This document shows, one piece after another, positions 1 through 64,000 of a stretch of 64,000 bases of DNA; positions within the stretch are counted from its first letter, which is position 1; each line of letters opens with the position of its first letter. Position numbers and translations under genes: made by a program. The notes under the pieces are model-generated. The model worked only from the letters and a program-made list of their open reading frames with translations, did not search any database and was not told the DNA's origin. The DNA is taken from contig NZ_SJRW01000001.1 in assembly GCF_004352825.1 (NCBI RefSeq), forward strand, positions 930,001 through 994,000, in the 5' to 3' direction. Origin of the DNA: Luteimonas arsenica. Lineage in GTDB: Bacteria > Pseudomonadota > Gammaproteobacteria > Xanthomonadales > Xanthomonadaceae.

Positions 1-478
1 CATCGGCATCCCGGCCTTCATGCTGACCAAGGTGCTGGCGCCGGCCTTCTACGCCCGGCAGGACACGAAGACGCCGATGCGCGCGGCCATCATCACCGTC
101 GTCGCCAACGTGCTGATGACCATCGCTTTCACCACGCCACTGTGGCTGTGGGAGGTGCCGGGCGCGCACGGCGGCATCGCCCTGGCGACGGGGCTGGCGG
201 GCATCGTCAATGCCTGGCTGCTGTGGCGCTACCTGAAGCGCGCGGGCCTGGTGCGGCTGCAGCCGGGCTGGGGCCTGTTCTGGCTGCGCCTGGTGGTGGC
301 CTGCGCGGTGATGGCGGCGGCGGTGCTGGCGCTGAGCGCCTGGATCGGCGACTGGACCGCGATCGGGAGCCTGCTGCTGCGGGCGGTGCTGCTGCTCGCG
401 GTGGTCGTCGCCGGCGCGCTGGCCTACGGCGTGGCGATGCTGGCGCTGGGCCTGCGCCCGCGCCACCTGCGGCACTGA
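1..478 (+). CDS. murJ: Lipid II flippase MurJ, C-terminal part (5' truncated by window)
   Basis: The reading frame is open from the first bases and ends at 478, giving about 158 residues of the C-terminal part of a MurJ/MviN-type membrane protein. MurJ moves lipid II across the inner membrane for peptidoglycan synthesis. The start shows the family-like stretch FYARQDTKTPMRAA, which in MurJ is the loop before the late transmembrane helices. At least three hydrophobic helices follow, with the Arg/Leu-rich ending usual for the family. The neighbour ribF-ileS-lspA is a common arrangement next to murJ in gammaproteobacteria and supports the call. The N-terminal two thirds are outside the window, so the start and promoter cannot be judged. 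Confidence 0.88.
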   Translation, partial: IGIPAFMLTKVLAPAFYARQDTKTPMRAAIITVVANVLMTIAFTTPLWLWEVPGAHGGIALATGLAGIVNAWLLWRYLKRAGLVRLQPGWGLFWLRLVVACAVMAAAVLALSAWIGDWTAIGSLLLRAVLLLAVVVAGALAYGVAMLALGLRPRHLRH

Positions 479-531
479 CCACCGGCGTCACCCGCGTCGC
501 GTCCCCGGGACGTGGGGCAGGGCGCCGCCGG

Positions 532-537
532 TATACT
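532..537 (+). promoter_or_regulatory. Possible -10 box for ribF
   Basis: TATACT lies 62 bp before the ribF start in the short gap after murJ. No good -35 is visible. It is called only because the same -10-like hexamer recurs before other operons here (ispH, ffh, rpsP, rplS). Confidence 0.3.
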
Positions 538-599
538 TGCGGGCCGACCCGCGTCGGGCGGGCCGCCGCCGGCGGCCGCGCCACACCATCCTGGATTCC

Positions 600-1550
600 A
601 TGAAGCAGCTGTTCCGCGACGTCGACGGCGGGCCCCTGTGCCCCGAAGGCAGCGTGGCCTGCATCGGCGCCTTCGACGGCCTGCACCTGGGCCACCGCGC
701 GCTGCTGCGCCACGCCGCGACGCGTGCGCGGGCGCTGGGCGTGCCGCTGGCGGCACTGAGCTTCGAGCCGCTGCCGCGCGAGTTCTTCGCGCCGGGCGCG
801 CCGCCGCCGCGGCTGATGCTGCCGCGCGCGCGCGCCGAGGGCCTGTGGGCGCTGGGCGCCGAGGTGGTGGGCCTGCTGCGCTTCAACGCCACCTTCGCGG
901 CGATGTCGCCGGACGAATTCGCCGGGCGCGTGCTGGCCGGGCGCCTGCGCGCGCGCGAGGTCTGGGTCGGTCCGGGCTTCCGCTACGGCAGCCGCCGGGC
1001 GGGCGACCTGGCCACCCTCCAGGCCTCGGGCGAAGGCCTGGGCTTCACGGCCGGCGAAATCGAGCCCGTGCACCTCGACGGCGAGCGCGTGTCCAGCACC
1101 CGCATCCGCGCCGCCCTGGTGGACGGTGACTTCGCCGCCGCCGCGCGCCTGCTCGGCCGCCCCTACGCCATCGGCGGCCGGGTGGTCCGCGGCCGCCAGC
1201 TCGGGCGCACGCTCGGCTATCCCACCGCCAACCTGCGCTTCGGCGGCAAGGTGCCGGCGCTGCAGGGCGTCTACGCCACCCGCGTGCACGGCGTCGGCGA
1301 CGCGCCCCGGCCCTCGGTGTCGAGCTTCGGCACCCGGCCTACGGTGGACGGCATCGAGCCGCTGCTCGAAGCCCATCTGTTCGATTTCGCCGGCGACCTG
1401 TACGGTCGCCGGATCGAGGTGGAATTCGTTGCGCGCCTGCGCGACGAGGAGAAGTACCCCGACCTGCCGACCCTGGTCGCGCAGATGGACCGCGACGCCG
1501 CACGTGCGCGCGAAATCCTGATGCAGACCCCCCAGCGAGCGACCGCGTGA
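600..1550 (+). CDS. ribF: Bifunctional riboflavin kinase / FAD synthetase
   Basis: Converts riboflavin to FMN and FMN to FAD in the cytosol. The N-terminal FMN adenylyltransferase half carries the nucleotidyl-transfer motif [10 protein letters not shown] at about residues 22-31. The C-terminal flavokinase half carries [15 protein letters not shown]. Length (316 aa) is normal. An upstream in-frame start at 537 exists, but the ATG at 600 begins MKQLFRDV, which matches the usual xanthomonad N-terminus, so the extra residues are probably not translated. The stop overlaps the ileS GTG start (GTGA), so the two genes are likely translationally coupled. Confidence 0.93.
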
Positions 1551-4393
1551 CCGACGACAGCCAGCGTTACAAGCCGACCATCCTCCTGCCGCAGACGGAC
1601 TTCCCGATGCGTGGCGACCTGCCCAAGCGCGAGCCGGCTGCGCTCGCGCGCTGGGAGGGCGAAGGGCTGTACCAGCGCCTGCGCGGGCAGGCCGCCGGGC
1701 GCCCGCGCTTCGTCCTCCACGACGGCCCGCCGTACGCCAACGGCGCGATCCACCTCGGGCACGCGGTCAACAAGATCCTGAAGGACGTCATCGTCCGCTC
1801 GAAGACGGTGGCGGGTTTCGATGCGCCCTACGTCCCGGGCTGGGACTGCCACGGCCTGCCGATCGAGATCGCGGTCGAGAAGAAGCACGGCCGCGTGGGC
1901 ACCAAGCTCGACGCCGCCGCCTTCCGCCAGGCCTGTCGCGAGTACGCGCTGTCCCAGGTCGAGCTGCAGCGGCAGGACTTCAAGCGCCTGGGCGTGCTCG
2001 GCGACTGGGACGATCCCTACCTGTCGCTCGACCCCAAGTTCGAGGCCGACGAAATGCGCGCGCTGGCGAAGGTGATCGACAACGGCCACCTGCTGCGTGG
2101 CGCCAAGCCGGTGTACTGGTGCTTCGACTGCGGCTCGGCGCTGGCCGAGGCCGAGATCGAGTACCAGGACAAGGTTTCGCCGGCGATCGACGTGGCCTAT
2201 CCGGCGCGCGATTCCGAAGCCCTGGCGCGGGCCTTCGGCGCCGTGCTGCCCGAGGGCGTCGAGGTCGCGGTGCCGATCTGGACCACCACGCCGTGGACGC
2301 TGCCGGCCTCGCTGGCGGTGTCGCTGGGCCCGGAGATCGAGTACGCGCTGGTCGAAGGTCCCGCGCGCGAGGGCGGCCGCCGCTGGCTGGTGCTGGCCTC
2401 GTCGCTGGTGGAGCGCGCGCTGGCGCGCTACGGCGTCGAAGGCGATGCCGTGGTGCACGGCCACGCCACCGGCGCGGCGCTGGAAAACCTGCTGCTGGCG
2501 CATCCCTTTTACGCGGAGCGTGACATCCCGCTGATCCTCGGCGGCCACGTCACCGACGACGACGGCACTGGCGCCGTGCACACCGCGCCCGGCCACGGCC
2601 AGGAGGACTTCGCGGCTGCGCAGCAGTACGGGATCGTCGATCGCTACGCCGCCGCGCAGCTCAATCCGGTCGACGGCCGCGGCGTCTACCTGCCGTCGAC
2701 GCCGGCCGCGAACGGTGTCGAGCTGGCCGGCACCCACATCTGGAAGGCCAACGACGCCATCGTCGAGCTGCTGCGCGACAGCGGCGCACTGCTGGCGCTG
2801 GCGAAGCTCGAGCACAGCTACCCGCACTGCTGGCGCCATCGCACGCCGGTGGCCTTCCGCGCCACGCCGCAGTGGTTCATCTCCATGGACCAGGCCGGCC
2901 TGCGCCGCGACGCGCTGGCCGCGATCGAGGGCGTGGAGTGGTTCCCCGGCTGGGGCGAGGCGCGCATCGCCGGTATGGTCGAGGGCCGCCCGGACTGGAC
3001 GATCTCGCGCCAGCGCACCTGGGGCGTGCCGATCGCGCTGTTCGTGCACCGCGAGACCGGCGAGCCGCATCCGCGCTCCAGTGAACTGATGCGTGCCGCC
3101 GCCGACCGGGTGGAGCAGGGTGGCATCGATGCCTGGCACGAGCTCGACCCGGCCGAGCTGCTGGGCGACGAGGCTCCGCAGTACGACAAGGTCACCGACA
3201 TCCTCGACGTCTGGTTCGACTCCGGCGTCACCCACGAGTGCGTGCTCGCCGCGCGCGGCCTGGGCAAGCCCGCCGACCTGTATCTGGAAGGCTCCGACCA
3301 GCACCGCGGCTGGTTCCAGTCCTCGCTGCTGACCGGCGTGGCGATGGACCGGGCGGCGCCGTACCGGCAGTGCCTGACCCACGGTTTCACCGTGGACGAG
3401 CACGGCCGCAAGATGTCGAAGTCGCTGGGCAACGGCATCGAGCCGCAGGAGATCATGAAGACCCTGGGCGCGGACATCCTGCGCCTGTGGATCGCCAGCG
3501 CCGACTACAGCAACGAGATGTCGCTGTCGAAGGAGATCCTCAAGCGCAACGCCGACGCCTACCGCCGCATCCGCAACACCGCGCGCTTCCTGCTCGGCAA
3601 CCTGCACGGCTTCGACCCGGCCGTGCACCAGGTGGCGCCGGAGGACATGGTCGCGCTGGACCGCTGGATCGTGCACCGCGGGCACGAGCTGCAGCAGAAG
3701 ATCACCGATGCCTACGCGCGCTACGACTTCGCCGAGGTGGTGCAGCTCTTGATGAACTTCTGCAGCGTCGACCTGGGCTCGCTGTACCTGGACGTGACCA
3801 AGGACCGCCTGTACACCATGCGCGAGGATTCGCGCGGCCGGCGCAGCGCGCAGACGGCGATGTACCACCTGGCCGAGGCCTTCGTGCGCTGGATCGCGCC
3901 GGTCCTGGCCTTCACCGCCGACGAGATGTGGGGCTACCTGCCCGGCGCGCGCGAAGACAACGTGCTGTTCGCCACCTGGCATGACGGCCTGGCGCCGCTG
4001 CCCGAGGGCGCGCCGCTGTCCGCGCGCGAGTTCGACGACCTGCTGCGCCTGCGCGAGCAGGTGGCCAAGGTGCTGGAGCCGATGCGCGCCGGCGGCGAGA
4101 TCGGCGCCGCGCTGGACGCCGAGATCACGCTCGCCTGCGGCGTGGCCGACCAGAACTGGCTGTCGGGCCTGTTCGACGAGCTGCGCTTCTTCTTCATCAG
4201 CGGCGACGTGTCGCTGGTGGCCGACGACGGCGCCGAGGCGATCACGGTGTCGGCGGTGCCCACCGACAAGCCCAAGTGCGTGCGCTGCTGGCAGCGCCGT
4301 GGCGACGTCGGCACGACCGAAGCGCATCCGCAGCTGTGCGGCCGCTGCGTCTCCAACGTCGACGGTGAAGGGGAGGCGCGCCAGTGGTTCTGA
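1547..4393 (+). CDS. ileS: Isoleucyl-tRNA synthetase
   Basis: Class I aminoacyl-tRNA synthetase that charges tRNA-Ile. It has the HIGH-type motif in [16 protein letters not shown] (about residues 61-76), the KMSKS motif in [10 protein letters not shown], and the C-terminal zinc knuckle CVRC...CGRC seen in bacterial IleRS. Its 948 residues are full length for the bacterial form. It starts with GTG inside the ribF stop codon and ends ten bases into lspA, so ribF-ileS-lspA forms one coupled unit as in many gammaproteobacteria. The editing domain is present. Confidence 0.97.
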
Positions 4394-4881
4394 AGCCCCG
4401 CCCCAATGCGCTGCCCTGGCTGCTGGTCTCGCTGCTGGTGCTGGTTCTGGACCAGGTCAGCAAGCAGTGGGTGCTCACCAGCCTGCCGGAGTACACCGCG
4501 ATCCCGGTGATCGAGGGCTTCTGGAACTGGTACCGCACCTACAACACCGGTGCCGCGTTCAGCTTCCTGTCCGATGCGGGTGGCTGGCAGAAGTGGTTCT
4601 TCACGGTGCTGGCCTTCGGCATCAGCGGCCTGCTGGCGGTCTGGCTGGCGAAGACCCCGCGCGGCGACTGGCGCACGGCGCTGCCGTTCGCGCTGGTGAT
4701 CGGCGGCGCCATCGGCAACGTCATCGACCGCCTGCAGCACGGCCACGTCATCGACTTCATCCAGTGGCACTGGCGGGACTACTACTGGCCTGCGTTCAAC
4801 ATCGCCGACGCCGCGATCGTGGGCGGGGCCATCGGGATCGCCCTGTTCGGCATCCTGGGCGGCAAGTCCAAGGCCCCCTGA
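4384..4881 (+). CDS. lspA: Lipoprotein signal peptidase (signal peptidase II)
   Basis: Inner-membrane aspartyl protease that removes the signal peptide of diacylated prolipoproteins. There are four hydrophobic segments in 165 residues. The two catalytic aspartates are seen in the family motifs GNVIDRL and FNIADAAI. The GTG start overlaps the end of ileS by 10 bp, which fixes the start. In enterobacteria the next genes are fkpB and ispH; here fkpB is absent and ispH follows directly with its own promoter. Confidence 0.96.
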
Positions 4882-4954
4882 GGCCCACCCGAGCCCTCCA
4901 CCGCGGCCGGAGCCCCTGCTCCCGCCTGCGGGGATCGGGTCAGGGTCTTGCCGG

Positions 4955-4960
4955 TACAAT
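4955..4960 (+). promoter_or_regulatory. Probable -10 box giving a leaderless ispH mRNA
   Basis: TACAAT ends 7 bp before the ispH ATG. A transcript starting at the normal distance from this -10 would begin at or within a base of the ATG. No Shine-Dalgarno sequence is present in the gap. No convincing -35 is seen. Confidence 0.5.
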
Positions 4961-4967
4961 CGGCGGC

Positions 4968-5918
4968 ATGGATATCGTCCTTGCCAACCCCCGCGGCTTC
5001 TGCGCCGGCGTCGATCGCGCGATCGAGATCGTCAAGCGCGCGATCGAGACGCTGGGCGCGCCGATCTACGTGCGCCACGAGGTGGTCCACAACCGCTACG
5101 TGGTCGACGACCTCAAGCAGCGCGGCGCGATCTTCGTCGAGGAGCTCGACGAGGTGCCCGATGGCAACACGGTGATCTTCAGCGCCCACGGCGTGTCCCA
5201 GGCGGTGCGCGCCGAGGCCGAGCGCCGCGGCCTTAAGGTCTTCGACGCGACCTGCCCGCTGGTGACCAAGGTCCACTTCGAGGTCGCCCGCCACTGCCGC
5301 GCCGGCCGCGACGTGGTGCTGATCGGCCACGCCGGCCATCCCGAGGTCGAGGGCACGATGGGGCAGTGGAACCGGGAACGTGGCACCGGCTCGATCCATC
5401 TGGTCGAGGACGTCGAGGACGTCGAGGCGCTCGAGGTCGGGCAACCGGAGAACTTCGCCTACACCACGCAGACCACGCTGTCGGTGGACGACACCCGGAG
5501 CGTGATCGAGGCCCTGCGCCGGCGCTTCCCGGCGATCCAGGGGCCGAAGAACGACGACATCTGCTATGCCACCCAGAACCGCCAGGACGCGGTGCGCGAG
5601 CTTGCCGCGGAGTGCGACCTGGTGCTGGTGGTGGGTTCGCCCAACAGCTCCAACTCCAACCGCCTGCGCGAGCTGGCCGAACGCGAGGGCGTCGAGGCCT
5701 ACCTCATCGACGGCGCGGAGGAGATCGATCCGCGCTGGGTGGAAGGCCGCCGCCACGTCGGCGTGACCGCCGGCGCCTCGGCGCCGGACGTGCTGGTCGA
5801 AGGCGTGCTGGCGCGGCTGCGCGAACTGGGCGCGGCCGGCGTGCGCGAGCTGTCCGGCGAGCCGGAGAGCATGGTGTTCGCCCTGCCCAAGGAACTGCGG
5901 CTGCAACTGGTCGACTGA
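4968..5918 (+). CDS. ispH: 4-hydroxy-3-methylbut-2-enyl diphosphate reductase
   Basis: Last enzyme of the MEP pathway, which reduces HMBPP to IPP and DMAPP with a [4Fe-4S] cluster. The three cluster cysteines are in [10 protein letters not shown] (C13), DATCPLVTK and the later [11 protein letters not shown]. The substrate-binding glutamate and SNSNR motifs are also present. Its 316 residues are normal. A much longer in-frame ORF extends upstream across lspA, but the ATG at 4968 is the family start and sits just after a TACAAT box. The gene follows lspA by 86 bp. Confidence 0.96.
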
Positions 5919-5958
5919 GGGCCCGGTCCCGCGCGGGCGAGCGCGACCCGGAGGCGGG

Positions 5959-6690
5959 TCAGTCCGCGGCGCCGGCTTCCAGCGGCACGCCGTTGGCTTC
6001 CAGCCAGGCAGTGACCGCGGCGCGCTCGCCGCGCGCCTTTTCGCTCAGCTTCGCGGCCGGCAGCTTGTAGTAGTAGGCCTGGAACGTCGCGTCCTGCGCG
6101 TTCTTGGCCGAGGCCGGCGCGCCGCGTTCGAGCAGCTGCAGCACGTGGGCGCCGGCGTTGATCATCGCCGCCTTGTGCAGCGGGGTGTTGCCGGTGCGGT
6201 CGGCGATCGACGGGTCAGCACCGGCGTCGAGCAGCATCCGGAACTGGGCGTCGGTGCGCGGCCCGGCGGCGTCGGCCAGCGCGGTGCCGCCGGTCTGGCC
6301 GTGGCGGGCGTCGGGGTCGGCGCGGTGGTCGAGCAGGATCCGCAGGTAACCGGGGTCATCGGCGATCGCGGCGCTGTGCACGGCGGTGCGGCCTGCCAGT
6401 CCCGGAACCGAGGCGTCGGCGCCGGCTTCCATCAGTGCTTCGACGCCGTCCTTGCTCTGCGCCAGCATCGCGAACTGCAGCGGCGTGACCTGGTCGGCGC
6501 CGCGTGCGTTCGCGTCGGCACCGGCCGCGGCGCGTTCGTGCACGGCCGACTTGTCGCCGTCGGCGGCGGCCTGCGCCAGCGCGGCGACCGCGGGGTCGGG
6601 AAAGGCCTTGCTGGCATCCATCGCATGTCCTTGGCAGGCGGCGCCCGCGAACACCAGTGCAAGCAGCAGGAGGGTCGCGGGCTTGCGCAT
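5959..6690 (-). CDS. Ankyrin-repeat lipoprotein, possible immunity partner of the adjacent lipase
   Basis: A 243-residue protein with an N-terminal lipoprotein-type signal (LALVFAGAAC, cysteine at about residue 19), so it should be exported and lipid-anchored. It then has four to five ankyrin repeats with motifs such as GADASVPGLAGRTAVHSAA and GNTPLHKAAM. Ankyrin repeats bind proteins and no catalytic motif is seen. It lies 57 bp downstream of a lipase-like gene on the same strand, and the pair probably shares a transcript. Periplasmic ankyrin proteins are known as companions of secreted lipases or catalases. An immunity role is inference from this arrangement; it could instead be a general periplasmic scaffold. 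Confidence 0.75.
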   Translation of the reverse strand: MRKPATLLLLALVFAGAACQGHAMDASKAFPDPAVAALAQAAADGDKSAVHERAAAGADANARGADQVTPLQFAMLAQSKDGVEALMEAGADASVPGLAGRTAVHSAAIADDPGYLRILLDHRADPDARHGQTGGTALADAAGPRTDAQFRMLLDAGADPSIADRTGNTPLHKAAMINAGAHVLQLLERGAPASAKNAQDATFQAYYYKLPAAKLSEKARGERAAVTAWLEANGVPLEAGAAD

Positions 6691-6747
6691 CGGGGCGATT
6701 ATGTCACGCGGCGCGTTGCCGCCACGGCGTGATGCCGGGCGTAGCGG

Positions 6748-7746
6748 TCAGTTCCAGGGCTGCTGCTGGCGGAGCGCGTCCAGCACGCCCTGCTGTCCAT
6801 GCAGGTCGCCGGCACGCTGCAGCTTCGCCTCGCCATGCTCGTAGATGCGCTTGCCCATCTCGATCGGGTTCCAGGTGAACTCCGGACCCTCGATCGGCGG
6901 ATAGGGGTCGTCGAGGTTGATCTCGTGGCCCGGTGCGTCCGGCATCAGCGTGCGCGTGCCCCAGGTGTCTTCCTGCGCCGCGGTCAGCGGGTCGCCGGAG
7001 ATGTTGTAGCGGCGGATCTGCCCGTCGGCGGCATCGGCCTTGGCGGTGTCGGGGTCGAGGCCCAGGCGCTCCATGGTGTTGTCGTGCACGCCCGAGGCGT
7101 TGAAGGTCACCGCGGCGTTGCCGGTGGCCAGCGAGGCCGTGGCGGCCAGGCCGCCGCCCAGCGAGTGGCCGGTGATCACCAGCGAGTCGCCAAAGGCGGT
7201 GTCGGCCAGTTGGGCCAGCTCGACGGCCTGGTCGTACTGCTCGTTCGACCAGCCCACGCCCTGCTGGAAGTTGGGTCCGGTCCAGTCCTGCAGCTCGTTG
7301 CTGCCGGCGAAGGCGAGGACATGGCGGCCCTCGCCGTCGGTGTAGATGCCGGCGCGGAAGCCGGTGTCCGGGTTCTCGAGCATCGAGGGATCGATGCCGG
7401 CCTCCAGCAGCTGTTCGTCGGTGAGGCGGGTCCAGTCGCCGACCTCGGTGACCGCCGGGTCGTAGACAGCGGCCGAGATCTCCATCATCTCCAGGTCGAT
7501 GGCCTTCGCGTCCTGACCGCGGACCTGGGCATCGAAATCGACCGAGTTGGCCGCGTTGCCGCCGCCGGCATTGCCCAGGGCAGGAAGAGTGGACAGGAGC
7601 CCGGCCAGTGCCGGGTTCCACGACGGCTCCATCCGGTAGGGGCCGGTGGGCAGTGGAGAGGTCGCGGCGGCGTCCTTGCTGGCCGCATCGGCGGGCCGGT
7701 ACGCGCTGGGGTCGATCTGGCTGCCGCGGATGCCGTCGATGCTCAT
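6748..7746 (-). CDS. Lipase-like alpha/beta hydrolase, candidate secreted effector
   Basis: A 332-residue protein with a class 3 lipase-type nucleophile elbow GHSLGGG at residues 193-199 (Ser195), a plausible acid in ISGDPLT (Asp252) and a His in PGHEINL (His274). This is a complete Ser-Asp-His triad in the right order. The first 70 residues are low in complexity (Ala, Ser, Pro, Gly) and have no signal peptide, so a Sec route is unlikely. The downstream gene codes for an exported ankyrin lipoprotein. Cytosolic lipase plus periplasmic partner is the usual layout of type VI or type IV (X-T4SS) lipase effectors with immunity proteins. I see no XVIPCD-like C-terminus and no secretion genes nearby, so the route is unknown. 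It could also be a housekeeping lipase. Confidence 0.7.
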   Translation of the reverse strand: MSIDGIRGSQIDPSAYRPADAASKDAAATSPLPTGPYRMEPSWNPALAGLLSTLPALGNAGGGNAANSVDFDAQVRGQDAKAIDLEMMEISAAVYDPAVTEVGDWTRLTDEQLLEAGIDPSMLENPDTGFRAGIYTDGEGRHVLAFAGSNELQDWTGPNFQQGVGWSNEQYDQAVELAQLADTAFGDSLVITGHSLGGGLAATASLATGNAAVTFNASGVHDNTMERLGLDPDTAKADAADGQIRRYNISGDPLTAAQEDTWGTRTLMPDAPGHEINLDDPYPPIEGPEFTWNPIEMGKRIYEHGEAKLQRAGDLHGQQGVLDALRQQQPWN

Positions 7747-7837
7747 GGCCGGGGTCTCTTCGCAGGATTGGCCTGAACCTAGCGCTCCCCGGATGCGCGT
7801 GACAGCTGGGGCTGACCCGAGTACTGGCGTCTGGACA

Positions 7838-7873
7838 AGAAAAAACCCCGGGAAGACGGGCTTCCCGGGGTTT
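7838..7873 (-). terminator. Rho-independent terminator of tRNA-Thr
   Basis: A 13-bp stem (AAACCCCGGGAAG with its exact complement) and a 5-nt loop, followed on the minus strand by a run of T. It lies just downstream of tRNA-Thr. Confidence 0.9.
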
Positions 7874-7879
7874 GCTTCC

Positions 7880-7955
7880 TGGTGCCGGAAATAGGAATCG
7901 AACCTACGACCTACGCATTACGAATGCGCCGCTCTACCAACTGAGCTATTCCGGC
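7880..7955 (-). tRNA. tRNA-Thr (anticodon CGT)
   Basis: Full cloverleaf read on the minus strand: acceptor GCCGGAA paired to TTCCGGC, D arm GCTC-AGTTGGTA-GAGC, anticodon loop TTCGTAA with anticodon CGT (reads ACG, Thr), T arm with GTTCGATTC, and an encoded CCA at 7880-7882. It is divergent from radA. Confidence 0.96.
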
Positions 7956-8089
7956 AGGGCCGTACATTGTAGGGGCGTGCCCGCGTCCGGGTCAAAACGG
8001 AATCCCCCGACCCGTCGGCTCGCCACCGCGTCTCGTCCGGCGCGACCGCCGACGGCTATCCTGCCGCCTCACCCGCAACCGGATCCCCC

Positions 8090-9469
8090 ATGGCCAAGGC
8101 CCGTACCGCCTACGTCTGCAACGAATGCGGCGCCGATTTCAGCAAGTGGCAGGGCCAGTGCGGTGCTTGCGGGGCCTGGGACACGGTGTCGGAGATCGTG
8201 CTGGAGAGTGCCGCCTCGGCGAAGGCCGCTGCGCCCGCGCGCCGCGGCGGCTGGGCGGGCAAGACCGAGGCGCCGAAGGTCACCCCGCTTGCGGAAGTCA
8301 GCCAGGCCGACGAACTGCGCGTATCCACCGGCATCGGCGAATTCGATCGCGTGCTCGGCGGCGGCCTGGTCGAAGGCGCGGTGGTGCTGGTCGGCGGCGA
8401 CCCGGGCATCGGCAAGTCGACCCTGCTGCTGCAGGCGGTGGCCAGCCTGTCGGCGACCCTGCCGGGCCTGTACGTCACCGGCGAGGAATCGCTGGCGCAG
8501 GTCGCCGGGCGTGGCCACCGCCTCGGGTTGCCGCTGGACGGCGTCAACGCCCTGGCCGAGACCTGCGTCGAGCACATCCTCGGCCACGCCTCGAAGCTGA
8601 AGCCGAAGCTGATCGTCGCCGACTCGGTGCAGACGCTGTGGACGGAGACCTTGACCGCGGCCCCGGGCTCGGTCAGCCAGGTGCGCGAGTCCGCCGCGCG
8701 CCTGGTGCGCTACGCCAAGGAGACCGGTACCGCGGTGTTCCTGGTCGGCCACGTCACCAAGGAGGGCGGCATCGCCGGCCCGCGCGTGCTCGAGCACATG
8801 GTCGATGCGGTGCTGTACTTCGAAGGCGATTCAGGCAGCCGCTTCCGCGTGCTGCGCGCCTTCAAGAACCGCTTCGGCGCGGTCAACGAGCTGGGCGTGT
8901 TCGCGATGGGCGAGAAGGGACTGAAGGAAGTGCCCAACCCTTCGGCGATCTTCCTTTCAGGCGCCACCCGCCAGCCCGGCAGCTGCGTGATGGTGACCCG
9001 CGAGGGCACCCGGCCGCTGCTGGTCGAGGTGCAGGCGCTGGTGGACTCGTCGCCGCTATCCAATCCGCGGCGCGTGGCCGTGGGCATGGAGCAGAACCGG
9101 CTGGCGATGCTGCTGGCGGTGCTGCACCGCCACGGCGGCATCGCTGTCGGCGACCAGGACGTGTTCGTGAACGTGGTCGGTGGCATCCGCGTGCAGGAGA
9201 CCGCGGTCGACCTGCCGGTGCTTCTGTCGGTGCTGTCCTCGCTGCAGGACCGGCCGCTGGCGGAGAAGACCGTGGCCTTCGGCGAGGTCGGGCTGTCGGG
9301 CGAGATCCGCCCGGTGCCCAACGGCGAGGAGCGGCTGAAGGAGGCAGCGACCCACGGCTTCAGGCGCGCGATCGTGCCGAAGGCGAACGCGCCGAAGTCG
9401 GGTGCCTACAAGGGCCTGGAAGTGGTGGCGGTCGAGCGCCTCGCCGACGCCATCGATGCCGCCGTGTAG
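8090..9469 (+). CDS. radA: DNA repair protein RadA/Sms
   Basis: RecA-like ATPase that helps branch migration and processing of recombination intermediates. It has an N-terminal C4 zinc finger (CNEC...CGAC, residues 9-27), Walker A in GGDPGIGKSTLL, the RadA-specific KNRFG motif (KNRFGAVNELG) and a C-terminal Lon-protease-like domain. Its 459 residues are normal. It stands alone with a short upstream region divergent from tRNA-Thr; a TATCCT at about 8057 may be its -10. Confidence 0.97.
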   Translation: MAKARTAYVCNECGADFSKWQGQCGACGAWDTVSEIVLESAASAKAAAPARRGGWAGKTEAPKVTPLAEVSQADELRVSTGIGEFDRVLGGGLVEGAVVLVGGDPGIGKSTLLLQAVASLSATLPGLYVTGEESLAQVAGRGHRLGLPLDGVNALAETCVEHILGHASKLKPKLIVADSVQTLWTETLTAAPGSVSQVRESAARLVRYAKETGTAVFLVGHVTKEGGIAGPRVLEHMVDAVLYFEGDSGSRFRVLRAFKNRFGAVNELGVFAMGEKGLKEVPNPSAIFLSGATRQPGSCVMVTREGTRPLLVEVQALVDSSPLSNPRRVAVGMEQNRLAMLLAVLHRHGGIAVGDQDVFVNVVGGIRVQETAVDLPVLLSVLSSLQDRPLAEKTVAFGEVGLSGEIRPVPNGEERLKEAATHGFRRAIVPKANAPKSGAYKGLEVVAVERLADAIDAAV

Positions 9470-9522
9470 GAGCGGCTACAGCCGCGATTGGCGGGTAATT
9501 CGATCGCGGCTGTAGCCGCTCC
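9469..9522 (+). repeat. REP-like palindrome after radA
   Basis: A perfect 20-bp inverted repeat (arms 9469-9488 and 9503-9522, beginning GGAGCGGCTACAGCC) around a 14-nt loop. It lies between the converging ends of radA and the minus-strand corE-like gene. Repeats of this type (GTAGGAGCGGCT...) are dispersed in xanthomonad and pseudomonad genomes. Here it could also serve as a bidirectional terminator. Confidence 0.85.
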
Positions 9523-9546
9523 CACAGTTCCCTTGCTCGTGGAGCA

Positions 9547-10329
9547 CTAACCCCGCTGCAGTACCAGTTCCAGCACGAACTTGCTGCCGAAGAAGGCCAG
9601 CACCAGCAGCACCATCGCCGCCAGCGTCCAGTGCACCGCCGTGCGCCCGCGCCAGCCCTGGCGCCAGCGACCCAGCAGCAGCACGCCGAACACCAGCCAG
9701 GACAGCAGGCTGAGCACGGTCTTGTGCACCAGGTGCTGGGCCAGCAGGTCCTCGACGAAGAGCAGGCCGGTGAGCAGGGTGGCGCTGAGCAGGACGAAGC
9801 CGGTGGCGATGGTGCGGAAGAGCAGCGTCTCCAGCTCGACCAGCGGCGGCAGGGCGCGCAGCCAGCCGTGGACCTCGCGGCGGCTGAGGGCGCGCTCCTG
9901 CAGCCACAGCATCACCGCCAGCAGCGCCGCCACCGCCAGCGTGGCGTAGGCCAGCAGGGCCAGCCAGGCGTGCAGCTGCAGGCGCCAGTCCAGCGGCTCC
10001 GGCGGGCGGTGGCCGTACAGGTGGCTGCCCAGCAGCGCCGCGGCGGCAATCGGGTAGACCAGCACGCCCAGCGTGGCCATGCGTCCGCGCGCGCCGACCA
10101 CGGTGGTCAGTACCGCCATGCCCAGGGTCACCAGCGAGATCGCGGCGAAGAAATGCATGTCCGCGCCGCCGAGGCTGCGCCAGACCAGGGAGTGCTCCAG
10201 GGCGTGCGCCAGCATCCCGACGCAAGCCGCGAACAGCCAGGCCGGGGCACGCCGGTCGCGGCGGATTCCGGCGACCAGCAGGCCGCTGGCCACGAGGTAG
10301 GACACGACCGAAATGAGGACGGGAATCAT
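9547..10329 (-). CDS. CcsA/CorE (YpjD)-family inner-membrane protein
   Basis: A 260-residue integral membrane protein with about eight hydrophobic helices. It belongs to the cytochrome c assembly (CcsA-like) family, with conserved histidines in LQLHAWLALLAY and HLVHKTVLSLL that could hold haem. In enterobacteria the homologue YpjD/CorE lies divergently next to ffh. Here the same orientation is kept, but a 4.5-kb molybdopterin operon lies between it and ffh. An upstream in-frame extension to 10542 exists but is not hydrophobic and is probably untranslated. The ATG at 10329 starts directly into the first helix. Whether it acts in cytochrome maturation or ion transport cannot be told from sequence. 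Confidence 0.85.
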   Translation of the reverse strand: MIPVLISVVSYLVASGLLVAGIRRDRRAPAWLFAACVGMLAHALEHSLVWRSLGGADMHFFAAISLVTLGMAVLTTVVGARGRMATLGVLVYPIAAAALLGSHLYGHRPPEPLDWRLQLHAWLALLAYATLAVAALLAVMLWLQERALSRREVHGWLRALPPLVELETLLFRTIATGFVLLSATLLTGLLFVEDLLAQHLVHKTVLSLLSWLVFGVLLLGRWRQGWRGRTAVHWTLAAMVLLVLAFFGSKFVLELVLQRG

Positions 10330-10390
10330 CCGCGAAGTGTCGCACAGCGCGGGGCTGGCTGAACGGGTGGCGACGTTCCGCACGCCAGGG

Positions 10391-10544
10391 GCTATGCTGG
10401 GCATTCGCGGGGCCATGGTCCCGCGGAACTCCAAGCCCGGCTGCCTGTGTCCCCAGGGATATGGCCACCGGGCCGTGGCCTTCGCGGGCCACCGGGTCGG
10501 ACTGGAAACGGGCCGGCTTCCCTGTATCGGAATGGAGCACATCG
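10391..10544 (+). promoter_or_regulatory. Long GC-rich leader of the moa operon
   Basis: About 150 bp lie between a TATGCT (possible -10 at 10391-10396) and the moaA start. The stretch can fold: GGCCAC...GTGGCC is a clear stem and the GGGGCCATGGTCCC stretch is nearly palindromic. Moco biosynthesis operons in other proteobacteria can carry a riboswitch here. I could not match this leader to the Moco riboswitch consensus, so only a structured leader is claimed. Confidence 0.3.
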
Positions 10545-11525
10545 ATGGCGTCCCTGGTCGACCGGTTCGGAAGGTCGTTCCCCTACCTGCGGCTGTCCCT
10601 GACGGAGGCCTGCAACTACCGCTGCAGCTATTGCCTGCCCGACGGCTATCACCCGGACGGGCGGCCGACCTTCCTCGTGCTCGAGGAAATCCAGCGCCTG
10701 GTGCGGGCCTTCGCCGCGCTGGGCATGAGCAAGATCCGCCTGACCGGCGGCGAGCCCAGCGTGCGCAAGGACCTGGTGCCGATCATCGCCGCGGTGTCGG
10801 CGGTGCCCGGGGTACGCAAGGTCGCCATCACCACCAACGGCACCCTGCTGCCGCGCCACATCCGCGCCTGGCGCGAAGCCGGACTGACCGCGCTCAACGT
10901 CAGCCTGGACACCCTGGACCCGGAGCGCTTCCGCACGTTCACCGGACACGACCGCTTCGCCGAGGTCACCGAAGGCGTGGAGATGGCGCTGGGCCTGGGC
11001 TTCGACTCGGTCAAGCTCAACGCCGTGCTGCTGCGCGGCCGCAACGACGACGAGTTGCCGGCGTGGTTCGACTACCTGCGCGAACGCGACGTCGCCATCC
11101 GTTTCATCGAACTGATGCGCACCGGCGACAACCGCGAGTTCTTCGAGCGCCACCACCTGCGCGCCGACGCGCTGGAGGAGCAACTGGTCGAAGCCGGCTG
11201 GCGGCTGCGCGCGCGCGCGCCTGATGCCGGTCCGGCGCGCGAATACTCGCACCCCGGCTACCGCGGTCGCATCGGCGTCATCGCACCGTACTCGAAGGAC
11301 TTCTGTGCCGGCTGCAACCGCCTGCGCGTGACCGCGCGCGGCGACCTGCGCCTGTGCCTGTTCGGCGACTTCGGCATCGGCCTGCGCGAGCTGCTGCAGT
11401 CCGACGACGACTTCGACGCCCTGGTCGCGCGCATCAGCACCCAGCTCGGGCTGAAAGCCGCCGGCCACGGCCTGCACCAGGGCGAGACCGGCCTCACCCC
11501 GCACCTGGCCTCGATCGGCGGATGA
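10545..11525 (+). CDS. moaA: GTP 3',8-cyclase (molybdenum cofactor step 1)
   Basis: Radical SAM enzyme that converts GTP to 3',8-cyclo-GTP. The N-terminal SAM cluster motif is CNYRCSYC. The second, C-terminal [4Fe-4S] site is CAGCNRL...LRLCLF. The protein ends in GG as MoaA does (ASIGG). Length 326 aa. The ATG at 10545 has GGAG seven bases upstream, so the in-frame upstream extension is rejected. The stop overlaps the next start by two bases (ATGA). Confidence 0.95.
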   Translation: MASLVDRFGRSFPYLRLSLTEACNYRCSYCLPDGYHPDGRPTFLVLEEIQRLVRAFAALGMSKIRLTGGEPSVRKDLVPIIAAVSAVPGVRKVAITTNGTLLPRHIRAWREAGLTALNVSLDTLDPERFRTFTGHDRFAEVTEGVEMALGLGFDSVKLNAVLLRGRNDDELPAWFDYLRERDVAIRFIELMRTGDNREFFERHHLRADALEEQLVEAGWRLRARAPDAGPAREYSHPGYRGRIGVIAPYSKDFCAGCNRLRVTARGDLRLCLFGDFGIGLRELLQSDDDFDALVARISTQLGLKAAGHGLHQGETGLTPHLASIGG

Positions 11526-12547
11526 ACGACACGAAGTTGAGCCACGCAATGACCAACGAACGCTCGGCCGCCTTCCACATGGCCGACATCCGCAACAAGC
11601 GCCCGACCCGCCGCCGCGCAGTGGCCGTGGGCGAACTGCTGGCCGGCGCCACCGCCTTCCCGATGATCGTCGAGCGCCGCCTGCCCAAGGGCGACGCCTT
11701 GGTGATGGCCGAGGTCGCCGGCCTGCAGGGCGCGAAGATGGCCTCGGCGCTGATGCCGCTGTGCCACCCGCTGCCGCTGGAGCTGGTGCAGGTGCGCTGC
11801 GTGCCGGTGCCGGAGCGCAACGCCATCCGCGTCTACTGCGAATGCGCCACCGAGGCGCGCACCGGCGTCGAGATGGAGGCGCTGGCCGGCGCCAACGCGG
11901 CGCTGCTGACGCTGTACGACCTGACCAAGCCGGTCGAGCCCGCGCTGGGCATCGATGGCATCCGCCTGCTGTTCAAGGAAGGCGGCAAGAGCGGCCTGTG
12001 GCTGCATCCCGACGGCATGGATGACGATGAGCTGGCGCACTACCGGCCGCGCGACATCGCGCGCCTGGACGAGGTGCCCTGCGCGGTGCTCACGCTCAGC
12101 GATCGCGCCAGCCGCGGCGAGTACGAAGACCGCTCGGGCCCGCTGCTGGTCGAAGGCCTGCGTCGCCTCGGTGCGCGCGTGGCCGAGGCCGAAGTGCTGC
12201 CCGATGGCGTCGAGCCGCTGGCCGGCCGCCTGCGCGCGCTGGCGGGGCAGGGCGTGCGCATCGCCCTGTGCACCGGCGGCACCGGCCTGGGCCCGAACGA
12301 CGCCACGCCCGAGGCCCTGCGATCGGTCGCCGACCGCGGCGTGCAGGGCCTGGCCGAGATGTTCCGCAGCGAAAGCGCGAAGCACACGCCGCTGGCCTGG
12401 CTGAGCCGCGCCGAGGTGGTGCAGGTGGGCGGGATGCTGGTGTTCGCCCTGCCGGGTAGCCAGCGCGCGGTGAAGCAGGGCATGGACATCCTGGCCCCGG
12501 TGCTGGCGCATGCGCTGGCGATGGTCGACGGGGGAGGGCATCCATGA
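11522..12547 (+). CDS. MoaC-MogA/MoaB fusion (cyclic pyranopterin synthase plus MPT adenylyltransferase)
   Basis: A 341-residue fusion. Residues about 10-170 are MoaC, which makes cPMP from the MoaA product, with the signature LMPLCHPLPL and TGVEMEAL. Residues about 180-341 are a MogA/MoaB domain, which adenylylates molybdopterin, with TLSDRASRGEYEDRSGP and the nucleotide-binding CTGGTGLGPNDATPEA. Fused MoaC-MoaB proteins are known in some proteobacteria, so this explains the lack of separate moaC and mog genes. The start at 11522 overlaps the moaA stop; a second ATG at 11549 is possible. The end overlaps moeA by ATGA. Confidence 0.93.
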   Translation: MNDTKLSHAMTNERSAAFHMADIRNKRPTRRRAVAVGELLAGATAFPMIVERRLPKGDALVMAEVAGLQGAKMASALMPLCHPLPLELVQVRCVPVPERNAIRVYCECATEARTGVEMEALAGANAALLTLYDLTKPVEPALGIDGIRLLFKEGGKSGLWLHPDGMDDDELAHYRPRDIARLDEVPCAVLTLSDRASRGEYEDRSGPLLVEGLRRLGARVAEAEVLPDGVEPLAGRLRALAGQGVRIALCTGGTGLGPNDATPEALRSVADRGVQGLAEMFRSESAKHTPLAWLSRAEVVQVGGMLVFALPGSQRAVKQGMDILAPVLAHALAMVDGGGHP

Positions 12548-13812
12548 GCGGGCAGGCCGTCAGCTGCAAGGAGGCGCTGTCGATCGTCCTGCGCGAGGCC
12601 GCGCCCTTCGCGATCGATTACCGTCCGCTGGCCGAAGCCGCCGGCCTGGTGCTGGCCGAAGCGGTGGTGGCGGACGTCGACCTGCCGCCCTTCGACAATT
12701 CGGCGATGGACGGCTTCGCGCTGCGCGCCGAGGGCCGGACGGTGGCGGCAGGCACGGAATTCGACGTGGCCGGCGCCCAGGTCGCGGGCGACGAGGCGAC
12801 GGCCGCGGGCGAGGGCGGCGCCTGGGAAATCATGACCGGCGCGCGCATGCCCGCGGGGCTGGACAGCGTGGTGCCGGTGGAGCGCATCGAGGTGATCGGG
12901 CGCGACGACGCCGGTCGGCCGAGCCGCATCCGCCTGACCGCGGACGTGAAGCCGGGCGACAACGTCCGCCTGCGCGGCCAGGACGTCGAAAGCGGCACGA
13001 CCGTGCTGCGCGCCGGCACGGTGGTGGATTCCGCGGCGGTGATGGTGCTGTCCTCGCTGGGCGTCGACCGCGTGGCGGTGCGGCGCCGGCCGAAGGTCGC
13101 CGTGCTCAACACCGGCCGCGAACTGGTCGATGACCCCAGGCGACCGCTGGCGTCCGGTGAGATCCGCAACAGCAACGGCCCCTTCCTCGCCGCGCGCGTC
13201 GCCGCCGCGGGTGCGGAGCTGGTGCTGCGCGAGACCGTGACCGACGAGCCCGCCGATTTCCTCGCCGCGCTGGAGCGCACGCTGGCCGCCGGCGCCGACG
13301 TGGTGCTGAGCACCGGCGCGGTGTCGATGGGCCGCCACGACTTCGTGCCTGATGCCCTGCGTTCGATCGGCGCCGACATCCGCTTCCACAAGGTGGAGAT
13401 CCGCCCCGGCCGACCCCTGCTGTTCGCGCGGCTGGCGGGTGGGCAGCTGTATTTCGGACTGCCCGGCAATCCGGCGTCGGCGGCCGTCGGCCTGCGCTTC
13501 TTCGCCGAAGCCGCGCTGCGTGCGTTCACCGGCCAGGCGCCGGAGCGGCCGCTGCGGATGCCGCTGGCCGCGGACTGGAGCAAGCGCGCCGCGCTGCGCT
13601 TCCATCTGAAGGGGCGGGTCGAGCTGGCGGGCGGCGTGCTGCGCGCGCGGATCCTCCACGGCCAGGAATCGTTCAAGGTGCAGCCGCTGCTGGTGGCCAA
13701 CGCCTGGATCGTGCTGCCCGAGGACACCATGCAGTTCCAGGCCGGCGACATGGTCGACGTCTATGCGCCCGGCCACGCCGAGGGCCTGAAGATCGAAGAG
13801 GTGGTGCAGTGA
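12544..13812 (+). CDS. moeA: Molybdopterin molybdenumtransferase
   Basis: Inserts molybdate into adenylylated molybdopterin. Motifs include PPFDNSAMDGFA near the N-terminus, GDNVRLRGQDV, the MogA-like fold motif STGAVSMGRHDF and LPGNPASAAV. Its 422 residues are typical. It is coupled to both neighbours by ATGA/GTGA overlaps, so it acts with the upstream MogA domain, which supplies its substrate. Confidence 0.95.
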   Translation: MSGQAVSCKEALSIVLREAAPFAIDYRPLAEAAGLVLAEAVVADVDLPPFDNSAMDGFALRAEGRTVAAGTEFDVAGAQVAGDEATAAGEGGAWEIMTGARMPAGLDSVVPVERIEVIGRDDAGRPSRIRLTADVKPGDNVRLRGQDVESGTTVLRAGTVVDSAAVMVLSSLGVDRVAVRRRPKVAVLNTGRELVDDPRRPLASGEIRNSNGPFLAARVAAAGAELVLRETVTDEPADFLAALERTLAAGADVVLSTGAVSMGRHDFVPDALRSIGADIRFHKVEIRPGRPLLFARLAGGQLYFGLPGNPASAAVGLRFFAEAALRAFTGQAPERPLRMPLAADWSKRAALRFHLKGRVELAGGVLRARILHGQESFKVQPLLVANAWIVLPEDTMQFQAGDMVDVYAPGHAEGLKIEEVVQ

Positions 13813-14069
13813 AGGTGGAGTTGAGCCTGTTCGGCGCGTTCCGCAGCCATGACCCGGGCGCGAAGCTGGTGCTGGAGGTGCCGGAGGGCGCGCGCGTGGC
13901 CGACCTGCGCGAGGCGCTCGACCGTTACGCCCGCGAGCACTGGTCCGCGTACCGGCCCGAGCTGCTGAAGGCCTCGGCCTTCGCCAGCGAGACCACGGTG
14001 CTGCGCGACGCCGAGGCGCTGCCCGAGGGCGTGCCGATGGCGGTGCTGCCGCCGGTGAGCGGGGGCTGA
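13809..14069 (+). CDS. moaD: Molybdopterin synthase small subunit
   Basis: Ubiquitin-like sulfur carrier of 86 residues ending in the required Gly-Gly (PPVSGG), which is adenylylated and thiocarboxylated before donating sulfur to cPMP. It starts with GTG overlapping the moeA stop and lies two bases from moaE, its large-subunit partner. Confidence 0.93.
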   Translation: MKVELSLFGAFRSHDPGAKLVLEVPEGARVADLREALDRYAREHWSAYRPELLKASAFASETTVLRDAEALPEGVPMAVLPPVSGG

Positions 14070-14071
14070 GC

Positions 14072-14590
14072 ATGGAGCGGTTCCACTGCGCGGTCACCGA
14101 CATCGCCGACGGCCCGCTGGATCCGGCCGCGGCGCTGGATTTCGTCTCCGACCCCGGCTTCGGCGGCATCGCCATGTTCGTCGGCCGCGTGCGCGACCTG
14201 AACCACGGGCGTGTGGTCACCGGCGTCAGCTACGACATGTTCGAACCGCTGGCGCTGAACGGCTTCCGGGCGATCGCCGAAGACATCGACACCCGCTTTG
14301 GCCCGAAGGTCCGCCTGTACGTCGCGCATGCGAAGGGCCGCCTGGGCGTGGGCGACCTCGCGGTGGTGGTGGCCGCCGGAACCCCGCACCGCGACGAGGC
14401 CTTCCGCGCCTGCCGCGAGCTGATCGAACGGGTCAAGCACACCAGCCCGATCTGGAAGCAGGAGCACTACGAGGACGGCGACAGCGTGTGGAGCGAGGGT
14501 TGCTCGCTGTGCGGCAGCGATGACACGGACGGCGCCGGCGAACGCGAGCACGACCACGGCGATGTCCACCGCGACGGGGCGGCGCGATGA
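14072..14590 (+). CDS. moaE: Molybdopterin synthase catalytic subunit
   Basis: Large subunit of MPT synthase. It has the family core GGIAMFVGRVRD, the Lys-containing HTSPIWKQEHY and the end motif WSEGCSLCG. At 172 residues it is about 20 longer than usual because of a polar Asp/Glu/His-rich tail (DDTDGAGEREHDHG), whose role is unknown. It is directly downstream of moaD and overlaps the next gene by ATGA. Confidence 0.94.
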   Translation: MERFHCAVTDIADGPLDPAAALDFVSDPGFGGIAMFVGRVRDLNHGRVVTGVSYDMFEPLALNGFRAIAEDIDTRFGPKVRLYVAHAKGRLGVGDLAVVVAAGTPHRDEAFRACRELIERVKHTSPIWKQEHYEDGDSVWSEGCSLCGSDDTDGAGEREHDHGDVHRDGAAR

Positions 14591-14949
14591 AGATCCAGCT
14601 GCAGGGCCAGTCGCTGCGCCTGCGGATCGGCGAGGACGAGCTAGCGCAGCTGCTGGCCGGCGAGGCGGTGGCGAACGAAACCCGTGCGCCCGGCGTGGTC
14701 CTCGGGCATTTCGTGCGGGCCGTGCAAGGCGAGGCGCCGACTTTCGCCGTCGGCCCCGACGGCTGGCACATCGGCCTGCCCGATGGTGCCCTGCGCGACT
14801 ACGTGGACCGGCTGCCGTGCCGGGACGCGCTGGAGCTGGCGCTGGGGCAAGGCGACGAAACGCTCGCAGTCTCCTTCGAAGTCGATGTGCGCGACAGCGT
14901 GCGCCATCGCGGTCCGCCACAGCGGCGCCGGGAGCCGAAGGCGGGCTGA
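14587..14949 (+). CDS. Small DUF7009-like protein of the molybdopterin operon
   Basis: A 120-residue soluble protein without known catalytic motif. The N-terminus MKIQLQGQSLRLRIGEDEL resembles the DUF7009 family (small beta-rich proteins starting with a repeated L-R-L pattern). The tail is basic. The ATGA overlap with moaE makes it the last gene of the operon, which argues for a role linked to Moco. The family match is from memory and not checked. It ends 74 bp before ffh, which has its own TATAAT. Confidence 0.7.
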   Translation: MKIQLQGQSLRLRIGEDELAQLLAGEAVANETRAPGVVLGHFVRAVQGEAPTFAVGPDGWHIGLPDGALRDYVDRLPCRDALELALGQGDETLAVSFEVDVRDSVRHRGPPQRRREPKAG

Positions 14950-14982
14950 GCCACCTGTGGGAGCCCTGGTCGGCGCGAAAGC

Positions 14983-14988
14983 TATAAT
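14983..14988 (+). promoter_or_regulatory. -10 box of ffh
   Basis: Perfect TATAAT 35 bp before the ffh ATG. No clear -35 hexamer is seen at 17 bp upstream. Confidence 0.55.
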
Positions 14989-15023
14989 CGCCGGTCCGCA
15001 GCCCCACGCATCAGGTTCCCCGC

Positions 15024-16391
15024 ATGTTCGAGTCCCTCACCCAGCGCCTCTCCGGCACCATCGAGCGCCTGCGCGGCCGCGGCCGGCTGACCGAGGAGAA
15101 CATCCGCGAGGCCACCCGCGAGGTGCGCATCGCCCTGCTCGAGGCCGACGTCGCCCTGCCGGTGGTGCAGGCCCTGATCGAGCGCATCAAGGTGCGTGCG
15201 GTCGGCCAGGAGGTGCTGAAGTCGCTGACCCCGGGCCAGGCCCTGATCAAGGTCGTGCGCGACGAACTGACCGCGGTCATGGGTGCCGCCGCTTCCGACC
15301 TCAACCTCAACGTGCCGGCCCCGGCCGTGGTGCTGATGGCCGGCCTGCAGGGCGCGGGCAAGACCACCACCGTCGGCAAGCTCGCGAAGCTGCTGAAGGA
15401 AAAGCGCAAGAAGAAGGTGATGGTGGTCAGCGCCGACGTCTACCGTCCGGCCGCGATCGCCCAGCTCGAAACGCTGGCGAAGCAGGTCGACGTGCGCTTC
15501 TTCCCCTCCGAGGCCTCGCAGAAGCCGGTCGAAATCGTTCGCGCGGCGATCGAGGACGCGAGGAAGTCCTTCATCGATGTTCTGCTGGTCGATACCGCAG
15601 GCCGCCTCGCCATCGACGAGGCGATGATGGCCGAGATCAAGGCCCTGCACGCCGCGGTGAACCCGGTCGAGACACTGTTCGTGGTCGATGCCATGACCGG
15701 CCAGGACGCGGCCAACACGGCGAAGGCGTTCAGCGAGGCGCTGCCGCTGACCGGCGTGGTGCTGACCAAGACCGACGGCGACGCCCGCGGCGGCGCCGCG
15801 CTGAGCGTGCGCTACATCACCGGCCGCCCGATCAAGTTCATCGGCACCGGCGAGAAGGTCGACGGCCTGGACGTCTTCCATCCCGACCGCATCGCCAGCC
15901 GCATCCTCGACATGGGCGACGTGCTGTCGCTGGTCGAGCAGGTGGAAAGCCAGGTCGACAAGGACAAGGCGCAGAAGCTTGCCGAGAAGGTCGCCAAGGG
16001 CAAGAAGTTCGACTTGAACGACATGCGCGACCAGCTCGAGCAGATGCAGGGCATGGGCGGCATCCACGGCCTGATGGACAAGCTGCCGGGCATGGGCCAG
16101 ATCCCCGACGCGGTGAAGAACCAGGTCACCGGCAAGGAAGTGCCGCGCATGGTCGCGATCATCAACTCGATGACGAAGAAGGAGCGCCGCAACCCGGCGC
16201 TGCTCAACGGCTCGCGCCGCAAGCGCATCGCCGCCGGTTCCGGCGTGACGCCCGCCGATGTCAACAAGCTGATGAAGCAGTACCAGCAGATGGAAAAGAT
16301 GATGGGCAAGCTGGGCCGCGGCGGCATGAAGGGCATGATGCGCGGCCTGCAGGGGATGATGGGCGGGCGCGGCGCGATGCCGTTCCGCTGA
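15024..16391 (+). CDS. ffh: Signal recognition particle protein Ffh
   Basis: SRP54 GTPase that binds signal sequences of nascent membrane proteins and docks with FtsY. It has an N domain, the G domain with GLQGAGKTTTVGKLA (about residues 106-120), DTAGR and TKTDGDARGG, and a Met-rich M domain (QMEKMMGKL, GGMKGMMRGLQGMMGGRG) for RNA and signal binding. Its 455 residues are normal. It is followed 15 bp later by a pabC-like gene. Confidence 0.97.
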   Translation: MFESLTQRLSGTIERLRGRGRLTEENIREATREVRIALLEADVALPVVQALIERIKVRAVGQEVLKSLTPGQALIKVVRDELTAVMGAAASDLNLNVPAPAVVLMAGLQGAGKTTTVGKLAKLLKEKRKKKVMVVSADVYRPAAIAQLETLAKQVDVRFFPSEASQKPVEIVRAAIEDARKSFIDVLLVDTAGRLAIDEAMMAEIKALHAAVNPVETLFVVDAMTGQDAANTAKAFSEALPLTGVVLTKTDGDARGGAALSVRYITGRPIKFIGTGEKVDGLDVFHPDRIASRILDMGDVLSLVEQVESQVDKDKAQKLAEKVAKGKKFDLNDMRDQLEQMQGMGGIHGLMDKLPGMGQIPDAVKNQVTGKEVPRMVAIINSMTKKERRNPALLNGSRRKRIAAGSGVTPADVNKLMKQYQQMEKMMGKLGRGGMKGMMRGLQGMMGGRGAMPFR

Positions 16392-16405
16392 GCGTCGCTG
16401 CTGGC

Positions 16406-17185
16406 GTGGCCGGAACGCGTCCGCCAGTCGATACCGCTGCTGCCGGTGACGCCCCTGCGGCGGCCGGCCACTTCACCACGATGCAGGTGCGCGGCGGCGC
16501 GGTCCAGGGCCTGGACCTGCACCTTGCGCGGCTGTGCGATGCCACGATGGAACTGTTTGGCGCGAGCCTCGACGAAGGCGCGCTGCGCGCGCGTCTGCGG
16601 CAGGTGCTGGACGCGGATGGCGGCCACGCCGAAGCCTGCACGCTGCGGGTTGCGGTGCGCGCCGGGCCGGTCGGCGGCACTGGCGTGGTGATCGATGCCG
16701 GTATCGATATCGAGCCTCCGCGCGAGCCCGGTGCCGCGGCCCTGCGGCTGTGCAGCCATCGAGGGCTTCGCGAACGCGCGACCCTGAAGCACCTGGCCAT
16801 CGGCCCACAGCTGGAAGCGCGCCGCGCCGCACAGGCGGCGGGCTTCGACGATGCCTTGCTGGTCGACGCCGACGGGCGCATCGCCGAAGGGACGTTCTGG
16901 AACATCGCCTTCCTGCACGGGGACGGGCTCGTCTGGCCGGATGCACCATCCCTGGACGGCGTGACCCAGCGGCTGCTGCAGGAGGCGCTGGCGAGGGCCG
17001 GAGTGCCACAGCGCAGGGAAGCGGTGCGACTCGACGCGCTCGACGCTTTCCGCGCCGCTTTCGCACTCAACTCGCGCGGTATCCAGGCGGTCGCATCAGT
17101 CGACGGCCGTGCCTTCGAAGGAGACGGCGGCTTCGGCGCCCTGCTGCGGGAGCTGCTCGCCGCCCGCCCCTGGCAGCGACCCTGA
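16406..17185 (+). CDS. Class IV aminotransferase, likely aminodeoxychorismate lyase
   Basis: A PLP enzyme of the branched-chain/D-Ala/ADC-lyase family, about 259 residues. The family start GHFTTMQVRGG is seen near the N-terminus, a PLP-lysine region in LKHLAIGPQLEARRAA, then DDALLVDADGRIAEGTFWNIAF, the classic E-G-x-x-x-N motif. ADC lyase (PabC, folate pathway) fits best by size, but D-amino acid transaminase cannot be excluded. There is no ATG in the needed place; the GTG at 16406 keeps the conserved start, while the ATG at 16481 would cut into it. It lies 14 bp after ffh, so probably cotranscribed. pabB is not in the window. Confidence 0.78.
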   Translation: MAGTRPPVDTAAAGDAPAAAGHFTTMQVRGGAVQGLDLHLARLCDATMELFGASLDEGALRARLRQVLDADGGHAEACTLRVAVRAGPVGGTGVVIDAGIDIEPPREPGAAALRLCSHRGLRERATLKHLAIGPQLEARRAAQAAGFDDALLVDADGRIAEGTFWNIAFLHGDGLVWPDAPSLDGVTQRLLQEALARAGVPQRREAVRLDALDAFRAAFALNSRGIQAVASVDGRAFEGDGGFGALLRELLAARPWQRP

Positions 17186-17301
17186 AGCGGCGGGGCTCGC
17201 GCGGGCCCGGGCGGGTGGCAGGGGCGGGGGAAGATGTACCCGTGGGTACAGTTTTCCGGGGAAATAGGTACCCCGGGGTATCGCAGCCCCCGGATCTTGG
17301 C

Positions 17302-17307
17302 TACAAT
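17302..17307 (+). promoter_or_regulatory. -10 box of rpsP-rimM-trmD
   Basis: TACAAT 50 bp before rpsP in the 171-bp gap after the pabC-like gene. The gap also holds repeated GGTAC motifs (17236-17280 region). No -35 consensus. Confidence 0.5.
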
Positions 17308-17356
17308 TCCCGGCTTACCTCGCCATCCTGGCGACTGGGCAACACGAGAAAGCACC

Positions 17357-17620
17357 ATGGTCAAGATCCGCCTCACCCGCGGCGGCGCCAAGAAGCGCCC
17401 CTTCTACCACATCATCGTCACCGACTCGCGCAGCGCGCGCGACGGTCGCAACATCGAGCGCGTGGGTTACTACAACCCCGTCGCCCAGGGCGCCGAGCAG
17501 CGCGTGGTGCTGGACACCGCCCGCGTCGACCACTGGGTCTCGCAGGGCGCGCAGCTGACCGACAAGGTCCGCAACCTGTACAAGGAAGCGGCCAAGACCG
17601 CAGCGGCCACCGCCGCCTGA
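17357..17620 (+). CDS. rpsP: 30S ribosomal protein S16
   Basis: An 87-residue basic protein with the S16 start [19 protein letters not shown] and the [13 protein letters not shown] block. It binds 16S rRNA in early 30S assembly. An in-frame upstream extension to 17234 runs through the promoter and is rejected. First gene of rpsP-rimM-trmD. Confidence 0.97.
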
Positions 17621-17660
17621 TGCCCGGGCCGCGCCTCCGCGCGCGGCCGCATCCCGCATC

Positions 17661-18173
17661 ATGGACACCCAAGGGCGCCGCATCCTGCTGGGCAGGGTCC
17701 ACGGCGCCTTTGGCGTGCGTGGCGAGCTGAAGCTCGAATCCTTCACCGACCCGGCACGGGCCATCTTCCGCTACCAGCCCTGGATCCTGCGCGACGCGCA
17801 GGGCCGGGAGCGCGAGCTTTCGGGCGCGCGCGGCCGCGAGGGCGGCAAGGGCCTGGTGGCGACGATCGAGGGCATCGAGGACCGCGACGCCGCCGAGGCC
17901 ATGCGCGGCACCGAGGTCTGGGTCCCGCGTTCGGCGCTGCCGCCGCCGGCCCCGGGCGAGTACTACTGGGTCGACCTGGAAGGCCTGCGCGTGGCCAACG
18001 TCGAGGGCGTCGACTTCGGCACCGTTTCGCACCTGTTTTCCACCGGTGCCAACGACGTGCTGGTCGCGCGCGGCGACCGCGAGCGGATGATTCCCTTCGT
18101 GACCCCGGACTACGTGGTCTCGGTCGACTTCGAGGCCGGCCTGGTCACGGTCGACTGGGATCCGGAGTTCTAG
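17661..18173 (+). CDS. rimM: 16S rRNA processing protein RimM
   Basis: 30S maturation factor that binds S19. It has an N-terminal domain with [18 protein letters not shown] and a C-terminal PRC barrel with [16 protein letters not shown] and [13 protein letters not shown]. Its 170 residues are normal. It lies 40 bp after rpsP and three bases before trmD. Confidence 0.96.
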
Positions 18174-18176
18174 GCG

Positions 18177-18968
18177 ATGCGCTTCGACATCGTCAGCCTG
18201 TTCCCCGATTTCGTGGCCCAGGTCGCCGGCCACGGCGTGGTCGGGCGCGCCGCCGAGCGCGGCCTGCTGTCGCTCACCGGCTGGAACCCGCGCGACTATG
18301 CCGAGGGCAACTACCGCCGCGTCGACGACCGCCCCTTCGGCGGCGGCCCCGGCATGGTGATGCTGATCGACCCGCTGCGCGCGGCCCTGGCCGCGGCCCG
18401 TGCCGCCGATCCGGCGCCGGCGCGCGTGGTCTACATGAGCCCACAGGGGCGGCCGCTGGACCAGGCGAAAGCCCGCGAACTGGCCGCGCTGCCGCGCCTG
18501 GTCCTGCTCTGCGGCCGCTACGAGGGCGTCGACGAGCGCCTGCTGGCGGCCGAGGTCGACGAAGAACTGTCGATCGGCGACTACGTGCTGTCCGGCGGCG
18601 AACTGGCCGCCGCGGTGGTGGTCGACGCCGTGGCCCGGCTGCTGCCCGGCGCCCTGAACGACGCCGAATCCGCCGCCCAGGACAGCTTCGAGCCGCCGGC
18701 GGAGGGGGAGGGCGGCCTGCTGCTGGACTGCCCGCACTACACCCGCCCGGTCGAGCATGAACTCGGCGCCGTGCCGCCGGTGCTGCTGTCCGGCAACCAC
18801 GCCGGGATCGCGCGCTGGCGCCGCCAGCAGGCCCTGCTGCGCACCTGGCAGCGGCGCCGGGACCTGATCGATCCCGCCACGCTGTCGAAGGCGGACCGGC
18901 GCCTGCTGGACGAGGCGCTGGCCGAGGCCGGCCTGCCCCCGTCCGCGGGCGCGCAGGGCGCGGCCTAA
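18177..18968 (+). CDS. trmD: tRNA (guanine-N1)-methyltransferase
   Basis: SPOUT methyltransferase that makes m1G37 in tRNAs and prevents +1 frameshifts. It begins [12 protein letters not shown] and has [26 protein letters not shown] and [13 protein letters not shown], which form the trefoil knot and SAM site. Its 263 residues are normal. Third gene of the rpsP operon. Confidence 0.97.
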
Positions 18969-18997
18969 GCCCCTAGCGCACAAGGAAAAAATCGCGC

Positions 18998-19003
18998 TAC
19001 AAT
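18998..19003 (+). promoter_or_regulatory. -10 box of rplS
   Basis: TACAAT in the 126-bp gap after trmD, giving a leader of about 85 nt. So rplS probably has its own promoter rather than relying only on the trmD transcript. Confidence 0.5.
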
Positions 19004-19094
19004 GCGCGGCTAGCTATCACCACGCCAAGACGCGGGTCCACGTGCACTCGCGCTACAACAGCCCACAGGGCACTACCAACAGGCAACCACCACC

Positions 19095-19520
19095 ATGAAC
19101 AAGCCCTCGCTCAACACGCTGCTGCAGAACTTCGAGACCGAGCAGGTCACCCGCCAGCTCCCCGCCTTCGGCCCCGGCGACACCGTGATCGTCAACGTCA
19201 AGGTCAAGGAAGGCAACCGCGAGCGCGTCCAGGCCTACGAGGGCGTGGTCATCGCCAAGAAGAACGCCGGCCTGAACTCCTCGTTCACCGTGCGCAAGAT
19301 CTCCCACGGCTATGGCGTGGAGCGCGTGTTCCAGAACCACAGCGCCGCGATCGACTCGGTCGAGGTCAAGCGCCGTGGCGCCGTCCGCGCCGGCAAGCTG
19401 TACTACCTGCGCGAGCTCGAGGGCCGCAAGGCGCGCATCAAGGAAGACCTGGCGGGCAACGCCAAGGCGCGCGCCAAGGCTGCCGCCGAAGCCGCCGCCG
19501 CGGCCGAATCGGCCGAGTAA
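19095..19520 (+). CDS. rplS: 50S ribosomal protein L19
   Basis: L19 sits at the 30S-50S interface. Conserved blocks [30 protein letters not shown] and [17 protein letters not shown] are present. At 141 residues it is slightly longer than the E. coli form because of an Ala-rich C-terminal tail. The ATG at 19095 follows a long leader. A strong hairpin follows the gene. Confidence 0.97.
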
Positions 19521-19556
19521 GCCATCGCAGCACCGCGCTTCGCAGCGCACCGCCGG

Positions 19557-19578
19557 ACGGCCGCCCCAGGGCGGCCGT
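19557..19578 (+). terminator. Hairpin terminator after rplS
   Basis: A 9-bp perfect stem (ACGGCCGCC) with a CCAG tetraloop, followed by TCGCGTTT. The T-tract is short. Confidence 0.65.
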
Positions 19579-19653
19579 TCGCGTTTCCGGGGAGTGGCCT
19601 GCGGACAGCGTCCGGGACGCGGCAGCGGGAAGGGCAGGGCAGGGCGGCGGCGC

Positions 19654-19659
19654 TAGAAT
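19654..19659 (+). promoter_or_regulatory. Probable -10 box giving a leaderless hslR mRNA
   Basis: TAGAAT ends 6 bp before the hslR ATG, the same geometry as at ispH. There is no room for a Shine-Dalgarno on a transcript starting at the expected distance. Confidence 0.4.
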
Positions 19660-19665
19660 CCGCGC

Positions 19666-20082
19666 ATGGTGCAACAGGCAGGTGAACCGGGCCGCGAGGC
19701 CGGCGTCCGTATCGACGTGTGGCTCTGGGCCGCGCGCTTCTTCCGCACGCGCACGCTGGCGAAGCAGGCGGTGGACACCGGCAAGGTCGAAGTCGGCGGC
19801 CAGCGGCCCAAGGCCTCGCGCACGGTGCGCGTGGGTGACGCCCTGCGCGTGGTGCGCGGCGAGCAGGTGTTCGAGATCGAGGTGCTGGGGCTTTCTGACG
19901 ACCGCGGCCCGGCGCCGGTCGCGCAGCAGCTCTACCGTGAATCGGATGCGTCGATGAAGGCGCGCGAGGAAGCGGCCCTGGCGCGCCGCGCCGCCCGCGA
20001 CGGCTACCGGCCGCCGGAGCACCGCCCCGACAAACGCGCGCGGCGGCTGATCCGCGCGCTGGGGGACATCGACGCGAGCTGA
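19666..20082 (+). CDS. hslR: Heat-shock protein 15 (ribosome-associated, S4 domain)
   Basis: A 138-residue S4-domain RNA-binding protein. HslR recycles free 50S subunits that carry nascent chain. The S4 domain is VRIDVWLWAARFFRTRTLAK followed by GGQRPKASRTVRVGD. The basic tail (HRPDKRARRLIRAL) is typical. The ATG at 19666 lies just after a TAGAAT box. It converges with katA. Confidence 0.92.
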   Translation: MVQQAGEPGREAGVRIDVWLWAARFFRTRTLAKQAVDTGKVEVGGQRPKASRTVRVGDALRVVRGEQVFEIEVLGLSDDRGPAPVAQQLYRESDASMKAREEAALARRAARDGYRPPEHRPDKRARRLIRALGDIDAS

Positions 20083-20093
20083 GACGGAGCGAA

Positions 20094-20125
20094 AAAAGCC
20101 GCGGCTCCTGATGGAACCGCGGCTT
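20094..20125 (-). terminator. Terminator of katA
   Basis: Stem AAGCCGCGG paired with CCGCGGCTT; on the minus strand it is followed by six T. It serves katA and may also stop reads from hslR. Confidence 0.8.
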
Positions 20126-20178
20126 CGACTACCGCGTTCGAGGCAACTGGCGAGGCTGCGCCGTCCGCCGTCGGGACC

Positions 20179-21690
20179 TCAGTCGAGGCTGTTGGGCGAA
20201 TCCTCGCCCGCGAAGGCGCCGAGCTTGCGCAGCGCGGCCTCGACGCCCGCGCCGTAGGCCGGATCGGCCTTGCTGCAGTTCTCCACGTGGCGGCGCTTGA
20301 TGAAGTCCGGCGCATCGCCCATGGCGCGGGCGGTGTTGTCGAACAGCAGCTGCTGCTTCTCCGGGGTCATCAGGCGGAACAGGTCGCCGGGCTGCTTGTA
20401 GTAGTTGGCATCGTCGTCGCGGAAGTTCCACCAGTCGGCGTCGCCGGTGATCTTCAGCGGCGGCTCGCGGAACTGCGGCTGCTCCTGCCACTGGTTGAAG
20501 CTGTTGGGCTCGTAGTGGGGCAGGCTGCCGTAGTTGCCGTCGACGCGGCCGATGCCGTCGCGGTGGTTGCTGTTGACCGGGCAGCGCGCCTTGTTCACCG
20601 GGATCTGCTGGTAGTTGGTGCCCAGGCGGTAGCGCTGCGCGTCGGCGTAGTTGAACAGGCGCGATTGCAGCATCTTGTCCGGCGAGGCGCCGATGCCCGG
20701 CACCAGGTTCGACGGCGCGAAGGCGCTCTGCTCGACGTCGGCGAAGAAGTTCTCCGGATTCCTGTTGAGCTCGAACTCGCCGACCTCGGTCAGCGGGTAG
20801 TCGCCCTTCGGCCAGACCTTGGTCAGGTCGAAGGGGTGGTAGGGCACCTTCTCGGCCTCTTCCTCCGGCATGACCTGCACGTACATCTTCCACTTCGGGA
20901 AGTCGCCGCGCTCGATCGCCTCGTACAGGTCGCGCTGGTGGGTCTCGCGGTCGTTGCCGACGGCTTCGGCCGCTTCGGCATCGCTCAGGTTCTCGATGCC
21001 CTGCTGGGTGCGGAAGTGGAACTTCACCCAGTAGCGCTCGCCCTTCTCGTTCCAGAAGCTGTAGGTGTGCGAGCCGAAGCCGTGCATGTGGCGGTAGGAC
21101 TTCGGGATGCCGCGGTCGCTCATCACGATGGTGACCTGGTGCAGGGCCTCGGGCAGCAGCGTCCACCAGTCCCAGTTGTTGGTGGCCGAGCGCAGGTTGG
21201 TGCGCGGGTCGCGCTTCACCGCCTTGTTGAGGTCGGGGAACTTGCGCGGGTCGCGGATGAAGAAGACCGGCGTGTTGTTGCCGACCATGTCCCAGTTGCC
21301 TTCCTCGGTGTAGAACTTCAGCGCGAAGCCGCGGATGTCGCGTTCGGCGTCGGCCGCGCCGCGTTCGCCGGCCACGGTGGTGAAGCGGGCGAACATCTCG
21401 GTCTGCTTGCCGACCTTGGAGAAGATCGCGGCGCGGGTGTACTTCGTGATGTCGTTGGTGACGGTGAAGGTGCCGAAGGCGCCCGAGCCCTTGGCGTGCA
21501 TGCGGCGCTCGGGGATCACCTCGCGCACGAAGTTGCCGAGCTTCTCGTGCAGCCAGACGTCCTGCGACAGCAGCGGGCCGCGCGGTCCTGCGGTGAGGCT
21601 GTTCTGGTTGTCCGGCACCGGCGCACCGAAGTCGGTGGTCAGGTGGGTGACGGGGCACTTCTTCGGGGCGTTGTCGGAGGGCTTGCTCAT
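20179..21690 (-). CDS. katA: Monofunctional small-subunit catalase
   Basis: Haem catalase that disproportionates hydrogen peroxide. The catalytic His is in [13 protein letters not shown] (about residue 64), the distal Asn in [20 protein letters not shown], and the proximal haem Tyr in [14 protein letters not shown]. Its 503 residues fit the small-subunit (clade 3) type. No signal peptide, so it is cytosolic. It is transcribed alone, with a terminator downstream and a CGATAG-N7-CTATCG dyad about 95 bp upstream that could be an OxyR half-site pair. oxyR itself is not nearby. Confidence 0.97.
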
Positions 21691-21784
21691 TGCGCTGGCT
21701 CCTGGGTTCAGGTGGCTGACGAGGGTCTGCGATCGACTCTATGTCCGCCCGATAGAAAGGTAAAATCGAATAATGGGAATCGAT

Positions 21785-21803
21785 CGATAGTGTTTCTCTA
21801 TCG
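21785..21803 (-). promoter_or_regulatory. OxyR-like dyad upstream of katA
   Basis: A perfect inverted repeat CGATAG-N7-CTATCG. ATAG-N7-CTAT is the half-module of OxyR sites, which normally consist of two such modules 7 bp apart. The second module is not clear here (a looser CTAT...ATAG lies at 21739-21755), so the regulator is a guess. Confidence 0.45.
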
Positions 21804-21811
21804 GATCGGAC

Positions 21812-22426
21812 TCACTTCTTGCCGAACAGGCCGCCGAGCTTCATCAGGTCGCCGATGCCGAGCTGGCCGTCGCCGTCCTGGTCGAGCACCGCGCCGAGCA
21901 GGCCGCCGCCGAGCCCGCCCTGCTGGCGGATCTGCTGCTGCTCCTGGCCGAGCAGGCCGCCCAGCGCCTGCGCGCCGCCGCCGGGCTGCGACGCGCCGCC
22001 GGACATCATCCGCTTGGCCAGGTAGGCCATGACGATCGGCGCCAGCATCTTCAGCAACTGGCTGGCCTGGCCCTGGCCAAGGCCGGTGGCCTGGGCCACG
22101 CCGGTTTCCGCGCGCGCCTGCTGGCCGCCGAAGATGTGGCCGAGGATGCCGGCACCGTCGGCCTGGCGGGTCTGGCCGCCACCGCCGAGCACCGCGCCCA
22201 GCACGCTGCCGATGTCGACGCCGGCATGGTCCTTCTGCAGCGCGCCGAACAGCGCCTGCGCGCCCTGCGGCTGGCTGGCGTTCCTGCCGAGCGCACCCAT
22301 GAGCAGCGGCAGGGCAGCGCTGATCGCGGCCGAGGACTGCTCCTGGCTGATGCCGAGCTGCTGGGCGAATTGGCTGGTGGGCGCGCCCTGGAGCTGGGCG
22401 GCAAGGTCTTCGGTGAGCGTGGCCAT
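21812..22426 (-). CDS. DUF937 (YidB-like) protein with a C-terminal EF-hand-like loop
   Basis: A 204-residue Gly/Gln/Ala-rich protein. The N-terminal 60 residues (QFAQQLGISQEQSSAAISAA and LPLLMGALGRN) match the DUF937 fold found in YidB. The middle is low-complexity Gly-Gln. The C-terminus holds DQDGDGQLGIGDLMKLGG, which fits a calcium-binding EF-hand/dockerin loop (D-x-D-x-D-G-x-L). No membrane segment. Function is unknown; YidB-type proteins have been tied to colony or stress phenotypes without a known reaction. It lies upstream of katA on the same strand with the OxyR-like dyad between. Confidence 0.8.
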   Translation of the reverse strand: MATLTEDLAAQLQGAPTSQFAQQLGISQEQSSAAISAALPLLMGALGRNASQPQGAQALFGALQKDHAGVDIGSVLGAVLGGGGQTRQADGAGILGHIFGGQQARAETGVAQATGLGQGQASQLLKMLAPIVMAYLAKRMMSGGASQPGGGAQALGGLLGQEQQQIRQQGGLGGGLLGAVLDQDGDGQLGIGDLMKLGGLFGKK

Positions 22427-22489
22427 GTCGGGGACTCCGGTCTTCGGGACTCCCGATGGTACGCGCGCCCGACGGCGGCGTGGCTGCTG

Positions 22490-23241
22490 TCAGCCCTGCG
22501 GCGGGCCGTCGATGCGGCGCGCCCAGTCCTCGACCTGGCTGGAGGCCAGCCGGCGCTCGACCAGCTTCCGCCACGAGGGCACCAGCGGCAGTTCCAGGGC
22601 TTCGGCCAGCTGCCCGGGATCGAGCACGCGGTCGGCGAGCAGGCGCATCAGCCGACGCAGCGGCCACGCCGGCCAGGGGCGTTCGAGCAGGACCAGCGCG
22701 TCGCCGGCCTGCGCGCTGCCGGGCTGCGGCACGCGGTAGTACCAGCCCGTGCGGCCGGTGTCCTGGACGCGGCGCGCCATGTCGCGCACGCCGAAGCGGT
22801 CGTTGAGCTTCCAGCACGGCTGCCGGCCCTGGCTGACTTCCAGCACCGCATCGCCGAGCGCATAGCGGTCGCCCAGGCAGACCGTGCCTTCGTCGAGGCC
22901 GTGGCTGCTGATGTTCTCCCCGAAGGCGCCGGGTGTCGCCAGCAGCGGCAGTTCGCCGAGCTCCGCGCGCCAGGCGGCGTAGTGGTCGAAGGGGTAGTGA
23001 TGGACGGCCTTGTCGACGCCGCCGTGCACGCGCAGGTCGCCCTGTTCGTCGCCTTCCAGGCCCAGTTCGCCGATGCGCACGCGGCCGCTGCGCGGCGACT
23101 TGGCGATGCCGCTGCGGCTGCCGGGGCGCGTGTAAGGCAGGGCGACGCCGGTGAGCAGGGCGTCGATGCGCGTGGCCACGGCCGGTTGCCCGTCGCCGCC
23201 GGCAGCGTCGCAGGCGGCGCGATCCGCGGGAACCGGCCCGC

Positions 23242-23245
<4 letters not shown>
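22490..23245 (-). CDS. MOSC-domain protein (YiiM-like)
   Basis: A 251-residue soluble protein. It has [24 protein letters not shown], a classic MOSC N-terminal block, and the conserved cysteine in QGRQPCWKL that may bind the molybdenum cofactor. A C-terminal alpha-helical 3-alpha region ([12 protein letters not shown]) makes it YiiM-like, a family that reduces N-hydroxylated compounds. It overlaps the mutS stop by ATGA and is thus likely cotranslated with mutS, though no functional link is evident. The Moco operon lies 9 kb away. Confidence 0.85.
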
Positions 23246-25905
<2,660 letters not shown>

Positions 25906-26069
25906 ACGCAGGCGTCCGGAATTGTGCTAGCGTCCGTCGCAAGGCTGCGGTACCGCAGCACCGGGCCAGTCCCCCACGCAGGCCCGGTGCGTTCCGCCAT
26001 GTTCTTCCATGGCGGCGGTCGCGCCGAAAACCGATGACTCAACCAGACTCGTCACGTAGGGGGACACCC

Positions 26070-28715
26070 ATGGTCTCAGGCCATCCGCAACGCCACGCGC
26101 TCGCCGTCGCGCTCCTCGCCATCCTCGCAAGCCCCGCCCTGGTGTCCACGGCGCATGCCCAGGACGCAGAACCGGCAGCCAACGAACAACCCACCACGCT
26201 TGCCGGCATCACCGTCACCGCGCAGAAGCGCGAGGAGGCGCTGCAGGACGTGCCGATCTCGGTCACTGCGCTCGACGAGCAGCTGCTCCAGGACACCGGC
26301 ATCCGCGACATCAAGGACATGCAGATCCTGGTGCCCGGCCTGACCGTGACCAGCACCCAGAACGAGGCGATCACCACCGCGCGCATCCGCGGCATCGGCA
26401 CCGTCGGCGACAACGTCGGCCTGGAGTCGTCGGTGGGCGTGGTGATCGACGGTGTCTACCGCCCGCGCAACAGCGTCGGCTTCGGCGACCTCGGCCAGCT
26501 GGAGCGGATCGAGGTGCTGAAGGGCCCGCAGGGCACGGTGTTCGGCAAGAACACCTCCGCGGGCGTGATCAACGTGGTCACCCGGCGCCCGAGCTACACC
26601 CAGAGTGCCGAGGCCGAGATCACCGCCGGCAACTACGGTGCGATGGGCGTGGCCGGCAGCTACAACGATGCCCTCGGCGACCAGGCGGCGTTCAGCGTCT
26701 ACGCGGCCAAGCGCAAGCGCGACGGCTGGATGGACGTGGAGACCGGCAACGGCCCGCGCACCGAGGACAAGGACTACGACCAGGACTTCCACACCCTTCG
26801 CGGCAAGCTGCTGTTCGAGCCCACGGAGAACCTCGACATCCTGTTTTCGGGCGACTTCACCAGCCGCGACGAGAACTGCTGTACTGCCGTGCAGACCGTG
26901 GTGGGCCAGAGCGCCCTGGTGCTCAACGCCGTGGCCGGCCGGCAGGCGGTCGCCGCGCCCGGCGACGATCCGTTCGACCGCGTCGCCTACAGCAACCGCC
27001 CGACCACGCAGAAGATCAAGGACAGCGGCGTGGCCATGGAGATCAACTGGGAGCCGGGCTGGTTCGGCGGCGCGACCCTGACCTCGATCACCGCCTCGCG
27101 CGAGTGGGAGAGCATCAACGGCCTCGACTACGACTTCAGCACCGCCGACATCCTCTACCGCAACCCGACCGAGGACGAATCCTTCACCGGGTTCGAGACC
27201 TTCAGCCAGGAGTTCCGGCTGACCGGGTCCACCGAGCGGGTGGACTGGATGTTTGGCCTGTTCTATTCCGACGAAGACCTGACCCGCCGCGAGACCTACC
27301 GCATCGGTCCCCACTACGAGCCCTACGTGTCGTCGCTGATCGGCAACCTGGTGCTGGGCGCCATTGCTCAGCAGCTGGCGCCCCTGCAGATCCCGGTCGA
27401 CATGTCGAACCCGGCGCTCTTCGTGTCCCAGGTCAGCGGGCAGCCCTTCGGCACCAACTTCGCCGGCCTGGGCGCCAACGACCGCTACAAGCAGAACTCG
27501 GAAAGCCTGGCGCTGTTCACCAACAACACCTGGCACGCGACCGACGCGCTCGACCTCACCCTGGGCCTGCGCTACACGCGCGAGAAGAAGGAGCTGCACT
27601 CCGACTACAGCAACCCCAACGGCAGCATCGGCTGCGGATCGATGCTGGCCAACCCGGCCGCGCGGGTGGGCGGGGCGCTGTACCAGCGCATCCCGGGGCT
27701 GGCGATGCTGCCTCCGGAAGTCCAGGCCCAGATCATCGGCGGGGCGGCCAGCCAGATCATCGGCTATTCCTGCCTGCCCTGGGCCAACGCCCTGCACCAC
27801 GGTCGTTCGACCCTGCAGGAAACCGACGACAAGGAATGGTCCGGCACGCTGAAGGCGGCCTACCGCTGGAACGACAACGTGATGACCTACGCGTCGTTCG
27901 CCCGCGGCTACAAGGGCGGCGGCTTCAACCTCGACCGCGTGCAGTCGGCCGACGGCAACTCGGAGAGCGGCGCGGGCATCATGCCGGTCAACGACACCTC
28001 GTTCGCGGGCGAGTTCGTCGACAGCTTCGAACTGGGCGCCAAGACCACCTGGGCCGATGGCACGCTGCTGCTCAATGCCACGGCCTTCCACCAGGAATAC
28101 GAGGACTTCCAGCTCAACAGCTTCCTCGGTACCAGCTTCGTGGTCCGCTCGATCCCCAAGGTCACCTCCACGGGCCTCGATGCGGAGCTCCTGTGGCAGC
28201 CGCGCGCCGTGCAGGGCCTGATGCTGCAGGGCGGCCTGATGTACGCGAAGACCGAGTTCGGGAGCAACATCCCCGGCCCCGACTTCGTCGAGGGCACGCC
28301 GTTGAGCACCTCCGGCGCGCTGTACAAGCTGCCGGGCGCCACGATGCCCTTCGCGCCGGAATGGTCCGGCTCGCTGTCGGCGACCTATGAGTGGGACTTC
28401 TCCAGCAACCTGGTCGGCCGCTTCAACATCGGCGCCAAGTTCATGGGCGACTACAACACCGGTTCGGACCTGGACGTGGAGAAGCACCAGGATTCGTACA
28501 CGGTGGTCAACGCCCGCTTCGGCATCGGTCGCGCGGACAGCCGCTGGATGCTGGAATTCTGGGGCACCAACATCACCGACACCGAGTACGTGCAGGTCGG
28601 CTTCGATGGCCCGCTGCAGGCGCTGTTCCCCGATCCCGGCAACCCGTTCAACACCTACAACGCATTCCCGGCCGCACCGCGCATGTACGGCGTGACCTTC
28701 CGCGTGCGCTACTGA
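26070..28715 (+). CDS. TonB-dependent outer-membrane receptor
   Basis: An 881-residue receptor. The signal peptide (ALAVALLAILASPALVSTAHA) ends at AHA-QD. A TonB-box-like stretch TLAGITVTAQKR, a plug with EEALQDVPISVTALDEQ and LKGPQGTVFGKNTSAGVINVV, and a C-terminal beta barrel that ends in aromatic FRVRY follow. AGGGGG at 26058-26063 before the ATG at 26070 decides the start over an in-frame ATG at 26034. The plug motif is of the type common in sphingomonad and xanthomonad receptors for catabolite or iron uptake; the substrate cannot be read from sequence and no enzyme genes adjoin. Divergent from mutS. Confidence 0.93.
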   Translation: MVSGHPQRHALAVALLAILASPALVSTAHAQDAEPAANEQPTTLAGITVTAQKREEALQDVPISVTALDEQLLQDTGIRDIKDMQILVPGLTVTSTQNEAITTARIRGIGTVGDNVGLESSVGVVIDGVYRPRNSVGFGDLGQLERIEVLKGPQGTVFGKNTSAGVINVVTRRPSYTQSAEAEITAGNYGAMGVAGSYNDALGDQAAFSVYAAKRKRDGWMDVETGNGPRTEDKDYDQDFHTLRGKLLFEPTENLDILFSGDFTSRDENCCTAVQTVVGQSALVLNAVAGRQAVAAPGDDPFDRVAYSNRPTTQKIKDSGVAMEINWEPGWFGGATLTSITASREWESINGLDYDFSTADILYRNPTEDESFTGFETFSQEFRLTGSTERVDWMFGLFYSDEDLTRRETYRIGPHYEPYVSSLIGNLVLGAIAQQLAPLQIPVDMSNPALFVSQVSGQPFGTNFAGLGANDRYKQNSESLALFTNNTWHATDALDLTLGLRYTREKKELHSDYSNPNGSIGCGSMLANPAARVGGALYQRIPGLAMLPPEVQAQIIGGAASQIIGYSCLPWANALHHGRSTLQETDDKEWSGTLKAAYRWNDNVMTYASFARGYKGGGFNLDRVQSADGNSESGAGIMPVNDTSFAGEFVDSFELGAKTTWADGTLLLNATAFHQEYEDFQLNSFLGTSFVVRSIPKVTSTGLDAELLWQPRAVQGLMLQGGLMYAKTEFGSNIPGPDFVEGTPLSTSGALYKLPGATMPFAPEWSGSLSATYEWDFSSNLVGRFNIGAKFMGDYNTGSDLDVEKHQDSYTVVNARFGIGRADSRWMLEFWGTNITDTEYVQVGFDGPLQALFPDPGNPFNTYNAFPAAPRMYGVTFRVRY

Positions 28716-28734
28716 TCTCCCCTGTGGCACTTCG

Positions 28735-28765
28735 GCCCGCGCATCCCTGGATGCGCGGGCTTTTT
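28735..28765 (+). terminator. Rho-independent terminator of the TonB receptor gene
   Basis: Perfect 10-bp stem GCCCGCGCAT/ATGCGCGGGC with a 6-nt loop followed by five T, 20 bp after the stop. Confidence 0.92.
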
Positions 28766-28838
28766 CGTGACCTCGCGGGCGCGACAGGCCCGGATGATTG
28801 CGGTACAACGGCGGCTGCCTCCCCCACGGCCCCCCCGG

Positions 28839-29336
28839 ATGCCCACATCACTGCCTGACGACGAAGAACTGCACGAAATCGCGGTACAGATCGGCGCGCG
28901 CCTGCATGACAACCGCGACATGCTGGTCACCGCCGAGAGCTGTACCGGCGGCTGGATCGCCAAGGTCGTCACCGACATCGCGGGGTCGTCCGCATGGTTC
29001 GACTGCGGCATGGCCGTCTACAGCTACGAGGCCAAGCAGGCCCTGCTGGGCGTGCGCCCGCAGACCCTGGAGGAACACGGCGCGGTCAGCCGCGAGACCG
29101 CGATCGAGATGGTGTCCGGCGCCCTGGTGCACTCCGGTGCCACGGTTGCGGTGGCGGTGACCGGCATCGCCGGCCCCGGCGGTGGCACCGAGGACAAGCC
29201 GGTGGGCACGGTGTGGATCGCGTGGAAGCGCCGCGGCGGCTATCCGCAGGCGCAGGTGTTCGCCTTCGCCGGCGACCGCGACGCGGTGCGCAGGCAGACC
29301 GTGGCCGAGGCCCTGCGCGGACTGGAGCGGCTGTAG
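28839..29336 (+). CDS. pncC: Nicotinamide-nucleotide amidohydrolase (CinA C-terminal family)
   Basis: A 165-residue stand-alone CinA_C domain that deamidates NMN to NaMN in pyridine-nucleotide recycling. Motifs: LVTAESCTGGWIAKVVTDIAGSS (split: TAESCTGG and DIAGSS) and VAVAVTGIAGPGGGTEDKPVGTVW. The start at 28839 begins MPTSLPDDEEL, near family length; an in-frame extension to 28767 passes the terminator and is rejected. A TACAAC (28804) may be the -10. In many genomes this gene precedes lexA-recA, and here only the UbiB-like gene lies between. Confidence 0.92.
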   Translation: MPTSLPDDEELHEIAVQIGARLHDNRDMLVTAESCTGGWIAKVVTDIAGSSAWFDCGMAVYSYEAKQALLGVRPQTLEEHGAVSRETAIEMVSGALVHSGATVAVAVTGIAGPGGGTEDKPVGTVWIAWKRRGGYPQAQVFAFAGDRDAVRRQTVAEALRGLERL

Positions 29337-29349
29337 TGGGCCCGGCGCC

Positions 29350-31041
29350 ATGACCATGCTCGATACGCTGGCCAGCGTCCGCGACCTCGGCCGGCTGCAG
29401 GAGATCGCCAGCGTCTTCGTGCGCCACGGTTTCGGCGACCTGGTGCGGCGCAGCGGCATGGCCGGGGTGCTCGAGCGCGCCGGGCGCCTGCTGCACTGGG
29501 AGCACGTCGAGGAGCGGCTGGAGCTGCAGCCGCCAGCCCGTCTGCGCCGCGCGCTGCAGGAACTGGGACCGACCTTCGTCAAGCTCGGCCAGGTGCTGGC
29601 CACGCGCGTCGACCTGCTGCCGCCGGAGTGGATCGCCGAGCTTGGGCAGCTGCAGAACGCGGTGCCGCCGCTGCCGTGGGAGGAGGTGCGGCCGCAACTG
29701 GTCGAGGACCTGGGCGCCGAGCCGGAGGCCGTGTTCGCGAGGCTGGAGACGGTGGCGGTCGCGGCCGCATCGCTGGCGCAGGCGCATCGCGCCTGGCTGC
29801 ACGACGGCACGGCGGTGATCCTGAAGGTGCGCCGCCCGGGCATCGTCGAGGTGGTCGAGGCCGACCTCCGGCTGATGGCCCGGCTGGCGGAGGCGGTGGA
29901 ATCGAAGCTGCCCGACCTGCGCCGCTATCGTCTGGTCGAAGTCGTGAGGCAGTTCCGCACGTCCCTGCGACGCGAGCTCGACTTTGCGGCGGAGTGCCGG
30001 AGCGCCGAACGCATCGCCGCGAACTTCGCCGACGACGAAGGCGTGGTGGTGCCGCGGGTGCACTGGGCGTGGACTTCGGAGCGGCTCAACGTCCAGGACT
30101 TCATCGACGGCATCCCCGCCGGCAACCTGCCCGCGGTGGACGCCGCCGGGCTGGATCGCGCGGAGCTCGCGCGCGCCGGCACCGGCATCGTGCTCAAGAT
30201 GCTGCTCGAGGACGGCCTGTTCCACGCAGATCCGCACCCCGGGAACCTCTTCTTCCTGCGCGACGGCCGGATCGCGATCATCGACTTCGGCATGGTCGGC
30301 CACCTCGGCGAGCGCCGCCGGCTGGAAATCGCGCGCCTGCTGCACGGCATGGTGGTGCAGGACGCCGAGGCCGTGGCCGACATCCTGCTGGACTGGAGCA
30401 TCGGCGGCGAGGTCGACGAGGAGCGGCTGGAGTCCGACACCGAGACGCTGGTCGACCGCTACCGCGGCGTGCCGTTGAAGGACCTGCGCATGGGCACGAT
30501 GCTGTCCGATGCCGCGGGCCTGCTGCGTGCCCATGGCCTGGTGCTGCCGCCGGATCTGGCGCTGGTGATCAAGGCCTTCCTGACCCTGGAGGGCTTCGGC
30601 CGCCAGCTGGATCCGGACTTCGACATGGCCAGCGAGGCGCGGCCGTGGCTGGAGCGGGTGATGCTGCGGCGGTTCGCGCCCTCGGTGCTGGCGCGGCGCG
30701 GGCGCCGTGGCCTGGCGGGCATGCTGGAGCTCGGCGCCGAGCTGCCGCGCGACCTGCGCAGGCTGCTGCGCGCCGCGCGCGGCGGCCGCCTCGGGGCGCG
30801 CATCGACATCCCCACGCTGCAGGCCTTCGGCGACCAGGTCGACCGCGCGGCCAGCCGCCTGACCATGGGCGTGATCACTGCGGCGCTGATCATCGGCTCG
30901 TCGATCGTGATGAACAGCGTCGGCGGCGGGGGCAGCGGCAACGGCTGGCTGATGGCGCTGGGGGTGCTGGGCTTCGTCGGCGCGGCGGCGGCGGGGGTGT
31001 GGATCCTGTATTCGATCTGGAAGGGCGCGCACAGGCGTTGA
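29350..31041 (+). CDS. ABC1/UbiB-family atypical kinase
   Basis: A 563-residue membrane-anchored protein kinase-like protein. It has the KxGQ motif in GPTFVKLGQVLATR (about residue 80), the A-rich loop VAAASLAQAHRA, the catalytic HADPHPGN, and DFG in IIDFGMVGHLG. Two C-terminal membrane helices (TMGVITAALIIGSS and LMALGVLGFVGAAAAG) anchor it. UbiB supports coenzyme Q synthesis as an ATPase. The real ubiB usually lies with ubiE/ubiJ, so this is likely a paralogue. It begins 13 bp after pncC and ends 10 bp before the LexA box, so the three may be linked. Confidence 0.88.
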   Translation: MTMLDTLASVRDLGRLQEIASVFVRHGFGDLVRRSGMAGVLERAGRLLHWEHVEERLELQPPARLRRALQELGPTFVKLGQVLATRVDLLPPEWIAELGQLQNAVPPLPWEEVRPQLVEDLGAEPEAVFARLETVAVAAASLAQAHRAWLHDGTAVILKVRRPGIVEVVEADLRLMARLAEAVESKLPDLRRYRLVEVVRQFRTSLRRELDFAAECRSAERIAANFADDEGVVVPRVHWAWTSERLNVQDFIDGIPAGNLPAVDAAGLDRAELARAGTGIVLKMLLEDGLFHADPHPGNLFFLRDGRIAIIDFGMVGHLGERRRLEIARLLHGMVVQDAEAVADILLDWSIGGEVDEERLESDTETLVDRYRGVPLKDLRMGTMLSDAAGLLRAHGLVLPPDLALVIKAFLTLEGFGRQLDPDFDMASEARPWLERVMLRRFAPSVLARRGRRGLAGMLELGAELPRDLRRLLRAARGGRLGARIDIPTLQAFGDQVDRAASRLTMGVITAALIIGSSIVMNSVGGGGSGNGWLMALGVLGFVGAAAAGVWILYSIWKGAHRR

Positions 31042-31051
31042 TTCCGGTGCC

Positions 31052-31074
31052 GGTTAGTAGTATTACTACTAACC
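31052..31074 (+). promoter_or_regulatory. LexA operator (SOS box) directly before lexA
   Basis: A 23-bp palindrome GGTTAGTAGTA-T-TACTACTAACC with 11-bp perfect arms. It fits the xanthomonad LexA motif (TTAGTAGTA...TACTACTAA), not the E. coli CTGT-N8-ACAG. Its last base touches the lexA ATG. Confidence 0.93.
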
Positions 31075-31776
31075 ATGGAGCTCACCGACACCCAGCAGGC
31101 CATCCTCGCCCTGATCGCCGAGCGCATCGCGGAGGAGGGCATGCCGCCCTCGCAGGCCGAGATCGCCCGCGCCTTCGGATTCAGCAGCGTCCGCGCCGCG
31201 CAGTACCACCTGGAGGCCCTTGAGGCCGCCGGTGCCATCGAGCGCGTGCCGGGGCGGGCCCGTGGCATCCGCGTCCTGCGCGCGCCGGAGCCGCCGCAGG
31301 CGGCCCTCGGGTTCGACGATGCGGCGATCGCGGGGGGCATGCCTGCAGGCTCAGCGGCCGCCGCGAACGCCGCCGACGTCCTCGAGCTTCCGGTCCTTGG
31401 CCAGGTCGCCGCCGGTCTTCCCATCGGCGCCCACGCCCCTGACGGCATGCCCGGCAGTGACCAGATGGTGCTGATGGACCGCGCCTTCTTTTCGCCGGCG
31501 CCGGACTACCTGCTGCGCGTGCGCGGCGACTCCATGCGCGACGAAGGCATCTTCGACGGCGACCTGATCGGCGTGCACCGCACCGCCGACGCGCGCTCGG
31601 GCCAGATCGTCATCGCCCGCATCGACGACGAAATCACGGTCAAGCTGCTGAAGGTCGGCAAGGACCGCATCCGCCTGCTGCCACGCAATCCCGACTACGC
31701 ACCGATCGAGGTTCTGCCGGACCAGGACTTCGCTATCGAGGGGCTGTACTGCGGTCTGGTGAGGCCCAACCGGTGA
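31075..31776 (+). CDS. lexA: SOS repressor LexA
   Basis: Winged-helix repressor that self-cleaves on RecA filaments. The N-terminal DNA-binding part has [21 protein letters not shown]. The cleavage site is in [11 protein letters not shown] (Ala-Gly), the catalytic Ser in [12 protein letters not shown] and the Lys in [11 protein letters not shown]. It has 233 residues, a bit longer than the roughly 200 of E. coli because of a hinge insertion rich in Ala and Pro. The ATG follows the operator with no space for a Shine-Dalgarno, so the message may be leaderless or start inside the operator. It heads lexA-recA-recX. Confidence 0.96.
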
Positions 31777-31983
31777 GTGTGGCGGGCCGCACCGGTCCTG
31801 CCTTCGCCGCGACCGGCGGGCAAGGGATTCCCTCACCGTTGCCCGCGGCGTCGCCCGCTGCCCCGCGCGCGTCCCGAGCCCTAGTTTCAGGTCTGTGCCG
31901 CTGCGTCGCAGCCCCTGCGACCGCTGCCGGACACACTGCAGCCATTCCCGAATCCCGCAATTCCAAGCACTGAGGACACCACG

Positions 31984-33075
<1,092 letters not shown>

Positions 33076-33077
33076 GC

Positions 33078-33635
33078 ATGGGCGGGGCAGGCGGCTTCGG
33101 CCCGCGGCGGCGCATCCGCGGATCCCGTGGAGGTGCCGGCGAGGGCGAGGCTGCCAATGAACGTCGACGCCGGCCGGAACCAACGCCGGCGCAGCGCGCG
33201 ATGGGCCTGTTGGTCCGCCGTGAGCATTCGCGCCGGGAGCTGGCCCGCAAACTGGAAGCCCGGGGGATCGACGGTGAAGAGGCCGAGGCCACTGTCGCGC
33301 GCATGGCCGAGGCGGGCTGGCAGGACGACGAGCGCTTCGCGGCCGGCCTGGCCCGCTCCCGCGCGCTCTCCGGCTACGGCCCGCTGCGCATCCGCGCCGA
33401 GCTGGGCACCCATGGTCTGGGGGAAGACCTCATCCGGGGCGCGTTCGATGCCCTGGCGGAATCCGGCGAGGATGATTGGCGGGCCAGCGCCCGCGGCCTG
33501 GTCGAGCGGCGCTACGGCACCGGTGTGGCCGAAGACCCGGGCCTGCGGCGCAAGGCCGCTGATTTCCTGTTCCGGCGCGGCTTCGACGGCGACACCGTCC
33601 GCGCCGCCACCGCCTTCGACTTCGACGACGCCTGA
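33078..33635 (+). CDS. recX: RecA regulatory protein RecX
   Basis: Caps and restrains RecA filaments. A 185-residue helical-repeat protein with [41 protein letters not shown] and the later RRYG...[11 protein letters not shown] repeats. The N-terminus has an extra 40 residues rich in Gly and Arg that look like a weak extension; an inner start at Met42 (AMGLLVRRE) is possible. Two bases after recA. Confidence 0.93.
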
Positions 33636-33787
33636 AGGGGCTCGACAGGGCGGGCTGGCGGCGCTTCGGGGCACCGCCGCGGCCTGTTAACCTAGCGGGA
33701 CCCGAGCGCCAGCGCCCGGCATCCGTACAGGCCCCGGCCGAGCGGGCGCCGGGGCTTCGCCGCCCCCCACCTTTCCGCAAGCCCCAG

Positions 33788-36445
<2,658 letters not shown>

Positions 36446-36506
36446 ACCCCGGCCTGACCGACGTTACTTTCTGCATACACACGCCGGAGGGGGGGTCGCT
36501 ATCATG

Positions 36507-36522
36507 GTTCACTTGTGTGAAC
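36507..36522 (+). promoter_or_regulatory. Dyad in the csrA promoter region
   Basis: Perfect inverted repeat GTTCAC-TTGT-GTGAAC just downstream of a TATCAT (36500-36505). It could be an operator or an RNA hairpin at the 5' end of the csrA message. The leader further holds a GGAAGGCCGCA...TGCGGACCTCC hairpin. Confidence 0.4.
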
Positions 36523-36595
36523 AATCAGGGAAGGCCGCATTCTGCGGACCTCCCACTACAGACCGGGCAGAGACCCGGCGCATGGAGTTTTCCCA

Positions 36596-36799
36596 ATGTT
36601 GATTCTGACCAGGCGGGTTGGCGAGACGCTCATGATCGGTGATTCCGTGACCGTGACCGTGCTGGGCGTCAAGGGCAACCAGGTGCGCGTGGGTATCACC
36701 GCGCCCAAGGATGTCTCGGTCCACCGCGAAGAGATCTACCAGCGCATCCACCGTGACGATGCCACTCCGGCGGCCGGAACCGAGGGCGACGACGACTGA
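36596..36799 (+). CDS. csrA: Carbon storage regulator CsrA (RsmA)
   Basis: A 67-residue RNA-binding dimer that controls translation of metabolism, motility and virulence messages. [16 protein letters not shown] and [19 protein letters not shown] are family-defining, with the RNA-contact Arg44 in place. The Shine-Dalgarno is GGAG at 36584-36587, 8 nt before the ATG. It also carries the GGA core that CsrA binds, which fits autoregulation. The acidic tail EGDDD is normal for RsmA-type proteins. Confidence 0.97.
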
Positions 36800-36870
36800 G
36801 GTTTGCCGGTTTCGCATCCAGCCGGTATTCTTACGCCCCTCGACGCCCGCAGGGCCCGAGCGCATTACCC

Positions 36871-36963
36871 GGAGACTTGCCCGAGAGGCCGAAGGGGCTC
36901 CCCTGCTAAGGGAGTATGGGGTCAAAAGCTCCATCGAGGGTTCGAATCCCTCAGTCTCCGCCA
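36871..36963 (+). tRNA. tRNA-Ser (anticodon GCT)
   Basis: A class II tRNA with acceptor GGAGACT paired to AGTCTCC, anticodon loop CTGCTAA (GCT, reads AGC), a long variable arm and encoded CCA at 36961-36963. Confidence 0.96.
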
Positions 36964-37023
36964 GTTCCATCGAGACGATTGACGGAAGTCGCTCGCCTCT
37001 TCATAATTCCGCTTCTGCACGAC

Positions 37024-37100
37024 GCGCCCGTAGCTCAGCTGGATAGAGCACCAGGCTACGAACTTGGGGGTCGGAGGTTCGAATCCTTCCGGGCGCGCCA
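37024..37100 (+). tRNA. tRNA-Arg (anticodon ACG), island attachment site
   Basis: Acceptor GCGCCCG paired to CGGGCGC, D arm GCTC...GAGC, anticodon loop CTACGAA (ACG, read as ICG for CGN), T loop TTCGAATC and encoded CCA. The defence island begins immediately after it. The 3' half is a usual integration target. Confidence 0.96.
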
Positions 37101-37112
37101 TAGAAAAAGCAC

Positions 37113-37146
37113 AAGGGTCAACGGCTTAGCGCTCGTTGGCCCTTTT
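37113..37146 (+). terminator. Terminator after tRNA-Arg
   Basis: An 11-bp stem AAGGGTCAACG/CGTTGGCCCTT (one G-U) with a 10-nt loop, followed by T residues. Confidence 0.8.
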
Positions 37147-37170
37147 GCGTTGTGGGCGCCGCGCATCTTC

Positions 37171-37225
37171 TGTGCCCAGTTTGTGCCCACGCCGTGCCCG
37201 GCCGCTCCCGATTGCGTGCCCAATT
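37171..37225 (+). repeat. Helically phased GTGCCC iterons
   Basis: GTGCCC occurs at 37172, 37183, 37194 and 37216, spacings of 11, 11 and 22 bp. Units are TGTGCCCAGTT, TGTGCCCACGC, CGTGCCCGGCC, a degenerate unit, and CGTGCCCAATT. This fits a set of protein-binding sites on one face of the helix, such as integrase arm-type sites near attL or a repressor array before the island operon. Confidence 0.6.
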
Positions 37226-37331
37226 CACACGGAACGGGTCATTACGCTTGGTGGTCTCGCCACCTGCGACACGGACAAGGCATTATTCCCTGCAGGCGAC
37301 TGCTCTGGCGTCGCCGCGTCAGTTGCGCTGA

Positions 37332-40253
37332 ATGCTGCGCAACGGGAACAGGGGGATGGTGTTGGAAGGAATCGCGGCACCCGGCGCACGGGTACTGATT
37401 CGGGACGAGGAGTGGCTGGTCCGCCGGGTGGATCCGTCCAGCGATGGCGGTGATCTGCTGGTCTGTGACGGCGTGTCCGACCTGGTCCGCGGCCGTAGCG
37501 CGCACTTCCTGACCAAGCTCGAGGAGCGCATCGAGCTGCTGCATCCGGCCCAGACCCACTTGGTCCAGGACGATTCCAGCCACTTCAACGCCTCGATGCT
37601 CTACATCGAAGGTGTCCTGCGCCGCAACCTGCCCAACGATGACCGCATCCGCCTGGGCCACCGCGCGGTCATGAATCTCGTGCCCTATCAGCTGGACCCG
37701 GCGCTGCAGGCGTTGGCCCAGCCGCGCCAGCGCATCCTGATCGCCGATGCCACCGGCCTGGGCAAGACCCTGGAGGCCGGCATCCTCGCCACCGAGCTGA
37801 TCCAGCGCGGCCGCGGCAGCCGCATCCTGGTCATCACCCTCAAGAGCATGCTCACCCAGTTCCAGAAGGAGTTCTGGAGCCGCTTCTCGATCCCGCTGGT
37901 GCGTCTGGATTCGGCTGGACTGGGCTCGGTGCGCAATCGCATCCCCGCCAACCACAACCCGTTCAACCACTACGACCGCGCGATCATTTCGATCGACACG
38001 CTCAAGAACAACCTCGAGTACCGCAACTACCTCGAGAACGCGTGGTGGGACATCATCATCATCGACGAGTGTCACAACGTGGCGGCGCGCGCCAACGAGG
38101 GCGGCCTGTCGCGTCGCGCCCGCCTGGCACGGCTGCTCTCGACAAGGTCCGACACACTGATCCTGCTCTCGGCCACCCCACACGACGGCTCGGCGCGCTC
38201 GTTCGCCTCGCTGATGAGCCTGCTCGATCCAACCGCCATCAGCGACCCGGACGACTACACGCCCGAGGATTTCCGCGACAAGGGCCTGGTGATCCGCCGC
38301 TTCAAGAAGGACATCCGCGACCAGGTCGAAGGCGACTTCCGCGATCGCATCACGGAAGTCATACGCGCCCAGGCCACCCCGGCCGAGGAGGCGGCTTTCC
38401 ATGCCCTGCTGGAGATCCCCTTTACCCAGGGCGGCAAGCGCCAGAGCGGCCGCCAGCACGAGCTTCAGCGCGTGGGTATGCAGAAGGGCCTGTTCTCCAG
38501 CCCCGCGGCGGCCCTGCAGTCCACCCGCAACCGCATCGTCACCCTGCAGGGCAGGGATGCGCCGACCGAAGACGAGCACGACGAAGTCGCGGCCCTGCAG
38601 ACGTTCCAGCAGTCGCTGGCAGCGGTCACTGAGGATCAGTTCGCCAAGTACCAGCGCTTCCTGCGCTTGCTGACCGACCCCGACTACGCCTGGTCGCCGA
38701 AGGACACGAACGATCGCCTCGTCGTGTTCTCCGAGCGCGTTGAAACGATCAACTGGCTGCGCGAGCGCCTGCAGGCCGACCTGAAGCTCAAACCCGACCA
38801 GGTCGACGTGCTGCACGGCGGCCTCAGTGACACCGAACAGCAAGCCCTGGTCGAACGCTTCGGCCGCAGCGAGGATCCCATCCGCGTCCTGCTGTGCTCG
38901 GACGTGGCCTCCGAAGGCCTCAACCTGCACTACTTTTGCCACCGCCTGGTGCACTTCGACCTGCCGTGGTCGCTGATGGTGTTCCAGCAGCGCAATGGCC
39001 GCATCGACCGCTACGGCCAGCAGCAACAACCCCGCATCACCTACCTGCTGACCGAAACAGAGGTCGAGAAGATCCGCGGCGACCTGCGCATCCTCGAAGT
39101 GCTGCAGCAGAAGGACGAGCGTGCCAACCGCGACCTGGGTGACCCCAGCGCCTTCCTCAACCTGCACGACCCGGACCTGGAAGCGCAGGACATCGCCCGC
39201 CGCATGGCAGAAGGCCAAGCCGCGGAACAGGTGGCCCAGGATCTGGAGCAGGAGGCCACACAGGCAACGGAAGGCGAGGGCGACTGGCTGCTGAAGTTCT
39301 TCGACGGCGCCGCCGCCGAAGCCCGCGCCAAGCCCAGCGCCACCGAGCGCATCGCGGCCACGCCGTCCCTGTTTGCCGACGACTTCGCCTTCGCCAAGAC
39401 CGCGCTGGAGGAACTCGGCCGCGTCCGCCCAATCGCCCAGTGGTCGCACGACGAAGTCTCGCGCACGCTCACCCTCACCGCGCCGCTGGACCTGCAGCAG
39501 CGCCTGCGCCAGATCCCGCGTGAAGCCCGCGACGCCGACGACCGCTACGTGCTCTCCGGCCAGCCGCAGCGCGTGGCCGAGGCCATCGAGAAGGCCCGCC
39601 AGGCCAAGCGCGACGAGGAAAGCTGGCCGCGCGTGCACTACCTGTGGGCGCAGCACCCGATCAGCGAGTGGCTGCGCGATCGCGTACTCACCCATTTCGG
39701 CCGCCACACCGCCCCGGTGCTGCGCTCACCAGACTTGGCGCAGGACGAGCGCGCCATTGTGATGATGGGCCTGGTGCCCAACCGCAAGGGCCAATCGCTG
39801 CTGGTCGACTGGCAGGTGGCCGTGATGCGCGGCAAGCAGCCGCCAGTCCTGGAGCCTTTCGACGCCTTCCGCGAACGCGCCGGACTCAACGCCGGCACCT
39901 TGCCCAACCCGGGCAAGGCCTTCGCCCTGGAGCCGCTGCAGGCCGACCTGCAAACCGCTGTGCAACAGATGCAGGCGCACATGCAGCAGCGCCAGCAGGC
40001 CTTCTCCGCCGAAATGAGCGAGCGCCTGCAAGAGACCTTGAGCAACCTCAAGCACCTGCAGGAGCGGCAGATCGAACAGCTCGAACTTCGCCTGGAAAAG
40101 CAGGGTGGCCTGGAGAACCTGCGGCAGGGCAAACGCGACCGCCGCGTCGGCCAGATCCGCCGCGTGTTCGACGAATACGAAACGTGGGTCCGCGACAGCC
40201 TGCAGACCGAACCGCACCCGTACATCCAGGTGCTCGCCGCAGTGGTCGGGTAG
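37332..40253 (+). CDS. SNF2/RapA-type helicase, first gene of DISARM-like operon
   Basis: A 973-residue superfamily 2 ATPase. Walker A ATGLGKTLEAG is near residues 139-149, the DEAD-box variant DECH at 245-248, the SAT motif in LLSATPHDGSA, and the C-terminal helicase lobe ends with RNGRIDRYGQ near 551-562. The N-terminal 100 residues (RVLIRDEEWLVRRV, a small beta domain) and the overall order resemble DrmD of class 1 DISARM and RapA. The last 250 residues are Gln/Leu-rich coiled coil. It likely translocates on DNA for a restriction or defence complex. The start is uncertain: ATG 37332 or ATG 37356. It abuts the DUF6361-like gene. Confidence 0.85.
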   Translation: MLRNGNRGMVLEGIAAPGARVLIRDEEWLVRRVDPSSDGGDLLVCDGVSDLVRGRSAHFLTKLEERIELLHPAQTHLVQDDSSHFNASMLYIEGVLRRNLPNDDRIRLGHRAVMNLVPYQLDPALQALAQPRQRILIADATGLGKTLEAGILATELIQRGRGSRILVITLKSMLTQFQKEFWSRFSIPLVRLDSAGLGSVRNRIPANHNPFNHYDRAIISIDTLKNNLEYRNYLENAWWDIIIIDECHNVAARANEGGLSRRARLARLLSTRSDTLILLSATPHDGSARSFASLMSLLDPTAISDPDDYTPEDFRDKGLVIRRFKKDIRDQVEGDFRDRITEVIRAQATPAEEAAFHALLEIPFTQGGKRQSGRQHELQRVGMQKGLFSSPAAALQSTRNRIVTLQGRDAPTEDEHDEVAALQTFQQSLAAVTEDQFAKYQRFLRLLTDPDYAWSPKDTNDRLVVFSERVETINWLRERLQADLKLKPDQVDVLHGGLSDTEQQALVERFGRSEDPIRVLLCSDVASEGLNLHYFCHRLVHFDLPWSLMVFQQRNGRIDRYGQQQQPRITYLLTETEVEKIRGDLRILEVLQQKDERANRDLGDPSAFLNLHDPDLEAQDIARRMAEGQAAEQVAQDLEQEATQATEGEGDWLLKFFDGAAAEARAKPSATERIAATPSLFADDFAFAKTALEELGRVRPIAQWSHDEVSRTLTLTAPLDLQQRLRQIPREARDADDRYVLSGQPQRVAEAIEKARQAKRDEESWPRVHYLWAQHPISEWLRDRVLTHFGRHTAPVLRSPDLAQDERAIVMMGLVPNRKGQSLLVDWQVAVMRGKQPPVLEPFDAFRERAGLNAGTLPNPGKAFALEPLQADLQTAVQQMQAHMQQRQQAFSAEMSERLQETLSNLKHLQERQIEQLELRLEKQGGLENLRQGKRDRRVGQIRRVFDEYETWVRDSLQTEPHPYIQVLAAVVG

Positions 40254-40261
40254 TGGGCGTC

Positions 40262-41587
40262 ATGTCGACTCCCTTTCCGATCATCTCATCCTGGGATCCG
40301 CGTGCCATGTCCTCGGGAAGCATCGACCCCCTGGGGGCTTTGCGCGCCTACAACGCAATCGCGGGATTCCTTTTTCCCGGTGTGACCACCATCACCACGC
40401 GCGTTCGCTATCTGTCCTGGCTGTGCGCGGGATTGTGTCTTCTCGATGAGGTGGATGGTGCACCTGCTGGAGGCACCGCAGCGCGCAGTCGGCGTCAGCG
40501 ACTCCTGGCATGGGAGCGCTTCCTCGTTCTCGCCACTGGCTATTACGCAGTGTCGAGCGAATTGCCCAACGATGCCCCCGAATGGCGGGGCCTGCGCGGA
40601 ATCAGCTACGTCCGCAATGCCCTGGGACAAGGAGCAACGTCCACGGAGTTTGAATTGCTCAAGAACCAGACGGGCGTGGGAGGCGTGGGCACCTACTGGG
40701 TGACCATGGTGCAGGGCGGCTTGGTCGAGGACATGTCGGCAGAGTTGACTGATCGCGGCACCAAGCTGGCTGAAGAGTTCCTCAAGCGGCTGGGTACTCC
40801 GGTGCGCAACCGGCTGCGCAGGATCCTTGGCGGCGAGGTTCCTGTGTTCTCCAAGAGCGATCTCGTCGGCTGGGGCAAGATCGTTTCGCTCAATACCTCA
40901 TCTGGGTCGGTTGCCGAAGTCCGAGGCTTGCGTGATGCCCTGCTGGAGCCAAGGGCACAACGTCTCCTGTCCCGGACCATCGGCACGGTCAAGATTCCGA
41001 AATCGAACCAGGACACTTTCAAGCGCCTTGAGCGGGCGCTCAGGAAGGAAAAAGACGACACCGCCGCAAGGATGGCGGCAGTCATGGAAATGACTCGCGC
41101 CTTCGAGCGTGTCCATGTTGGCCTGCTCGACCAGTTTGATCGCCTGAGGTCACTCGACTTGCGCGGAACACCGGTGGACCGAAAAGCAGCGGTCAATGCG
41201 CTGGACCTTTCTGGCGGCCTTGCGGAGCGGGGGGGCGAGCTGGATCGTTGCTTGAACACCCTTCCGGACCTGCCAAGGGAAACCGCCACTCCGGTACGCC
41301 AGTTCCTCGCGAACGTGCGCCCGGTGCTGGAAGCCGGAACGAAGGACGCCTTCTTGCAGGCCATCTGCAGCCACCATGATCGTGTACAGGCCGGCAAACT
41401 CGACGCCTCCAGACAGCCAAAGCAAGCCTGGGTTACGCTTCACGATGACCACTTCGTGGTCTCTCCCCGATTTGCGATCGACGGCGTGCCGCAGCCACGC
41501 GAAGCCACCGCCTTCACGCACCCCTACAGGATCGAATCCTTTGCAGGAATGCTGGCCGAAGTCGAGCAGCCGGGAGCGGCTGCATGA
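40262..41587 (+). CDS. DUF6361-like protein of the helicase/PLD operon
   Basis: A 441-residue protein with no catalytic motif I can name. The start SSGSIDPLGALRAYNAIA and RVRYLSWLCAGLCLL recall the DUF6361 family often annotated in defence loci. It may be helical and Arg/Lys-rich in the middle (RRILGGEVPVFSKSDLVGWG). The GTG at 40253, which shares one base with the preceding stop, is an alternative start. Its stop overlaps the PLD gene (ATGA), so it is made together with the nuclease-like protein and probably binds it. Family naming is from memory. Confidence 0.7.
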   Translation: MSTPFPIISSWDPRAMSSGSIDPLGALRAYNAIAGFLFPGVTTITTRVRYLSWLCAGLCLLDEVDGAPAGGTAARSRRQRLLAWERFLVLATGYYAVSSELPNDAPEWRGLRGISYVRNALGQGATSTEFELLKNQTGVGGVGTYWVTMVQGGLVEDMSAELTDRGTKLAEEFLKRLGTPVRNRLRRILGGEVPVFSKSDLVGWGKIVSLNTSSGSVAEVRGLRDALLEPRAQRLLSRTIGTVKIPKSNQDTFKRLERALRKEKDDTAARMAAVMEMTRAFERVHVGLLDQFDRLRSLDLRGTPVDRKAAVNALDLSGGLAERGGELDRCLNTLPDLPRETATPVRQFLANVRPVLEAGTKDAFLQAICSHHDRVQAGKLDASRQPKQAWVTLHDDHFVVSPRFAIDGVPQPREATAFTHPYRIESFAGMLAEVEQPGAAA

Positions 41588-43734
41588 GTACCACGCGCCT
41601 TCTCGACTTGTGGGCGCCGCCGCCCGGCTATCGCCTGGCGAGCGTCATCGCCACCACCTACCAGCTCCAGGCCGACTTCATCGAAGAAGACTTGCTTCCC
41701 GTGGCACTTGGGCTGCGCCAATCACCGGCGCGGGGGCGCGAGTTCCGGATCGAGCTGGAAAAGACGCTGCAGGATGCAGAGATCACCGTCTACCTGCACC
41801 CGGACGGCTATACGCCGGGACTGCGGCGAAGTCCCCGGGTCGACCTGATTCCCGTACCCGAGTCCCGGCTTCGGAAGCTTCATGCCAAGGTGTCGCTGCT
41901 CCTGTTCGTACCGGAGCAGGGCGACGAGCCAGCGGCCAGGATTGTGCGTCTGGTGACGGGGTCGGCCAACCTGACGGCCAGCGGCTATCGACACAACATC
42001 GAGCTGGCCGTTGCGATGGACGATGCGCCCGGCGCGGCCCCGGTCGTTGTCACCGCCGTGCGGGATGCTGCCGAATGGTTGCACCGCATCCTTCCCCCGG
42101 ACACTGAGCAGGCACGCTCCCAGCATCGCGCCATGCAGGCGGTGTTCGCTGCCCGCACGGTCTCTGCCGACCGCACGGAGATGGTATTCGTCGGCCTGCC
42201 GCGACAGGGCGGTTTGATGCAGGCGCTGTCAGGCCTGGACCTTGGCAAGGTCCATACCTTGACCGCGGCAAGCCCGTTCTGGCCCGGGGGAGAGGATGCC
42301 AGCGACATTGCGTCCGGAGTGCTGCAGTCATGCGGGGGCGTTCCGGATCTGGTCCGCCTGATTGGACCTTGGCACGCGGTGGAGGGACGGCTGTACCCCG
42401 AGATGCCGCCGGCGCTACTGAAGTCGTTGCAGGCGCTGGGTGTTGAGCAGCTTGAGGTTTCCCACTCGGTTCCAGATTTTGGATGCGCCCCCGAAAGCAC
42501 CACGCCTGCGGATGCTGAAGGCGAGTACGACGATATTGGCACAGACACCACAGCCGCCTTTGCAGCATGGCGGCCACTGCACGCCAAGGCACTGCTGATT
42601 GAAGGCTCCAAGGCCAGTGTGCTGGCGATGGGCTCGTTCAACTTCACCCGCCGAGGTCTGGGTTTGCATGAGCGCGCGGCCAACACCGAGGCGGGAATGA
42701 TCTGGCATGTTCCTGCGAAGTCATCCGCGCGCCTGCGGCAGGCGCTCGGATTCTCCGGCCCCTGGCGCAAGGTGGACGGTGCACTGGACGAGCTGGTCAT
42801 CGCGCCGGGCCCGATGGAGGGCGAGAACGGGCAACAGTGGCCCGCATTCATCCGCTCCATCCGCGCCAGCCGGGACGTATTGATCCTCGAAGGAGACGGC
42901 GCTGCCTGGCCGGCTGAACTCAAGGTTTCGATGCGTGACATCCGCTCGCGTCTGCTCCAGATGGATCGCAACTTCGATCCCTGGGTGATCGCCCGCCCGC
43001 CAGCCGGGGAGGACGTTCGGGCCGAACTCGCGCTTGTCGCAGGCTGGATGGAAGAAGAGGGGCAGCAGGCGCTTTCCCGCTATCCCGCGCTGCCGGATCT
43101 TGAAGTCCTGCTGGAGTGGGATGAGCAAAGGACCGTCCTGCCGGTCGTCTTCATCGACAAGCATGAGTTCCCGGTCGTGGAGCGCACCGCCCGCGAAGAC
43201 GAGCGCATGCTCCTTGACTGGTTCCTCGGGCTGCGCCCGGCCGATGAGGCGGACGCCGATGGGTACGGGCACGGTTTCGATCCCGAGACCATCGACCAGG
43301 TCACCGACGCGGGAGAGCGTGCGGGAATCCTCAGCTATCTCATTCGCGACTTCGTGCATGCCTTGCCCGGCATCCGCGCGCATCTTGAGGACGGCGCGTC
43401 GACCGAGACGGGGCTGCGCACGGCTCTGCTCGGGCCACGATCGCCGGCGAAACTGGCTGACGAGATCCTTGATGCACGAATGAAGCCCGCCAAGGGGAGG
43501 CCGGGGAAGACCGATGTCGCCACCACTTTCCAGCTCATTGAGCTGCACAAACTGGTCAATAGCGCCCCCTTGCCCGAATTGCCCGATGGTGTGACCGAAC
43601 AACTGCGCGGGCAATGCCTCGCACGCATCGATAGGGCACTTGTCACCATCATCGATCAGTTCAAGCAGCCATTGGAGCCGGTTCTCGGACAGTACGTTGC
43701 CTCGCGGGGGAAGAGACGCCATGCGACGGCATGA
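41584..43734 (+). CDS. Phospholipase D-like (two HKD motifs) protein
   Basis: A 716-residue protein with both halves of a PLD active site: LHAKVSLLLF with GSANLT (H100, K102, N around 128) and LHAKALLIEG with GSFNFT (H333, K335). This is the fold of PLD nucleases such as BfiI and Nuc, and of DrmC in DISARM. The C-terminal 350 residues have no clear motif (LLDWFLGLRPADEADADG). It probably cleaves DNA or phosphodiesters as the effector of the operon. It overlaps the next helicase by 14 bp. Confidence 0.85.
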   Translation: MSTTRLLDLWAPPPGYRLASVIATTYQLQADFIEEDLLPVALGLRQSPARGREFRIELEKTLQDAEITVYLHPDGYTPGLRRSPRVDLIPVPESRLRKLHAKVSLLLFVPEQGDEPAARIVRLVTGSANLTASGYRHNIELAVAMDDAPGAAPVVVTAVRDAAEWLHRILPPDTEQARSQHRAMQAVFAARTVSADRTEMVFVGLPRQGGLMQALSGLDLGKVHTLTAASPFWPGGEDASDIASGVLQSCGGVPDLVRLIGPWHAVEGRLYPEMPPALLKSLQALGVEQLEVSHSVPDFGCAPESTTPADAEGEYDDIGTDTTAAFAAWRPLHAKALLIEGSKASVLAMGSFNFTRRGLGLHERAANTEAGMIWHVPAKSSARLRQALGFSGPWRKVDGALDELVIAPGPMEGENGQQWPAFIRSIRASRDVLILEGDGAAWPAELKVSMRDIRSRLLQMDRNFDPWVIARPPAGEDVRAELALVAGWMEEEGQQALSRYPALPDLEVLLEWDEQRTVLPVVFIDKHEFPVVERTAREDERMLLDWFLGLRPADEADADGYGHGFDPETIDQVTDAGERAGILSYLIRDFVHALPGIRAHLEDGASTETGLRTALLGPRSPAKLADEILDARMKPAKGRPGKTDVATTFQLIELHKLVNSAPLPELPDGVTEQLRGQCLARIDRALVTIIDQFKQPLEPVLGQYVASRGKRRHATA

Positions 43735-46700
43735 AGGCTTGGACTACCGTCAATCGCTTACCCACCTGATGGGCCAGGGGGATCGCGCGGAGATTGAAGC
43801 CATTGCAGTGCGTCAGGAGCGCACCGTGGACGCGCTGTTGCGGCGAATGTACGACGCAAGCGACGCGGAGCGCCGGGAACTGGTGCTATTGGCAGACGAA
43901 GTTGGTCTTGGAAAGACGTTTGTCGCTTTGGGGGTGGCCTGGTCGGTATTGCTTGGCCGCATCCGGGATGGATTGCCGTCCAAGCCGATCCTGATCGTGA
44001 CGCCGAGTTCGAAGGCGCTTTTCGGAAAGTGGCAGCGTGACGTTGAGACCTTCCTGAAGGAGTCCGTGCCGAACGAGCCGAAGGTCATCCCTCGTCCCGT
44101 GGAGACGCCGCACGAGCTCGCTCAAGCCCTATGTGAGCGGCGGCCGACTGTCGTCATCGCGCGTATGTCGGCATTCGAAGGCCGATTGCACAGCTATGAG
44201 ATCGCCATGGGGGCGACGCTCCACACACTCTTCAACGACGGACAACGCCGGCTTGGGGTCGACCAGAGGCTGATGCTGGTCGATGGCCTGTCCGTCTTGC
44301 ATTCGCGCGACGAAGTCGATCTGCGCCGCTCTGGTCAATACTGGGCAGCCGCCGAGAGTGAGGAAAGGGTTGGATACGGGCGTCGCCACGTCGAGCGCGC
44401 CATGCACAGACTGCGCCGTGTTGCCCCTGGGGTGATCGACAGTATCGACACCAGCGTCGAACGGGTCCGGGCCGGCAATCGTCCACGAAGCGACTTCCAG
44501 TCTTCGGCCAGGGAACTGGCCCGCGCGGCCCTTGGCCAGCGGATTCCAGGAGCGCTGCCGCTGGTCATCGTGGATGAAATCCACAACTGGAAAAACCACC
44601 CCAAGGGTTGGCGGCGCTTCCTGAACATGCTTGGCGGCCGCATCGAACGGATGCTTGGACTTTCCGCCACGCCCTTCCAACTCGGCCCCGACGAGCTGAT
44701 CAGGATCCTCGAACTGCGCAAGTGCCTGCGCTTGGACGAGGACAGGGGGCGGACACTTGACCAATCCGTTGACCTGCTGGGTACACGGTTGGAACAGGCG
44801 CAGCAGGCGGGTTCGCAGCTGGCCGGGGCCTGGGGAGAGGTGCGCGCGGCCGACATTGGCGACATCGAGCAAGCCTGGAGAAAGCGTTCGACCGGATTGC
44901 CCGGCGGCATGCCGTCAAGAATCGAACATGCCCTGCGCGCGGCCATGACCGTCGAGTCCGCCCACGACAACCTCATGGCCAGCTTGCATCCATTTCTGGT
45001 CCGGCATCGGCGGGATACCCGCCATCGACGCTGGCGGGTGGGTTGTGATGCCGAAGCGCCCCTGCACGATACCCGGCGCAATGCACGGACCCTTTCCTGG
45101 CGCCCGGGGTTGGACGTCCGCGGCGACGGCGAACTCGTGCACTACCTGATGATGCGCGCAACGCAGGAGAGTAAGCAGGGCAAGGGCGTCACCAGCCTGG
45201 GCGCTGACCTGGGCGGCTCCTACGATTTCTTCCGTGAGCACGGGCTCAAGCGACTCAATGAGCAGGGCGAACCGTCCGCCAAGCCTTATCTCGAGCTGGT
45301 CGACATCGCAACCGGCCAGTCGGCGCGCGAGGCGCATCCAAAGGTACGTGTCACCGTCGAGCGTGCGTTCAATGCCTGGTTGCATGGAGAAAAGACACTC
45401 ATCTTCTGCTTCAATCCGTTGACCGTCGACGCGCTGCGCAATGCGATTTCCGAGCGCATACGCAGCCACGAGCAGGCAGCCCTCATGGCCGCGTTCGGCT
45501 GCAGCGCCGACGAGTACCCAAAGCGCCTGGAGAACTTCCAGAAGCGGCTCTACAACTACCGGCAATCGCTGTTCCTGCTGCTTCAGGACCACCCCTTAGC
45601 GGGTTCTGCAGGCCGGGTCCCCCCACATCTGGCCTTGAGCGAAGTCGATCTGGCCCAGGTCACGCGGATGCTCGCCGCTGGTGGTCCGCCCAGGGATGGT
45701 TCCCGTTTTGATCGGCGTCGGGTCCTGGCGGCAACCGAGCATGTGCTGGTGGCGCGCTGGCGACAGACGGCGCATGGCAGCGCATGGCTGGAAGCAGTCC
45801 TTCCGGGCATCCCTGAGGGTCCTGAGCATCTGCTTGAGAAGATCCTGTCGCCGGACTGGCCGTCGCTGCGACGAAGCCGTTTCGAAGGCATGCAGAAGGA
45901 CGCCGAGGCGGAGCCCTTCCCCGACGATGAAGATCATCGCAGCGCCAGCGAGGCGATCGATCCCGCGCACGAAGCCGCATGGCGCGACGTGCTGGCAGGA
46001 AGGGCGGGGCAGGCCGCCCTCGCGCCTTATCTGGCCGATGGCGTGGAGGTGCCCAGCCTGCTGCTGCGCTGGCATGCCGCCGAGCTGCATGGCCTGCCTG
46101 CACGTCACCGCGCACTGGCCACCCGCATGCTGCGTCGCATGGTGCGATCACCCGGATTCCTCGCGCGCTTCCTGTTCAATGATGTCGCCACCGGGTCTGT
46201 CCGGGATGAAGGCGATGACGATCCCGATGGCGAATGGGCGATTCGCCTCCATGATCGGTGGTGTGCGCCCCCCGCCGGCGGGGAATCGGCGCGGGATCGT
46301 TTCAATGCCTATCTTGAAACCCTGCGCAAGGTCGTCGGCCATGACATGGGAACCCGTGCTTACGAAGACGCGGCGCGCAATCGCGATACCGTCGCCCGGG
46401 TCACCGGTGGTGTCGCCAATACCGAACGCGACCGCTTCTTTAGCGGCTTCAACACGCCGCTCGTCCCCGAAGTACTGATCCTTACCTCGGTCGGCCAGGA
46501 AGGCATCGACCTGCACCGCGAGTGCCGCCACGTCATCCACCATGACCTGCCCTGGAATCCCGCCACGCTGGAGCAGCGGACCGGCCGCGTGGATCGCATC
46601 GGTAGCAAGGCCGAGCGCCTGGCCGGTAAAGGAGAAGAGGCGGGCGTACTGGACGTCGTGGTGCCCTATGTCGCCAACACCTACGACGAGTACCGCTTTC

Positions 46701-46933
46701 GTCGCGTCCACGCACGTGCGCACCTGTTCGAGGTGACAATGGGTGCCAACTACGCGGTCGAAACGGCCGGCCGCGCCGGAAACACATCGGAGGTCAATCC
46801 CGTCGTGGATGACGCCAACGTCGACGACTCCATCGAGGCCGTCGTGCCCCTGCCTGACGTCATCGCACGGGCGCTGCGGATGCGGCTGGAGGCCGAAGGA
46901 AACGGCAACGACCAGGAGCGGACACCAACATGA
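43721..46933 (+). CDS. Second SNF2-type helicase of the operon
   Basis: A 1070-residue superfamily 2 ATPase. Walker A is DEVGLGKTFVALG (about residues 57-70), Walker B DEIHNW near 284, the SAT motif GLSATPFQLG, and lobe 2 ends in SVGQEGIDLHRE, DLPWNPATLEQ and RTGRVDRIGSK near 951. About 350 residues of unique sequence lie between the lobes. The ATG at 43721 has GGGGGAAGAG upstream; the ORF extends to 43640 but that start lies inside the PLD gene without a Shine-Dalgarno. It overlaps the methyltransferase by ATGA. It is distinct in sequence from the first helicase, so the two are not a recent duplication. Confidence 0.87.
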   Translation: MRRHEGLDYRQSLTHLMGQGDRAEIEAIAVRQERTVDALLRRMYDASDAERRELVLLADEVGLGKTFVALGVAWSVLLGRIRDGLPSKPILIVTPSSKALFGKWQRDVETFLKESVPNEPKVIPRPVETPHELAQALCERRPTVVIARMSAFEGRLHSYEIAMGATLHTLFNDGQRRLGVDQRLMLVDGLSVLHSRDEVDLRRSGQYWAAAESEERVGYGRRHVERAMHRLRRVAPGVIDSIDTSVERVRAGNRPRSDFQSSARELARAALGQRIPGALPLVIVDEIHNWKNHPKGWRRFLNMLGGRIERMLGLSATPFQLGPDELIRILELRKCLRLDEDRGRTLDQSVDLLGTRLEQAQQAGSQLAGAWGEVRAADIGDIEQAWRKRSTGLPGGMPSRIEHALRAAMTVESAHDNLMASLHPFLVRHRRDTRHRRWRVGCDAEAPLHDTRRNARTLSWRPGLDVRGDGELVHYLMMRATQESKQGKGVTSLGADLGGSYDFFREHGLKRLNEQGEPSAKPYLELVDIATGQSAREAHPKVRVTVERAFNAWLHGEKTLIFCFNPLTVDALRNAISERIRSHEQAALMAAFGCSADEYPKRLENFQKRLYNYRQSLFLLLQDHPLAGSAGRVPPHLALSEVDLAQVTRMLAAGGPPRDGSRFDRRRVLAATEHVLVARWRQTAHGSAWLEAVLPGIPEGPEHLLEKILSPDWPSLRRSRFEGMQKDAEAEPFPDDEDHRSASEAIDPAHEAAWRDVLAGRAGQAALAPYLADGVEVPSLLLRWHAAELHGLPARHRALATRMLRRMVRSPGFLARFLFNDVATGSVRDEGDDDPDGEWAIRLHDRWCAPPAGGESARDRFNAYLETLRKVVGHDMGTRAYEDAARNRDTVARVTGGVANTERDRFFSGFNTPLVPEVLILTSVGQEGIDLHRECRHVIHHDLPWNPATLEQRTGRVDRIGSKAERLAGKGEEAGVLDVVVPYVANTYDEYRFRRVHARAHLFEVTMGANYAVETAGRAGNTSEVNPVVDDANVDDSIEAVVPLPDVIARALRMRLEAEGNGNDQERTPT

Positions 46934-49900
46934 GTACCGACACCGCCGCCCAGGTCTTCGCCGGCATCAGCAACGAGAACGAGTTCTACGGCCACCACTA
47001 CCTGGCCGAAGTATTCAAGGGTGACATCCGCGACCGCCTCAACGCCTGGCAGGCGCGCGAGGACGAGGCCAAGGAAGCTGCCAAAGCATCCGCTGACGCC
47101 GCCGACACGTCCTGGCGCAGCCCGCAGCGCGTGCTCGCCGGCGCCGGCGGCCGCTGGTTCCGCGAGCGCGAAAAGCTGCGCCACGCCCACGATGCCGACA
47201 CCTTCGCCCAGCACTTCGCCCAGCTCCAGCAGCCGCTGCTGCAGGCCTTCGGCTATGCCATCGAACCGGCCGTCATTACCCTGGTGGACGGGAACCCCAT
47301 CCGCGTCTGGCAGCGCCTCGGCCCCGGCGATCGCGCCCCGCAGCTGCTGGTCATTCCCGCCGCCGTCCACGGCCACGCCGAGGAAGACATCCTCGACCAG
47401 CCCATCGATCTGTCCGGCTACCCCGGCGAGCCGCCGAAGGATGCCAAGGACGCCACCTGGGCCGACTGGCTCTCCGACGCCGTGTTCGGCGCCGACCACC
47501 CGCCGCGCTTTGTGCTGCTGGTGGGCCTGGACGACTGGCTGCTCGTGGACCGCTACAAGTGGCCCAACAACCGCGCCCTGCGCTTTGCCTGGGGCGAGAT
47601 CCTCGACCGCAAGGACGGCCCCACGCTGGAAGCCGCCGCCGCCCTGCTGCACCGGGAAAGCCTCGCCCCCATTGATGGCAGCATCCTGCTCGACGGCCTG
47701 GACGAGAACGCCCACAAGCACGCCTTCGGCGTCAGCGAGGACCTCAAGTACGCCCTGCGCGAATCCATCGAGCTGATCGGCAACGAAGCCGCCCGCCAGC
47801 TGCGCGAGCTGGCCGAAGACCAGAAGAAATCCGTGTTCTCCGGCCGCGGCGAGCTCGACGCCGAGCAGCTCAGCCTGGAATGCCTGCGGCTGATGTACCG
47901 CCTGCTGTTCGTGTTCTACATCGAGGCCCGCCCCGAACTGGGTTACGTGCCCATCCAGCGCAGCGAGACTTACCTCAAGGGCTACAGCCTGGAATCCCTG
48001 CGCGACCTGGAGCTGGTGCCGCTCAACACCGACGAGGCCCGCAACGGCTTCTATTTCGACGCCACCCTCAAGCGCCTGTTCGGCCTGATCCACACCGGCA
48101 GCGGCGATGCCATCAGCCCGGAGCTGCGCGGCCACGCCGCCACCGTGCGCGAGGCCTTCGCCCTGGCGCCGCTGGACAGCCGCCTGTTCGACCCGGCCGC
48201 CACCCAGCTGCTTAACCGCCTGCGCTTCCCCAACTGGCTGTGGCAGCAGGTCATCGCCCAGATGTCGCTCACCCGCAGCAAGGGCCGGGGCCGCCGCCGA
48301 GGCCGCGTCAGCTATCAGCTCCTATCCATCAACCAGCTCGGCGCCGTGTACGAGGCGCTGCTGTCCTACCGTGGCTTCTTCGCCAAGGAAGACCTGTTCG
48401 AAGTCCAGCCAGCGCCGAAGAAGGCCAAGGCCACCGGCGAGGATGACGAGGACGGCGAGGGCGCAGACGAGGAGACCGGCACCGGCACCAGCACCGACCT
48501 GATGGGCAGCGCCTGGTTCGTGCCCGAAAGCCGCCTGGGCGAATACAAGGACAACGAGCGCGTCTACGACCTCGACGAGAACGGACACAAAAAGCTGCGC
48601 CGCTACCCCAAGGGCAGCTTCATCTACCGCCTGGCCGGCCGCGACCGCGAAAAATCCGCCAGCTACTACACCCCGCAGGTGCTCACCCAGTGCCTGGTCA
48701 AGTACGCGCTCAAGGAGCTGCTGCAGGGGAAAAAGGCCGACGACATCCTGCAGCTCACCGTGTGCGAGCCTGCCATGGGCAGCGCCGCGTTCCTGAACGA
48801 AGCCGTCAACCAGCTGGCCGAGAAGTACCTGGAGCTCAAGCAGGACGAGACAAAGCGCCGCATTCCGCACGACGAGTACCCGCGCGAGCTGCAGAAGGTG
48901 CGCATGTACCTGGCCGACCGCAACGTCTACGGCGTGGACCTCAACCCGATTGCCGTGGAGCTGGCCGAAGTCTCGCTCTGGCTCAACGCCATCTACGGCG
49001 AACCCACCCAGGACAGCGACGGCAATGCGCTGCCGCCGCAGCCGGCGCGCGTGCCCTGGTTCGGCTACCAGTTGTTCGACGGCAACAGCCTGATCGGCGC
49101 GCGTAACGAGGTCTACAACGCCAGCGCCCTGCTCAAGGGTGCCAAGCCGCGCTGGTATGACGAAGCCCCGCGCCGCCTCGACCCGCAGCGGCCCGACCGC
49201 AAGCCCAGCGAGATCCACCACTTCCTGCTGCCTGATCCGGGCATGGCGGCCTACACCGACAAAGTCGCCAAGGCGTTGTACCCGGACGACTTCCAGCGCC
49301 TGAAGGACTGGCGCCGCGCCTTCACCAGACCGCTGGAAACGCACGAAATCGCCCGCCTGCAGCAGCTCAGCGGAAAGATCGACGCGCTCTGGGATGAGCA
49401 CGCCCAGTGGCTGGCCCGCGACCGCAAAGCCACCGAGGACCCGATGGCGGTATGGCCGCACCCCGAGCCCGCCGAGCGCCGCACCACCCGCGCCGAAAAG
49501 GAAGCCACTCGCCGCAAGGGTCTGTTCAACGAAGACGCCGACGAAGCCACGCCCTACCGACGCCTGAAGCTGGTGATGGACTACTGGTGCGCGCTGTGGT
49601 TCTGGCCGATCCAGGACAGCGCCAGCCTGCCCAGCCGCGAGCAGTGGTGGATGGAAGTGGGCGCGATCCTCGAAGGCAACGTGGTGGACCTTGCTCCGCA
49701 GGCTTCGCTGGACCTGGCCGCCACCGCCGCGCCTCAGGAACTGGCACCCAAGCCGCAGCCGACGCTGGCCGGCTTCGAGTCACAGCTCGACCTCACCGCT
49801 ACCCCGGCCCAGCCCACCCTGCACGACCGCTTCGGCCGCCTGCGCATCAACAAGCTGCGTGAGGTGTTCCCGCGCGTGCGTGAGGTGGAAGCGATAGCGA

Positions 49901-52044
49901 AACAGCGCCGCTTCATGCACTGGGAGCTGGCCTTTGCCGACATCTTCCGCAGCCGTGGCGGCTTTGACCTGATCCTGGGCAATCCGCCGTGGCTGAAGGT
50001 GGAGTGGAACGAGGCCGGCATCCTGGGCGAGGCCAACCCGCTGTTCGCCATCCGCAAGTTCAGCGCCAGCGAGCTGACCAGGTTGCGCGCCGAGGCCTTC
50101 GATACCTTCAGCGGCCTGCAAGGCGACTGGACCGCCGAGCTGGAGGAGGCCGAAGGTACCCAGGCCATGCTCAACGCCGTGCAGAATTACCCACTGCTCA
50201 AGGGCGTGCAGACCAATCTGTACAAGTGCTTCCTGCCGGTGGCGTGGCGACTGGCAAGCGGGCAGGGTGTGACCGGGCTGCTGCATCCGGAAGGGCCTTA
50301 TGACGACCCCAAGGGTGGCGGGCTGCGCGAGGCGCTGTATGCGCGGCTGCGGGCGCATTTCCAGTTCGTCAATGAGGCGCATCTGTTCGCTGAGGTGCAC
50401 AACCTCACCAAGTTCAGCGTCAACATCTACGGCCCGACCCAGGCCGCGCCGGGCTTCGACCAGATCGCCAATCTGTTCGTGCCGCCAACCGTGGATGCCT
50501 GCTATGCACATGACGGTAGCGGGACAGTTCCGGGCTACAAGACCGACGATGGTAAATGGAACTTCGTCGGTCACCGCGACCGCATCGTGCGCGTGGACGA
50601 TGCCGCGCTGGAAGTGTTCGCGAAGCTCTACGACGAACCCGGCACCCCGCCGCGCCGCGCGCGCCTGCCCGCGCTGCACGCCGGGACGCTGAACAGCGTG
50701 CTGCGCAAGCTGGCCGACTATCCGCGCCGGCTGGGTGATTTGGGTCGAGACTACTTCTCGACCGTGATGTTCGACGAGACCTATTCGCAGCGTGACGGCA
50801 CCCTTGTCCGTCGCGCGCCGGGCGACAACGCCTTCCCGGACACCGCGCAGGACTGGGTGCTGTCCGGCCCGCACTTCTTTCTCGCCAACCCCTACAACAA
50901 GACGCCGAAGCGTGTCTGCACCGCCAACAAGCACTACGACGTCATCGACCTGGAAACCCTGCCCGACGACTACTTGCCGCGCAGCAACTACCGCCCCATG
51001 GCAGACCGCAAGGAATACCTGCGCCGCGTGCCGAAGGTGAGCTGGACCGAAACCCGCACCGTGGTCCTGCCCAAAGTGCAGATGACTCCGGAAGAAGCGG
51101 CCAACTGCGAGGGCGAGGAAGGCGAAGTCGAGCGCAAGGTGGCGTTGCCGGTGACGGAATACTACCGTTACGTCCATCGGCGACGCATCAGCGTAAGCAT
51201 GGAGCGTACGCTGATTCCGACAGTACTGCCGCCAGGCGGAGCACATGTTCATACCGTCCTGTCTCTGACGTTCAAAGCACCACGCGATCTGGCTACGACT
51301 CTTGGGCTCGCGCAATCTTTGCTGATCGATGCGTATGTCAAGACGACGGGGCAGGGCGATCTTTATGACTCGACGTTCTCGCGTATCCCATACCTAGAGA
51401 ATGACGGAGTGCTTGCGAGAGCGTTGGCCCTCAACTGCCTCACCACCCACTACGCCGATCTCTGGGAGCAGGTCTTCGACCTCGCCTTCACCGACCAGCG
51501 CTGGAGCCAGCCCGACAACCCGCGCCTGCCGCAGGACTTCTGGGCCGACCTCACCAGCGACTGGACCCGCGACTGCGCCCTGCGCACCGACTACGCGCGC
51601 CGCATGGCCCTGGTCGAGATCGACGTGCTGGTCGCCCAGGCTCTGGGCCTCACCCTCGACGAACTGCTGCTGATCTACCGCGTCCAGTTCCCGGTGATGC
51701 AGCAGTACGAGCGCGACACCTGGTACGACATCCACGGCCGCATCGTCTTCACCAACTCCAAGGGCCTGGTCGGCGTCGGCCTGCCCCGCAAGGGCGCCAG
51801 GCAAGCCCCGCCCACCGTCATCATCCACCCCGATGGCAAGCAGACGCGCGGCAACCACGGCTGGGAAGACATCCGCGACCTCCCCGCCGGCACCGTCATC
51901 GAACAGACCGTCCCAGACGACACCCTCCCCCAAGGCCCCCACCAGAAAACCCGCCGCTACATCGCCCCCTTCACCCTCGCCAACCGCGAGGACGACTACC
52001 GCACCGGCTGGGCGTTCTTTGCGGCGGAGGCTGCATCGACATGA
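46930..52044 (+). CDS. Eco57I/PglX-type adenine-specific DNA methyltransferase
   Basis: A 1704-residue protein. SAM-binding motif I is EPAMGSAAFL near residue 612 and the catalytic motif IV is GNPPWLKVEW near 1017, which fits an N6-adenine methylase. The order resembles PglX (BREX), DrmMI (DISARM) and type IIG enzymes. The first 450 residues are a long N-terminal region without a clear PD-(D/E)xK site. The C-terminal 500 residues hold the target-recognition region, with LIPTVLPPGGAHVHTVLS. DNA coding for that part (about 51180-51420) is lower in G+C than its flanks. It starts by ATGA overlap with the helicase. Confidence 0.9.
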   Translation: MSTDTAAQVFAGISNENEFYGHHYLAEVFKGDIRDRLNAWQAREDEAKEAAKASADAADTSWRSPQRVLAGAGGRWFREREKLRHAHDADTFAQHFAQLQQPLLQAFGYAIEPAVITLVDGNPIRVWQRLGPGDRAPQLLVIPAAVHGHAEEDILDQPIDLSGYPGEPPKDAKDATWADWLSDAVFGADHPPRFVLLVGLDDWLLVDRYKWPNNRALRFAWGEILDRKDGPTLEAAAALLHRESLAPIDGSILLDGLDENAHKHAFGVSEDLKYALRESIELIGNEAARQLRELAEDQKKSVFSGRGELDAEQLSLECLRLMYRLLFVFYIEARPELGYVPIQRSETYLKGYSLESLRDLELVPLNTDEARNGFYFDATLKRLFGLIHTGSGDAISPELRGHAATVREAFALAPLDSRLFDPAATQLLNRLRFPNWLWQQVIAQMSLTRSKGRGRRRGRVSYQLLSINQLGAVYEALLSYRGFFAKEDLFEVQPAPKKAKATGEDDEDGEGADEETGTGTSTDLMGSAWFVPESRLGEYKDNERVYDLDENGHKKLRRYPKGSFIYRLAGRDREKSASYYTPQVLTQCLVKYALKELLQGKKADDILQLTVCEPAMGSAAFLNEAVNQLAEKYLELKQDETKRRIPHDEYPRELQKVRMYLADRNVYGVDLNPIAVELAEVSLWLNAIYGEPTQDSDGNALPPQPARVPWFGYQLFDGNSLIGARNEVYNASALLKGAKPRWYDEAPRRLDPQRPDRKPSEIHHFLLPDPGMAAYTDKVAKALYPDDFQRLKDWRRAFTRPLETHEIARLQQLSGKIDALWDEHAQWLARDRKATEDPMAVWPHPEPAERRTTRAEKEATRRKGLFNEDADEATPYRRLKLVMDYWCALWFWPIQDSASLPSREQWWMEVGAILEGNVVDLAPQASLDLAATAAPQELAPKPQPTLAGFESQLDLTATPAQPTLHDRFGRLRINKLREVFPRVREVEAIAKQRRFMHWELAFADIFRSRGGFDLILGNPPWLKVEWNEAGILGEANPLFAIRKFSASELTRLRAEAFDTFSGLQGDWTAELEEAEGTQAMLNAVQNYPLLKGVQTNLYKCFLPVAWRLASGQGVTGLLHPEGPYDDPKGGGLREALYARLRAHFQFVNEAHLFAEVHNLTKFSVNIYGPTQAAPGFDQIANLFVPPTVDACYAHDGSGTVPGYKTDDGKWNFVGHRDRIVRVDDAALEVFAKLYDEPGTPPRRARLPALHAGTLNSVLRKLADYPRRLGDLGRDYFSTVMFDETYSQRDGTLVRRAPGDNAFPDTAQDWVLSGPHFFLANPYNKTPKRVCTANKHYDVIDLETLPDDYLPRSNYRPMADRKEYLRRVPKVSWTETRTVVLPKVQMTPEEAANCEGEEGEVERKVALPVTEYYRYVHRRRISVSMERTLIPTVLPPGGAHVHTVLSLTFKAPRDLATTLGLAQSLLIDAYVKTTGQGDLYDSTFSRIPYLENDGVLARALALNCLTTHYADLWEQVFDLAFTDQRWSQPDNPRLPQDFWADLTSDWTRDCALRTDYARRMALVEIDVLVAQALGLTLDELLLIYRVQFPVMQQYERDTWYDIHGRIVFTNSKGLVGVGLPRKGARQAPPTVIIHPDGKQTRGNHGWEDIRDLPAGTVIEQTVPDDTLPQGPHQKTRRYIAPFTLANREDDYRTGWAFFAAEAAST

Positions 52045-52154
52045 GCAACTACTGGGACAGCGTTGATTACGTCACCTTGCCGGTGAAGCTGTTGGACGGC
52101 GTATGGGAGCTGTTGTACGGCGGCAGCACCGGCATCCGGAACGGCAGGCGTTGA
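52041..52154 (+). CDS. Possible 37-residue coupled ORF
   Basis: The ATG lies in the ATGA that ends the methyltransferase gene. The sequence starts MSNYWDSVDYVTLPV and ends NGRR, with an aromatic and hydrophobic centre (KLLDGVWELLYGG). It is too short to be sure it is expressed. Overlap and the gap-free fit to the next gene (17 bp) make it plausible. Confidence 0.35.
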   Translation: MSNYWDSVDYVTLPVKLLDGVWELLYGGSTGIRNGRR

Positions 52155-52171
52155 TTCAAAGGAGCACAATC

Positions 52172-52405
52172 ATGATCGGTGATGTGACGCTGAAGGACCT
52201 CAGATCCCGCATGGACGAGCATCTGATGGCCGTCGAAGAAGTGCTGGGTGGTTTGGATCTCTACGTCCAGCAACTCGAGGGGCGGCTGGCTCGGATCGAG
52301 GGCGTGCTGGGGCTGGACCCGGACGGACTGACCACGCAAGGCGCGCTCGCCCAACTGCATCGTCTCTCTGCCGTGGTCGACCAGATGCGCAGGGAAGTCC
52401 GGTGA
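52172..52405 (+). CDS. 77-residue coiled-coil protein
   Basis: Almost fully helical with heptads of Leu, Val and Ile (VQQLEGRLARIEGVLGL, LHRLSAVVDQMRREV). The ATG at 52172 has AAGGAG seven bases upstream; the ORF extends to 52103 but lacks a ribosome site there. It overlaps the next gene (GTGA). Likely a dimerising partner of the following proteins; function unknown. Confidence 0.7.
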   Translation: MIGDVTLKDLRSRMDEHLMAVEEVLGGLDLYVQQLEGRLARIEGVLGLDPDGLTTQGALAQLHRLSAVVDQMRREVR

Positions 52406-53406
52406 GCGGGCTTGTCCCGGATTCTGGTCGAATCGGCGCCTATCATGAGCTTTATGTGGGGCCGGAGGCCGGCGCCGGCATGAATGCCTTCTGGGCGGCC
52501 AACGCCCGTTTCCTGCAGCGAAAGCGACAGACTCTGCTGGATGTGGCCATGGAGGCGAGTGCCGCGCAGGCTCAGGTGTGGGAGGGTTTTGACGACCTTG
52601 ATCCGCTGCTGCAGCAGGCGGTGCGCGAGACCAATCCCGGATTGGGAGAGAGCCGGTGGGTCACGATGGATGCGGATGAGCGGATGGGGGCGATCAATGC
52701 CGCGAAAGGCAAGTACTTCGAGTACCTGGTCGTGGAGCGCCTGAACGCAGGCGAGCAGGTAGGAGACATCACATTGGCCACGGGTCAGCAGGCCGTGATC
52801 GCGGAATCGATGAATCAAGCTGGCTGGGACGTGCAGATCGTCGGTGATGATGGCTCGGTCATCCAATACCTGCAGATGAAGGCCACCGACAGCGGTGCCT
52901 ATATACGAGAAGCGTTGGAGCGCTATCCCGATATCCAGATCGTCAGCACATCCGAAGCGGCTGGGCGGTTGGATGGCCACGACATGGTCCTGGATGCCGG
53001 TATCGGGAACGACGAACTGAAGCGGCAAGTGGGAGGTGCCGTGGATCTGGCGGATGACGCGGTGACGGAGCGGTTTGTCGATTACTTCTGTCCGCTGTGG
53101 CCGCTGATGGCGATGGCTGCGATGGAGGGATACAAGGTCAGTGTCGGTCAGGCCAGTGTCGATTCCTTCGTCGATCAGATGGCCGTCCGTGGGAAGCGAC
53201 TGCTGGCAATCAAGCTGGCAGGGGCGACGGTGTTCGCGATGGGAGGCGGGTTGCTGGCGATTCCTGCCGGGTTAGCGGGCGGGCTTTGGTATGACAGGTT
53301 CCGCAACGTGCACGGTCTGGACGAGCGTTATGCGCACGGTACGGACCGACTCCTGTCTCTGGCAACCTATCGTCATCGACAACTGCTGCTGGAGGGGCGC
53401 GCATGA
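52402..53406 (+). CDS. Unknown protein with a nuclease-like core and a membrane segment
   Basis: A 334-residue protein. Residues about 95-165 have E-YLVVERLN, then WDVQIVGDDGS and YLQMKATD, a spacing that recalls PD-(D/E)xK-type nucleases with Q-x-K replacing E-x-K. A Gly-rich hydrophobic helix (AGATVFAMGGGLLAIPAGLAG) is near residues 270-295. I do not recognise the family. GTG start inside the preceding stop; the end overlaps the next gene by ATGA, so the 77-residue, 334-residue and 311-residue proteins are made together. The nuclease idea is inference from a short pattern. Confidence 0.55.
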   Translation: MSGLVPDSGRIGAYHELYVGPEAGAGMNAFWAANARFLQRKRQTLLDVAMEASAAQAQVWEGFDDLDPLLQQAVRETNPGLGESRWVTMDADERMGAINAAKGKYFEYLVVERLNAGEQVGDITLATGQQAVIAESMNQAGWDVQIVGDDGSVIQYLQMKATDSGAYIREALERYPDIQIVSTSEAAGRLDGHDMVLDAGIGNDELKRQVGGAVDLADDAVTERFVDYFCPLWPLMAMAAMEGYKVSVGQASVDSFVDQMAVRGKRLLAIKLAGATVFAMGGGLLAIPAGLAGGLWYDRFRNVHGLDERYAHGTDRLLSLATYRHRQLLLEGRA

Positions 53407-54338
53407 GTTGGTTCAATCGCATCGCAACCGGCCTTGGCACGGTCATCGGCGTGATGGTCGAGACAGCACGCACCGTGATAGACGAGGTCAAGAGCGGATA
53501 CGAGAACTACAAGAAACGTGGAGGTGTGACTCGCGGCGCGGCGAAGGCCGAGCGCGCGCGCCGATCCGACACGCTCAAGGACATCAATGCAGAGCTGGCC
53601 GATATCCGGCGAAGGGCCAGGGAGGGTCGCGCCGGCGATGCCGAGCGCCGCAGGTGGGGCGACTTGCGGGAGCAGCGTGCAGAGACAATGCGGGAGCAGG
53701 ACCAGGCCAAGGAGGTCGGTGCGGCCGAGAAGATCATTGATGGTGCGGAGGGAATCAACAAGGTCGTCATCGATGACGGAAACATCCACATCATCACGGC
53801 CAACGCGTTCGCCGATGTCGTCAACAAGACGTGCGGGGTGTGCGGTAGAAAGATGAAGCTGCAGTGGCGGCGGGACATCGATTCGCCATCGTCATCCGAT
53901 CTTTTCTGGGGATGTACCGGGTGGTACTTCCAGAACGGCGGCAAGCGCCGTTGCACGAACACTCAGAAGCTTGATGCGAATGACAGGGCATTGATGGTTG
54001 ATACGACAATGCCTGAGTTCCAGACGACCGAGGAAGACTTCAGCGCGATTCTCGGGATTCCGGATATCCAGAAGACCGTTATCGAGCGCGTTGATGATCT
54101 GGCGTCGGATCTCGGCACAAAGAATGCGGGTGTGGAGGTCGCCACCTGCCCCGTCCATGGCGAGGCCTTGGTTCTGAAGAAGAAGGCAAGTGGCGCCAAG
54201 GGATTGCTCGACATGTATCACCTGCGTTGTCCGTACTGGCTTCCGAACGACGAAGGCTGTCCGTTTATCGAGAAGCTGAAGAGCGGTTCGCAGCTTGCGG
54301 TACTCCTGAAGTCGGAGACGGGAACAGGAATCCTGTAG
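53403..54338 (+). CDS. Zinc-ribbon protein with N-terminal coiled coil
   Basis: A 311-residue protein. The N-terminal 100 residues are amphipathic and coiled coil (RRSDTLKDINAELADIRRRA). A topoisomerase-I-like zinc finger follows: CGVCGRKMKL...FWGCTGWYF...RRC, and later CPVHGEAL...LRCPYW...EGC, a possible second ribbon. So it may bind nucleic acid. It has no named family in my memory. It is coupled to the upstream gene and ends 29 bp before the DnaQ-like gene. Confidence 0.6.
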   Translation: MSWFNRIATGLGTVIGVMVETARTVIDEVKSGYENYKKRGGVTRGAAKAERARRSDTLKDINAELADIRRRAREGRAGDAERRRWGDLREQRAETMREQDQAKEVGAAEKIIDGAEGINKVVIDDGNIHIITANAFADVVNKTCGVCGRKMKLQWRRDIDSPSSSDLFWGCTGWYFQNGGKRRCTNTQKLDANDRALMVDTTMPEFQTTEEDFSAILGIPDIQKTVIERVDDLASDLGTKNAGVEVATCPVHGEALVLKKKASGAKGLLDMYHLRCPYWLPNDEGCPFIEKLKSGSQLAVLLKSETGTGIL

Positions 54339-54367
54339 CTGCTCACAGGCAATTGAAGGGGGAGATT

Positions 54368-54877
54368 GTGACGAGGATTGTCACTCTGGATACGGAAACC
54401 ACGGGGCTGTCGGCACGGCTCGGCCACCGGATCATCGAGATCGGTGCTGTGGAGGTGATGGATGGCCGGATCACCGGGCGCCAGTTCCACACCTATCTGC
54501 AGCCCGGGCGGGCGGTAGACCCCGGTGCGAGGCGGGTGCATGGCATCAGCGACGACATGCTGGTGGGCAAGCCCGCATTCGCGGACAGGGCGGGCGAGCT
54601 GCTGGATTTCGTACGTGGCAGCGAGGTCGTGATCCACAATGCCCCATTCGACACCGGCTTCTTGGATCATGAGTTGCACCTGTGGAATGGCCGCAGCCGG
54701 CTTGCGGACATATGCCGGGTGACGTGCAGCCTGAAGCTCGCCCGTGCCCGCTTCCCGGGGATGCCCAACAAGCTCGACGACCTGCTGCGGCGACTCGGGA
54801 TCCCCGCTCAGCGGGATCTGCATGGGGCCCTGCTGGATGCACAGCTTCTGGCACATGTTTTGCTTGCAATGAGATAG
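54368..54877 (+). CDS. DnaQ-like 3'-5' exonuclease (DEDDh)
   Basis: A 169-residue exonuclease domain. ExoI motif is VTLDTETTGL (Asp, Glu), ExoII HNAPFDTGFLD, ExoIII HGALLDAQLLA with the family His and Asp. It matches the catalytic N-terminus of DNA polymerase III epsilon but lacks its polymerase-binding tail. The GTG at 54368 follows AAGGGGGAGATT; an in-frame start at 54227 lies within the previous gene. It sits 70 bp before zorA, and may be an accessory nuclease of the Zorya block or stand apart. Confidence 0.85.
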   Translation: MTRIVTLDTETTGLSARLGHRIIEIGAVEVMDGRITGRQFHTYLQPGRAVDPGARRVHGISDDMLVGKPAFADRAGELLDFVRGSEVVIHNAPFDTGFLDHELHLWNGRSRLADICRVTCSLKLARARFPGMPNKLDDLLRRLGIPAQRDLHGALLDAQLLAHVLLAMR

Positions 54878-54947
54878 CCGGCCGTCAGGCCGCTTTGTTG
54901 TTGATGGGTCGGCTTCCCGGTCCACGCGAGATATGGAGCTTGTGGAC

Positions 54948-56597
54948 ATGGGGATTTCTGCCTTTCTCGAGGCGCTGTTGCGCGACCTGTCGGCCGAGTC
55001 TGTGACCGAGGGCTTCGTGCTGGTGATGCTGGCGATCTTCGCGGTCGCCATTTTCCAGGGACGCAAGGGCAGGCACGACTTGTTCCTGGAGCATGCGCCT
55101 GCCGTGCTGGTGTCGGTCGGTATCCTGGGAACGTTCGTGGGCATCGTCATTGGCCTGCTTGATTTCGACGCGCACAATATCCAGGACAGCATCGAGGACC
55201 TGCTCGACGGCCTGAAGACGGCGTTCATCACCAGCCTGGTCGGCATGACCCTGTCGATCGCGCTCAAGGGACTGGACACCTGGTGGTTTGCACCCGCCCG
55301 AATGCGGGGAGCCGTTGTCGAGGCGGTGACGCCGGAGCATATCTACGGGGCCATGACGCGGCAGGTGGAGTTGCTGGAAGCGCTCGGGCAGTCGCTCACC
55401 GGCAACGAGGAAGGTTCGGTGGCGGGACAGCTCAAACTATTGCGCACGGATATCTCCGACTTCAGGAACACCATTGGGCGTGACCGTGAGGCCTTCGAGA
55501 AGCAACTGTTCGAGCACATGGACAACTTCGCGCAGATGCTTGCGAAGTCGGCGACCGAGACCGTCATCGAAGCCTTGCGCCAGGTGATCCACGACTTCAA
55601 TAAGCACCTGGTCGAGCAGTTTGGCGACAACTTCAAGGCGCTCGATGCCTCGGTCAAGAAGCTGGTGGACTGGCAGGTCGGGTACAAGGCGCATCTGGAG
55701 GCCTTCGAAGAGCGTGTCGAGTTGGCGATCACGACGCTGGAGCGCTCCGCCACGGCAACGGAGCAGGTCAGCACATCGTTGATGAACGCAGAAGGCTCGA
55801 TTTCGTCCATCGACACGCATTGCCAGACGATCCCTGTGGCAATGGATGGTCTGCAGGGCGTCATGCAGGTCAACCAGAACCAGTTGCAGGAGCTACAACG
55901 GCACCTGGAGGCGTTCACGACCATGCGCGATGCCGCAACCAGGGCCGTTCCTGAGCTTCAGCAGCATATGGACAAGCTTTCGCAGGAGTTGGCCGACAAG
56001 ATGGCCCAAGTGTTGTCGTCCATGCACGAGGGAGCCTTGGAGTTTGGCAAGTCCGCTGACCGCACCAATGCCGCGCTGACCGAGGTCGCCCATGTGGTCA
56101 GCTCCCGGACTGAGCAGATCCACGACGACCTGAAGGATGCGGCGGAAGGATTCAACCGGTCATCGCGCGAGACGCTGGAGCACATGTCGCGTGGCGCGGA
56201 TGCGTTCAGCGAGCAGATGCAGCGTGCGGTGGACGAGGCGGCAAAGGCGATGTCCGACGAGTTCAAGCGGGTCGTCGGGCAGGTCCATGAATCCGTTGGC
56301 GGGGCGGTGGAGACCACCATGCGCACGCTCAGGACCACGGTGGAGGCCAACCTGAGCCAGACCCAGGAGCAGGTGCAGGCAACGTCGAACCGGACACTGG
56401 GCGCGGTCGAGGCTCAGGTCAAGGAAGCAACCGAGCGCGCCAACGAGGCCCTGTCCGCCCAGCTCAACGCGCTGGACCGAGCCATCGAGCGCGAGCTGCA
56501 GAAGGTGTTCAACGAAATGGGTTCGGCACTGGCGACGATCTCGCGCCGGATTGCCGATGACCATGCCGAATACACGGCCGCCAGGGAGCGCGCCTGA
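54948..56597 (+). CDS. zorA: ZorA-like MotA/ExbB-type channel with long coiled tail
   Basis: About 549 residues. Three hydrophobic segments near the N-terminus (FVLVMLAIFAVAIF, LVSVGILGTFVGIVIGLLDF and FITSLVGMTLSIAL) match the MotA/ExbB proton-channel fold. A tail of about 400 residues of Gln, Glu and Ala-rich coiled coil follows. In Zorya, ZorA and ZorB form a membrane motor that senses phage and triggers an effector. The ATG at 54948 has GGAG nine bases upstream; the ATG at 54933 is less supported. It shares one base with zorB. Confidence 0.85.
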   Translation: MGISAFLEALLRDLSAESVTEGFVLVMLAIFAVAIFQGRKGRHDLFLEHAPAVLVSVGILGTFVGIVIGLLDFDAHNIQDSIEDLLDGLKTAFITSLVGMTLSIALKGLDTWWFAPARMRGAVVEAVTPEHIYGAMTRQVELLEALGQSLTGNEEGSVAGQLKLLRTDISDFRNTIGRDREAFEKQLFEHMDNFAQMLAKSATETVIEALRQVIHDFNKHLVEQFGDNFKALDASVKKLVDWQVGYKAHLEAFEERVELAITTLERSATATEQVSTSLMNAEGSISSIDTHCQTIPVAMDGLQGVMQVNQNQLQELQRHLEAFTTMRDAATRAVPELQQHMDKLSQELADKMAQVLSSMHEGALEFGKSADRTNAALTEVAHVVSSRTEQIHDDLKDAAEGFNRSSRETLEHMSRGADAFSEQMQRAVDEAAKAMSDEFKRVVGQVHESVGGAVETTMRTLRTTVEANLSQTQEQVQATSNRTLGAVEAQVKEATERANEALSAQLNALDRAIERELQKVFNEMGSALATISRRIADDHAEYTAARERA

Positions 56598-57322
56598 TGG
56601 CGGCAATGCAGAATCTGTTCGGCGCTTCGCGCTCGAAGAAGGATGACGCCGAGCACTGGATCGGCATCTCGGACATGATGTCCGGCCTGATGATGGTGTT
56701 CCTGTTCATGGCCGTGGCCTACATGTATTACGTGCAGGTCGAACGCGATACCGTGCGTGAAATCGCGGTGGCCTACAAGGATACGCAGGTGGCGATCCAC
56801 CGCGACCTGATCGAAGAGTTTGGCGGCGATCTTGGTGGATGGAACGCGGCGATTGATCGCGACACGCTGGAGTTCACGTTCAACAATCCGGAAGCGCTGT
56901 TCCAGCCGGGATCACCGGAGTTGAACGCGAAGTTCAGGGGCACTCTCGAGGATTTCTTCCCCCGGTACATCGGCGTGCTCGCAAAGTATCGCGATACGAT
57001 CGATGAGATCCGTATTGAGGGGCACACCAGCAGTGACTGGGGCCGCTTGCAGGGGGAGGCCGCCTATTTTCCGAACATGTCTTTGTCGCAGGATCGCACG
57101 CGTGAGGTGCTGCAGTACGTCTTGTCGCGGTTGCCGGATGGTGCCGACCGCGAGTGGGTCCGCTCAAGCTTTGCGGCGGTCGGCTATTCCTCTTCCCGGA
57201 GCATCGTGAACAAGGACACAGGGCAGGAAGACGCTGCGCGTTCCCGGCGAGTCAATTTCCGGGTGATCACGGATTCGGAACTGAAGATCCGCAACATCAT
57301 CGAGAAGCTCGATGGAGCTTGA
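56597..57322 (+). CDS. zorB: ZorB-like MotB/OmpA protein
   Basis: A 241-residue protein with one N-terminal membrane helix after HWIGISDMMSGLMMVFLF. The Asp at residue 26 is where MotB has its proton-carrying Asp. The periplasmic OmpA-like part (RIEGHTSSDWGR, SQDRTREVLQYVL) should bind peptidoglycan. It overlaps zorE by 11 bp, and with zorA forms the channel complex. Confidence 0.88.
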   Translation: MAAMQNLFGASRSKKDDAEHWIGISDMMSGLMMVFLFMAVAYMYYVQVERDTVREIAVAYKDTQVAIHRDLIEEFGGDLGGWNAAIDRDTLEFTFNNPEALFQPGSPELNAKFRGTLEDFFPRYIGVLAKYRDTIDEIRIEGHTSSDWGRLQGEAAYFPNMSLSQDRTREVLQYVLSRLPDGADREWVRSSFAAVGYSSSRSIVNKDTGQEDAARSRRVNFRVITDSELKIRNIIEKLDGA

Positions 57323-58406
57323 TGTCAACCTTGCCGCGCTCTGGCGGCAGGCCAGGCGCGTCAGCGAGGATATCGTCCCGTTCGACTGGACGGCCAGCGT
57401 CGTACTCGATCCGATCGACATCCAGCTCAGTCAGGGCAAAGAAGTCCAGCTGGATGACCTGGATGTCGTCAATGGCCTGCTGAGTGTCGAAGGCCGGCAG
57501 GTCCTGTTGTTCATTCCGGACCAGCATGCGGCCGTGGACATCGTCCAGGCCTCGCCCGAGAAGGGAAAGCGGTTCCATGTTGCGGACTGCAAGACTTTGC
57601 AGGAGATGCGGGCAAAGGGGCGCTTTCAGCGGTACCTGGCCACGAACAAGCTGGATGGCATGTTCCTGATCACAGGAAATGATTCGTCCGGCAGGTATCG
57701 GGAGGTCGAATCCGAGCTTCGCGTGTGCATGAACTGCCTTGAGGCGGTGAACTACAGGGACTATGCGCACCACTCGCATGGACGCGAGCGCCGGGGCATC
57801 TGGACGAACTTCGAGATCGCCGAGTTCTTCAATACCTTCAGCACCAGCTTTCGCTACTTGCCGCGCAACATCGCGCCACGGCCAGGTTCAGGGACATACA
57901 CGGATGACTGGGCGAAAATTTCCGCCGACATCCGCAGCCGCTGTGGTTTTCGGTGTGATGACTGCGGACTTGACCTGTCCGCTCATCGGAACCTCCTCCA
58001 CGTGCACCATGTCAACGGGGTGAAGTCCGACAATTCCGCAGGCAACCTGCGGCCGCTCTGCGCGGATTGCCATCGCAAGCAGCCGTTTCATGAGCGCATG
58101 TTTGTCAATGCGAAGGACATGGCCATCATCACCCGGCTTCGCAATGCGCAGCGGTTGGTGGGTAGTGACTGGGGCTCGGTGCTGAAGCTGGCTGACCTGT
58201 CCGTCCACGGTGCGATATCGCATGCCCGCCATCGTGGTTTCGAACCACCTGAGATCGGCTACGAGTTTGCAGGAAAGGACCAGACGGTCATCGCGGAAGT
58301 TGAAGCCGCCTGGCCTGCGAGGAAGATCGCGATCTGCATCGCGGAGAAGCCAGGTATTCCAGGCTGGACGATGTTGAGCGGTGCAGAGTTCATGGAGCGC
58401 TACTGA
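57312..58406 (+). CDS. zorE: ZorE-like HNH endonuclease (type II Zorya effector)
   Basis: A 364-residue protein. Its HNH core is CGFRCDDCGLDL, LHVHHVNG (about residues 229-236), DNSAGNLRPLCADCH (about 240-256), with the zinc pair CDDC...CADC. Type II Zorya has ZorA, ZorB and ZorE, where ZorE is an HNH nuclease. The N-terminal 180 residues have no motif I can name. It overlaps zorB, so the three are coupled. Confidence 0.85.
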   Translation: MELDVNLAALWRQARRVSEDIVPFDWTASVVLDPIDIQLSQGKEVQLDDLDVVNGLLSVEGRQVLLFIPDQHAAVDIVQASPEKGKRFHVADCKTLQEMRAKGRFQRYLATNKLDGMFLITGNDSSGRYREVESELRVCMNCLEAVNYRDYAHHSHGRERRGIWTNFEIAEFFNTFSTSFRYLPRNIAPRPGSGTYTDDWAKISADIRSRCGFRCDDCGLDLSAHRNLLHVHHVNGVKSDNSAGNLRPLCADCHRKQPFHERMFVNAKDMAIITRLRNAQRLVGSDWGSVLKLADLSVHGAISHARHRGFEPPEIGYEFAGKDQTVIAEVEAAWPARKIAICIAEKPGIPGWTMLSGAEFMERY

Positions 58407-58450
58407 TTACGTGACTTCAACGCGGAAAGGTACGAGAAGTTGCTGGCGGC

Positions 58451-58954
58451 TCACGCTCCGCCTTGCCTGGCGCTTCCCAGTGGCAGGTACAGGGTCAGTG
58501 CGTCGTCCGCCGTTGCGCGGAAGCCGTAGCGACGGTAGTAGGCGGCGGCGCGCGCGTGCAGCGCGTCCACCAGCAAGGCATGGATGCCCAGCTCCTCGCG
58601 CAGCCCCAGGCAACGCTTCACGACATCCTGGAGCAGGGCCTCGCCCAAGCCATGGCCCTGTTCGGCAAGCGCCACGGCAAGGCGCGCCAGCCGCGCCACG
58701 GGCACGGGGTGGCGCGGCAGTCGGCGCTGGTCCGCTGGTGCCAGGTCCACCAGGGACATCTGCGCCGCGGCGAGCGAGTAGTAGCCGAGGATCTTCGGTG
58801 GCGCGTCATGCTCGACCAGCACATGCGTGGTGGCGACGCCGGCACGGTGATGCTGGCTGGCCAGATCATGCAGGTAACGATTGAGCGAAGCTTCGCCGCA
58901 GTCGAAGCCTGCACGATCGTGTATCCGGCCATCCAGCCGTTGAACGACGAGCAC
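58451..58954 (-). CDS. GNAT-family toxin (TacT/AtaT-like)
   Basis: A 167-residue acetyltransferase. The acetyl-CoA loop is EQGHGLGEALLQ, and the end YYRRYGF is usual. TacT/AtaT toxins acetylate aminoacyl-tRNA and stop translation. The N-terminus has FDCGEASLNRYL, typical of TacT-like toxins. It starts three bases after the DUF1778 antitoxin, the usual order. Confidence 0.88.
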   Translation of the reverse strand: MLVVQRLDGRIHDRAGFDCGEASLNRYLHDLASQHHRAGVATTHVLVEHDAPPKILGYYSLAAAQMSLVDLAPADQRRLPRHPVPVARLARLAVALAEQGHGLGEALLQDVVKRCLGLREELGIHALLVDALHARAAAYYRRYGFRATADDALTLYLPLGSARQGGA

Positions 58955-58957
58955 CGA

Positions 58958-59221
58958 TCAGCGCCGGACCAGTCCGCGTTCCATTGCCTTCCTGAGCCGC
59001 GCGTTGGGTGCGAACGGCTGGTCAAGCGCGGCGAGGAAGCGACGCGACTCTTCGGCCGACAGGGTGACGGAGAGCTCGGCGGCCATCACGTTCTCGGCTT
59101 CACGCAGCACGGCATCGCGTACGAACGTGGACAGCGGCACGCCGCGCAAATCCGCAGCGCGGCTGATGCGCGCCTTGTCGGCGGGGTTGAGGCGAAAGTC
59201 GAGGCGGGCGGCGGCGGTCAT
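58958..59221 (-). CDS. DUF1778 (ribbon-helix-helix) antitoxin
   Basis: An 87-residue protein, MTAAARLDFRLNPADKARI at the start, then SRAADLRGVPLSTFVRDAV, an RHH-type fold, and a C-terminal tail that should bind the toxin. AGGAG lies eight bases before the ATG. The start is confirmed by homology to DUF1778. It heads the pair, and a dyad sits upstream. Confidence 0.9.
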   Translation of the reverse strand: MTAAARLDFRLNPADKARISRAADLRGVPLSTFVRDAVLREAENVMAAELSVTLSAEESRRFLAALDQPFAPNARLRKAMERGLVRR

Positions 59222-59233
59222 GGCAGGCTCCTG

Positions 59234-59254
59234 TGTACGTGATATTACCGTACA
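59234..59254 (-). promoter_or_regulatory. Operator-like dyad of the GNAT/DUF1778 pair
   Basis: Inverted repeat TGTACG-N9-CGTACA, 13 bp before the antitoxin ATG. A TAATAT (possible -10, minus strand) falls inside the spacer. This fits antitoxin autorepression. Confidence 0.55.
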
Positions 59255-59347
59255 TTGGCCTGGCCGTAAAGCCAGGGCAGTAGTTGCCGGTGGTCGTGCG
59301 ACGCGGCGTCGGCCGCTATTCTCTTCGTATTCACCCAAGGTGCTCGC

Positions 59348-62300
59348 GTGCTTCCTTCCATCCTCGCCAGCGAAATCCGCAAGAGCACCCGCAGCTTCCT
59401 CGTCTCCGCCTACGAAGCCTCGGACGGCTTCTTCCACGGCGTGATGCAGCGCTTCGTGGATCGCGAGCACAGCATCGACAAGGGGCCGTACCTGCAGGTG
59501 GGCCTGCCCTTCCGTACCGGGACAGAAGGCAAGGGATTTTTTGACGGATTCGAGATTGCCCAGCCCGGTTACGCCCATCAGGAAGCCGCGTGGCGGCGGC
59601 TGGCGTCCACCCGCGAAGCCGCCAACACGCTGGTCGCGACGGGCACCGGCAGCGGCAAGACCGAATGCTTCCTGTATCCGGTGCTCGATCATTGCCTGCG
59701 AGCCCGCCAGGCGGGACAGGTCCAAGGCATCAAGGCGCTGGTGATCTACCCGATGAACGCGCTGGCGTCCGACCAGGCGCGGCGTTTTGCCGAAGTCATC
59801 GCCAACACGCCCGAGTTCAAGGGATTGCGCGTGGGTCTGTACGTGGGTGGCGGCGGCAAGGCGGGCGGCGAAACGATGATGACGCCGACCTCGGTCATCA
59901 CCGATCGCGATGCCATGCGCAAGGCACCGCCGGACGTGCTGCTGACCAACTACAAGATGCTCGACTACCTGCTGGTGCGGCCGAAAGACCGCAAGCTGTG
60001 GGCGCACAACGGGCCGGAGGTGCTGCGCTACGTGGTGGTGGACGAGCTGCACACCTTCGACGGGGCGCAGGGCACGGACCTGTCGTTGCTGCTGCGGCGG
60101 CTGCGCGCGCGGCTGCAGACGCCGGACGGACATCTGATCCATGCCGGGACTTCCGCCACCCTGGGGGACGGCGACACGCTGCCGCTGCGTGAGTACGCGC
60201 GGCAGATTTTCGCCAGCGAGTTCCCGGCCGAGTCGGTGGTGACCGAAAGCCGCGACAGCGTGGCCGAGTTCCTCGGTGACAAGCCGATCCTGCATGTGCT
60301 GGACGGGCGTGCCGATCTGGCCCAACAGTTGGACGCCAGCCGGTACGCGACGCCGGAAGAGGCTATTGCGGCCTGGTTCCCACTGTTCTTCCCCAGCGAG
60401 CCGGCGCCGGGTGATGTGAATGATCCGGCATGGCGGTCTGAACTGGGCGAGCTGCTCAAGCAGCACCTGCTGTTCCACAACCTGCTGCGCCTGCTCAAGG
60501 GCGGCATTGGCGACTGGCCGCTGCTGCAGCAGCAGATGGCCGGGCCTCTGCCCGAGGCGGCCCGTGCGCATGCCGGACAGGTGCTGGATGCACTGGTGGC
60601 CCTGCTGGCCTGGGCACGGGATGCTTCAGGGCGGCCGCTGGTCAATCTGCGTGTGCAGGTATGGATGCGCGAGCTGCGGCGACTGGTCGCCAGCGTCACC
60701 GCCAAGCGTGAGGAAGTGGAACTGCGGTCGGCAGCGGACCTCAAGGCCGAAGTCGGGAGTCTGAACTTGCCGCTGGTGCAATGCTCCGAGTGTCGGACCA
60801 CGGGGTGGTTGGCCCGTCGGCCGGCCCACGCGCCGCGGCTGGATCACGAGCTGGAGACCGTTTACAACGCCTGGTTCCGCGCCGCGCCCGAGGTGGCCCG
60901 GTTGTACCCGCGCGAGGGCGTGCCCGCGCCGCAATGCGACAAGCGCGACGTGCATCTGTGCAGCCAGTGCGGCGCACTGCAGGACGCCTCCGGTGTATGC
61001 GCGTCCTGTGGTCACGACGAGCTGGTGCCGGTCTGGGAGATCCTGGCGCAGCGCCAGTCGGACCGCGGCGGGGTGGCTTTCAACTGGCATGACAAGGTCT
61101 GCCCGGCCTGCGGCTCGCGCGATCGCCTGCTGTTGGTCGGTGCGCGCAGCGCGACTCTGGGTGCCCAGTTGATCGAGCAGAGCTGGGCCACGCCCTACAA
61201 CGACGACAAGAAGTTGATCGCGTTCTCCGATTCGGTGCAGGACGCGGCGCACCGGGCCGGCTTCTTCGGAAGCCGCACCTGGCTCAACAACGTGCGCATG
61301 GCGATGGCGCGCGTGTTGGAGGCGAAGGCACAGCCGGTCATCGGCTGGACGGACTTTCTCGCTGCGTTGCCCGCATGGTGGCGTGATCCCGACCGGCTCA
61401 CGCCCGAGGCCTTTGTCACCGAGTTCATCGGGCCGAACATGACCTGGCAGCACGAGTGGGACGCGCTGCGGGAATCGGGGAGTCTGCCCGCCGGCAGCGG
61501 CCTGCTGGAGCGGGTCGGCAAGCGCTTGGCTTGGCAGGCAGTGTCCGAGTTCACCTATCTGGGCAGCCGTGGCCGCACGCTGGACCGCCTCGGCATGGCC
61601 ACGCTGTCGCTTCCGGCCGATGCGCTGGACAAGGTGGCGGCGAACCTGGCAGAAACGCTGTGCGAGCAGTTCGGCATGCACCAACTCTCTGCGGACACGG
61701 TGCTGCACTGGCTGTGGGGCTTCGTGATCCGGTTGCGGCAGCGCGGTGCCGTGAGCCACCCGGAGATGGAGCACTACTTCCGCGAGGGCGGCTTGTTCGC
61801 CTTTGCGCGTGGGGGCAGGGAGCTGTGGCTGCCGGGCATGACCCAGTTCGGTCCGCATCCGGTGTTCCTGACCTTGGGAACGCACCGGGACGCGGACCGA
61901 TTGGTGCAGCAGCGTGGCCGGACCTGGTACCAGGAATGGCTGCTCGCGACCTTGGGGCGCTCGGGCCTGCTGCCGCCGCGCGCCGAGCTTGATCTCTATG
62001 GCGCCGCCATCGATGCACTGCTGGCCGATGGCCTGTTGGTGGCAGCCGATGGTGCACCGGGCCGCGCAGTGGCCTTGAATGCCGAACGGCTGGTGCTGGA
62101 TACGCGCGTCGCCCACCTGCGCTCGGAACGAGGCCGGCGCACGCTGTCGGTTCCGACCGGTCTGGCGGACAAGTTGCAGGGAATGCCATGCCTCGACGCG
62201 ATGCAGGAAACCTATGCCCGGGTTGAGGTGCCGGGTGGTGCCGGGGACTGGATGGCGCGGCGCTTCCGCGAAGGCGACATCCGCCGCGTGATCTCGGCCG

Positions 62301-64000
62301 AGCACACGGGTCTGCTGGAGCGGGATGCCCGCGAAGCCTTGGAGATTCGATTCAAGGCGTCTGCAGGCGACGCAAAACCCTGGTTCGAGAACCTGCTCTC
62401 GGCCACGCCCACGCTGGAGATGGGCGTGGACATCGGCAGCCTGTCGTCGGTGCTGCTGTGTTCGGTGCCGCCGTCGCAGGCCAGCTTCCTGCAGCGCGTA
62501 GGCCGTGCGGGACGCAGAGACGGCAACGCGATGGTGGTCACGCTGGCCGACGGCGCCAGCCCACACGATCTTTACTTCTACGAGCAGCCCCAGGAAATGA
62601 TGGCCGGGCAGGTCAATCCGCCCGGTGTGTTCCTGCAGGCCGCCGAGGTGCTTCGCCGCCAGCTGCTGGCGTTCTGCATCGATGCCTGGGTGGCGACGGG
62701 CATCGCCGATACCGCCTTCCCCGACAAGACCAGCGCGGCCCTGGATGCCATCGACAAGAACGATCCGGCCCGCTTCCCCTACAACCTGCTGGCCTTCATC
62801 CAGCAGGACGAGGAAGGGCTGTTCGGGCGTTTCCTCGGGCTGATGGGCCAGGACCTGCATCCGCGGGTGGAGGCTCGTCTGCGTGACTGCATGTTCGGCA
62901 GCGCCGACATGGACGGGCTGCGGCTTGGCCTGCTGAAGGTCCTGGAAGAAATGTCCCGGGAACGGGCGGCCCACCGCCGGCGCGCGGCCGACGGCAAGCA
63001 GCGGATCACCGCACTGAAGGCCCAGCCCCAGGATGAAGCCACAAAGCAGCAGATCGGCGAGTTGACCCGGGAGCGCGACAAGGCGCTGGAGCTGGCGCGC
63101 GAAATCGGCGGTCGCGAATTGCTGGGTACGCTGACCGATGCAGGGCTGATTCCCAACTACGCGTTCCCGGAAGCGGGCGTGGAGCTGAAGTCGATCCTGT
63201 GGCGCAAGCGAGGCGATGGCGAAGAAGGCAACGGCGCCTATGTGACCCTGCCTGCGGAGCGCTATGAGCGGCCGGCGTCGTCGGCGCTGTCGGAGTTCGC
63301 GCCGGAAAGTCGCTTCTATGCCAACCGCCGCCGCGTGGAGATCGACCAGATCAACATGCAGTTGGCCAAGGCCGAGCAGTGGCGGCTGTGTCCCTCCTGC
63401 CATCACGTCGAGAACGTGGAGCTGAGCGGCGACGCTCATCCCGCCTGCCCGCGCTGCGGCGATGCGATGTGGGCCAACGTGTCGCAGAAGCGCACCTTGC
63501 TGCGCTTCAAGCAGGCGATGGCGAACGCCCGTGATGATCGCTCGCGGATCGACGACAGCTCGGACGATCGCGAGCCCCGGTTCTTCGTCCGCCAGTTGCT
63601 GGTGGACTTCGAGCCCGACGAGGTGGCGATCGCCTGGAAGCTGGAGTCCGACGAAATCGCCTTCGGCTTCGAGTTCATCCGTCGGGCCAGCTTCCGCGAC
63701 ATCAATTTCGGCGAGAAGGGGCGCAATGGCGAGAGCTTCCGTGTTGCCGACCGCGACTCGGTGCGTCCTGGCTTCAAGCTGTGCCGGCATTGCGGGATGG
63801 TGCAGAAGCCGCCCAGGCGCAGGGCGGCGGGGCAGGCTCCGCCTCCCGCCCAGAGCCACGCCCGCGATTGCGTGGCCTTCGGCGGTGACGATCCCGACAA
63901 CATCATCGATTGCCTGTACCTCTACCGGGAGTTCTCATCCGAAGCCTTGCGCATCCTGGTGCCGTATACGCGCTCGGGCCTTGACGAGACGGTGCTGCAA
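59348..64000 (+). CDS. Large DEAD/DEAH helicase with DUF1998 region, DruE-like (3' truncated)
   Basis: An open frame of 1551 codons from a GTG at 59348 to the window edge with no stop. Walker A is ATGTGSGKTEC near 97-107, DELH near 230-233, SAT in AGTSATLGD, and lobe 2 has LLSATPTLEMGVDIGS and RVGRAGRRDGN near 1016-1062. Several zinc pairs follow (CSEC, CSQCG...CASCG, CPSCH...CPRCG, LCRHCG...HARDC), and at the edge LYREFSSEALRILVP, a DUF1998-type stretch. Size and order fit DruE of Druantia, with DrmA/DrmB-like or MrfA-like helicases as alternatives. A DruH-type partner is not upstream. No Shine-Dalgarno is clear; the GTG at 59340 is out of frame. Confidence 0.75.
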   Translation, partial: MLPSILASEIRKSTRSFLVSAYEASDGFFHGVMQRFVDREHSIDKGPYLQVGLPFRTGTEGKGFFDGFEIAQPGYAHQEAAWRRLASTREAANTLVATGTGSGKTECFLYPVLDHCLRARQAGQVQGIKALVIYPMNALASDQARRFAEVIANTPEFKGLRVGLYVGGGGKAGGETMMTPTSVITDRDAMRKAPPDVLLTNYKMLDYLLVRPKDRKLWAHNGPEVLRYVVVDELHTFDGAQGTDLSLLLRRLRARLQTPDGHLIHAGTSATLGDGDTLPLREYARQIFASEFPAESVVTESRDSVAEFLGDKPILHVLDGRADLAQQLDASRYATPEEAIAAWFPLFFPSEPAPGDVNDPAWRSELGELLKQHLLFHNLLRLLKGGIGDWPLLQQQMAGPLPEAARAHAGQVLDALVALLAWARDASGRPLVNLRVQVWMRELRRLVASVTAKREEVELRSAADLKAEVGSLNLPLVQCSECRTTGWLARRPAHAPRLDHELETVYNAWFRAAPEVARLYPREGVPAPQCDKRDVHLCSQCGALQDASGVCASCGHDELVPVWEILAQRQSDRGGVAFNWHDKVCPACGSRDRLLLVGARSATLGAQLIEQSWATPYNDDKKLIAFSDSVQDAAHRAGFFGSRTWLNNVRMAMARVLEAKAQPVIGWTDFLAALPAWWRDPDRLTPEAFVTEFIGPNMTWQHEWDALRESGSLPAGSGLLERVGKRLAWQAVSEFTYLGSRGRTLDRLGMATLSLPADALDKVAANLAETLCEQFGMHQLSADTVLHWLWGFVIRLRQRGAVSHPEMEHYFREGGLFAFARGGRELWLPGMTQFGPHPVFLTLGTHRDADRLVQQRGRTWYQEWLLATLGRSGLLPPRAELDLYGAAIDALLADGLLVAADGAPGRAVALNAERLVLDTRVAHLRSERGRRTLSVPTGLADKLQGMPCLDAMQETYARVEVPGGAGDWMARRFREGDIRRVISAEHTGLLERDAREALEIRFKASAGDAKPWFENLLSATPTLEMGVDIGSLSSVLLCSVPPSQASFLQRVGRAGRRDGNAMVVTLADGASPHDLYFYEQPQEMMAGQVNPPGVFLQAAEVLRRQLLAFCIDAWVATGIADTAFPDKTSAALDAIDKNDPARFPYNLLAFIQQDEEGLFGRFLGLMGQDLHPRVEARLRDCMFGSADMDGLRLGLLKVLEEMSRERAAHRRRAADGKQRITALKAQPQDEATKQQIGELTRERDKALELAREIGGRELLGTLTDAGLIPNYAFPEAGVELKSILWRKRGDGEEGNGAYVTLPAERYERPASSALSEFAPESRFYANRRRVEIDQINMQLAKAEQWRLCPSCHHVENVELSGDAHPACPRCGDAMWANVSQKRTLLRFKQAMANARDDRSRIDDSSDDREPRFFVRQLLVDFEPDEVAIAWKLESDEIAFGFEFIRRASFRDINFGEKGRNGESFRVADRDSVRPGFKLCRHCGMVQKPPRRRAAGQAPPPAQSHARDCVAFGGDDPDNIIDCLYLYREFSSEALRILVPYTRSGLDETVLQ

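Follow-up and report, generated by a model that had tools for sequence, protein, structure and literature searches.

The four GTGCCC boxes that stand on an 11-bp register behind a tRNA-Arg(ACG) gene are very probably left-arm-type sites of a tyrosine integrase of the PF12167 class (Arm-DNA-bind_2, IntBPP-1), lying just inside the left end of an island with anti-phage cargo. The arm-site reading follows from core copies at both ends of the island, from boxes inside both of those ends, and from the association of such arrays with PF12167 integrases in other genomes. Among relatives the boxes keep their offsets from the tRNA, and because the island itself is without an integrase, the nature of the cognate enzyme is deduced from those relatives.

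The box array and its island

A word search of the window, the whole 64,000-nt stretch analysed here (G000:C1:930001-994000, from a genome of 2.97 Mb in 7 contigs), places GTGCCC on the + strand at 37172, 37183, 37194 and 37216, with spacings of 11, 11 and 22 bp, as a preliminary description had reported. The starts of the boxes are +72, +83, +94 and +116 bp from the 3′ end of the tRNA, and the array spans 72-121 bp past it, which agrees with the 70 to 120 bp given earlier; its placement just before the first island gene also holds, since the boxes are flanked by the tRNA on one side and by the first large island ORF on the other (ATG 37332; Table 1). The word itself is not enriched in the window (59 copies against 71.7 expected), and thus only its arrangement is special. 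GTGCCC and TCGAGG are the only hexamers with four copies at a period of 7-15 bp within 60 bp anywhere in the 64,000 nt, the latter being present four times at a 9-bp period at 5404-5436 as the sole other fixed-period hexamer array. No such array of any hexamer arose in 100 windows simulated with a second-order Markov model, and under an order-3 model GTGCCC in the layout 0/11/22/44 is expected 1.5e-9 times per window, against about 1.7e-4 times for this layout with any hexamer; a chance origin is excluded by the simulation and this expectation together. Coding repeats are likewise excluded as the cause, because 11 is not a multiple of 3 and the period runs out of frame; short ORFs from the ORF list cross the boxes, and the earlier judgement that a coding reason was unlikely is borne out.

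Table 1. Features of the island and its ends (window coordinates unless a contig is given)
Feature	Position	Strand	Basis or remark
tRNA-Arg(ACG), integration target	37024..37100	+	ARAGORN
Left attachment core attL, 45 bp, anticodon loop CTACGAA to CCA	37056..37100	+	exact copy at G000:C1:999876-999920
Island, window part	37056..64000	.	continues to G000:C1:999876; 32,820 bp in all
Terminator-like hairpin and T run after tRNA	37115..37146	+	by eye
Putative arm box 1, TGTGCCCA	37171..37178	+	window letters and word search
Putative arm box 2, TGTGCCCA	37182..37189	+	window letters and word search
Putative arm box 3, CGTGCCCG	37193..37200	+	window letters and word search
Putative arm box 4, CGTGCCCA; one turn skipped at +105	37215..37222	+	word search and comparison of relatives
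First large island gene, DrmD-like SNF2 helicase	37332..40253	+	ORF list and protein scan
PLD-like protein, ZacB-like	41584..43734	+	protein scan
ZacC-like helicase, start uncertain	43640..46933	+	protein scan
Type IIG restriction-modification enzyme	46930..52044	+	protein scan
AbiEi/AbiEii pair	near island right end, beyond window		protein scan
Right-end boxes GTGCCCA and GTGCCAA, 11 bp apart	G000:C1:999720-999737		inside right end, 139 bp from core

The 45-bp 3′ part of the tRNA is identical at the two ends of the island, the right copy lying beyond the window, and such a direct repeat of a tRNA 3′ end is what is expected of a tRNA-integrated island of a tyrosine integrase. A contig search found no further copy of the tRNA end elsewhere on C1. 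Boxes flank the core copies on both sides, inside the element in each case, with four at the left and two at the right, and the GC content of the island is 64.8% as against 70.9% in window positions 1-36800. The DNA behind the right core resembles that behind the left, within a match of 109 bp in all that is 85% identical, and similar terminator-like hairpins follow both tRNA 3′ copies (window 37100-37155; C1:999921-999976), as if the island had brought its own terminator for the tRNA. Directly beyond the right core (L011:7884-19317, G000:C1 from 999884) are a 4′-phosphopantetheinyl-transferase-like ORF and a 3632-aa NRPS/PKS-like ORF, both named by eye.

Among the scanned island proteins, which are a subset of the ORFs, are also a DruE-like and a UvrD-like helicase, and in that same subset there are no replication or conjugation genes. 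The preliminary description had envisaged a cognate integrase to the right of the window; none is encoded on the contig there, nor was one found elsewhere in the genome. A PF00589 profile search of the genome gave four matches, all on contig C2 and none in the island, searches with PF12167 and with PF00239 (serine recombinase) gave no match in the genome, and two home-made integrase profiles gave none in the island. One integrase of the genome itself (L010) was rejected as the cognate enzyme on account of an N-terminus that lacks the PF12167 motif by eye, and presumably is DUF4102-like, and of the empty PF12167 search; a serine recombinase in the same genome is likewise rejected, given the empty PF00239 search. 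The island thus appears to be orphan or trans-mobilised, with core copies and arms present and an integrase of which we could find none, and its att sites without an integrase gene are those of a cis-mobilizable element (CIME). Since the enzyme is missing from the genome, the island would be either stranded or dependent on an outside integrase.

The same tRNA site in relatives

The left end of the island was searched as DNA in 395 genomes of the family, of which 19 matched, and 15 of the fetched loci have the tRNA-Arg. Conservation at the same tRNA, which the preliminary description had named as the point to check, is seen in 9 of these 15 loci, where at least two boxes stand 11 bp apart, although the set was picked by left-end similarity and so favours look-alikes, though many of the loci matched only in the hairpin stretch. 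Eight loci share the first three offsets of the window, +72/+83/+94 (G000, G003, G419 twice, G428, G407, G256 and G367), and six of the eight also have the box at +116. One further locus (G358) has two boxes that are one base off, another (G050) has a single box, and the other five have no such array. The box word at these loci drifts among GTGCCC, GTGCCA and a mix of GTGTCA and GTGCCA, and the cargo differs.

The closest comparison is with G003, a genome of the same genus, whose island at the same tRNA is 18,863 bp long and contains other defence genes. Its left end is 93% identical to that of G000 over 162 bp, with the boxes kept though a spacer changes, and its right 2.1 kb is 98% identical, right boxes included; between the ends are type III modification, Fic and SNF2 helicase proteins, among others. 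No PF12167 match was found in G003, whose eight PF00589 matches are on other contigs. A much smaller element occurs in G256, where the two cores are only about 1.8 kb apart. Each of its ends has an array, it encodes an HTH_37 protein together with a TacA/GNAT pair, and no integrase was found in the 16 kb read. In G367 the left array is accompanied by a PF12167-type integrase about 17 kb inside the island, and the right-arm boxes are on a second contig; the G407 island retains only a C-terminal remnant of a PF12167-type integrase. The right-end DNA of the window's island matched 17 of the 395 family genomes, at full length only in G000 and G003, the other 15 matches being short (28-52 bp) and 12 of them falling in one hairpin-like stretch. 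By eye, the right-end tRNA 3′ copies of G256 (L294 near 3430) and G367 (reverse of L299) are without a similar segment of about 8 bp of the T-arm.

These comparisons bear on whether the system is still in motion. It is nearly an even matter, leaning slightly against, that the boxes are a true arm array but a fixed relic, in which site-specific movement is over and cargo is swapped only by homologous recombination between conserved ends. The absence of PF12167 from both G000 and G003, together with the near identity of their right 2.1 kb around different cargo, would fit such a history. Weighing against it are the core copies, which are identical at both ends, the boxes, which are intact in both genomes, and the occurrence of PF12167 in seven genomes of the same family in a survey of the order.

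The preliminary description had proposed either integrase arm sites or the sites of a repressor, and only the former is strongly supported. Operators commonly have direct repeats spaced by the helical turn, and the boxes lie 110-160 bp ahead of the first large island ORF, a layout that would suit a repressor or activator of that gene. The offset, however, is fixed to the tRNA end and not to the gene, in that G000, G003 and G256 differ in their first gene and share +72/+83/+94/+116; boxes also occur at the opposite island end, and the box word tracks the arm domain of the integrase (see below), all of which makes an operator array very improbable. That the boxes are replication iterons of an integrated plasmid-like element, which direct repeats on an 11/22-bp register do resemble, is scarcely credible given the lack of a replication gene among the scanned subset of island proteins and the tie of the boxes to tRNA 3′ ends in many islands.

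Integrases and box letters

Arrays of this kind are found well beyond the family and at other tRNAs. Two GTGCCCA words 11 bp apart occur in 8 of 150 genomes, the present one included, a total of 10 matches where the reversed pattern gives 1; the array follows tRNA-Met in G043 and tRNA-Pro in G097, and at four other loci the 3 kb examined contain no tRNA. A PF12167 integrase lies between the two att copies of G097; the G043 genome has no PF12167 match, and the 59 kb read of it held no second core copy. A scan for three GTGCCCA boxes brought the loci examined to 122 (at least 118 genome-contig stretches and 4 viral loci). Among the 122 listed, the array is 0-250 bp downstream of a tRNA 3′ end in 66, on the same strand in 63, and the tRNAs concerned are Met, Arg(ccg), Arg(acg), Val, Lys, Pro, Gly and His; from tRNA density, the share expected there by chance is estimated at well under 1%. 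The remaining 59 are not behind a same-strand tRNA, and some of them may be chance. In viral contigs the GTGCCCA scan gave 4 loci against 6 for the reversed control, so there is no enrichment there. Two loci in which no integrase was found stand apart in form: nine GTGCCCA boxes follow one another at 11 bp on a Planctomycetota contig (L119 4584-4678), and on a Prochlorococcus contig (L196 4714) the array is about 810 bp from a tRNA-Pro.

The preliminary description had suggested looking for the array next to integrase genes, and near other tRNAs it indeed goes with one integrase family. A general integrase profile matched in 21 of the 122 loci listed, 13 times in one family and 8 times in other kinds, some facing the other way and three of the 8 Xer-like by eye. 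With a PF12167-type profile built from 13 of these array-locus integrases and run on the same 122 loci, a full-start integrase was found in 14, in all 14 on the same strand and on the island side of the array and in 13 within 1.6 kb; the five array-side integrases put to Pfam all match PF12167 and PF00589. No such integrase stands beside 33 of the 40 tRNA-adjacent arrays for which 1.6 kb of island could be seen. At the level of genomes, PF12167 is present in 35 of 61 with tRNA-adjacent arrays (31/48 plus 4/13 besides G003) and absent in 26, to be set against 28/348 in the order of the window, 23/369 in its class and 30/264 in its phylum, figures that are rough controls because the taxa differ. 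A GTGCCC array within 1.5 kb upstream was seen at only 1 of 29 PF12167 loci in the order survey, a low count that is partly explained by differing words and by the distance at which the integrase can lie.

A test centred on the integrase was independent of the word. It covered 40 PF12167 integrases from the surveys of the order and the class, together with those of G097 and G367; for each, a same-strand tRNA was sought up to 20 kb upstream, and any hexamer repeated three times at 11-12 bp was then scored in the next 260 bp. A tRNA was present in 18 of the 42 regions, the other 24 having none in the stretch read. Array scores of at least 16 were reached in 12 of the 18 tRNA loci (10/16 without G097 and G367, which had been found by their arrays) versus 1 of 380 random windows, and the other 6 scored below 16. 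The words beside these integrases include GGGCCC, GTGCCC, GTGTCC, GAGACC, GGGACC and GTGACA, among others, and varied words at the same spacing indicate that the 11-bp register goes with the integrase family while the word does not. PF12167 matches with a more distant arm motif (RETL, RERL or REKI as against REQT/REYT) had no array by the detectors used (L308, L312, L314, L316, L319, L351, L354, L357, L358, L365, L368, L369, L392, L396 and L397), and these integrases may have sites in some other arrangement. The DNA beside int was also inspected in seven phage records that tblastn had matched. Four of them (L411, L415, L417 and L416) have other 11-bp repeats downstream of int, namely TGCCCCA twice at 11 bp in three phages with the N-terminus MANASYPTG and, by eye, ATGCACTT twice at 11 bp in LMessi; the three Pseudomonas phages have no repeat pair beside int. 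The arm types of the phages are distant, and they stand outside the residue comparison below.

The letters of the boxes, whose form is T-G-N3-G-N5-C-N7-A, vary with residues of the N-terminal arm domain (numbered as in integrase L185). A first set comprises 33 integrases that have arrays. All 8 of those with a purine at base 3 have Tyr at residue 27, against 0 of the 25 with T; at residue 18, all 24 with C at base 7 have Arg or Tyr, and all 8 with A have some other residue. A tree that leaves the arm domain out shows at least six changes in each of base 3 and residue 27, and at least five in each of base 7 and residue 18; supported independent pairs agree in direction in 4 of 4 cases for each trait (sign test p 0.125, too few for significance). 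An open scan of N-terminal columns over the 33 integrases and seven further pairs, with z values that ignore relatedness, gave each of the three bases a top-ranked residue. For base 3 it was residue 27, where Tyr goes with a purine in 11/11 cases and Gln with T in 25/25, Val stands with a purine once, and T is seen once each beside Arg, Cys and Leu. Residue 18 led for base 7: C goes with Arg in 23/24 cases, with Tyr in 4 and with Gln in 2, and A with Phe or Leu in 6 and also with Lys and His. Base 5 was best tracked by residue 14, Phe having C in 23/25 and Tyr having A in 8/11. Residue 14 had already been suggested by earlier array data before the scan ranked it.

Sampling and alignment frame these counts. 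A GTGCCC array was the criterion by which 12 of the 33 rows of the tree were chosen; arrays also led to G097 and G367, and L371 and L384 come from GTGCCC-chosen genomes. The letters of L307, L310, L311, L317, L318, L324, L359 and L361 were read by eye, and L384 and L386, with the word on the other strand, were aligned by hand, as were the prediction-test arrays. Left out of the tree and the scan were L153 (partial), L325 (arm frame unclear), L370 (distant arm type, other-strand array) and 21 loci among L372-L410 with GTGCCC arrays from GTGCCC-chosen genomes; at residue 27 these 21 have 20 Gln and one His, in agreement with the pattern. L324 and L456 stand outside the base-7 count. Predictions were written beforehand for ten integrases, four of which had an array: base 3 was right in 3 of 4, the miss being a Val not seen before, and base 7 in 2 of 4, both misses being Gln in sister proteins. 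Two further integrases, for which no prediction had been written, both had the expected base 3; base 7 was not C in one, which fits, and in the other A/C/A stood where C was expected, a miss. Earlier written guesses on seven loci met an array in one (L367), which fitted. The residue code is a correlation with some misses.

In the AlphaFold model, the arm domain is predicted as a three-strand sheet and a helix, with residues 14 and 18 on strand 2 and residue 27 on strand 3 (pLDDT about 90). Its structural neighbours include solved arm domains (3rmp, 3jtz and 3ju0 among them) from P4-like, HPI and HAI7 integrases and from lambda Int, at low Z values of 3.1-3.9, and are topped by an AP2 DNA-binding domain at Z 6.0; a Foldseek search with the model returned nothing significant (best E 0.46), and a sequence search yielded no clear solved relative of the domain. 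Contacts of Gln with A and of Arg with G belong to general protein-DNA chemistry, and conceivably the A across from T is recognised here by Gln and the G across from C by Arg.

Taken as arm sites, the boxes suggest how the island would be inserted or excised. The catalytic part of a PF12167 integrase would bind the core that starts in the tRNA anticodon loop, while its small N-terminal three-strand domain would sit on several arm boxes along one face of the helix, on either side of the core, and the DNA would fold into the complex that carries out the reaction. The core copies, the arms, the kept offsets, the tie to PF12167 integrases and the missing gene are read from sequence, and from them we infer integrase binding and DNA bending; with the enzyme missing, the island would be stranded or movable only with a matching integrase from another element. 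A more far-reaching proposal, which we put forward tentatively and as somewhat less probable than its opposite, is that integrase-free cassettes with paired arm arrays share one tRNA-Arg in the family and are moved by the PF12167 integrases of other elements, which would choose islands through a short residue code. Such a cassette family might comprise, with a similar measure of doubt, the 32.8 kb and 18.9 kb of defence genes and the element of about 1.8 kb with little beyond toxin-antitoxin genes. The code it calls for, itself still a speculative step, would have residue 27 set base 3 (Gln for T, Tyr for purine), residue 18 base 7 (Arg or Tyr mostly for C, Phe or Leu for A) and residue 14 base 5 (Phe mostly for C, Tyr mostly for A).

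Relation to known systems

The signature TG-N-G-N-C-C/A every 11 bp behind a tRNA marks island ends even where there is no integrase, which allows orphan defence islands to be located and delimited. Given the co-variation, recognition of arm sites by a large integrase subgroup can be tested directly in point mutants, and the same pattern suggests how elements that share a tRNA target keep, or share, recombination systems. In the literature searched, whose reach mostly stops short of subscription papers, no description of the 11-bp array or of the residue pattern was found; GTGCCC does occur within att repeats of a prophage table in the accessible part of PMC6385640. There are precedents for arm-type arrays, for islands without an integrase and for N-terminal residues tuned to arm sites, judging from the available portions of PMC3203893, PMC3146451 and PMC8138268.

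The IntBPP-1 subgroup of arm-binding tyrosine recombinases (PF12167/DUF3596) was described by Smyshlyaev et al. (2021; PMC8138268), with an arm domain of three strands and a helix, according to the sections at hand. The five array-side integrases that match PF12167 and PF00589 resemble that subgroup, and the predicted arm fold is the same; the account, as far as its available text extends, concerns the protein and not the arm sites, and the island considered here is without an integrase. In Dehalococcoides, cis-mobilizable elements have been discussed for the ssrA islands, which involve a serine recombinase and tandem islands (PMC3146451, in part). The present island is like them in its flanking att copies, its lack of an integration gene and its content of cargo only, but differs from what the excerpt describes in having arm boxes at both ends, anti-phage cargo and no further copy of its tRNA end found on the contig. 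The nearest parallel for the letters of the boxes is in the Cluster K mycobacteriophages, whose arm sites vary with N-terminal residues 17 and 19 in the portion available of PMC3203893. There, as here, several arm sites flank a core in a tmRNA or tRNA gene and their letters differ with a few N-terminal residues; in contrast to the phage sites as described in that portion, the arrays reported here keep an exact 11-bp register, have three or four boxes, recur in many islands with many words, and go with another integrase subgroup, in which residues 14, 18 and 27 are best correlated with the letters.
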